Origin: Verrucomicrobiota bacterium
GTDB taxonomy: Bacteria > Verrucomicrobiota > Verrucomicrobiia > Limisphaerales > Fontisphaeraceae
Length of the DNA: 36,444 nucleotides
NCBI GenBank assembly: GCA_037139415.1
Contig: JBAXGN010000068.1
Location: 1 to 36,444, forward strand
Reading direction: 5' to 3'
Shown here: piece by piece, positions 1 through 36,444 of the stretch
How positions within the stretch are numbered: position 1 is the first letter of the stretch
Layout: each line of letters starts with the position of its first letter
Translations under genes and position numbers: made by a program
The notes under the pieces: generated by a model
Databases searched by the model: none
Seen by the model: the letters and a program-made list of their open reading frames with translations, nothing else
Told to the model about the DNA's origin: nothing

Positions 1-71
1 GGCTTTCAGCTTTCGCGTTTTTAGCATGTTTCGCGGTTTAAATTCCTCGCCCGCTCCAACTACTTACTCCA

Positions 72-236
72 AGCTTCTATCTTCTTCAGTTATATTTTTC
101 TGCCCGAAAATATTTCTGCAAAAGTTGGCTTCGGCCTTCGGTCTTGGCATCTTCTGGTCTTAATTTTTTTTGCCAGTAAATTTTTTTGCCATGTCCGGCT
201 TCCCATTTTTATGCCGGTTCATTTTTCTGCAAAAGT
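72..236. repeat. Direct repeat copy A (~160 bp, AT-rich)
   Basis: This segment is nearly identical to 493-649. The last ~45 bases of each copy, from ATGTCCGGCTTCCC to CTGCAAAAGT, appear identical, with a 413-base offset. The offset grows to 420 at the left end because copy A carries a 7-base tandem duplication (TTCGGCC) near 130. Both copies contain ATTTTTCTGC motifs, and copy B contains a near-palindromic TTTCTGCCCAGAAA. It looks like a dispersed non-coding repeat rather than an insertion sequence, since no transposase or terminal repeats are visible. Confidence 0.85.
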
Positions 237-400
237 TCTTTCGGATCTCCGTTTTCGTGCTTCGGACTTGTTCCATCCTGTCCATCTTGTTCCATCCTGT
301 CTTCGTGTAACTCCTGGCTTCTGGCTCCTGACGAATTCTCCTCCCGGAGGGAACCACTTTCGCGGAACTCATGTTATTCTGATCCCATGAATGACATAAA

Positions 401-435
401 CATAAGTCCGAAGCCCGAATATCGAACTCCGAAAT
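401..435. repeat. TCCGAA-type short repeat (intergenic)
   Basis: Degenerate tandem of TCCGAA/CCCGAA units about 8-12 bases apart. The same kind of unit occurs, better preserved, inside mfd at 1788-1820, and a short inverse-orientation trace (TTCGGATTTCGGG) lies at about 26384-26396. It appears to be a genome-wide low-complexity repeat, which is inference from three local copies. Confidence 0.6.
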
Positions 436-492
436 GGCGGTCTCCTTGCGCGTCAATTCGCGTGCTTCGCGGGCTGGCATCTTCTGTCTTCC

Positions 493-649
493 AGCATCTA
501 TCTTCTGGTATTGATTTTTCTGCCCAGAAATTTTTCTGCAAAAGTTGTCTTCGGTCTTGGCATCTTCTGGTCTTAATTTCTTTTGCCAGTAAATTTTTCT
601 GCCATGTCCGGCTTCCCATTTTTATGCCGGTTCATTTTTCTGCAAAAGT
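493..649. repeat. Direct repeat copy B (~157 bp, AT-rich)
   Basis: Second copy of the element at 72-236. It is preceded at about 448-475 by a stretch rich in ATTCGCG/TTCGCG. A similar ATTCGCG stretch occurs at the right edge of the window, also next to a degenerate TTTTTCTG element, so the two motifs seem to travel together. Confidence 0.85.
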
Positions 650-670
650 CAGCATTCGGTTTTCTACTCT

Positions 671-746
671 TGTGATAAAAAACTCATTTCATCACAAAAA
701 CATCACATTTTGTGATAAAAAATCTATTTATCACAATTTCATCACA
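671..746. promoter_or_regulatory. TGTGAT/ATCACA cluster with perfect inverted repeat
   Basis: Six copies of TGTGAT or its complement occur in 76 bases: TGTGAT at 671 and 711, ATCACA at 691, 702, 730 and 741. The copies at 711 and 730 lie in a perfect 10-bp inverted repeat, TTGTGATAAA (710-719) and TTTATCACAA (727-736), with a 7-base spacer. The arms are too far apart for a classical CRP site (TGTGA-N6-TCACA); here 15 bases separate TGTGA and TCACA. It could be an operator array or a hairpin ahead of mfd. The role is unknown. Confidence 0.45.
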
Positions 747-760
747 ATTCCCTGGTTTCA

Positions 761-796
761 CTAAAAAAGCCGACGCCGCTGAACGTGAGTCGGCGC
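761..796 (-). terminator. Possible minus-strand hairpin with T-tract
   Basis: GCCGAC (769-774) and GTCGGC (789-794) are complementary and enclose a 14-base loop. Read on the minus strand, the stem is followed by a run of six T (from AAAAAA at 763-768). The stem is short and no minus-strand gene ends here, so it may be a relic or chance. Confidence 0.25.
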
Positions 797-866
797 AAAC
801 GAATCAACCCACTCTGCCCACCTCGTATTATTCGTAACGCACCAACGCGCTGGATGCAGCCCTGTT

Positions 867-3800
867 TTGCTGGTCTCCCCAATTTTTTCGTGTTTATTCC
901 TGCCGGTTTCCGGGTATATTTGGCGTTGCTTGGCGTCGTTTCCAGAGCCGGTGGCGGCAGAGAACCTGCTGGCCAGAGTGTTGACTGCTCCCGCGATACA
1001 GGATTTGCCTGCGCGTGTGGAGAAGGGTGGGCTTTTGTCGTTGGATACCGTGCATCCTGCCGCCCAGCCGTTTTTGACCATACTGCTGAAGCGGTTGTTG
1101 CCCAATCGCCCGGTGGTGGTAGTGACGGAGGGCTTAAAGGCGCAGGAGATCATGCATCAGGATGTGATAACCTTGCTGGGCACCTGCGCTCCTGCCCTGG
1201 GAAATCAGGGAAATATAGCGCCCGCCGCGTCGGTGCTGTTTTATCCGGCGTGGGAGATGTTGCCGCATGAAGCGAAGCTGCCCCATGCGGATGTCATCAG
1301 CGAACGCCTGGAATCGCTCCTGTCGCTGATGACGCTTTCATCCGGCATTGGCAAGGGGGTTCCGCTGCTGGTGACGTGCGTGACGGCGCTCTTGCAGCGC
1401 ACGTTTCCACCGGAGTATTTGCGGCAGAACACGCGCATTCTCCGCCGGGGTGACCGCATGGAGCCGTTGGACTTGATTGAGTGGCTTGAAACACAAGGGT
1501 ACGAACCGGAAGTGCAGGTGAGTCATAAGGGGGAATTGGCGTTGCGCGGCGGCATCGTGGATGTGTATCCGCTCACGAGTCCCTGGCCGGTGCGCCTGGA
1601 ATTCTTTGGCGATGAACTGGAATCCTTGCGGTATTTCGATCCGCACACGCAAATTTCGCGTGAACCGGTTGAGGCGATCAGCCTGCCACCTGCCGGTGAG
1701 CTGGGGGTGATCAAGCAGTTGGTGCGGCAGGAGAATCCAAGCCCGGTTGCGCCTATTCCGGGTAGCACCCCAGACAAGGCGGCGGACAATTCCGAAATCC
1801 GAATTCCGAAATCCGAAATCGCCGGGGGACGTCTCCTTGCCTCGACGGCTACGCGGGCAGGGCTGGCCACGCTGCTGGATTATCTGCCGCCGGAAACGGT
1901 GTTTGTGCTGTGCGAACCGGAAACGCTTGATACGCACGCCGGGCATTATCAATCGCAGGTGCCCGCCGGAGATCCCTTCTTTCTATCCTGGGACGCTTTT
2001 CGCGCCCAATTGACGGCGCGCGGCATGACGATGCTAGAGTTGCGGCATGATGCGGCCAACTTTCAGGACGTGGTGATCGCAGTCGGGGATTCGGCATCTG
2101 CTTCCGCAGTTTTGCCCGAACAACCGCCGGACTTGTTCTTTGAATCGCTGGATGCCTATCGTCCGGTGAGTTCATCCGCGCCCGAGGCTGCGGTGGCGGA
2201 GACGCAACGCAAGGAGTTCTTCCAACAATTGCACCGGTGGCTGCGCCAGGGATATGCGGTGCATGTGTTTTGCAACAACGCCGGGGAACGCCAGCGTTTT
2301 GATGAAATCTGGCGGGAACTGGGGCTGGCGGAAACCGATGACGTGCGTCCTGCCACGCACCTTGGTGCGCTGGCACGCGGGTTTTTGTTTGAGGCGGCGC
2401 GCGTGGTGGTAGTGACGGATGCCGAGGTCTTTGGCCGTTACAAGGTGCAGCGTCCGCGCCGGCTCAAGTCGCCCCATGCCGCGGTGATGCGGTCGGCGCT
2501 GGATATTGATTTCACGGAGTTCGAGGAGGGCGACTACGTGGTACACTTGCAACATGGCATCGGACGGTTCGCCGGGTTGAAGACGCTGGAATCGTCGCCA
2601 ACGCGCGCGGACAGCAAACGGGTGACCAGCACATTCACGGAAGAATGCCTGGCCATCGAATATGCGCCCGCTACTCCGGGGCAATCGCCGCCTGTATTAT
2701 ATGTGCCGGTCAGCGAGGCGCATCTGGTCAGCAAATACGTTGGCGCCGGCAAGGCGCGGCCTCCATTGAACATGCTGGGAGGGACGCGCTGGGCCAAGAC
2801 CAAATCGCAGGCCGAGCATGCGGTGCGGGATATGGCTGCCGGCATGTTGTCCATTCAGGCGGCCCGGGAGACCCAGGCGGGGTATGCGTATCCGCTGGAT
2901 ACGCCCTGGCAACGGGAGTTCGAGAGCGCCTTTCTCTATGAAGAGACGCCGGATCAATTGCAGGCCATTGCCGAGACCAAGCGGGATCTTGAGGTGGCCC
3001 GGCCCATGGACCGCCTGATTTGCGGGGATGTCGGCTTCGGCAAGACCGAGGTGGCGATCCGCGCCGCGTTCAAAGCCGTGATGAGCGGCAAGCAGGTGGC
3101 GGTGCTGGTGCCGACCACGGTGCTGGCCCAGCAGCATTTCAACACCTTCCGCGAGCGCATGGCGGATTATCCGGTGCGGGTGGAATTGCTCTCGCGCTAC
3201 CGCACGCGGCGTGAGCAGACGCGCGTGATGGAGCAGTTGGCCACGGGCGGGGTGGATGTGGTCGTCGGGACGCACCGGTTGGTGCAAAGTGATATTGTTT
3301 TCAAGGACCTTGGGCTGGTGGTAGTGGATGAGGAGCAACGCTTTGGTGTCCTGCACAAGGAAAAGCTAAAGCGGCTGCGTACCATGGTGGATGTGCTCAC
3401 CCTTAGCGCCACGCCGATTCCGCGCACGCTGTACTTGGCGCTGACGGGTGCGCGCGACATGAGCAAGATTGAAACCCCGCCGCAGGATCGCCTGCCGGTT
3501 GAGACCGTTGTGGCGCAATACGACGAGCGCTTGGTGCGCGATGTTATCCAGCGGGAACTTAACCGGGAGGGCCAGGTCTTTTACCTGCATAACCGCGTCT
3601 TTGACATCGAATCCGTCGCGCAACGGCTCAAGCAACTGCTGCCCAAGGCCCGGATCGTGGTCGGGCACGGGCAGATGGAGGCGGATGACCTGGAAGATGT
3701 CATGACCCAGTTCGTCAACGGCGAAGCCGATGTGCTGGTTTCTACCACCATCATTGAAAGCGGGCTGGATATCCCCAACGCCAACACCATCATCATTGAT

Positions 3801-4667
3801 CGCGCCGACCGCTTCGGCCTGAGTGATCTGTACCAGTTGCGCGGACGGGTGGGACGCTATAAACACCAGGCGTATGCGTACCTCCTATTGCCGCGCCACG
3901 CGACCCTCTTGAGTGATGCGCGCAAGCGCATCAGCGCCATCCGGCAATATTCCAAGCTGGGCAGCGGCTTCAAGATTGCCATGCGCGATCTCGAGATTCG
4001 CGGTGCGGGCAACCTGCTGGGATCGCAGCAGAGCGGGCACATCGCCGCCGTGGGCTTTGATCTCTACTGCCAGTTATTAAAGCAAAGCGTTGCCAAGCTG
4101 AAAGGGGAACCGGTTAAGCCACGTTTGGAAGTGGTGGCGCGCATTGATTTCCTGGCACTCAGCCCTGGCGAGGAGGGACAGGCTGAACCTGTTCGCCGCG
4201 CGCGCTCCAAGGCGGATGACCTGCCCGTGAACATCCCGCGCGAGGTGGCCACGTTTGTGGCGCGCGATGAAGTGGTGGAAATGGAACAACCGGTGATGGT
4301 TCCGCGTAACCCCGGCAAGACGCCGGCATATCTGCCGCTGGATTATATTCGCGAATCCAAGCTGCGCATTGAGGCTTACCGGAAACTGGCGGAGATCACC
4401 AACCAGACCGATTTGGAACAGTTGCGCAAGGAATGGCGAGATCGGTTTGGTCCCGCGCCCGAGGCGGTTGAATTGCTGTTGCTGCTGCACGAACTCAAAT
4501 TGCGCGCGGCGGAAAAGAACATCACCATCATTGAAACCCGCGAGGATAAGCTGATGCTGACCCGCAACAACGATTACATTACCGCTGGCAGTCGCTTCCC
4601 GCGCTTGGAGAAACGCAGCGCCAAGGCGCGCTTGAATGAGATCAAGCGTTGGTTGGGGTTGGTATGA
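867..4667 (+). CDS. mfd: Transcription-repair coupling factor Mfd
   Basis: Mfd is a cytoplasmic ATP-dependent DNA translocase that removes stalled RNA polymerase from lesions and recruits UvrA. The order is visible: a UvrB-like N-terminal region (about residues 45-290 and 325-530), a CarD-like RNA-polymerase-interacting domain beginning at about 548 ([16 protein letters not shown]), a helicase core with Walker A GDVGFGKT (720-727) and DEEQ (821-824), helicase motif QLRGRVGR near 990, and a C-terminal TRCF domain ending in KRWLGLV. The start is uncertain. TTG 867 gives 1266 aa, longer than the usual ~1150. In-frame TTG 930, GTG 951 and GTG 978 are alternatives, and none has a clear Shine-Dalgarno sequence. 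Residues ~308-318 are encoded by an intergenic-type repeat. Identity is very secure; the N-terminus is not. Confidence 0.95.
1788..1820. repeat. TCCGAA-type repeat inside mfd
   Basis: Three TTCCGAAATCC/ATCCGAA-like units lie in tandem inside the mfd reading frame, read as [12 protein letters not shown]. The length keeps the frame. The unit matches the intergenic TCCGAA repeat near 401. It lies in a Pro/Ala/Asp-rich stretch that interrupts the UvrB-like N-terminal region, which is consistent with a tolerated surface-loop insertion. Confidence 0.75.
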
Positions 4668-4744
4668 TGTAAAGTACGAGCACTAAACGCCTTCTGCGCC
4701 CAAATGCGGCACCTGGCGGTGGTGAAAAAACTTTATGAAACGGC

Positions 4745-4773
4745 TTGACCTTTAGCCGGTTGCCCGGCTTAAT
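4745..4773 (+). promoter_or_regulatory. Candidate sigma-70-type promoter for mreB operon
   Basis: TTGACC (4745-4750), a 17-base spacer and CTTAAT (4768-4773) lie about 30 bases before the mreB ATG. The -35 is good and the -10 imperfect. It sits in the 135-base gap after mfd, where an operon promoter would be expected. Prediction only. Confidence 0.4.
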
Positions 4774-4802
4774 CACTTTTTGAGCGTTGTGAAGTTTCGT
4801 GC

Positions 4803-5831
4803 ATGTTAGCGCAAATTAAAAGCCTGTTTTCCAACGATATTGGAATTGATCTCGGGACGGCCAACACCTTGGTGTATGTCCGGGATCAGGGTATTGTATT
4901 ACGGGAGCCTTCGGTGGTCGCCATTGAGGCGGGCACGACCAATGTGCTGGCGGTGGGGTTGGAGGCCAAACGGATGTTGGGCCGCACCCCTGGCAATATT
5001 ATCGCCATCCGTCCGATGAAGGACGGGGTGATCGCCGAGTTTGAAATTACCGAGGCGATGCTGCGGCATTTTATTCAGAAGGTGCATTACCGTAAATTGA
5101 TCGCCCCCCGGGTGGTCATTGCCGTGCCGTCGGGGATTACAGAAGTTGAAAAACGGGCGGTGCGCGATTCGGCGACCCATGCCGGAGCGCGCGAGGTGTA
5201 CTTGATTGAGCAGCCGATGGCGTCCGCCATCGGGGTGGGTTTACCGGTACATGAGCCTGCGGGCAACATGATCGTGGATATTGGTGGCGGCACCTGTGAA
5301 ATCGCGATCATCTCCCTGGCCGGTATTGTCTTTAGCCGTAGCCTGAGGGTGGGCGGAGACGAGTTTGACGATGCCATCATGGCACACATGAAACGAGCTT
5401 ACAACCTCATGATTGGCGAACGCACAGCGGAGGAAATCAAAATTAAGATTGGTTCCGCATTTCCGCTGGAGCAAGAATTAACCTTGGAAGTGAAGGGCCG
5501 GGATCAGAGCGCGGGGTTGCCCAAAACAATCACCATCCGCTCGCAAGAAATCCGCGAGGCCCTGCAAGAGCCGCTTCGGAATATTCTGGAAAGCATCCGT
5601 ATCACGCTGGAACGGTGTCCGCCTGAATTGTCCGCCGACTTGGTGGATCGGGGCATCGTGGTGGCGGGGGGCGGAGCGCTATTGCGCGGCATTGACCGTT
5701 TGATTTCGGAAGAGACCGGTTTGCCGGTACATATTGCGGATGACCCGTTGAGCGCCGTGGCTGAAGGCACGGGCCGGGTCTTGCAGGAGATCAATTTCCT
5801 GAAACGCGTGACTTCGCAAGCTAAAGGTTAG
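4803..5831 (+). CDS. mreB: Rod shape-determining protein MreB
   Basis: MreB is a bacterial actin homologue that forms membrane-associated filaments and directs lateral cell-wall synthesis with MreC, MreD, RodA and PBP2. The 342-aa length is typical. ATP-site signatures are visible: DLGTANT from residue 16 (phosphate 1), [12 protein letters not shown] from residue 159 (phosphate 2), and GGGALLRGI near 295 (adenosine). The N-terminus [18 protein letters not shown] is standard for the family, supporting the ATG at 4803. It is the first gene of a six-gene plus-strand cluster and is followed after 21 bases by mreC. Confidence 0.97.
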
Positions 5832-5852
5832 TGGCGTTCGCCCCACGGAATC

Positions 5853-6665
5853 GTGGTGGCGATGTATTTAAATAAACACGTTTGGATTTTTGGCAGCACT
5901 GTGGCACTGGCATTGGTTGTTCTCAACCTGCCGGAACGGGTGGCGAATCGCTTTAAACTGGCCATGGGCGGCCTCTTCTTACCTCTTTTAGGCATCTCTC
6001 AAACCTCCGGGCGCGTTGCCGAAACTCTCGGTAATTCTGTAATTCCACGCGCCGACCTCCTCCGGGAAATGGATCAATTGCGGCGCGAAAACCAGTCGCT
6101 ACGCTTTCAACTCACTCAGACCCAGGAAACCGTGCGGGAGAATGAACGCTTGCGCCAGCAGATTGGCTGGCAGCGGCAGACCGGATGGAAACTGAAACCG
6201 GTCCGGGTCATTGGCCGCGATCCCGCCAACTGGTGGCGCACGGTTACCATTGATGCCGGTTCGGATCAAGGGGTATGCGATAACGCGGCCATTCTGACGG
6301 AGGAGGGCTTGATTGGCCGGGTTTCCGAACTGCATTCCAGCAGTGCCCGGGTGGTTTTGCTGGGCGATCCCAAGTGCCGGGTGGCCGCCGCCGTGCCCGA
6401 GGCCAAGGATAGCGGAATCATTTCCCCGGGACCAGCGGGTATCTGGGATCATCAATTCGTCACCTTGGGCTACCTGTCGCGCGGCGCGGAATTGCGCCCC
6501 GGCCAGCGGGTATTCACCAGCGGTATGGGCGGCATTTTCCATCGTGGCATTCCCATCGGGCAGATTTTGGATATCCATAGCGTGGACGGACTGTACATGG
6601 AGGCGCGGGTCAAATTGGCAGCCAATCTGAGTGCTTTGGATGAAGTCTGGGTATGGATGCAATGA
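5853..6665 (+). CDS. mreC: Rod shape-determining protein MreC
   Basis: MreC is a bitopic inner-membrane protein whose periplasmic part activates PBP2/RodA. Visible parts are an N-terminal membrane segment (about residues 9-25), a periplasmic coiled coil rich in Leu/Glu/Gln/Arg (about 70-110), and the MreC beta-domain with VRVIGRDPANWWRTVTIDAG near 117 and the G-rich TSGMGGIFHRGIPIGQI region near 225. The 270-aa length is normal. The start could be GTG 5853, GTG 5856 or ATG 5862; none has a strong ribosome-binding site, and the ATG gives a more usual N-terminus (MYLNKHVWIFG). It sits between mreB and mreD, as in most rod-shaped bacteria. Confidence 0.93.
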   Translation: MVAMYLNKHVWIFGSTVALALVVLNLPERVANRFKLAMGGLFLPLLGISQTSGRVAETLGNSVIPRADLLREMDQLRRENQSLRFQLTQTQETVRENERLRQQIGWQRQTGWKLKPVRVIGRDPANWWRTVTIDAGSDQGVCDNAAILTEEGLIGRVSELHSSSARVVLLGDPKCRVAAAVPEAKDSGIISPGPAGIWDHQFVTLGYLSRGAELRPGQRVFTSGMGGIFHRGIPIGQILDIHSVDGLYMEARVKLAANLSALDEVWVWMQ

Positions 6666-6719
6666 AGCAATTATGATGAGGAACACAATCTATAACAGAA
6701 AGGGTGATCGGCGGACGGC

Positions 6720-7271
6720 ATGAGTTGGGCCACTCCCATATTAATTCTGCTGGCCGCCTATCTGGCGGTGTTTGTGGAAACTGCGTTTGAGTTGCCGCGG
6801 CATTTGCTGGGTACGCAGGTGGATTTGCTGCCGGGCCTGATGGTTTATGCGGCCTTGTCCGCAGGGCCGGGAACAATTGCGATGCTGGCCTGCCTGGGTG
6901 GGTTGTGCTTTGACGCGTTTTCCGCGAATCCCGGGGGCATTTCGATTCTACCGTTGCTGGTGATCGGGTGGCTGATTCAACGCAAGAAACGGCTGTTGTT
7001 GCGGGACGAGGTGTTTGCGCAAGTTGTGCTGGGCCTGTTTGCCAGCGCGGCCATGCCCGCCATGGTGGCGCTTTCGCTGGGAGGCATTGGAGAAACGCCT
7101 TTGGTGGGATGGGTCACACTGTGGCAATGGACGGTGATGACCTTGGTGGGAGCCGCGTCTACGCCTCTGTGGTTCAAACTGTTGGACGCCCTCAATGACG
7201 CCATCACTTATCCGCTGTCCAAAACCCAGGCGTTTCGCAGTGATCGGCAAATAAAGCGAGGGCGCACCTGA
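6720..7271 (+). CDS. mreD: Rod shape-determining protein MreD
   Basis: A 183-aa, strongly hydrophobic protein with about five predicted membrane segments, the size and character of MreD. The sequence itself is poorly conserved in this family, so the assignment leans on hydrophobicity, size and position between mreC and the PBP2 gene. MreD is an inner-membrane partner of MreC in the elongasome. A 54-base gap separates it from mreC and contains AAAGGG about 15 bases before the ATG. The stop is followed two bases later by the PBP2 start, indicating co-transcription. Confidence 0.85.
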   Translation: MSWATPILILLAAYLAVFVETAFELPRHLLGTQVDLLPGLMVYAALSAGPGTIAMLACLGGLCFDAFSANPGGISILPLLVIGWLIQRKKRLLLRDEVFAQVVLGLFASAAMPAMVALSLGGIGETPLVGWVTLWQWTVMTLVGAASTPLWFKLLDALNDAITYPLSKTQAFRSDRQIKRGRT

Positions 7272-7273
7272 CC

Positions 7274-9313
7274 ATGCTGCTATTTGAACATTGGATCGGA
7301 AATGACCGGCATCTGCGGATGTTGCTGGTCCTGGTGTGCGCCGGGTTGGGGATCCTGACCGGCGGTTTGTGGTATGTGCAAGTGGTGGCGGGCAAACGGT
7401 ACATGGATGATCAGATCGCCCAGTCATTCCGCACCGTGCGCACCCCGGCGGTGCGTGGGAAAATCCTGGATCGCAACGGGCAGGCGCTCGCCGAGAACCG
7501 GCCTTGCTATAATGTCAGCGCCTACCTGGAGGAGTTCAGTCGGCGGTTTCAAACCCGGTATACCCCGGCTTTGGTGCAGGAATCGGCCCGCGTGCGCCAG
7601 GCGTACAATCGCAAGCTTACCCGCGAGGAACGGACGCGGGTGGCGCAGGAGACCCGCTATTTGGTGACCAGTAACGCCGCGCATGGACTCGGTTTGTTGT
7701 TGAGCCAGCCGGTGACCTTGAGCCCGCGGGATTTTCAGGAGCATTATGACCAACGACTCGCGTTGCCGCTGCCGGTGATGCGGGATTTGAATGCGGAGCA
7801 GATTGCGCGCCTGCAAGAGCAAACCGGGGTGCCGCCGGGGTTGGACCTTGTGGTGCAACCGCTGCGCATTTATCCCCGCCAATCCGTCGGTGCGCACATT
7901 GTGGGCTATCTCACCAAGGATGACACCTCGAGGGAAGGTGAGGAGTCTTTCTTCAACTACCGGCTGCCCGATTTCAAAGGCGTGGTGGGCATTGAATCGT
8001 ATTTCGATGATGAGTTACGCGGCAAGGCGGGCGCCAAATCGGTGCTCGTCAACAGCTTGGGCTACCGGCAGTCGGAAAACATCTGGTCGGCGTCCGAGCC
8101 GGGCCGGAATGTGGTATTGACGATTGATCTGCCGCTGCAAGAGGCCGCCGAAAAGGCCTTGCGCAAGGCGCCGCGCCATGCCGGCGAGGTAACGCGCGGC
8201 GCCGTGGTGGTGATGGATGTGCATAGCGGGGATATTTACGCGCTGGCCTCCTCGCCCGCGTTTGATCCCAACCGATTCATTCCATCCATTACGCATGAGG
8301 TGATGAATGAATTGAACGATCCGGAGCAGCGCCCCCTCATCAACCGCGCCACCCAGGAACGCTACGCGCCCGGTTCGATCTTCAAGATTGTCACGGCCCT
8401 GGCCGGCCTGGAAACCGGGGTGCTGAATCCCACCAACATCTTTTACAGCCCGGGCGTCTATCGTGCATCCGAGCACAGCCGTCCCATTGAGGATACCGCG
8501 CCGGCCGGCAATTACGATTTCAAGCGCGCCTTTAAATTATCCAGCAATACGTATTTTATTCACTACGGGATGCTGGCCGGGGTGACCAATATTTTTGACA
8601 TGGGGCACCGTTTCTTTTTGGGGCAGCGGGTGGATATTCCCACCCTGCAGAGCGACAGCGGGATTTTTCCCAATTTGGATCTCCTGCTCAAATGGCGCCT
8701 GCATGGCAGCCCGTGGAATGATGGTGACACCGCCAACCTGTGCATCGGCCAGGGCCGGCTGGCGGTGAATCCCGTGCAGATGGCGGTGATGACCGCCGCG
8801 ATTGCCAATGGCGGCACCGTGTTCTGGCCACGGCTGGTCCAGCGAATTGAATCGGCGGATCCGATGGGGGGCGAGGCGGATACGAAAATCTTCCCGGTGC
8901 GCCGGCGCGGTGAACTCAACGTGAAGCCGCAGCACTTGCAAATTATTCGCGAGGCGATGCTGGCCGACGTGGAAGACCCGGATGGGACAGGGCGGCAGGC
9001 GGCGGTGCATGGTTTGCGCTTGGGGGGCAAGACCGGCACGGCGGAAGTGAAACACATTGATGAACTCACCGGCAAAAATACCTGGTTCGTCGCCTTTGCC
9101 CCGTATGAGAATCCCAAGTATGCCGTGGTGGTGATGGTGGAGCAGGGCTCCTCGGGTGGCGGTACCTGCGCCCCGGTGGCGCGCGATATTTTTGAAGCGA
9201 TTTTGAAACGAAGCCAGATGCGCTCGCATGATGCGTCGGAACGCGTTGCTGCCGGGAATCCACCCGCCGACCATTTGCCGGGAAATACTCTTTTGTCCGC
9301 CGCGCCGCTATGA
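7274..9313 (+). CDS. mrdA: Penicillin-binding protein 2 (elongation-specific transpeptidase)
   Basis: A class B PBP that cross-links peptidoglycan in the periplasm during cell elongation, in complex with RodA. It has one N-terminal membrane segment (about residues 15-38), a PBP dimer/pedestal domain (about 50-280) and a transpeptidase domain. All three active-site motifs are present: SIFK with nucleophile S368 and K371, SSN at 423-425, and KTGT from K586. The 679-aa length fits PBP2, with a slightly long Ala/Pro-rich tail. The ATG lies two bases after the mreD stop, and its own stop overlaps the rodA start (ATGA), so translation is likely coupled. Class-B assignment is secure; PBP2 rather than FtsI rests on context. 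Confidence 0.95.
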   Translation: MLLFEHWIGNDRHLRMLLVLVCAGLGILTGGLWYVQVVAGKRYMDDQIAQSFRTVRTPAVRGKILDRNGQALAENRPCYNVSAYLEEFSRRFQTRYTPALVQESARVRQAYNRKLTREERTRVAQETRYLVTSNAAHGLGLLLSQPVTLSPRDFQEHYDQRLALPLPVMRDLNAEQIARLQEQTGVPPGLDLVVQPLRIYPRQSVGAHIVGYLTKDDTSREGEESFFNYRLPDFKGVVGIESYFDDELRGKAGAKSVLVNSLGYRQSENIWSASEPGRNVVLTIDLPLQEAAEKALRKAPRHAGEVTRGAVVVMDVHSGDIYALASSPAFDPNRFIPSITHEVMNELNDPEQRPLINRATQERYAPGSIFKIVTALAGLETGVLNPTNIFYSPGVYRASEHSRPIEDTAPAGNYDFKRAFKLSSNTYFIHYGMLAGVTNIFDMGHRFFLGQRVDIPTLQSDSGIFPNLDLLLKWRLHGSPWNDGDTANLCIGQGRLAVNPVQMAVMTAAIANGGTVFWPRLVQRIESADPMGGEADTKIFPVRRRGELNVKPQHLQIIREAMLADVEDPDGTGRQAAVHGLRLGGKTGTAEVKHIDELTGKNTWFVAFAPYENPKYAVVVMVEQGSSGGGTCAPVARDIFEAILKRSQMRSHDASERVAAGNPPADHLPGNTLLSAAPL

Positions 9314-10533
9314 TGGATGCCGCCCTGAACGAACGACAATCGAAAGTGGATTGGCTGCTGCTGCTGGCGGTGCTGGGCCTGATGGCGTTTGGCATGGCGT
9401 TCATTTTCAGCGCCACGATGGCCAATGAGGCGGCGCGCGTGCAGCCATGGTATCAGCAACGTTTCTTCATGCAATTGGTTTGGTACGGGTTCGGGTTTAC
9501 CGCGGCGACGGTGCTCAGTTTGTGGCATTACCGGCAGATTGCCGGGCTTGCCTATTTCGCCTACTGGGCCAGCATTATTCTGCTGGTGGCGGTGCTGATC
9601 CCCCATGTGGGCGCGATGCGCTTTGGCGCGCGGCGGTGGATTGATCTCGGGCCCATTCAATTGCAGCCATCCGAGCTGGCCAAGCTTGCTTTCATTGTCG
9701 CCCAGGCGTGTTACCTAAGCCTGCATCATCATGAGCTGAATCGTCCCAGCGTGCTGTGGAAAGCCATTGGCATGACGGTGCTGCCGTTTGTGCTGGTGCT
9801 CAAGGAGCCGGATTTGGGGTCGGCCCTGATCTTCCTGCCCGTTGGCCTGGTCATGATCCTGGTGGCGGGCGCCTCGCGCCGGTTCCTCGCCCTGTTCGGG
9901 ATCGTGGGCGGCGGGCTGGTGAGCTTGATGATTATTTATGCTTTGTTCGCGCCGGCGTCCTGGTGGCAATTGCCCATTCAGGATTACCAGAAGCGGCGGT
10001 TGAAAGTTTATTTCGGATTGGATTATACCAAATTTGCTCCGCCCAATGCCACGGCGGCGGAGTGGCAGCGCCTGCGAGTGCAGCAGCAGAACGACGAGTA
10101 TAACTCGCGGCAGGCGCTTATTTCCGTCGGCTCCGGTGGGTTGACAGGAAAAGGATGGCGGCAGGGCTCGCAAATAGCGCTGGGTTACCTGCCGCGGGCT
10201 GTGGCTCACAACGACTTCATCTTCTCCGTCATTGCCGAGGAGAGTGGGTTCGTTGGCAGTATGTGTGTCATCACACTGTATGGAGTGGTCCTGTTCACCG
10301 GAATCAGGATCGCGTCCCGGGTTCGGAATGGCGACCACCTGGGTAAATTGCTGGCCGTGGGGGTGGTAACCCTCCTGTTCAGCCACGTGTTCATCAATAT
10401 CGGCATGAACATTCGCATCATGCCCGTCACGGGTGTGCCACTGCCGCTGCTAAGTTACGGCGGATCTTCAGTGCTATGCTCCCTGATCGCCATCGGGCTG
10501 TTGCAAAACATTCACCTCCATCAACGAGCGTGA
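9310..10533 (+). CDS. rodA: Rod shape-determining protein RodA (SEDS glycosyltransferase)
   Basis: RodA is a polytopic SEDS-family peptidoglycan polymerase that extends glycan strands from lipid II. The 407-aa protein has about ten hydrophobic segments and SEDS landmarks: WIDLGPIQLQPSELAKLAFI near residue 117, LKEPDLGSALIFLPVGL near 165, and the C-terminal GMNIRIMPVTGVPLPLLSYGGSS signature near 363-385. Its ATG overlaps the mrdA stop by four bases. A second ATG follows immediately at 9313. The direct adjacency to a class B PBP and to mreBCD makes RodA rather than FtsW the clear call. Confidence 0.96.
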   Translation: MMDAALNERQSKVDWLLLLAVLGLMAFGMAFIFSATMANEAARVQPWYQQRFFMQLVWYGFGFTAATVLSLWHYRQIAGLAYFAYWASIILLVAVLIPHVGAMRFGARRWIDLGPIQLQPSELAKLAFIVAQACYLSLHHHELNRPSVLWKAIGMTVLPFVLVLKEPDLGSALIFLPVGLVMILVAGASRRFLALFGIVGGGLVSLMIIYALFAPASWWQLPIQDYQKRRLKVYFGLDYTKFAPPNATAAEWQRLRVQQQNDEYNSRQALISVGSGGLTGKGWRQGSQIALGYLPRAVAHNDFIFSVIAEESGFVGSMCVITLYGVVLFTGIRIASRVRNGDHLGKLLAVGVVTLLFSHVFINIGMNIRIMPVTGVPLPLLSYGGSSVLCSLIAIGLLQNIHLHQRA

Positions 10534-10548
10534 AAAAAGGAAAGTATT

Positions 10549-12564
10549 ATGAGTAGTGACAATGGACGCACTTTTGGCCGCCGACGTGGCGGCATGCGTT
10601 TCCGCCCCAGCGGCGGAGGACAAAAACACGGGCCGGGACCGCACCGGCCGGAAAAGGCCGCACAGGATGCGCGGGCCGAAGTGTTGGGCGACAAACCGGA
10701 GTCGGATTCGGTCTATGACCGTCGGCGCCACGAGCATGAGATCGAGCGCTCGGAGAACCTGGCGGCCGGCCTGCCTCCCGAAGGGGCAGCCAAGGTGGAT
10801 GCCGCTCCGGTGCCCGATGACGGCAAACGTTCCCAGAATTTCCGCGAGCCCAACCTGGAAACGCCGGCGGAAGTCAAAGAGGATTATGTGCCGGTCAAAG
10901 TGCCCGACCAGCCCAAGGGCTTCGTGGAGACGATCAAGCACGCCGCCACGCGGGTCATCAACAAGGTCCGCCGGCTCATCCGCCCGGTGAAGAAATCCCA
11001 TAAGGAAATCATCATCAATGTGGAATCGTTGGAAGTGCGTGTGGCCGTGCTCGAAGAAGGGCGGCTCGAAGACTTCACCATCGAACGCACCAGCGAAGAG
11101 CGTCTCGTCGGCAGTATCTTCAAAGGTAAAGTCCGCAACCTTGAGGACGGCCTCAAAGCCGCCTTCGTGGATATCGGCTTCGAGAAAAATGCCTTCCTGC
11201 ATTATTGGGATATCGTGCCTAACAGCTTCGACAGCGGTGTCGAAATTGTCGAACGCGAAAACCAAAACAAACGCCGCGAGCGCGACAAACCCAAGATCAC
11301 CCAGCGGGATATCCCCCGGCTTTATCCGCCCGGCAGCGAAATCATCGTGCAGGTCACCAAGGGCCCCATCGGCAGCAAAGGCCCGCGGGTCACCACCAAC
11401 CTCGTGCTTCCCGGTCGTTACCTGGTGCTGCTGCCCAACTCCGAGCAGAGTGGCATCTCCCGCAAGATCGAAAGCAATGAGGAACGTCAACGCCTTAAGA
11501 AAATCCTCCGGGGCCTTACTATTCCGGATGGCATGGGCGTGATTATCCGCACAGTTGGCGAGGGGCAACAGGCACGGTATTTCGTGCGCGACCTCGCGTT
11601 GCTGCTTGAAGAATGGGAGAAAATCCAGAAGCGCATGCGCAGCCAGTCGCTGGCCACGTGCGTCTTTGAAGAACCCGACCTCATTGAGCGCACGGTACGC
11701 GACTTCCTCACCGAGGATGTTGAGCGCATTGTCACCGACCATCCGCAAGCGTATGAGCGCATGCGCGAAATGATTGGCCGCATCTCCCAGCGTTCCGCCG
11801 GCAAGGTAAAACTCTACAATGAGCCACAGCCGGTCTTTGACCGCTTTAACATTACGCGCCAGTTGGATGGCGCCTTCTCCCGCCAGGTGCCCCTCAAGAG
11901 TGGCGGTTACCTGGTCATTGACGAAACCGAGGCCCTCGTGGCCATTGACGTCAACACCGGGCGGCACAAGGGCGGCAAAGACCAGGAATCCACCATCCTC
12001 AAGGTCAATCTTGAGGCGGCGGAAGAAATCTGCCGCCAACTGCGGCTGCGCAACATGGGCGGCCTCATTGTACTGGATTTCATTGATATGAAATCCCGGC
12101 GGGACCAGCAGAGTGTCTTCAACCGCATGCGCGACGGAGTGAAGCGTGATCGTGCCAAAACCCATGTGTTACCCATCTCCCAGCTTGGCTTGATGGAAAT
12201 GACGCGCCAACGCCACACCGAGAGTATGCGCTCGGCGGTCTATGACGACTGTCCGTACTGTAAGGGCCGCGGCAAGGTCAAGAGTTCCCTCACGATGAGC
12301 GTGGAAATCCAGCGCAAGCTCACCGAAATCTTCCGCAAACGCAGTCGGGATGAAAACGACTTCCAACTGCGGATCGTCGTGCATCCATCGGTGCTCGAGC
12401 GCCTGCGTAACGAAGACGAGAAACTGCTGATCGAGATGGAAAAACGATACTTCGGAAAAATGTCCTTCCGGCCCGACCCAGCCATCCATGCCGAACAGTT
12501 CAAAATCTACAACGCTGTGACCAACGAAGAACTGGCTGCCAGCCAGGTTCCGCACACGCACTGA
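10549..12564 (+). CDS. Ribonuclease E/G family endoribonuclease
   Basis: A 5'-end-sensing endoribonuclease for rRNA maturation and mRNA decay. After a ~150-residue charged, Gly/Arg/Pro-rich and probably disordered N-terminal extension come the S1/RNase H-like region (about 153-300), the DNase I-like catalytic domain with D467 (AIDVNTGR) and D510 (VLDFIDM), and a Zn-link CPYC (C568, C571). The spacings D to D = 43 and D to C = 58 equal those of E. coli RNase E (D303, D346, C404), strong support for an intact active site. There is no long C-terminal scaffold, so it is G-like at that end. A good Shine-Dalgarno (AAGGA, 10537-10541) supports the ATG. It is the last gene of the mre cluster; in E. 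coli rng also follows mreBCD. Confidence 0.95.
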   Translation: MSSDNGRTFGRRRGGMRFRPSGGGQKHGPGPHRPEKAAQDARAEVLGDKPESDSVYDRRRHEHEIERSENLAAGLPPEGAAKVDAAPVPDDGKRSQNFREPNLETPAEVKEDYVPVKVPDQPKGFVETIKHAATRVINKVRRLIRPVKKSHKEIIINVESLEVRVAVLEEGRLEDFTIERTSEERLVGSIFKGKVRNLEDGLKAAFVDIGFEKNAFLHYWDIVPNSFDSGVEIVERENQNKRRERDKPKITQRDIPRLYPPGSEIIVQVTKGPIGSKGPRVTTNLVLPGRYLVLLPNSEQSGISRKIESNEERQRLKKILRGLTIPDGMGVIIRTVGEGQQARYFVRDLALLLEEWEKIQKRMRSQSLATCVFEEPDLIERTVRDFLTEDVERIVTDHPQAYERMREMIGRISQRSAGKVKLYNEPQPVFDRFNITRQLDGAFSRQVPLKSGGYLVIDETEALVAIDVNTGRHKGGKDQESTILKVNLEAAEEICRQLRLRNMGGLIVLDFIDMKSRRDQQSVFNRMRDGVKRDRAKTHVLPISQLGLMEMTRQRHTESMRSAVYDDCPYCKGRGKVKSSLTMSVEIQRKLTEIFRKRSRDENDFQLRIVVHPSVLERLRNEDEKLLIEMEKRYFGKMSFRPDPAIHAEQFKIYNAVTNEELAASQVPHTH

Positions 12565-12590
12565 TTTTCGGGTTCCACCCCGTGTACCAC

Positions 12591-12619
12591 AAAAACCCCG
12601 CCGAAAGGCGGGGTTTTTT
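12591..12619 (+). terminator. Intrinsic terminator after the mre-rne cluster
   Basis: AAAAACCCCGCC (12591-12602), loop GAAA, GGCGGGGTTTTT (12607-12618) form a perfect 12-bp stem with a stable tetraloop, ending in a run of six T. The A-rich left arm means it could act in both directions. It lies 26 bases after the RNase E/G stop. Confidence 0.95.
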
Positions 12620-12800
12620 ATTGGTTCTGACGATAGCCAAGCACCAGTCGGTTGTAATGGTCATACCAGAAAATATTTTCTCGGTTTCTATTTTCTCAAT
12701 AATTTGAAGCCGACCCGATTGGTCGTGGTCAATCCTGGTTCAGTGCAAATCTGCTTGGCAGGACGTTATCCTTGACTACCGGCTGTTTTTCTGAGTAAGT

Positions 12801-15800
12801 ATGAGTGATAATTATATGCGTGATAAGGATTTAAGTGTAATGCGAATGGGAGTGGTCTGCCTGTCAATCTGGTTTTTGGCTGCTGCCTTGGGAGCGGCCG
12901 CCCCACTTGGCACGGCGTTCACGTACCAGGGACAACTGCGTGATGGCGGTGCTGCCGCCAATGGGCTTTACGATCTGCAATTTTCCCTCTACGACGGGCC
13001 GACGGGCGGAGGCAGCTTGAGCGGGCCGATCACCCAGACTGGCACCAGCCTGAGCAATGGGACGTTTACCGTGTTTCTGGATTTTGGCTCGGGCATGTTC
13101 GATGGCAGCGCGCGCTGGCTTGAGATTGGGGTGCGCCCCAATGGCAGCGCCGGCGGATTTACCACCCTCACTCCGCGTCAGCCAGTCACGGCAACGCCAT
13201 ATGCGCTCTATTCGCCCAGTGCTGGCACCGCCGCCAGCGTGCCCGCCGCTGGTCTTACCGGCACCTTGTCCGATGCCCGGCTCTCCACCAATGTGGCGTT
13301 GCAGAACCGCAGCGCCACGTTTGCCGGCACGCTGAAGGCCACCGGATTTAGCGGTAACGCGGGCGGCCTGACCAATCTCAATGCCGCCAGTCTAACGGGA
13401 CCGCTCGCCCTTCAGATTGGAACCAAGCTGACCCAAATCCTCAGGGATGGCACCAATAATTCTGTTACGGCGGTGACCGTTGCGGGCCGCTATGCATACC
13501 TGGCCTGCGGGGTTCGAGGACTCCGGATTTACGACGTGGCCAATCCCGCCCAACCCGTGCTTTTATGCTTCACGAACTGGAACTTGCTGGTGATGGATGT
13601 GGCTGTGGCCGGCAACTATGCGTATTTGGCCTGCCATTCCGGTGGGCTAAGGATTTTTGATATCTCCACGCCTACGACCCCCGTCCAGGTGGGCGGGATC
13701 AACAACGGCGGCCAGGCTCTGAAGGTGGCCGTTTCGGACGCTTACGCTTACCTGGCCAACGATAGCGATGGCCTGCGCATTTATGATGTTTCCAATCCGG
13801 CCAATCCCGTCAACGTCGCGCACCTGACCGCGTCCAACTCGATCGGGCAAGTGGCCGTCGCAGGCCATTATGCCTACCTGGGTATGGGGGTTGGTGGGAT
13901 TGGTATTTATGATATTACCACCCCCGCCAACCCGGTCCTGGCCGGTCAGATCGCCGCCGAGGTAGACTGTTTCACCATCGCTGGAACCTACGCCTATGTC
14001 GGCGTGGTGACAGTGGGTTTGGCGATTTATGACCTTGCCGACCCGGTTCATCCCGTGCGGCTCTCGCAAGAATACAACCACGTCTTTTTCCGCGGCCTGG
14101 CAGTCAGCAGCCATTATGTCTGCGCCGCCGCCTTTAACTCCGGACTCTACATTTACGACGTGGCGGACAAAACCAATCCGGTGGTGGTGCAACAGAACCG
14201 TGACAGTACCGGCATGCGCACCCCAGCGGCGGCCGGCAATTATGTTTATGTGGCCACCGATGCGGATGGACTGCTGATCTATGCCTTGGAAGCATTCAAC
14301 GCCGTGGCCTTCCGCGGGGATGGGTTGGGGCTAACGAACATCATCGCAGATAACCTGGTGGGAACACTGGCGGACGCGCGGCTCAGTCCCAACGTGGTGC
14401 TGCAAAGCGGCAGCCCAACATTTTCTGGACGCGTGGCGGCCACCGCTTTTTCCGGAAACGGTGCCGGGTTGACGAATCTGGACGCGAACCAACTATCGGG
14501 AGCGCTGGGCGTCGCGCACGGAGTGGGGGTCAGCCAGACGAATGATGCGAGTGGAGTCAGTGGCGTGGCCGTGACCAGCAACAATGCGTTTCTCGTCTGC
14601 CTGGCCCACGACTTGCGCGTTTATGACCTTGCCAATCCCGACTCGCCGATATTGGTGGGCCAAACCAACACGGGCGGATCGCCGGTGGAGGTGGCGATTT
14701 CCGGCAGCCACGCCTACGTGGCTGACACGATGAACGGATTGCTCGTCTATGACCTTTCCAATCCGGCCAACCCGGTGCTGGTGGCCCGCACTAATCAAGG
14801 CGGCATCGCCCGAGGCGTGGCGGTATCCGGCAATTTCGTTTTTCTGGCCAACGATTACGATGGCGTGCGCATTTATGATGTTTCCAACCCGGCCAATCCG
14901 GTCGGCGTATGCCACCTTACCTCCAGCCCGCAAGCCAAGGGGGTGACGGTGGCCGGCAATTATGCCTATGTCGCCAATTATGCCGAAGGATTTCATATTT
15001 ATGAGGTGTCCAACCCGGCCGCCCCCATCCTGGTCAAAGTGCTTACCGAAACGGTCTTGGGCGGCGGTTACGCCCAGAATGCGACCATCGCGGGACGGTA
15101 TGCCTATCTGGCCAATGGAAGTTGGGGCCTGAGCATTTTTGACATCACGGACCCGCAAAACCCTACGTTCATCAGCCGCTGTCCTGGCGTGATGGGTTCT
15201 TCGGCCACAAGTGTCCGCATCGCGGGACGTTATGCCTGCCTGGCCAACGGGAGCGATGGGCTGCGCCTTTATGATATTTCCAACCCGGCCAGCCCCCTGG
15301 ACCTTGGCCATCTCGATACCGGTGGCTTGGCGGAGCGGGTGGCCATTGCCGGCAATGTGGCGTACGTGGCTGACACAATGCGGGGTTTACGCCTGGTGTT
15401 GCTGGAGACCGTGACGGCGCCAGCGTTTCAAGGGGATGGCTCTGGGATGACGAATCTAAATGCCGCCGGGATGACGCTGGGGACCCTGTCAGATGCCCGG
15501 CTTTCCCACAACGTGGCCCGGCTTGATGCCAATCAGACCTTCACCGGGATCAATGCCTTTGCCGGCCCTGGGTACTATCAAGGCTCAAATCGTTTTGATA
15601 ATCCGGCCAATTGGTTTGCCGGGAGTTTTGCTGGCAACGGTGCCGGGTTAACCAACGTGGATGCGTCTGCTCTGACGGGACCACTCTACGTTTCGAGCGG
15701 GCTCAACCTGAGTAAAATCACCAATGGCGGATTGAGCGGAGTCTTCAGCGTGGCAGTGGCTGGCACTTATCTCTATTCCGCTAATGGAGAGGATGGTTTG

Positions 15801-18800
15801 CGCGTCTTTAACCTCGCTAATCCCTCACAGCCGGTTCTGGTTGGGGGAACCAATGATGGGGGATATGCCGTGAGCGTCACCATCGTCAGCAATCGGTTGT
15901 ACGTGGCAGAAACTCTGCATGGATTGCACATTTACGACATTTCCACTCCCACCAATCCAGTTAGTCTGGCTGCGACCAACAACGGCGGTTGGGCGCAAAA
16001 TAGCACGGTAGTCGGTCATTATGCCTATCTGGCTGCGGATGGCGATGGCTTGCGCATTTATGACATTTCCAATCCGGTCAATCCGGTGAATGTGGGCCAT
16101 GCCAATGATGGTGGCCTCGCGCGGCAAGTCGTGGTGGTGGGAAATTACGCCTACCTGGCCTCGGTAAACAGCGGCTTGCGCATTTACGATGTCTCCAACC
16201 CCGCCAATCCCATGAGTGTGCGATTGCTCAATTCCTCGAGTACCATGGCAGTCGCCGCCGCTGGGCGATACCTCTGTTATGCCACCGTTAATGGCTGGGT
16301 GTGCATTGCGGATATCAGCGACCCGCTGAACGTGCTTCCGGTGAGTTACGTCAATACTGGCAAAACCCCATCCGCCCTGGCGATGACGGAGCGTTATCTC
16401 TGCCTGGGCCTCAGCTTTGAAGGCATGCTCATTTACGACCTGAGCAACCCGGCTAATCCGATCCAGGTGGCCACTACCAAGGATTATGGGTATGCCCAAA
16501 ATATCACCATTGCCGGCAATAATGCCATTCTGGCAAACGGCGCGGATGGGATTCGCATTTATGCACTCCAAGTGGCTAACGCTCCTGTTTATCAAGGCAG
16601 CGGGTTCGGGCTCACCGATATCCCGACCACCAGTCTGAACGGGACGCTAACAGACCGCCAACTCTCTGCCAACGTGGCATTGCTGAGTGCGAATCAGACA
16701 TTTTCAGGCATCAACAACCTGACCAATGCGGCGAACACCGTCGCGGGGGTATTTGTCGGTAGTTTCAGCGGCAATGGTGCAAGTTTGACCAATCTGAATG
16801 CGAGCACCTTGGCCAGCGGCACCCTCGTGGAGGCCCGGCTTTCCACCAATGTGACGCTGCTGAATGGGAATCAGACGTTCTCCGGTATTAATCGTCTCAC
16901 CAATACGGCGAATGCCATGTCGGGTGCATTTACCGGCGGCTTTAGCGGCAACGCCGCCGGACTGACCAATGTGAACGCCGCGAACGTGGTCGGCACCCTA
17001 GCGGACGCGCGACTCTCCACCAACGTGGCGCTACTAAACGCGAATCAGACGTTCGCGGGCGTAAACCAACTCACGAACGCCGCGAACACGCTGGCGGGTT
17101 CGTTTACCGGCAGCTTCAGCGGCAATGCGGGAAGCCTGACCAACTTGAATGCGAGCACCGTTGCCAGCGGCACCCTCGCCGAGGCCCGGCTTTCGACCAA
17201 TGTGACGCTGTTGAACGCGAACCAGGCGTTCTCCGGGGTGAACCAGCTTACCAACGCGGCGAATTCCTTGGCCGGAACCTTCACGGGAGCCTTTAACGGC
17301 AACGCCAGCGGGCTTACCAATGTGATCGGCACCAATGTGATCGGCACCCTGCCGGATGCGCGACTGTCCGCCAATGTGGCGTTGCTCAATGCCAATCAAG
17401 CGTTCGCCGGCGCCAACACGCTCACCAATGCGGCCAATACCCTGGCAGGAACGTTCACCGGCAGTTTCACAGGCAACGCCGGGAGCCTCACCAACCTGAA
17501 CGCCAGCACGCTGGCCAGCGGCACCGTGGCTGATGCGCGGCTCTCCGCCAATATCCCGCGCCTGAACGCCAACCAAAGCTTCACTGGCACCGTCTCGTTC
17601 TACCCTGTCGGGGCGCCATTTGCCGTGGGAAGTTCCACCCTGGTTGCCAACCTGAATGCCGATCAACTCGATGGGTTAAACGCCACCGCCTTCTGGCAGT
17701 TGGGTGGCAACAGTAACAGCACGGTTGGAGTCAATTTCCTGGGCACCACGGACAACCAGCCGTTGGAATTCAAAGTCAACAATCAGCGGGCGGTGCGCTT
17801 CGAACCGGGTGCTGGCGGCATGCCCAACCTGATTGCTGGCGCCAGCAATAATTCGGTTTTGCTGGCGGTTTCGGGTTCCACCATTGCCGGCGGCGCCAAC
17901 AACACCATTCAAGGTAGCACGGTCCATTCCAGCATCTCTGGCGGCATTTCCAACGTTGTACAAAGTAGCGCCTCCTTTGGAGCGATTGGCGGCGGTATGG
18001 GGAACGTCATCAGCGGGCTTTCCGTGGGCGCAACCATTCCTGGCGGCCAAAGCAACACGGCTGGCGGTTTCTGCTCCATTGCCATGGGCAACGCCTCCAT
18101 CGCCAATGGCTATGTGGCCACCGCCATGGGAAACAGCACCACATCCACTGCCAACTACGCCACCGCCATGGGCATGGGGACCACCGCCAGCGGCGGTGCG
18201 GCCACCGCCATGGGCATGAACACCATCGCCTCCGGTTTTGGTGCCACCGCTGTGGGCGGGAATACAATCGCCAATGGGGGATACTCCGTGGCTATGGGCT
18301 ATGGTTCGGTGGCCAGCAATGCTTACGGTTTTGCCTTGGGCTATCATGCGTTATCCTTGCACAACGGTTCGTTTGTCTGGGCGGATGCCACCGGGGCGGA
18401 TTTTCCCTCCACCGCCTTCAATCAATTCCTCATTCGTGCCTCCGGCGGCGTCGGCATCGGGATCACGAATCCCGTCAGCGCCTTACATGTGGCCGGCATT
18501 GTCACCGCCGACGCCTTTCGCGGCAATGGCGCCAATCTAACCAACGTCAGCGCGGGCAATCTAGCCAGCGGGACGCTGGCGGACACCCGGCTTTCGACCA
18601 ACGTGGCGTTGCTTAATGCCAATCAGACATTTTCCGGCGTCAACACGCTTTCCAACGTGGCCAACAGTCTGGCCGGCACGTTCACGGGTAACTTCAACGG
18701 CAACGCGGGCGGGGCGACCAACCTCAACGCCACCAACCTCGTCGGCATCTTGCCGGATGCGCGGCATTCGGCCAATATTCCACGCCTCAATACCAACCAA

Positions 18801-19496
18801 ACGTTTACCGGAACCGCCGCATTTGCTCCGGCCAGCGGAGCTCCATTTACGGTCGGCAATTCCATCCTGGTGACCAACTTGAACGCCGATTTATTGGATG
18901 GCTTAAACAGCGGAGCGTTCGCGTCGAATATCCACAACCATGCCGGCACGGACATCACCACCGGCACGCTGGCGGACAGCCGACTTTCCGCCAACGTGGC
19001 ACTACTGAATGCCGGCCAGACATTTACCGCCCCCCTCACCGTCAGCACGAACGTCAAGGTGAGCGGGTTGATCCGTCTGGGTACGGAAACCAACACCACG
19101 GATGCTCCTTATCCCCAGGGTTTAGTCATCCGCCGCATCAATAGCCTGGCCATCCAAGTCTCCAATGTCGTGGCCCGCAGCGACTATCTCACCTTGCAGC
19201 GCGATGGCACTTACGGCGGACTGGTGATCCGCTATCCCGCCGGGTGCCCGGCGCAAACGATCACGTGCATGGGTATGAGCGATCAGGGCGTCGCTGTCAA
19301 TTTTTACGCGGGCTGGACGACCAATCCCGCCGTTGCCGGCGTGCTGCAACTCTGCACGGATGCGCAAAATGCGGTCCACATCCAATGCACCTTTGGCAAT
19401 ACGTACAACGCGGGACACGTCACCCAAGTCAACATCTCACGCAATGGCTCGGACAACTTTTGGATCGGGACGGTTACTTCCACCTATAACCAATAG
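12801..19496 (+). CDS. Giant secreted repeat protein: three LVIVD propellers plus YadA-like head
   Basis: A 2231-aa protein with no catalytic domain seen. Order: signal peptide; a domain beginning AFTYQGQLRDGG (about 40-140); three blocks of seven LVIVD-type repeats (~42 aa each, consensus VAGNYAYLANGxxGLRIYDVSNPANP) at about 225-495, 589-868 and 984-1256; linkers with GTLxDARLSxNV between the blocks; six alternating 58/59-aa repeats (1271-1620); a NADQLDGLN element; a GG-SN-rich stretch; seven 14-aa YadA-head-like repeats (about 1759-1856); a GSFVWAD...FLIRASGGVGIG segment; then more linker repeats and a unique C-terminal domain. ATG 12840, with AAGGAT upstream and directly preceding the hydrophobic signal, may be the true start. 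It is probably surface-exposed or secreted, for adhesion or matrix. No cell-wall sorting signal is recognised. Confidence 0.85.
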   Translation: MSDNYMRDKDLSVMRMGVVCLSIWFLAAALGAAAPLGTAFTYQGQLRDGGAAANGLYDLQFSLYDGPTGGGSLSGPITQTGTSLSNGTFTVFLDFGSGMFDGSARWLEIGVRPNGSAGGFTTLTPRQPVTATPYALYSPSAGTAASVPAAGLTGTLSDARLSTNVALQNRSATFAGTLKATGFSGNAGGLTNLNAASLTGPLALQIGTKLTQILRDGTNNSVTAVTVAGRYAYLACGVRGLRIYDVANPAQPVLLCFTNWNLLVMDVAVAGNYAYLACHSGGLRIFDISTPTTPVQVGGINNGGQALKVAVSDAYAYLANDSDGLRIYDVSNPANPVNVAHLTASNSIGQVAVAGHYAYLGMGVGGIGIYDITTPANPVLAGQIAAEVDCFTIAGTYAYVGVVTVGLAIYDLADPVHPVRLSQEYNHVFFRGLAVSSHYVCAAAFNSGLYIYDVADKTNPVVVQQNRDSTGMRTPAAAGNYVYVATDADGLLIYALEAFNAVAFRGDGLGLTNIIADNLVGTLADARLSPNVVLQSGSPTFSGRVAATAFSGNGAGLTNLDANQLSGALGVAHGVGVSQTNDASGVSGVAVTSNNAFLVCLAHDLRVYDLANPDSPILVGQTNTGGSPVEVAISGSHAYVADTMNGLLVYDLSNPANPVLVARTNQGGIARGVAVSGNFVFLANDYDGVRIYDVSNPANPVGVCHLTSSPQAKGVTVAGNYAYVANYAEGFHIYEVSNPAAPILVKVLTETVLGGGYAQNATIAGRYAYLANGSWGLSIFDITDPQNPTFISRCPGVMGSSATSVRIAGRYACLANGSDGLRLYDISNPASPLDLGHLDTGGLAERVAIAGNVAYVADTMRGLRLVLLETVTAPAFQGDGSGMTNLNAAGMTLGTLSDARLSHNVARLDANQTFTGINAFAGPGYYQGSNRFDNPANWFAGSFAGNGAGLTNVDASALTGPLYVSSGLNLSKITNGGLSGVFSVAVAGTYLYSANGEDGLRVFNLANPSQPVLVGGTNDGGYAVSVTIVSNRLYVAETLHGLHIYDISTPTNPVSLAATNNGGWAQNSTVVGHYAYLAADGDGLRIYDISNPVNPVNVGHANDGGLARQVVVVGNYAYLASVNSGLRIYDVSNPANPMSVRLLNSSSTMAVAAAGRYLCYATVNGWVCIADISDPLNVLPVSYVNTGKTPSALAMTERYLCLGLSFEGMLIYDLSNPANPIQVATTKDYGYAQNITIAGNNAILANGADGIRIYALQVANAPVYQGSGFGLTDIPTTSLNGTLTDRQLSANVALLSANQTFSGINNLTNAANTVAGVFVGSFSGNGASLTNLNASTLASGTLVEARLSTNVTLLNGNQTFSGINRLTNTANAMSGAFTGGFSGNAAGLTNVNAANVVGTLADARLSTNVALLNANQTFAGVNQLTNAANTLAGSFTGSFSGNAGSLTNLNASTVASGTLAEARLSTNVTLLNANQAFSGVNQLTNAANSLAGTFTGAFNGNASGLTNVIGTNVIGTLPDARLSANVALLNANQAFAGANTLTNAANTLAGTFTGSFTGNAGSLTNLNASTLASGTVADARLSANIPRLNANQSFTGTVSFYPVGAPFAVGSSTLVANLNADQLDGLNATAFWQLGGNSNSTVGVNFLGTTDNQPLEFKVNNQRAVRFEPGAGGMPNLIAGASNNSVLLAVSGSTIAGGANNTIQGSTVHSSISGGISNVVQSSASFGAIGGGMGNVISGLSVGATIPGGQSNTAGGFCSIAMGNASIANGYVATAMGNSTTSTANYATAMGMGTTASGGAATAMGMNTIASGFGATAVGGNTIANGGYSVAMGYGSVASNAYGFALGYHALSLHNGSFVWADATGADFPSTAFNQFLIRASGGVGIGITNPVSALHVAGIVTADAFRGNGANLTNVSAGNLASGTLADTRLSTNVALLNANQTFSGVNTLSNVANSLAGTFTGNFNGNAGGATNLNATNLVGILPDARHSANIPRLNTNQTFTGTAAFAPASGAPFTVGNSILVTNLNADLLDGLNSGAFASNIHNHAGTDITTGTLADSRLSANVALLNAGQTFTAPLTVSTNVKVSGLIRLGTETNTTDAPYPQGLVIRRINSLAIQVSNVVARSDYLTLQRDGTYGGLVIRYPAGCPAQTITCMGMSDQGVAVNFYAGWTTNPAVAGVLQLCTDAQNAVHIQCTFGNTYNAGHVTQVNISRNGSDNFWIGTVTSTYNQ
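16611..17660 (+). repeat. Tandem 351-bp dimeric repeats inside the giant gene
   Basis: Unit starts at 16611, 16785, 16962, 17136, 17313 and 17487 alternate in length at 58, 59, 58, 59, 58 codons. Type A units (16611, 16962, 17313) carry short linkers such as NVVGTLADARLS; type B units (16785, 17136, 17487) carry LNASTLASGT. The higher-order unit is therefore 117 codons (351 bp), present three times, with the last B unit diverging after NANQSFTG. The nucleotide similarity should allow in-frame expansion or contraction. Confidence 0.85.
18075..18368 (+). repeat. Seven 42-bp YadA-head-like repeats inside the giant gene
   Basis: Seven consecutive 14-codon units start at 18075 with the pattern (A/S)xAMGxxTxASGxx, as in the left-handed beta-roll head of trimeric autotransporter adhesins. 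The last unit is degenerate. In known adhesins such repeats trimerise; whether that happens here is inference. Confidence 0.8.
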
Positions 19497-19552
19497 CGCT
19501 GGTCAGTACCCGTTGTTACTTTTGTCCGGCGCATGACGGTTGGCGGATGAAG

Positions 19553-20254
19553 CTATGATGGGCCCGAGCCGCCCTTGAGTTTTTCGATCTCGTGCATCAG
19601 GCAGGTAATCAGCATGTGCAGCCGCTCGGGGAGGTCGGCGGTTTCCAGCACGACCTGGCGATTTTCCGGTGCCACGAGCATGGAGGCGGCCACCATGTCA
19701 GCCAGTTGATCGGGGTCCTTGATCTGATCCAGGTATTCCATGACCTCGCTCACGGTGGGAATGATCGGCGCGGACTTGACTGATTTTGACGGTTTGGCGG
19801 AAACCGGGAAAGGTAATCCCAACTCCAAGCGGGCTTTGGTGACCTTCCGCAAGGTATGCACATAGGATTGCACCTCGAGCTGGTTTACAGTGGGGGTTTT
19901 CAGGTAGCTCACTTCATGCAAACGGTAGGGGCGGCTACTGAGCACCGGTCCCAATGCCACCCGGTTCAGCCCCATCAAGATCAGATGATACGTGTTATCC
20001 TTGTGTTTCACACAGGCGCGAATCAGCCCCACGCTGGCGATCGGGCAGGGCAGGGTGCGCTTGCAACCTGCCCGCCGCATGGCCACACAAAACATGCGAT
20101 GCGTCCCCAGCGCATCGGTCAGCATTCGCCGATAGCGCGGTTCATAAATATACAACGGCACCATCGCGCCGGGAAACAGCACGGCGTTGGGCAGCGTCAT
20201 AACTCCAATTGAGGATGGCAGTCGCACGGGGAGAATGTAGCCGTTCACGCGCAT
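19553..20254 (-). CDS. Lon substrate-binding-domain protein (no protease domain)
   Basis: A 233-aa protein whose first ~200 residues resemble the N-terminal (LAN/LON-SB) domain of Lon protease: LPNAVLFPGAMVPLYIYEPRYRRM near residues 23-46, then CPIASVGLIRA and LILMGLNRVAL. There is no AAA+ motif and no Ser-Lys protease domain, so it is a stand-alone member of the family. Its cellular role is not established. It is convergent with the giant repeat gene (56 bases apart) and divergent from the coiled-coil gene, with about 60 bases between the two starts, so the promoters must overlap. The C-terminal ~30 residues are helical and end in EKLKGGSGPS. Confidence 0.85.
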   Translation of the reverse strand: MRVNGYILPVRLPSSIGVMTLPNAVLFPGAMVPLYIYEPRYRRMLTDALGTHRMFCVAMRRAGCKRTLPCPIASVGLIRACVKHKDNTYHLILMGLNRVALGPVLSSRPYRLHEVSYLKTPTVNQLEVQSYVHTLRKVTKARLELGLPFPVSAKPSKSVKSAPIIPTVSEVMEYLDQIKDPDQLADMVAASMLVAPENRQVVLETADLPERLHMLITCLMHEIEKLKGGSGPS

Positions 20255-20314
20255 AAATCAAGCGTACAACAATTCTTGCCAAAATCGCCGCTCCACGTCA
20301 TGCTTTGCCCGGCT

Positions 20315-21112
20315 ATGAAAACGAAAGTCGCATTAATTGTAGTGATTATCATCTGCATCTTCCTGGGTGTGGCGCTCATCAAGCTTGGGAAGAAGACGGA
20401 TGAAATAAAAATCGTCGAAACGAAGACGGTCGTCACCTTTTCCAATGACCTGTCCCAGACCAGCGCCAAGCTTGAGGAAGAACGATTGGTGAACATCAAC
20501 CTGACCACCAATCTAAACAATGCGGAGAAGAAGATCGAAGAACTCACCTCCAATCTCAAGCAAACCCAGGGGGAAGTGGAACGCGTGAAGGGGGAATCCG
20601 CCGAGGCTGCCCGGGTGGCCGCGGAACGCGCCAAACAACTTGAAGAGATGGCCAAGGCCCTGCAGGCGGATATTGACCAACGCGCCAAAAAAATCACCGA
20701 CCTTGAGGCCGAACGCGACCGTCAGGCGCAGCGCTTGGGCGAGTTGACCAACCAGATCGGCCAGCTCGAGTTGAAAATTTCAGATACCGAGCGCAAACTG
20801 GCAGCTTCCGAAGGTGACCGGGAATCCCTGCTCAAGGAACTCAAGCGGATGCTCGCGGAGAAGTCCGAACTCGAGCGGCAATTTAACAATATGGCGTTGC
20901 TCAAGGAGCAGGTGAAGAAACTCAAAGAGGAGCAGGCGGTTGCCCAACGGCTCGATTGGATGCGCAAGGGCATGTACTCGGATAAGCGTGGCGCCGCCGG
21001 CCTCCAATGGGGTGTGAAGAAGCCGGAACCCGCCAAGAGCGGCAGTCCCGACCTCAATGTCGAATTTCGCCCGAACGCTCCCGCAAAAGTCGTGCCGCCG
21101 AATAATAAATAA
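20315..21112 (+). CDS. Membrane-anchored coiled-coil protein
   Basis: Unrecognised protein of 265 aa. An N-terminal hydrophobic helix (VALIVVIIICIFLGVAL, about residues 4-20) is followed by a long charged region rich in Glu, Lys, Gln and Leu (about 30-215) with heptad character, clearly coiled coil, then a Pro-rich tail. I chose ATG 20315 (MKTKVALIV) rather than an upstream in-frame ATG at 20276, because it places the membrane segment at the N-terminus. It could be a single-pass inner-membrane protein with a periplasmic coiled coil or a secreted protein with an uncleaved signal. No conserved motif suggests a specific function. Divergent from the Lon-domain gene. Confidence 0.75.
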   Translation: MKTKVALIVVIIICIFLGVALIKLGKKTDEIKIVETKTVVTFSNDLSQTSAKLEEERLVNINLTTNLNNAEKKIEELTSNLKQTQGEVERVKGESAEAARVAAERAKQLEEMAKALQADIDQRAKKITDLEAERDRQAQRLGELTNQIGQLELKISDTERKLAASEGDRESLLKELKRMLAEKSELERQFNNMALLKEQVKKLKEEQAVAQRLDWMRKGMYSDKRGAAGLQWGVKKPEPAKSGSPDLNVEFRPNAPAKVVPPNNK

Positions 21113-21158
21113 GTGCGGGTTGGGGATTAGCGGCGCGCTTGGAGTCGAAGTGTAAACC

Positions 21159-21168
21159 GGGGGGGGGG
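21159..21168 (+). repeat. G10 homopolymer upstream of TonB receptor
   Basis: Ten consecutive G lie 104 bases before the chosen receptor ATG. Poly-G tracts of this length change length by slipped-strand mispairing in other bacteria and can vary promoter strength when close to or inside a promoter. No -35/-10 pair is clear around it. It could also be an assembly error-prone site. Confidence 0.8.
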
Positions 21169-21271
21169 AAGCCCTCAGGTCTGTTAGAAGCGGAAAGATG
21201 TTAATTTGATCCGCTGCGGTCTGGTTGCGCGAACACGACTGGATCACGCACGGGTCAACCATGAACTCAAT

Positions 21272-23302
21272 ATGAAATCATTTTTGACCGCGAGACGACT
21301 CAGGTGCGCTGTCGCATTGTTCTGCCTTTGGTCTTGCCTGGCAGGCGCTGCGGATTATCTGGCTTCCGCTAGTGCGGCGGAGGATTTAACTGCGCTCTCG
21401 CTTCAGGAACTCATGGCAGTGAAGATCGAGCATGTGTCCACCCCGTCGCGATTCACGCAAAAGGCGAGCGAGGCGCCGTCGTCGGTGTCGGTGATCACGT
21501 CGGAGGAGATCAAAATTTACGGTTACCGCACGTTGGCAGATGTGTTGCGTAGCGTGCGCGGGCTGTACGTCAGCTATGATCGGAGTTATTCGTATCTTGG
21601 GGTCCGTGGCTTCAGCCGGCCTTCGGATTATAATTCCCGTGTGCTGGTGTTGGTGGACGGGCATCGTCTGAACGACGGGCTCTTTGGTGGCGGGTATATT
21701 GGTCACGAGTTCATTCTCGACGTGGACCTCATTGACCGCGTGGAGGTTGTGCGTGGTCCCAGCTCCTCGCTTTACGGCAGCAGCGCGTTCTTCGGCGTGA
21801 TCAATGTTATCACCAAGCGCGCTGCGGATTTGAAGAATGTGGAGGTGTCCGGGGAGGTTGGCGGCCAGGAGAGTTACAAGGGGCGGTTCAGTTACGCTGG
21901 CACGTTTACCAATACGGGTGTGCAGTTTGTACTTTCCGGATCGTACTACGACAGTGCTGGTGACCGTCATCTCTACTTTCAGGAGTTCGATACCCCCGCC
22001 AATAACCATGGGATAGCGAATAACCTCGACCATGAACAAGCCTGGAATCTGTTCGGCAGCTTATCTTGGAAGGACCTAACTTTATCTGCCGCCTATGTGG
22101 CGCGCCAGAAATACATCCCCACCGCCTCATGGGACACGCTGTTTAATGATCCGCGCTACAACGCCCAGGATGATCGCGGCTACATTGATCTGAAGTGGCA
22201 ACGCGCACTCAACGAGGACAATGAACTTCTGGCACGTGTCTATTTCGACGACTACCGCTACACGGCGGATTATCCGAATCCCCCCGCGGCTCCGCCTGGC
22301 GCGGCGATGAGCCGCGACGACGATCTGGCCCAGACCGTAGGGGGGGAAATCCAGTGGACGCGGCACTGGCGCCAGCATGTGTTTACTTTTGGCGCGGAAA
22401 TGCGCGACCATCTTCATCAGGACCAGTCCTTTTATGATGTGAACCCGCGCACCGTCTATCTGGACGACCATCGCTCCAGTTTGGACGCGGCCTTCTATGC
22501 GCAAGGGGATTTCACGGTTCTAACCAACCTGCATTTGAACGCCGGTGTGCGCTACGATTACTTTGAAATGTTTGGCGGCAACGCCAATCCGCGGGCTGGC
22601 CTGATCTATAACCCGTGGCAGCCAACCACCTTCAAGCTGCTTTATGGAACGGCATTTCGTGCGCCGAATATGTTTGAAACCCGCTACCAGGTGCTGCCGG
22701 CCAACGTCGGTAATCCAGATCTGTCCCCAGAGAAAATCCAGACCTACGAAGCCGTCTATGAGCAGCGGCTGCCGGCCAATTTGCAACTGACCTTGAGCGG
22801 TTATTACTACCATATTGATGATCTCATGTACCAGGTCGAGGTGGCACCCAACTCGTTTATGTTCAGAAACACTGGCGGTGCCAACGCCAAGGGGATCGAG
22901 ACGGAACTCGCGTGGTTGCCACCCTGCGGCGCGCGTGCACGTGCCAGCTACGCACTCCAACGCGCCGAGGACGCCACCACCGGCGCTATCCTGGTCAATT
23001 CGCCCCAGCACCTGGCCAAGCTCAACGTTCTCGCCCCACTCTGGCAGGACAAGGTCTTCACCGGCGTGGAAGTGCAATACTCCGGTCGCGTGCAAACCAT
23101 CACGGGTTCGGCTGTGGACGACTTCTGCGTTATGAATTGGACGCTTTACAGTCAGCGGATCATCAAAGGCGTGGAGGCTTCTGCTAGTGTCTATAACCTG
23201 TTCGACACGCGTTACGCTTTTCCCGGTGGCCCGGGACATATCCAGGACCGGCTCTGGCAGGACGGACGGTCATTTCGTGTAAAACTCACGTATCGCTTCT
23301 AA
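21272..23302 (+). CDS. TonB-dependent outer-membrane receptor
   Basis: A 676-aa outer-membrane receptor. A signal peptide (about residues 1-25) is followed by DLTALSLQELMAVKIEHVST, typical of receptors of the cobalamin/siderophore type, then a plug domain (APSSVSVITSEEI, VRGFSRPSD, VLVLVDGHRLNDG, IDRVEVVRGPSSSLYGSSAFFGVINVITK split over residues ~70-180) and a C-terminal beta-barrel ending in Phe (KLTYRF), as outer-membrane proteins do. No clear TonB box is seen. ATG 21272 is preferred over TTG 21206 because it gives a proper signal peptide. The ligand is unknown: no riboswitch or transport genes are adjacent. It is followed by a YfiR-like gene and a hybrid kinase, so it may feed a signal to them. 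Confidence 0.93.
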   Translation: MKSFLTARRLRCAVALFCLWSCLAGAADYLASASAAEDLTALSLQELMAVKIEHVSTPSRFTQKASEAPSSVSVITSEEIKIYGYRTLADVLRSVRGLYVSYDRSYSYLGVRGFSRPSDYNSRVLVLVDGHRLNDGLFGGGYIGHEFILDVDLIDRVEVVRGPSSSLYGSSAFFGVINVITKRAADLKNVEVSGEVGGQESYKGRFSYAGTFTNTGVQFVLSGSYYDSAGDRHLYFQEFDTPANNHGIANNLDHEQAWNLFGSLSWKDLTLSAAYVARQKYIPTASWDTLFNDPRYNAQDDRGYIDLKWQRALNEDNELLARVYFDDYRYTADYPNPPAAPPGAAMSRDDDLAQTVGGEIQWTRHWRQHVFTFGAEMRDHLHQDQSFYDVNPRTVYLDDHRSSLDAAFYAQGDFTVLTNLHLNAGVRYDYFEMFGGNANPRAGLIYNPWQPTTFKLLYGTAFRAPNMFETRYQVLPANVGNPDLSPEKIQTYEAVYEQRLPANLQLTLSGYYYHIDDLMYQVEVAPNSFMFRNTGGANAKGIETELAWLPPCGARARASYALQRAEDATTGAILVNSPQHLAKLNVLAPLWQDKVFTGVEVQYSGRVQTITGSAVDDFCVMNWTLYSQRIIKGVEASASVYNLFDTRYAFPGGPGHIQDRLWQDGRSFRVKLTYRF

Positions 23303-23396
23303 AACACATCCGTCGCAAGCACTACCCTATCAAATTGCACCAGAGTTGAAGACACGTATCACCATCAGGAAAGGAAGCGGAAGCCGTCGAGCGGTA

Positions 23397-23990
23397 ATGG
23401 ATGGCTGTGGTCCAGGGTGGTGGCGGGTCGCGGACAGTCTCGTGTTGCTGTTGGCTTGGTGGGGGCTCTTGGTTACAAGTCATGCCACTACGCCTCCCGG
23501 GCGCAGCGAGTACGAACTCAAGGCGGCCTTTCTCCACAAATTCGCCATGTTTGTCGAATGGCCGGTGCAGTCGTTTGACACAACCAATGCCCCTATTGTT
23601 ATCGGCATTCTGGGGCGGGACCCGTTCGGGCCGAAGTTGGAGGCGGTGCTCGCCAGCAAGCGTGTCCATGGTCGCGCTGTGGAGTTTCAGCGCTTTGCCA
23701 GAGTTGAAGATGTCCTTTTGGCACGGTGTCAGATGCTGTTCATCGCGTCATCGGAACAGGCACGGTTGCCTGCCATTCTCGAAGCGATCAAGACGGTCCC
23801 CTTGCTCACGGTGGGGGACTCGCCGGGCTACGGCGAAACGGGCGTGATGATCAACCTGGTGGTGCGCGAGCAGAGTCTGCGCTTCGAGATTAATCGTCAG
23901 TCCGCCGTGCGGGTGGGCTTGCAAGTCAGTTCCCAGTTACTTGAGCTGGCCCTCCCCACTCGGGAGCGTCCTCAATCCCGTTCCCAATAA
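23397..23990 (+). CDS. YfiR-like (DUF4154) periplasmic protein
   Basis: A 197-aa secreted protein with a hydrophobic signal (LVLLLAWWGLLVTSHA) and the YfiR-family start YELKAAFLHKFAMFVEWP, followed by the alternating beta/alpha pattern (IVIGILGRDPFG, VGDSPGYGETGVMINLVV, LRFEINRQSA). In Pseudomonas, YfiR is a periplasmic inhibitor of the CHASE8 diguanylate cyclase YfiN. The mature part has only one Cys, so the disulfides of P. aeruginosa YfiR cannot form here. ATG 23397 is chosen for the signal peptide; TTG 23346 is an in-frame alternative. AAGGAAG lies about 20 bases upstream, too far for a normal site. The kinase gene starts two bases after the stop. Family secure; inhibitory role inferred. 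Confidence 0.88.
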   Translation: MDGCGPGWWRVADSLVLLLAWWGLLVTSHATTPPGRSEYELKAAFLHKFAMFVEWPVQSFDTTNAPIVIGILGRDPFGPKLEAVLASKRVHGRAVEFQRFARVEDVLLARCQMLFIASSEQARLPAILEAIKTVPLLTVGDSPGYGETGVMINLVVREQSLRFEINRQSAVRVGLQVSSQLLELALPTRERPQSRSQ

Positions 23991-23992
23991 CC

Positions 23993-26320
23993 ATGCGCTG
24001 CCTCCTTGATCTTCCGCTCCGTCGAAAATTGCTGGTGCTGGTAATGGCCAGCAGCACACTCGCCCTGCTGTTGGCGGCGGGCTCGTTCAGCGTCTATGAA
24101 TGGTTCATTCTCCGCGACACCGCGCGGCGCGACGTGCAAACCCAGGCGGAAATCCTCGCTGCCAACGTCAGTGCCGCCGTCGAGTTTGGCGATGCGGACC
24201 ACGCCCGCCGCATCCTGCGGGTACTGCAGATGCGCCCGCAGTTCGACCTTGCTTGTGTCTTTGATGAAAACCGGCGCTTGCTGGCCGGTTACACGAACGA
24301 ATTCAATCCCGAGCCGGTCCGCTGGCTCAATCCGATTCCCCAAGGTGTTCAATCCGAGGCGGGGCATCTCGTGGTTTTTCAGCCGGTCATGCATGATAAC
24401 CACGTTGCCGGCACGCTCTATCTGCGGTCGGAATTCAGCCCCATCCGGGCGCGTTTTGGGCAGTACCTGGGTTTGGCGATGCTGGTGCTGCTGGCCTGCT
24501 GGTGGATTGCCTTTGGGCTGGCCGCACGCCTCCAACGCATTGTCTCCCAGCCCATCCTTGAGCTGGCCCGGACTGCCCGTGACGTGACGGAGCGCAAGGA
24601 CTACTCGTTACGGGCCGTCAGTCAGAGCCATGATGAAGTGGGGCTCCTCATTGAGGGGTTCAACGAGATGTTGACGCAAATTCAGGCCCGCGACGTTGCC
24701 CTGCAAAAGACGCAGGATGATCTTGAACGCCGGGTGACCGAGCGCACCAGCCAGCTTCAGGATGAAATTGTCCAGCGCCGCCGCATTGAAGCCGCGTTGG
24801 CCGATGAAAAGGAGCGCCTCGCGGTCACGCTCCGCTCCATTGGTGACGCCGTAGTGGCCACGGATCGCGAGGGTTGCATCGTGCTGTTCAATCCGGTGGC
24901 GGAACAACTCACCGGCTGGGGTGCGGCCGAAGCTGCGACCCGTCCCCTGCCGGAAGTGCTGCAACTATTTCATGATAAGACGCGGCAGCCTTGTGAGAAC
25001 CCCGTGACCCGCGTGCTCGCCAGCGGCGGTCCGGTGGAACCCAGTGAAGGCACCCTGCTCGTCTCGCGCGACGGCACGCAGCGCCTCATTGCCAGCAGCA
25101 GCGCGCCGATCCGCGATCGTGCCGGCCAGATCATCGGCGTCGTGTTGGTATTCCGCGATGTCACTGAGAAGGAGCGCACGACGCAGGAACTGCTCAAGGC
25201 CAGCAAACTCGAATCCATCGGTCTGCTGGCGGGCGGCATCGCGCATGACTTCAACAATATTCTCACGGCCATTCTCGGCAATATTTCGCTCGCCCGGTTG
25301 ATCGCGCAACCGCAGGACGAACTGGCTGAGGCCTTGCTCCACGCGGAGAAAGCCGCCGCCCGCGCCGGCGATCTCACCCGCCAACTCTTGACGTTCTCCA
25401 AGGGTGGTTCGCCGATGAAGCAGAGCGCCTCGCTGGCGGAGATCATCAAGGAAACCACCGCCTTTGTCCTGCACGGTTCCAACGTCGGGCTGCAACTTGA
25501 GTTGGCCACTGACTTGTGGCCGGCCAGCATTGACGTGGGCCAGATCAGTCAGGTCATCCACAATCTCGTGCTCAATGGCATCCAAGCCATGCCCAAGGGC
25601 GGCACGTTGGACGTGCGCGCGGCCAACGTTTCGATCCCGGAACATCACGGTACGGTGCTGCGTCCCGGCCGCTATATCTCGATCACCATCCAGGACACCG
25701 GCACCGGCATCGCGCCGGAGCACTGTCAGCGCATCTTCGACCCGTACTTCACCACGAAGAAACAAGGCAGCGGCCTCGGTTTGGCGACCACGTACTCCAT
25801 CATCCGCAAACACGAAGGGAACATCACGGTGCAGTCGGAACTCGGGCGGGGCACCACCTTTCAGATTCATCTGCCGGCATCCAGTACGCCAACGGTCGCC
25901 CCAGCGGAGCCGCCCCCCGAGCCGTTGGCTGGGCAGGGCCGCATTCTGATCATGGATGACGAGGAGCCCATCCGCTCCTTGGTGATTCGGATGCTTCAAC
26001 CGTTGGGCTACGAGGTCAAGGCGGCGGCGGACGGTGCTGAAGCCTTGCGTATTTACGAAGAGGCCCGCGCCGCCCACCAGCCGATTTCCGTCGTGATTCT
26101 TGATCTCACCGTTCCCGGTGGCATGGGTGGATTGGAGGCGTTGCAACGCCTCCGCGCCCTGGATCCCCACCTCAAAGCCATCGTCTCAAGCGGTTACTCA
26201 GAAGATCCCGTCATGGCCCACCATCGCGAGCACGGTTTTGATGCGATGGTTACCAAACCCTACCGGCTTCAAGAGTTCACGCACACCTTGCAGGAGGTGT
26301 TGAAGCAAGTGAAGGTTTGA
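23993..26320 (+). CDS. Hybrid sensor histidine kinase (CHASE8-HAMP-PAS-HisKA-HATPase-REC)
   Basis: A 775-aa inner-membrane kinase. Membrane segments lie at about residues 12-35 and 159-180 and flank a periplasmic sensor whose start (SVYEWFILRDTARRDVQTQA, ILAANVSAAVEFGD) is of the CHASE8 type found in YfiN. Then follow HAMP (about 181-235), a coiled coil, PAS (about 275-390), HisKA with H418 (GGIAHDFNN), HATPase with N-box NLVLNGIQAM, DTGTGI and GSGLGLAT, and a receiver domain (about 650-770) with acidic DDE and acceptor D704. The chain ends in the receiver with no output domain, so phosphate probably passes on or the receiver acts as a sink. It starts two bases after the YfiR-like gene, so they are an operon. 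No cognate regulator is adjacent. Confidence 0.93.
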   Translation: MRCLLDLPLRRKLLVLVMASSTLALLLAAGSFSVYEWFILRDTARRDVQTQAEILAANVSAAVEFGDADHARRILRVLQMRPQFDLACVFDENRRLLAGYTNEFNPEPVRWLNPIPQGVQSEAGHLVVFQPVMHDNHVAGTLYLRSEFSPIRARFGQYLGLAMLVLLACWWIAFGLAARLQRIVSQPILELARTARDVTERKDYSLRAVSQSHDEVGLLIEGFNEMLTQIQARDVALQKTQDDLERRVTERTSQLQDEIVQRRRIEAALADEKERLAVTLRSIGDAVVATDREGCIVLFNPVAEQLTGWGAAEAATRPLPEVLQLFHDKTRQPCENPVTRVLASGGPVEPSEGTLLVSRDGTQRLIASSSAPIRDRAGQIIGVVLVFRDVTEKERTTQELLKASKLESIGLLAGGIAHDFNNILTAILGNISLARLIAQPQDELAEALLHAEKAAARAGDLTRQLLTFSKGGSPMKQSASLAEIIKETTAFVLHGSNVGLQLELATDLWPASIDVGQISQVIHNLVLNGIQAMPKGGTLDVRAANVSIPEHHGTVLRPGRYISITIQDTGTGIAPEHCQRIFDPYFTTKKQGSGLGLATTYSIIRKHEGNITVQSELGRGTTFQIHLPASSTPTVAPAEPPPEPLAGQGRILIMDDEEPIRSLVIRMLQPLGYEVKAAADGAEALRIYEEARAAHQPISVVILDLTVPGGMGGLEALQRLRALDPHLKAIVSSGYSEDPVMAHHREHGFDAMVTKPYRLQEFTHTLQEVLKQVKV

Positions 26321-26398
26321 GTCACGGGCGGGCCGTTTCGACACCTTGCGCGCCATTCCGCGGTAGCGAGATTGCCGTGCGTCACTTCGGATTTCGGG

Positions 26399-27724
26399 TC
26401 AAACTTTTTCCGGCACCGCCCATGGTTCCCGATAGGTGCGCCGCAGATAGCGGTTGGCTGCGGGATTGCGGAACGTTTCCGAGGCGCCATCAAATTCCAG
26501 CCGGATGTTGCCCAATCGCCAGGAGGTATTGGCCAGGTGACAGAGCAGCGTGGATTGGTGTGCCTGTTCCACATCGGCGTTGGGCAGCTTGTTGGAGCGG
26601 ATGCAGTCGAGGAAATTCTGCACATGCTCCCGGTCCGCCTGCCGTCCGCACGCAGATACGACGGACTTGCCCTTTTCGTCAAACGCCTGCCAGCCATCGC
26701 CATGCCGGCCAAAGTACAGGAATCCCTTGGTGCCATAAAGCTCCACCCGCGTGCTGTTAAACGGCCAGTTCGGTGGCACATCTTTATCCCGCATGTCCAT
26801 GGGCGTCTTCATGATATATGGCGTCCACAAGGAGGACTCGGTGATCAGTGTAAAGGAGCCATAGTCGAACGAGGCGATTTGGGTATCCGGCGTGTCGCGG
26901 CCATCTTTCAGCACACTGATTCCGCCCGTATGGTTGACGCTACCGGGGGCGGGCGGATCGCCCATGAGGCAGCGCGCCGCATCCACTTGGTGTACCAGGT
27001 CGCCGGGGATGGGGCCGCAACTGTAATCAAAATACCCTAACCACCGGCGACTGGGGTTGTAGGGTGCTTTGGGGGCCGGACCGCACCACAATTCATAATC
27101 GAACCCTTCCGGCACCGGCTGGTCTGGCCCGGCTTTGACAAACGGGTGGTTCATCATGTTATAGACCTTCACCAGTTTTACGTCCCCGAGTTGGCCGGTC
27201 TTGATATAGGCCATGGCATCCTGCAGATAGCGCGTGCTGCGGGTCTGCAACCCGGCTTGGACCACGCGTTGATACTTGCGCGCCGCCGCGACCATCTGGC
27301 GCCCTTCCCAGAGGTTATGCGACAGCGGTTTTTCCACGTACACATGCTTGCCGGCCTGGCAGGCAAGGATGGTGCCCAAGGCGTGCCAATGATCGGGCGT
27401 GGCGTTCACCACCACGTCCACGGACTTGTCCTCCAGGATGCGCCGGAAATCCTGCACCAGTTTCGGCGTGTGCTTCCCGGCCTTGGTTACGGTGTCCTTG
27501 GCCCGTGGCAGGCGGCGGGAATCCGGGTCGCAGAGATAGGCGAGTTCCACGTCCGGGCGCTCGGCAAACTTCTCCGCCAGAAACGTGCCGCGCCCTCCCA
27601 GCCCCATCACGCCCACGACCATTTTATCATTTGCCGCAAAGGCGCTCGGGCCGTTGAGCACGGACACGGCGGCGATGGCGCCGGCGGAATTTTTCATAAA
27701 CGCGCGTCGGTTGAATGTATTCAT
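26399..27724 (-). CDS. Tat-exported Gfo/Idh/MocA family oxidoreductase
   Basis: A 441-aa NAD(P)-dependent oxidoreductase of the Gfo/Idh/MocA family. It begins with a twin-arginine signal (NRRAFMKNSAGAIAAV), then the Rossmann motif GVMGLGGRG (residues 38-46), the family EKP motif (131-133) and the C-terminal alpha/beta domain with the long Gly/Pro-rich loops typical of PVC and Bacteroidota members. The substrate is probably a sugar or cyclitol derivative and is not predictable. I set the start at 27724 (MNTFNRRAFMK) rather than the upstream in-frame start at 27844, which only adds non-homologous sequence ahead of the Tat motif. It is divergent from the double FAD oxidoreductase (154 bases between starts) and convergent with the kinase gene. 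Confidence 0.93.
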   Translation of the reverse strand: MNTFNRRAFMKNSAGAIAAVSVLNGPSAFAANDKMVVGVMGLGGRGTFLAEKFAERPDVELAYLCDPDSRRLPRAKDTVTKAGKHTPKLVQDFRRILEDKSVDVVVNATPDHWHALGTILACQAGKHVYVEKPLSHNLWEGRQMVAAARKYQRVVQAGLQTRSTRYLQDAMAYIKTGQLGDVKLVKVYNMMNHPFVKAGPDQPVPEGFDYELWCGPAPKAPYNPSRRWLGYFDYSCGPIPGDLVHQVDAARCLMGDPPAPGSVNHTGGISVLKDGRDTPDTQIASFDYGSFTLITESSLWTPYIMKTPMDMRDKDVPPNWPFNSTRVELYGTKGFLYFGRHGDGWQAFDEKGKSVVSACGRQADREHVQNFLDCIRSNKLPNADVEQAHQSTLLCHLANTSWRLGNIRLEFDGASETFRNPAANRYLRRTYREPWAVPEKV

Positions 27725-27878
27725 AAAAAATGGGGTCACGTTAAATTGTGAGCCCACCTTAGCGGAACGCGGGTTGCTTGACCAGCATTTGATGATGAAA
27801 AGAGTGTTCCGGGGAGGTGACTTTCCATCCATTCCGCGTTGCATTGTGCGACCACACGAGTAACATCACCCCATCTTT

Positions 27879-30800
27879 ATGAGCACCATGCGTAACTATT
27901 TTATGGGCGTTGCCTTGGGCGGCGTCCTGTCCGTCCTGCCGGCATTTGTGGCGCGCGGCACGGTTACGGAGTCGGCCCGGGAGATTCCCATCGCCAAGGA
28001 GGTGGATGTGGTGGTGGTGGGCGGATCATCCGGGGCGGCCAGCGCCGCCATGGCGGCGGCAGAGGCGGGAGCCAGGGTTTTCCTGCTCGCCCCGCGCTCG
28101 TATCTGGGCGAGGACATGTGCTCCACGCTGCGGCTGTGGTTGGAGGAGTCCGAGCAGCCCCAATCCCCCTTGGCCCGCCGCATCTTCGCCGAACCCGGCG
28201 AGGATGACGCGAGCGTGGGTGGGTCCGGACAGCGGGAATCGAACGCCCTGGATTATTCATACACCACCAGCATTCCCGCCGTCCTGAAACATCGGGACAC
28301 GGAGCCGCCGTCCCGATTGAAAGACGGGCTATTCACCGATTCCAGCCGGCACAGCGTGCAATATAACGGGGACGTGGCAGTCATCGCCGACTTGGGCAGC
28401 GCCAAACCGGTCAAAGAGGCGCGCGTGGTGTGCTACTACCGGGCGGATTCGGACTTCAACCCCGGCAGCGTGAGCGTTTCGACCAGCGCTGACAAAGTCA
28501 AGTGGGTCGAGGGCGGCAAGTTTCCCTGCACGGCCCCGGTCAAAGAAGTGTTACAGATGACGCTGCCGATCGGCGCGTCGGCGCGTTACGTCAAATTCGA
28601 CTTCCAGCGGGTGGCAGGCGGCAAGCGTTTGTTGCTGGGGGAAATCACGCTGATTGGGGCTGGCGGTGAAGTCGCAAAACCCGCCGCTCCAGTGTTCCAA
28701 ACGTCGAAAAGCGGTGAGTCCAAAGGGTTCGTGAAGCTGGTCAAGCCCATGCAGGCCAAGCGGGTGCTTGACGAGGCGCTGGTGGCAGCCAAGGTGGATT
28801 TCCTCTTCAGTTGTTATCCCACTGAATTGCTGGTGGACGCGCAGAACAAGCCGTGCGGTGTGGTGATGGTCAACCGCTCCGGCCGCCAGGCGGTCCTTGC
28901 CAAGGTCATCATTGACGCCACGCCACGGGGCATCGTGGCGCGCATGGCGGGCGCCCAGTTCCAGCCGTATCCCGCCGGGGAATACGTCTTCCAACGGGTG
29001 GTCGTGGGCGGCGAACCGGTGGCGAACCCGAAGCTCACCGCACGCAAGTTGAGCCAGACTTACAAGTCGGTGCGCACGTTCAAGGACGGCTCCAAGGACG
29101 CGCCCGTGATCGAATACACGCTGCGCCTCCCGATGCGCGATGGCAGTTTCGCGTCCTTTGCCGAGGCCGATCACCAGGCGCGCGATTTGACGTGGCAATC
29201 CGGTCTCCTGGACGAATCAGAAATCCTGTTTCAAGTGCCGCCTGACCCGATGCGCGGCAAGAAAAGTATCACGCAACCATGGACAGGAGTCGCGGCGCTG
29301 GACCTGGATGCGTTCCGCCCGCATGGCACCAGCCGTTTTTACGTGCTGGGGGGATGCGCTGATTTGCCGCGCGATCAGGCCGCGCTCGTGTTGCGCCCGC
29401 TCGCGCTCATGGACCTGGGGTCGCGCGTGGGCAAAGCTGCCGCCGCCGAGGCCAAATCGTTGCCCGCGCCGGTCGGTCCGACGGTGGCGGCGGGCACCGC
29501 CATCCATGAGGCTCCCAAAACCAGCACGTTCACGGGCGAGTTGAGGGAAACGCTCACCGGCCTGCGCCCCGTCGAACGCAAAGCGGCGAAGCTGCATTCG
29601 CCGGAGCGGGCATTGCCAGTCCTGGGCATGTACGATTGCGTGGTGGTGGGCGGCGGCACGGGCGGCGCGCCCGCCGGCATCGGCGCAGCGCGGGGCGGCG
29701 CCAAGACCCTGCTGGTTGAGTATCTGCACGGCTTGGGCGGCGTGGGCACACTGGGCATGATCGGCTCGTATTATCACGGTTATCGCGGCGGATTCACCGC
29801 CGAGGTGGATAAGGGCGTGGCCACGATGCACGATCCGAAACGCCCCGCGCCGCGAACGGGCGCGTGGGAGATCAACCCCAAGGTGGAATGGTGGCGGCAA
29901 GCCAACCGCAAGGCCGGGGCCGAGGTTTGGTTCGGCGTACTCGGCTGCGGCGCGCTGGTGGAGAACGGCGTGGTCAAGGGCGTCATCCTCGTCACACCGG
30001 AAGGGCGTGGTGTGGTCATTGCCAAGACGGTGATTGATTCCACGGGCAACGCCGATGTCGCCGCCGCCGCCGGCGCGAAGTACGTCTATACGGATGCCGA
30101 TGATGTCGGCGTGCAAGGCACGGGTTTGCCGCCGCGCGAGCTGGGCGGCGGCTCCATCAACACCGATTACATGTTCGCCGATGATACGGATGTCGTGGAT
30201 TTCTGGCATCAATTCATCCTATCGCGCCAGCGTTTCCGGGGCGCGTATGATTTGGGGCAGCTCGTGGATACGCGGGAGCGCCGCCGCATCGTAGGGGACA
30301 TCACGATTTCGCCCATGGACATCATCCTCGCCCGCACGTACCCGGATGCGCTGGTGTTGTCCAAGAGTAATTTCGACTCGCACGGGTTCACGGTGCATCC
30401 GTTGTTTGTGGCGATGCCGCCGGACAAGAAGGGCTTGAGCTTGTGCGTGCCGATGCGCGCGTTGTTGCCGCAGGGGTTGGATGGCATCCTGGTGACGGGC
30501 CTGGGCGTCAGCGCGCACCGCGACGCGATGCCGGTGATCCGCATGCAGCCGGACATCCAGAACCAGGGCTACGCGTGCGGCCGCGCCGCCGCGATGGTGG
30601 CCCACAGCGCGGACACGATCCGCAAAGTGGATATGAAAGCGTTGCAGAAGCATCTGGTGGAAGTCGGCATCATCCCGGAGGAGGCGCTCGCGTATAAAGA
30701 CTCCTTCCCCATGCCGCTGGCGCGCGTGGCCGAAGCGGTGGCGCAGGTGACGAAAGCCGCCAACGCCACCAACGAGGTGGATGGCGTGATCCGGGATCGC

Positions 30801-31457
30801 GATGCGCTCGCCATCATTTTCGCGCAACCGCAGGATTCCATTGCGCTGTTGGAAAAGGCGCACGCCGCCGCCCAAGGCGAGAAAAAACTCGCCTACGCGC
30901 ACATCCTGGCGATGCTCGGCAACGCCAGCGGCGGACCCACGTTGCTGGCGCACATCCGCAACGCCAAGGGCTTTGACACCGGCTGGAATTACAAGGGCAT
31001 GAGCCAGTTTGGCCGCAGCTTGAGCGAGCTGGATTCATACATCGTCGCCTTGGGCCGCACCCACCAGCCCGGCGCGTTCGAGGTCATCGCCGAAAAAGCG
31101 CGCACGCTGGATGCCGCCAAGGAATTCTCGCATCACCGCGCCTGCGCCATGGCGTTCGAAACGATCGGCGACCGCCGCGCGGCGGGACTCCTCTTCCAAG
31201 TCCTCCAGCAACCCGGCATGATGGGGCACTCGACGACGACCATCGGTAGCGCCCAACAACAAATGCTGCCCGGCAAAACCGAAAACGTGCAGCGCAACGA
31301 ATCCCTGCGCGAGATTGTGCTCGCGCGGGCGCTCTACCATTGCGGGGATCAGGACGGCCTGGGCGAAAAACTCCTCAAACAATACGCGGCGGACCTCCGC
31401 GGCCATTACGCTCGCCATGCCCAGGCGGTGTTGGACGCGGGCAAGCCGGGGAAATAA
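27879..31457 (+). CDS. Exported double FAD-dependent oxidoreductase with discoidin-like insert
   Basis: A 1192-aa protein with an N-terminal signal (about residues 5-28). The first FAD-binding Rossmann unit (DVVVVGGSSGAASAAMA, from 43) is followed by a discoidin/F5-8C-like beta insert (about 140-260) and then the rest of the first oxidoreductase (IIDATPRGIVARMAG, DLPRDQAALVLRPLALMDLG). A second complete FAD unit begins at about 587 (DCVVVGGGTGGAPAGIGAA) and includes VIDSTGNADVAAAAG and GILVTGLGVSAHRDAMPVIR. The last ~230 residues are helical and HEAT-like. Both halves resemble the FAD-dependent oxidoreductase family (PF12831-type) common in PVC and Bacteroidota. The substrate is unknown; the divergent Gfo/Idh/MocA gene suggests carbohydrate oxidation. 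ATG 27888 is an alternative start. Confidence 0.88.
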   Translation: MSTMRNYFMGVALGGVLSVLPAFVARGTVTESAREIPIAKEVDVVVVGGSSGAASAAMAAAEAGARVFLLAPRSYLGEDMCSTLRLWLEESEQPQSPLARRIFAEPGEDDASVGGSGQRESNALDYSYTTSIPAVLKHRDTEPPSRLKDGLFTDSSRHSVQYNGDVAVIADLGSAKPVKEARVVCYYRADSDFNPGSVSVSTSADKVKWVEGGKFPCTAPVKEVLQMTLPIGASARYVKFDFQRVAGGKRLLLGEITLIGAGGEVAKPAAPVFQTSKSGESKGFVKLVKPMQAKRVLDEALVAAKVDFLFSCYPTELLVDAQNKPCGVVMVNRSGRQAVLAKVIIDATPRGIVARMAGAQFQPYPAGEYVFQRVVVGGEPVANPKLTARKLSQTYKSVRTFKDGSKDAPVIEYTLRLPMRDGSFASFAEADHQARDLTWQSGLLDESEILFQVPPDPMRGKKSITQPWTGVAALDLDAFRPHGTSRFYVLGGCADLPRDQAALVLRPLALMDLGSRVGKAAAAEAKSLPAPVGPTVAAGTAIHEAPKTSTFTGELRETLTGLRPVERKAAKLHSPERALPVLGMYDCVVVGGGTGGAPAGIGAARGGAKTLLVEYLHGLGGVGTLGMIGSYYHGYRGGFTAEVDKGVATMHDPKRPAPRTGAWEINPKVEWWRQANRKAGAEVWFGVLGCGALVENGVVKGVILVTPEGRGVVIAKTVIDSTGNADVAAAAGAKYVYTDADDVGVQGTGLPPRELGGGSINTDYMFADDTDVVDFWHQFILSRQRFRGAYDLGQLVDTRERRRIVGDITISPMDIILARTYPDALVLSKSNFDSHGFTVHPLFVAMPPDKKGLSLCVPMRALLPQGLDGILVTGLGVSAHRDAMPVIRMQPDIQNQGYACGRAAAMVAHSADTIRKVDMKALQKHLVEVGIIPEEALAYKDSFPMPLARVAEAVAQVTKAANATNEVDGVIRDRDALAIIFAQPQDSIALLEKAHAAAQGEKKLAYAHILAMLGNASGGPTLLAHIRNAKGFDTGWNYKGMSQFGRSLSELDSYIVALGRTHQPGAFEVIAEKARTLDAAKEFSHHRACAMAFETIGDRRAAGLLFQVLQQPGMMGHSTTTIGSAQQQMLPGKTENVQRNESLREIVLARALYHCGDQDGLGEKLLKQYAADLRGHYARHAQAVLDAGKPGK

Positions 31458-31600
31458 AGCTGCTGCCACGGGCGGGAACTTGGAGTGATTACAGGAGCAC
31501 AGCGCAGACCTCCTGATGCGCTCCGAAATTGCTTATGGCGATCTTGCTTAAGCGGATCGATGCTTGGCGCTTTAACTTGCCCGACTTTCTTCCTGTCGTA

Positions 31601-31629
31601 TTGAACCTTTTCTGGCAATCCGCATTCTA
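31601..31629 (+). promoter_or_regulatory. Weak candidate promoter for the ECF sigma gene
   Basis: TTGAAC (31601-31606), a 17-base spacer and ATTCTA (31624-31629) lie just upstream of the sigma-factor ATG at 31640. The predicted transcript would have almost no leader, in keeping with the absence of a Shine-Dalgarno sequence there. Low confidence. Confidence 0.25.
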
Positions 31630-31639
31630 CTGGGTATAA

Positions 31640-32191
31640 ATGCTGGTAGTGGCGAATAGTGAACAATTGCCGGTGGAGCAAGCCAGGGCCGGGGAACCGG
31701 GGGCTTGGGACACGCTTTTCCACCGATACCAGTTGCCGCTTTACACCTATGTATTTGAACTGGTCAACGATGAGCAAGCCAGCCTGGATATTGTCCAGGA
31801 GACGTTCATCAATGCCGCGCGCCATCTCATGCAATTGCGCGATAATGACCGGTTTGGCTCGTGGCTGTTCGGGATTGCTCATCAAAAATGCGCGCAACAG
31901 TGGCGGCGAAAACCGGTGGCGCAGGTGCCGGTCGAAGCGTGTGAAGAAGATTTACCCGATTTGCAAGCAGACCCGGGTGACTGGCTTATCCGCAAAGAAG
32001 CCGAGGAGGATTTTATGCGTTGCCTGAACCAATTGCCGATCCCGCAGCGCACGGTTTTGCTGCTTCATTTCCTGGAAGATTTTTCCCTGGAGGAGATCGC
32101 GGAGATAACCGGCGCCGGGTTGGGAACCGTAAAGTCACGAATTCATTACGCGAAGAAAACCCTGCGCCAACTGCTGGAGAAACAACGATGA
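31640..32191 (+). CDS. ECF-type RNA polymerase sigma factor
   Basis: A 183-aa sigma-70 family factor. Region 2 spans about residues 20-85 (WDTLFHRYQLPLYTYVFELV, DIVQETFINAARHL, FGSWLFGIAHQKC) and region 4 about 125-180 (LNQLPIPQRTVLLLHFLEDF, SLEEIAEITGAGLGTVKSRI). An acidic linker joins them and region 3 is absent, as in ECF factors. No Shine-Dalgarno is visible before the ATG, which follows GGGTATAA. The stop overlaps the next gene's ATG (ATGA), the usual arrangement of a sigma factor with its anti-sigma. Target genes are unknown; the cluster may be self-regulated. Confidence 0.95.
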   Translation: MLVVANSEQLPVEQARAGEPGAWDTLFHRYQLPLYTYVFELVNDEQASLDIVQETFINAARHLMQLRDNDRFGSWLFGIAHQKCAQQWRRKPVAQVPVEACEEDLPDLQADPGDWLIRKEAEEDFMRCLNQLPIPQRTVLLLHFLEDFSLEEIAEITGAGLGTVKSRIHYAKKTLRQLLEKQR

Positions 32192-32607
32192 AAACACCAC
32201 GCGAAGTGTTATTAGCCCGCCACCAAGCGGCCAATGCCAAGCTGGACGCGTTGCGACGCGAATTTGTGGCCGAATTCAACGGCACTGCGCCAAAATACGA
32301 GCCGGTACGGAATGCCGGTTTCTTGAACCAGCTCTGGCTGGAATTATTTTGGTCTTCCCGCAAGGTCTGGCTGGGCTTTGTCACGACATGGATGGTTTTG
32401 GGGCTGATGCATGTGGTCTGTTTGGGAACCGCCGACTCCGCCATGGCCAGGGCAGAAACCGATTCGCCGCAAATGCTGGCGTTGCTACGTGAGCAGAATC
32501 GTCTGCGGGTTGAATTGACGGAGGCGTTGCGTTCCGAGCCCGCGGCGGTTTCCCCCTTTCGGCCGAGCCCGCGTAGCGAGGCGAATCCGGTATCTTTAAC
32601 CGTGTAA
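32188..32607 (+). CDS. Small single-pass membrane protein, candidate anti-sigma factor
   Basis: A 139-aa protein starting with the ATG that overlaps the sigma-factor stop. It has an N-terminal basic helical segment of ~55 residues (KTPREVLLARHQAANAKLDA), one membrane helix (VWLGFVTTWMVLGLMHVVCL, about 58-77), and a short C-terminal part with Pro/Ser-rich end. No zinc-binding HxxxCxxC anti-sigma motif is present, so it is not a ZAS-type anti-sigma. Size, topology (N-terminus in, one TM) and translational coupling to the sigma gene are the reasons for proposing an anti-sigma or sigma-cofactor role. An in-frame upstream reading extends into the sigma gene and is not used. Confidence 0.7.
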   Translation: MKTPREVLLARHQAANAKLDALRREFVAEFNGTAPKYEPVRNAGFLNQLWLELFWSSRKVWLGFVTTWMVLGLMHVVCLGTADSAMARAETDSPQMLALLREQNRLRVELTEALRSEPAAVSPFRPSPRSEANPVSLTV

Positions 32608-32622
32608 TTCTAGAGAACGATT

Positions 32623-34308
32623 ATGAATGAGAAATCAAACGATACGATCATGCGGGAGCCATCCATCCTTCGCCGCTTTTTAAGTTGGTGGTTTTCGTGG
32701 CGAATCATCCGGCGGATGCTGTGGGGCGTAGCAATCATGATCACCCTGGTCGCCCTGTTCTACCTGGTGGAGAACCTGCGCGGAAAGTATGCGTGGGAAG
32801 GATTCAAAAAGGAATGGGAGGCCAAAGGAGAAAAGTTTACGCTGAGTGCCTTTGTTCCTCCGCCGGTTCCAGAGGCGCAAAATCTGGCGATGACTCCTCT
32901 GTTAAAATCCATTTTTGATTATCAACGCACCACTAATGGAATGCGATACAACGATACCAATGGCCTGGCGCGCTTGGAGGCGATTTCCAAGGGGCTGGAT
33001 AGGGTTAATTTGACAGAGCTACGCTTGGGTAGTTTGGATAAAGGAACCTTTGCCGATCTTGAGGCCACCCGGGAATTCTTTCGTGGTAATACCAATTTCC
33101 CTCAGGTAGCGGGATCCGGTACCGCCGCACAGGACATCGTGACGGCCATGAGCAAATTTGATCCACAAATCAAAGAGCTGCTGGCCGCTTCGGCGGAGCG
33201 TCCGTTCTGCCGGTTCCCGGTTTCGTATGAGGAGCCGATGCCCTTTAATATTTTGTTGCCGCATCTGGGCACGATCAGGCCCTTGATCCATGTGCTACAA
33301 ATACGAATCGTGGCGAACTTGGCTGCTGGCCATACCGGGGAGGCTTTTGAGGAACTTAAATTGAGTTTTCGCCTGGCCGGTTCCATCCAACATGAGCCAT
33401 GTCTAATCAGTCATTTGGTACGGACCGCCGGGTTGACCGTCAGTTTGCAATCATTGCGTGAAGGGCTGGCACGTCATGCCTGGAACGAGGCGCAATTGAG
33501 CGAAATACAAAAGTATCTGGCATCCCAGGATATTGTAACGGAGTTCAATTTCGCCATGCGGACTGAGCGGGCGGCGTGCCTGGATGGGCTGGAGTATTTC
33601 CGACGCCAAGGGCTAAGGTCCGATTTAACACCATTTCTGTGTATGGCAACGGATGGGGGAAACGCTAGCGTTCCACTGTCGGTGCAATCGATGGCGCTTA
33701 TCCCAAGCGGATGGTTTGAGCAAAACAAGGTCACGATCGCCCGGATTCAGCAGAAATTATATTTAACCGGAATGGACGCGGCCAAACACCGGTTTATCCC
33801 GCTTAATGAACAGGAGGAAAGCCGGACGATCATGGAAACCGGCAGCTCCCCATACGGTTTTTTTGCCAGAGTGTTATTGCCGGCGCTTGGCAGCGCCGCC
33901 TCCAAGAGCGCGCGTATGCAAACATTTCTCGATGAAGCACAGGTTGCCTGCGCGCTGGAACGTTACCGGCTGACGATGGGACGATATCCCGTCAACTTGG
34001 CTGAATTAGTGCCGCAAATTATTGCAGCCATTCCCAATGATATGATGGATAGTCTGCCGCTGCGGTATCGGGTGTTGCCGCATAGTGGTTATCTGGTGTA
34101 CTCGCTGGGGATGAACCAGGTGGACGATGGTGGCCGGATGTACTCACCAAGCAATAACCCATCTTTTGGAAGTGCGGCAGCGGGTGATGGCCAGACATTA
34201 TGGACCACCGATGTCAAAAATGACGATTGGGTGTGGATCATGCCCGGCGATTACCAACAGTTGTTGGCACCGTCTGCCAAGGAGTCCAGAAATAAAAAGA
34301 AACGCTGA
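32623..34308 (+). CDS. Membrane-anchored protein of unknown function with pilin-like C-terminal motif
   Basis: Unrecognised 561-aa protein. A basic N-terminus is followed by one membrane helix (about residues 31-50) and then a large soluble, probably periplasmic, helical domain. Near 440-500 is ALERYRLTMGRYPVNLAELV, then PLRYRVLPHSGYLVYSLGMN and VDDGG. This order (helix, YP, LVP, then a short beta sheet and YS.G) recalls the C-terminal part of type II secretion pseudopilins, but the N-terminal methylation motif of pilins is absent. The ATG lies 15 bases after the candidate anti-sigma gene, so the three genes are likely co-transcribed. It ends with a Lys/Arg tail. Confidence 0.75.
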   Translation: MNEKSNDTIMREPSILRRFLSWWFSWRIIRRMLWGVAIMITLVALFYLVENLRGKYAWEGFKKEWEAKGEKFTLSAFVPPPVPEAQNLAMTPLLKSIFDYQRTTNGMRYNDTNGLARLEAISKGLDRVNLTELRLGSLDKGTFADLEATREFFRGNTNFPQVAGSGTAAQDIVTAMSKFDPQIKELLAASAERPFCRFPVSYEEPMPFNILLPHLGTIRPLIHVLQIRIVANLAAGHTGEAFEELKLSFRLAGSIQHEPCLISHLVRTAGLTVSLQSLREGLARHAWNEAQLSEIQKYLASQDIVTEFNFAMRTERAACLDGLEYFRRQGLRSDLTPFLCMATDGGNASVPLSVQSMALIPSGWFEQNKVTIARIQQKLYLTGMDAAKHRFIPLNEQEESRTIMETGSSPYGFFARVLLPALGSAASKSARMQTFLDEAQVACALERYRLTMGRYPVNLAELVPQIIAAIPNDMMDSLPLRYRVLPHSGYLVYSLGMNQVDDGGRMYSPSNNPSFGSAAAGDGQTLWTTDVKNDDWVWIMPGDYQQLLAPSAKESRNKKKR

Positions 34309-34343
34309 GCAAGAGACTGATGCTGGAGACTGGTGGGCGAGGC

Positions 34344-34550
34344 TCATTTGGCGGGCACCAGCAAGGGCTTCAGCCGTGGCTCCAGCCGCAGCAACTCCGG
34401 CATCACCAGCGCCGCCATGGCGCGCGCGCCCTGCTCATTGAAATGCGTGCGGTCCTTGGGCGCGTTGGCGAACTCGGCGCTGCCGGTACCGGCATGTTCC
34501 CCAGTGGACGGCGTCTCGTCCAGCCGTATTTTTTTGCCCGTGCGTCCTGG
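34344..34550 (-). pseudogene. 3' remnant of a SGNH/GDSL esterase gene
   Basis: Read on the minus strand, the last ~65 codons of a gene are visible: KKIRLDETPSTGEHAG then KDRTHFNEQGARAMAALVM and PELLRLEPRLKPLLVPAK before a stop. The DxxHF-NEQGARAMA block is the catalytic Asp-His motif at the C-terminus of SGNH hydrolases of the rhamnogalacturonan-acetylesterase type. The N-terminal GDS block and other blocks are missing: upstream of about 34550 the frame reads unrelated sequence and the neighbouring plus-strand gene begins. It is therefore a truncated relic, probably cut by the event that brought in the downstream gene. Confidence 0.7.
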
Positions 34551-34600
34551 CAGTGAAAAATGTAATTGTCTCTCCCAGTGCGTCATTTTACAGTATCGGC

Positions 34601-36220
34601 ATGGATACAGACAAACGAACATCTTTGCCAAAGGTTTTCCCGCTCTTTGGCTGGATGTTGCTCATGGGTGGGCTGAGTGCCTTGTGTCAGGCGATCAATC
34701 TGGGCTGGGTGCGACCGCAAGCGTCGCAAATAGATTATGTGTGGTGGGATCAAGGGGCGATGTTATACTGTGCCAGTCATCTTTTGGCTGGCGATCTGCT
34801 ATATCGCGATTTCTATTTTAATTATGGTCCCGTGCCATTAGTGGGGTTCAGTCTGGTCGCCAAGCTCTTCGGTATCTCGCCGTTTTCCTTTGAACTCCAT
34901 AAAATTCTGATCGATGCCTTGGCGGTTATGGCAGCGTGTTGGCTGTTCTTAAAACACCTGCCACGATGGGCGGCGTTGACCGGCCTTTTGCTCACTCAAT
35001 TTTGTTTTCTTACGGGTGGCACCTTTCTCCCTGGCAGCTATGAAAAACTTGGTTTGATCCTGATCGTCTTGACGTGGAATCCGCCTGGCGGTCGCTCGGC
35101 GCGTAACGCCTTTTGGGTAGGCCTGTTACTCGGGGCGTTGCAGGGGGTAAAATTCGGCTCCTGCTTTGTTGCGGGTTTGGTCGTGTTACTGCTGGACGTT
35201 TCTGCCTGGATAATGGCTGGGGGACTGCGCCAACAATGGTGGGGTTGGTTGCGCAACTTGGGAATAATTTTTGCGGGCTATGCCCTGTTCCAAACGTTCT
35301 GGGTGAGTCTGGCCTTTTCCCTGATGCCATCAGGATATGCCTGGGATGCGGTGTTTCCCAAATATATGCTGGACTGGTATGCCTCGTATGTTGGGCCGGC
35401 GCACCGGTGGCCTGGGTTCTGTAATTGGAATTATTTCATATCCTATCAGTTAGTGTTGGTTGCCGGCGTATTATTCGGCATTGGGTATCTGGTTCGCTCA
35501 CTTTTGGGGAGGCTATCAGCGTCCACCAATGTCCAATGGGCGATGGGTTCACCGGAAATCACCAGCCTGCGTTTTATATTTTTCCCAATATTCTATTTGA
35601 TCGGATGTTTGATCTATTTCAAACATTCCTCGAACATCATGGTTTATGGCTGGTTGACAGTAATGGCCATGCCATTTTGGTTGGTGGTTGCTCGTGGAGT
35701 TTGGCGGATCGGCTTGATCCTCATGTTGATTCCCTGCGCTTGCGTGTTGCCCGTTCATTTGTCCAGGAACCTCCTGCGTCCCATGCCAGCAAATCTGGTC
35801 AGGCATGTCATGCCCAACGGTGGCGCATTGTATTTGACCAAAGAAGAGGCTGCCGAGTTTGATGGCTTGATCAGCCGGCTTAAGCAGATTGACCAGGAAA
35901 CACCTCAGAAACGTGGGTTTGTCGTCATTCCACTTGGTTATGGGGTTGGGTTTTGGGGGCAAATCCCGTTGGCGTCACGTCATCATTGGTTCTATCCCGC
36001 TGTGGTCCAGCCTTACGAAAGCGAACAAGTGTGGCAGGAGTTCGCTCATGCCAAAGCCATCGTGCTGATTTTGGCTGGTCCGGGTGATTTTTTTGGATAT
36101 CCCCGGGGCCTATTGGAAAATGGCACCTGGCTACCCTTTGACACCACTCGTCAACGTGAACTGCTGAACCGTTTTGGCAAACCGATCTGGTTCGAAGGCC
36201 GTTTTGTCATCTATAACTGA
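34601..36220 (+). CDS. Polytopic membrane protein, glycosyltransferase (GT39/ArnT-like) candidate
   Basis: A 539-aa protein with about ten hydrophobic segments up to about residue 385 and a soluble C-terminal domain of ~150 residues. Early loop motifs IDYVWWDQGAMLYCASHLL and YRDFYFNYGPVPLVGFSL resemble the first periplasmic loop, with its acidic residue, of membrane glycosyltransferases of the ArnT/PMT (GT-C) type; a lipid-linked sugar donor would be expected. This is a family-level guess. ATG 34601 (MDTDKRTSL) is preferred to GTG 34553, which adds 16 residues overlapping the esterase remnant. No Shine-Dalgarno is clear at either. It has no obvious operon partner in the window. Confidence 0.7.
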   Translation: MDTDKRTSLPKVFPLFGWMLLMGGLSALCQAINLGWVRPQASQIDYVWWDQGAMLYCASHLLAGDLLYRDFYFNYGPVPLVGFSLVAKLFGISPFSFELHKILIDALAVMAACWLFLKHLPRWAALTGLLLTQFCFLTGGTFLPGSYEKLGLILIVLTWNPPGGRSARNAFWVGLLLGALQGVKFGSCFVAGLVVLLLDVSAWIMAGGLRQQWWGWLRNLGIIFAGYALFQTFWVSLAFSLMPSGYAWDAVFPKYMLDWYASYVGPAHRWPGFCNWNYFISYQLVLVAGVLFGIGYLVRSLLGRLSASTNVQWAMGSPEITSLRFIFFPIFYLIGCLIYFKHSSNIMVYGWLTVMAMPFWLVVARGVWRIGLILMLIPCACVLPVHLSRNLLRPMPANLVRHVMPNGGALYLTKEEAAEFDGLISRLKQIDQETPQKRGFVVIPLGYGVGFWGQIPLASRHHWFYPAVVQPYESEQVWQEFAHAKAIVLILAGPGDFFGYPRGLLENGTWLPFDTTRQRELLNRFGKPIWFEGRFVIYN

Positions 36221-36244
36221 TTTTTTACCCGGCGGGCACAAGCG

Positions 36245-36303
36245 AAAACGGCCGAAAATTGTGAACGGGTGTGGGATTAATCGGGGTAAGCCGCGGCCGT
36301 TTT
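36245..36303. terminator. Weak inverted repeat after the last gene
   Basis: AAAACGGCCG (36245-36254) and CGGCCGTTTT (36294-36303) are perfect complements separated by 39 bases, 25 bases after the last stop codon. The right arm ends in four T. The loop is too long for a typical intrinsic terminator, so it may be a weak terminator or the border of a repeat. Confidence 0.35.
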
Positions 36304-36375
36304 ATGCCAACGGATTTTTCTGAAAAAGTTTCCTCTTCCTATTCGCGTTTATTCACGCAATTCGCGAGCTGCGGT
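36301..36375. repeat. Degenerate relative of the left-end repeat
   Basis: TTTATGCC followed by GGATTTTTCTGAAAAAGTT resembles the end of the 72-236/493-649 repeat (TTTATGCCGG, ATTTTTCTGCAAAAGT). It is followed by ATTCGCG / AATTCGCGAG units like those at 448-475, so the same two motifs co-occur about 36 kb apart. Confidence 0.55.
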
Positions 36376-36444
36376 AGTGACTACCGATCTTTAACCGAAC
36401 TTTCGACACTGGGACGGGTTTTTAATAAAAATCCCTGGCGCAAT

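Follow-up and report, generated by a model that had tools for sequence, protein, structure and literature searches.

Organization of the locus

The window analyzed here is a stretch of 36,444 nucleotides (contig JBAXGN010000068.1, assembly GCA_037139415.1) from a Verrucomicrobiota genome of 7.9 Mb that is 98% complete. Three consecutive genes on the plus strand encode a TonB-dependent receptor (21272-23302), a YfiR-like (DUF4154) protein ending at 23990, and a CHASE8 histidine kinase without a GGDEF domain (23993-26320). A first-pass annotation of the DNA had described this trio, and all three open reading frames are found in place with Pfam support. It had also put the YfiR-like and kinase genes two bases apart, in agreement with a stop codon that ends at 23990 and an ATG at 23993.

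The genes flanking the set encode coiled-coil, Lon-type, and Gfo/Idh proteins (Pfam scan). Elsewhere in the window, a row of genes for Mfd, MreB, MreC, PBP2, RodA, and RNase E/G (867-12564, plus strand) forms an ordinary cell-shape cluster that is unrelated to the set. A predicted surface protein of 2231 aa (12801-19496, plus strand) carries the repeats GNGAGLTNLNAS and YLA..GLRIYDVSNPANPV as well as a stretch resembling trimeric autotransporter heads, and a protein of 1192 aa (27879-31457, plus strand) has two FAD-dependent oxidoreductase parts with an F5/8-type stretch between them.

By domain counts, the whole host genome holds two DUF4154, two Plug, and three CHASE8 domains. Two complete receptor-YfiR-CHASE8 sets account for every DUF4154 and Plug domain and leave a single CHASE8 domain over, so the three-gene grouping is not due to chance. 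The second set likewise ends in a CHASE8 kinase (L032, G000:C19:13500-27000), and its receptor is the sole other TonB plug protein of the genome. The third CHASE8 hybrid kinase (L351:2375-4756, minus strand, contig C70) has a separate receiver gene beside it; no YfiR, ABC_sub_bind protein, or receptor was found in its vicinity.

The TonB-dependent receptor

The receptor gene and its features are as follows.

21272-23302, plus strand: TonB-dependent receptor of 676 aa with ATG start, signal peptide, plug, and β-barrel (PF07715, PF00593)
21383-21451, plus strand: receptor residues 38-60, DLTALSLQELMAVKIEHVSTPSR, a periplasmic segment that precedes the plug and is common to YfiR-linked receptors
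21464-21799, plus strand: Plug domain (PF07715)

Pfam assigns 81.8 bits to the Plug domain PF07715 (cut-off 23.9) and 136.8 bits to PF00593 (cut-off 27), and the phmmer relatives of the protein are the colicin I receptor Cir and BtuB. An STN domain was not detected in a Pfam scan at E 0.1. NCBIfam (June 2026) lists models for a related set of proteins, namely NF053590 (TOL_0244 receptor), NF053591 (YfiR-like, TOL_0243), and NF053592, titled “sensor histidine kinase, YfiR-like protein-associated.” Since the receptor reaches 149.2 bits with NF053590, for which the curated cut-off is 645, it is not a TOL_0244 equivalog, and on sequence grounds its ligand is probably different too.

One TonB_C protein of the host genome scores over the TIGR01352 cut-off, and two below the cut-off lie beside ExbD genes. 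The protein over the cut-off (L094, contig C2) is located in a tol-like cluster of TolR/ExbD-like, TonB/TolA-like, and TolB-like proteins. In view of these matches, the notion that the genome is devoid of TonB and that its receptors cannot import was dropped; a TonB system may be present.

The YfiR-like periplasmic protein

The second gene contains the following features.

23346-23990, plus strand: YfiR-like periplasmic protein (PF13689, NF053591); the start is uncertain, either TTG at 23346 or an in-frame ATG at 23397
23511-23951, plus strand: DUF4154 (YfiR) domain (PF13689)
23727-23729, plus strand: Cys128, the sole cysteine of the DUF4154 domain, at the position of Pseudomonas aeruginosa Cys110 (phmmer alignment)

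The protein scores 149.8 bits with PF13689 (cut-off 24.9) and 141.9 bits with NF053591 (cut-off 125), and stays at 36 bits, below the cut-off of 85, with NF053586, the equivalog model of P. aeruginosa-type YfiR. Its AlphaFold model (pLDDT 93.4) superimposes on P. aeruginosa YfiR with a Z-score of 18.2 (146 residues, rmsd 2.4, 20% identity); the substrate-binding family of 3lkv (Z 13.6) and 3lft (Z 13.2) ranks second. In the phmmer alignment, F162 and L183 of P. aeruginosa YfiR are F180 and L201, and the C-terminal part LRFEIN...SSQLLELA corresponds to the surface with which P. aeruginosa YfiR binds YfiN and YfiB (PMC3375315, PMC4655355). No relatives were found in the viral contigs searched.

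The whole frame contains two cysteines, Cys128 and, within the signal/upstream part, Cys21. P. aeruginosa Cys71, Cys145, and Cys152 are replaced by Gly87, Gly163, and Asn170 (phmmer alignment), and the pairs Cys71-Cys110 and Cys145-Cys152 are thus both absent. The earlier statement that the protein has no paired cysteines is accurate, yet one of the four P. aeruginosa cysteines is kept. At most one cysteine is present in 42 of 64 YfiR domains from the phylum.

The CHASE8 hybrid histidine kinase

The third gene encodes the transmembrane partner.

23993-26320, plus strand: hybrid histidine kinase of 775 aa, CHASE8-HAMP-PAS-HisKA-HATPase_c-REC (Pfam, NF053592)
24110-24424, plus strand: CHASE8 periplasmic sensor (PF17152, 69.5 bits, cut-off 27)
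24173-24193, plus strand: AAVEFGD (aa 61-67), equivalent to the AAVVFxD motif in YfiN
24530-24685, plus strand: HAMP (PF00672)
24815-25162, plus strand: PAS (PF00989)
25223-25408, plus strand: HisKA with AHDFNN and the phospho-acceptor His418
25535-25879, plus strand: HATPase_c with N and G boxes
25943-26290, plus strand: single, C-terminal receiver domain that keeps Asp655/656, the phospho-acceptor Asp704, and Lys755

The protein reaches 211 bits with NF053592 (cut-off 194). HisKA, HATPase_c, and REC all retain their catalytic residues, which makes it a hybrid kinase, and a GGDEF domain was not found in the Pfam scan. The sensor is flanked by two transmembrane helices (aa 13-31 and 159-177). 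Its assignment as CHASE8 in the first-pass annotation held when it was checked, both through the PF17152 score and through an AlphaFold model of residues 1-236 (pLDDT 93.2) that takes on an extracytoplasmic PAS/CACHE-type fold. This model resembles WalK (Z 16.4, an integrative model), CitA (12.5), and the LapD-type domain of CdgS9 (11.2). WalK is governed by extracytoplasmic proteins. Two residues of AAVEFGD, F65 and D67, show conservation of 90% or more across 49 relatives. In YfiN, the substitutions A66V, A67P, A67V, V68A, and F70L in the corresponding motif render the protein insensitive to YfiR (PMC3375315).

Conservation of the gene order

The gene order was followed through three sets of loci. 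The first was selected by DUF4154 within the phylum, where 43 of 388 genomes gave 72 matches and 64 genes were mapped. A CHASE8 gene lies next to YfiR in 55 of 59 testable cases, and the receptor is found directly upstream in 43 of 58 and not in the other 15. Most gaps amount to 20 bp or less, and four of the 64 YfiR genes are fused to a kinase. In one genome (G321, e.g. L058) the number of DUF4154 genes reaches ten; tandem receptor-YfiR-kinase copies and fusions with a stalk are among them.

For the second set, a DUF4154 alignment proved too diverse as a contig query and was replaced by the receptor sequence, which provides a better, YfiR-blind test of adjacency. Selection by the receptor alone gave 117 relatives in genome contigs, of which 80 were kept and 74 had room downstream. 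They stem from Verrucomicrobia/Lentisphaerae, Deltaproteobacteria and Geobacter relatives, Nitrospira, Acidobacteria, Planctomycetes, and others. The next gene encodes YfiR in 49 of the 74 loci and a PF04392 (ABC_sub_bind) protein in 15, and a CHASE8 kinase or cyclase nearly always follows. Of the ten remaining loci, at least five also have YfiR: behind a second receptor in three, and in divergent orientation in two. With 64 of 74 receptor-selected loci accounted for in this way, the set is more than a local curiosity.

The third set comprises 40 receptors of the Pseudomonadales scored by NF053590. YfiR is the next gene in 27 of them, including eight of the nine that score over the curated cut-off, and 13 of the 40 have no adjacent YfiR. 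A lack of conserved adjacency elsewhere would have counted against the earlier reading; instead, strong conservation of the three-gene order is seen across five or more groups at phylum level.

The three genes very probably constitute one signaling unit, in which the receptor likely signals through the YfiR-like protein to the kinase. A different account would have the kinase autoregulate the receptor operon, with YfiR as a sensor of envelope stress or redox state that is merely co-transcribed. P. aeruginosa YfiR indeed responds to the loss of DsbA and to reducing agents without YfiB (PMC3375315), and about one quarter of the YfiR-CHASE8 pairs of the phylum have no adjacent receptor. This account is improbable, given that the window protein does not have the cysteine pairs on which redox control depends and that the frequency of YfiR or ABC_sub_bind behind the receptor is far above what accidental co-transcription would produce.

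The segment preceding the plug

In YfiR-linked receptors the plug is preceded by the sequence D-L-T-x-L-S-L-E-E-L-M and a TonB-box-like stretch. ABC-linked receptors have instead E-E-x-L-L-F-Q-E/D-I-P-S-V-Y-G in front of the plug. A segment HMM was built from the receptor-selected set and the Pseudomonadales NF053590 set, and a strict regular expression misses many true cases. In the DUF4154-selected set of the phylum, the HMM gives more than 10 bits, with a median of 52.4, for 43 of 43 YfiR-linked receptors. Eight receptor-rich genomes supplied another 70 receptors for comparison, of which those above 38 bits are the six YfiR-linked ones, one of the ABC type, and one near a contig end whose neighbor is not visible. 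The remaining receptors of these genomes stay at or below 24 bits, many of them with a classical LPEVVVTA-type box. The segment therefore distinguishes YfiR-linked from ordinary receptors within the same genomes, and residues 38-60 of the window receptor are a candidate for the YfiR contact plus a TonB-box-like stretch.

Receptors without an adjacent YfiR also carry the segment in all three locus sets, so it marks a receptor clade. All 12 of the 12 Pseudomonadales genomes with such orphan receptors have a YfiR elsewhere. The idea of repeated covariation of the segment with the middle protein was dropped; the ABC-linked receptors form one clade (one-clade AU test, p 0.894), which makes the change of segment type a single event and a single contrast.

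Fusions of YfiR to the kinase

Eighteen natural YfiR-kinase fusions were found, four in genomes of the phylum and 14 in Pseudomonadales (loci L033-L036 and L326-L338). An N-terminal YfiR is followed by a spacer, one transmembrane helix, and HisKA-HATPase_c, mostly with REC. The spacer measures 153-229 residues (median 181). Its best hydrophobic period lies at 3.48-3.54 in all 18 fusions and it contains 0-5 prolines and glycines, resembling a heptad coiled coil; the window-averaged heptad signal clearly exceeds shuffles (z ≥2) in nine of the 18. At 1.5 Å per residue, 181 residues span about 27 nm, approximately the width of the periplasm. A receptor lies 146 bp upstream of fusion L033 and within 350 bp in seven of 13 Pseudomonadales fusion loci (eight if one at a distance of 2.2 kb is counted). 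A YfiR held at the outer membrane by such a stalk would have the expected appearance of a receptor reader.

No CHASE8 domain was detected in the 18 fusions. Binding of YfiR to CHASE8 is thus not the sole output route, and since a fused YfiR cannot diffuse, sequestration is not the sole mode of coupling between YfiR and kinase. The permanent tether is easier to reconcile with a sensing head than with an inhibitor that comes off, as would be expected if the YfiR-like protein activated the kinase upon receptor occupancy. This opposite sign is a variant of the receptor-YfiR-kinase explanation, and the confidence in the two overlaps; activation appears somewhat unlikely in view of the YfiR proteins studied in the papers searched, which inhibit (PMC3375315, PMC4655355).

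Exchange of the middle protein

In the 15 ABC-linked loci, a PF04392 protein of about 317 aa is encoded between the receptor and the CHASE8 gene. A sister system with ABC_sub_bind in the YfiR position and a CHASE8 kinase or cyclase next to it is seen at L103, L107, L111, L121, L123, L130, and L132, and further loci of this type are L134, L136, L141, L142, L144, L167, and L173. Judged from the structural model, YfiR is one lobe of a PF04392-type fold, as in the Dali result in PMC4655355. A profile-profile comparison of YfiR with ABC_sub_bind aligns 25 C-terminal columns at a probability of 4.9%, and the suggested relatedness is a case of fold (the model match and PMC4655355) rather than of sequence.

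A tree built from 147 CHASE8-HAMP sequences shows one change in the type of partner (shuffles: mean 13.6, minimum 11) and seven changes of output between histidine kinase and GGDEF (shuffles: mean 11.7, minimum 9). One Geobacteraceae genome even holds two close CHASE8 paralogs (distance 0.47) with GGDEF at L164 and a kinase at L166. Because of the one partner change versus seven output changes, CHASE8 tracks its periplasmic partner and not its output. Contact between the two would require such tracking, but a single partner switch is insufficient as proof of contact.

A full substrate-binding protein in the YfiR slot is what would be expected if the receptor imported a ligand that YfiR or ABC_sub_bind binds and presents to CHASE8, as in LuxP-LuxQ. 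The resemblance of the YfiR model to the PF04392-type structures 3lkv and 3lft and the TonB system that may exist in the host genome agree with this main rival, for which a receptor-YfiR contact is not needed. YfiR, however, is a single lobe and has no inter-lobe cleft; the fusion stalk is long enough for YfiR to reach the outer membrane, and linked receptors stand out by the segment in front of their plug. Import followed by sensing is therefore regarded as unlikely, and a direct-contact form, in which the state of the receptor passes via the YfiR-like protein to the CHASE8 kinase, is favored with modest confidence.

Proposed mechanism

In this direct-contact form, the receptor would bind an extracellular ligand, and the three gene products would act as one trans-envelope unit. 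On the periplasmic side, the YfiR-like protein would sense the state of the receptor (ligand bound or TonB engaged), with the segment that precedes the plug as the most likely point of readout. The same protein would bind CHASE8 at the conserved AAVxFxD face and thereby shift the TM2-HAMP helix, which would alter autophosphorylation of His418 and phosphotransfer to Asp704. The phosphoryl group of Asp704 may subsequently be passed on to an unlinked Hpt protein or response regulator. If the analogy to YfiBNR holds, YfiR would sit on CHASE8 in the resting state and be drawn away by the receptor. A long-chain alkane is a lead for the ligand, taken from a single relative.

Comparison with known systems

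The set shares the YfiR fold and C-terminal surface with YfiBNR (AwsXRO, TpbB) of P. aeruginosa, as well as a CHASE8-HAMP transmembrane partner with an AAVxFxD motif whose gene adjoins yfiR. It differs in having a TonB receptor in place of the OmpA-like lipoprotein YfiB, a hybrid kinase instead of a GGDEF diguanylate cyclase, and one of the four YfiR cysteines. The first-pass annotation had viewed the locus as following the logic of YfiBNR, except that a receptor sits where YfiB would be and the output is a kinase. This is a fair description, but an output of this kind was already on record. In 2012, Malone et al. reported YfiR-YfiN pairs in which sensor or hybrid kinases replace the GGDEF domain (PMC3375315); this modularity is published and the families are in NCBIfam. 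These variants (e.g. in Thauera MZ1T) have the CHASE8-type sensor, the sensor or hybrid kinase output, and YfiR in common with the window, and no outer-membrane receptor was described for them. A TonB receptor does occupy the place of YfiB, but the wording that it replaces YfiB implied descent from YfiBNR, and the data point to a much wider class. As the output changed repeatedly and the middle protein was exchanged, YfiBNR may be one branch of this class.

The window YfiR-like protein and kinase belong to the NCBIfam TOL_0243/TOL_0244 set by their curated cut-offs, whereas the receptor lies far below that of NF053590. FecA-FecR-FecI likewise uses a TonB receptor that reports its occupancy across the envelope; the window receptor has no STN domain and no adjacent FecR or sigma factor (FecI), and a periplasmic adaptor and a kinase are present instead. 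TOL_0244, which shares 40.3% similarity with OmpS, is upregulated sevenfold on the n-C28 alkane (PMC6304351). OmpS (B5T_01485) of Alcanivorax dieselolei B-5, described as the alkane sensor that starts a signaling cascade (PMC6304351, PMC5174103), resembles the present case as a receptor reported to signal, and differs in that no YfiR link is published for it in the open-licence papers searched. In the same literature, no paper was found that joins a TonB receptor to YfiR, and the exchange in the middle slot, the receptor segment, and the stalk fusions are absent from it and thus new.

Significance

It is quite possible, if tentative, that these loci represent a widespread and undescribed form of TonB-receptor signaling apart from FecA/FecR. 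An adaptor of the YfiR/substrate-binding superfamily would read the receptor near its plug and act on CHASE8 kinases or cyclases, or on a kinase of its own through a periplasm-spanning coiled-coil stalk. YfiBNR would be a branch in which a lipoprotein took over from the receptor, and receptors of the OmpS/TOL_0244 type could sense alkanes by the same route. If so, many TonB receptors of Verrucomicrobiota, Geobacter relatives, Nitrospira, Acidobacteria, and Gammaproteobacteria would be sensors coupled to phosphorelays or c-di-GMP, beyond their role in import. There would be a concrete route from binding at the outer membrane to the cytoplasm, and with it a mechanism by which OmpS-type receptors sense alkanes; the literature searched gives no explanation of how these receptors connect with the cytoplasm. 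The gene set, conserved over many bacterial phyla, probably tells the cell interior what the receptor has bound.
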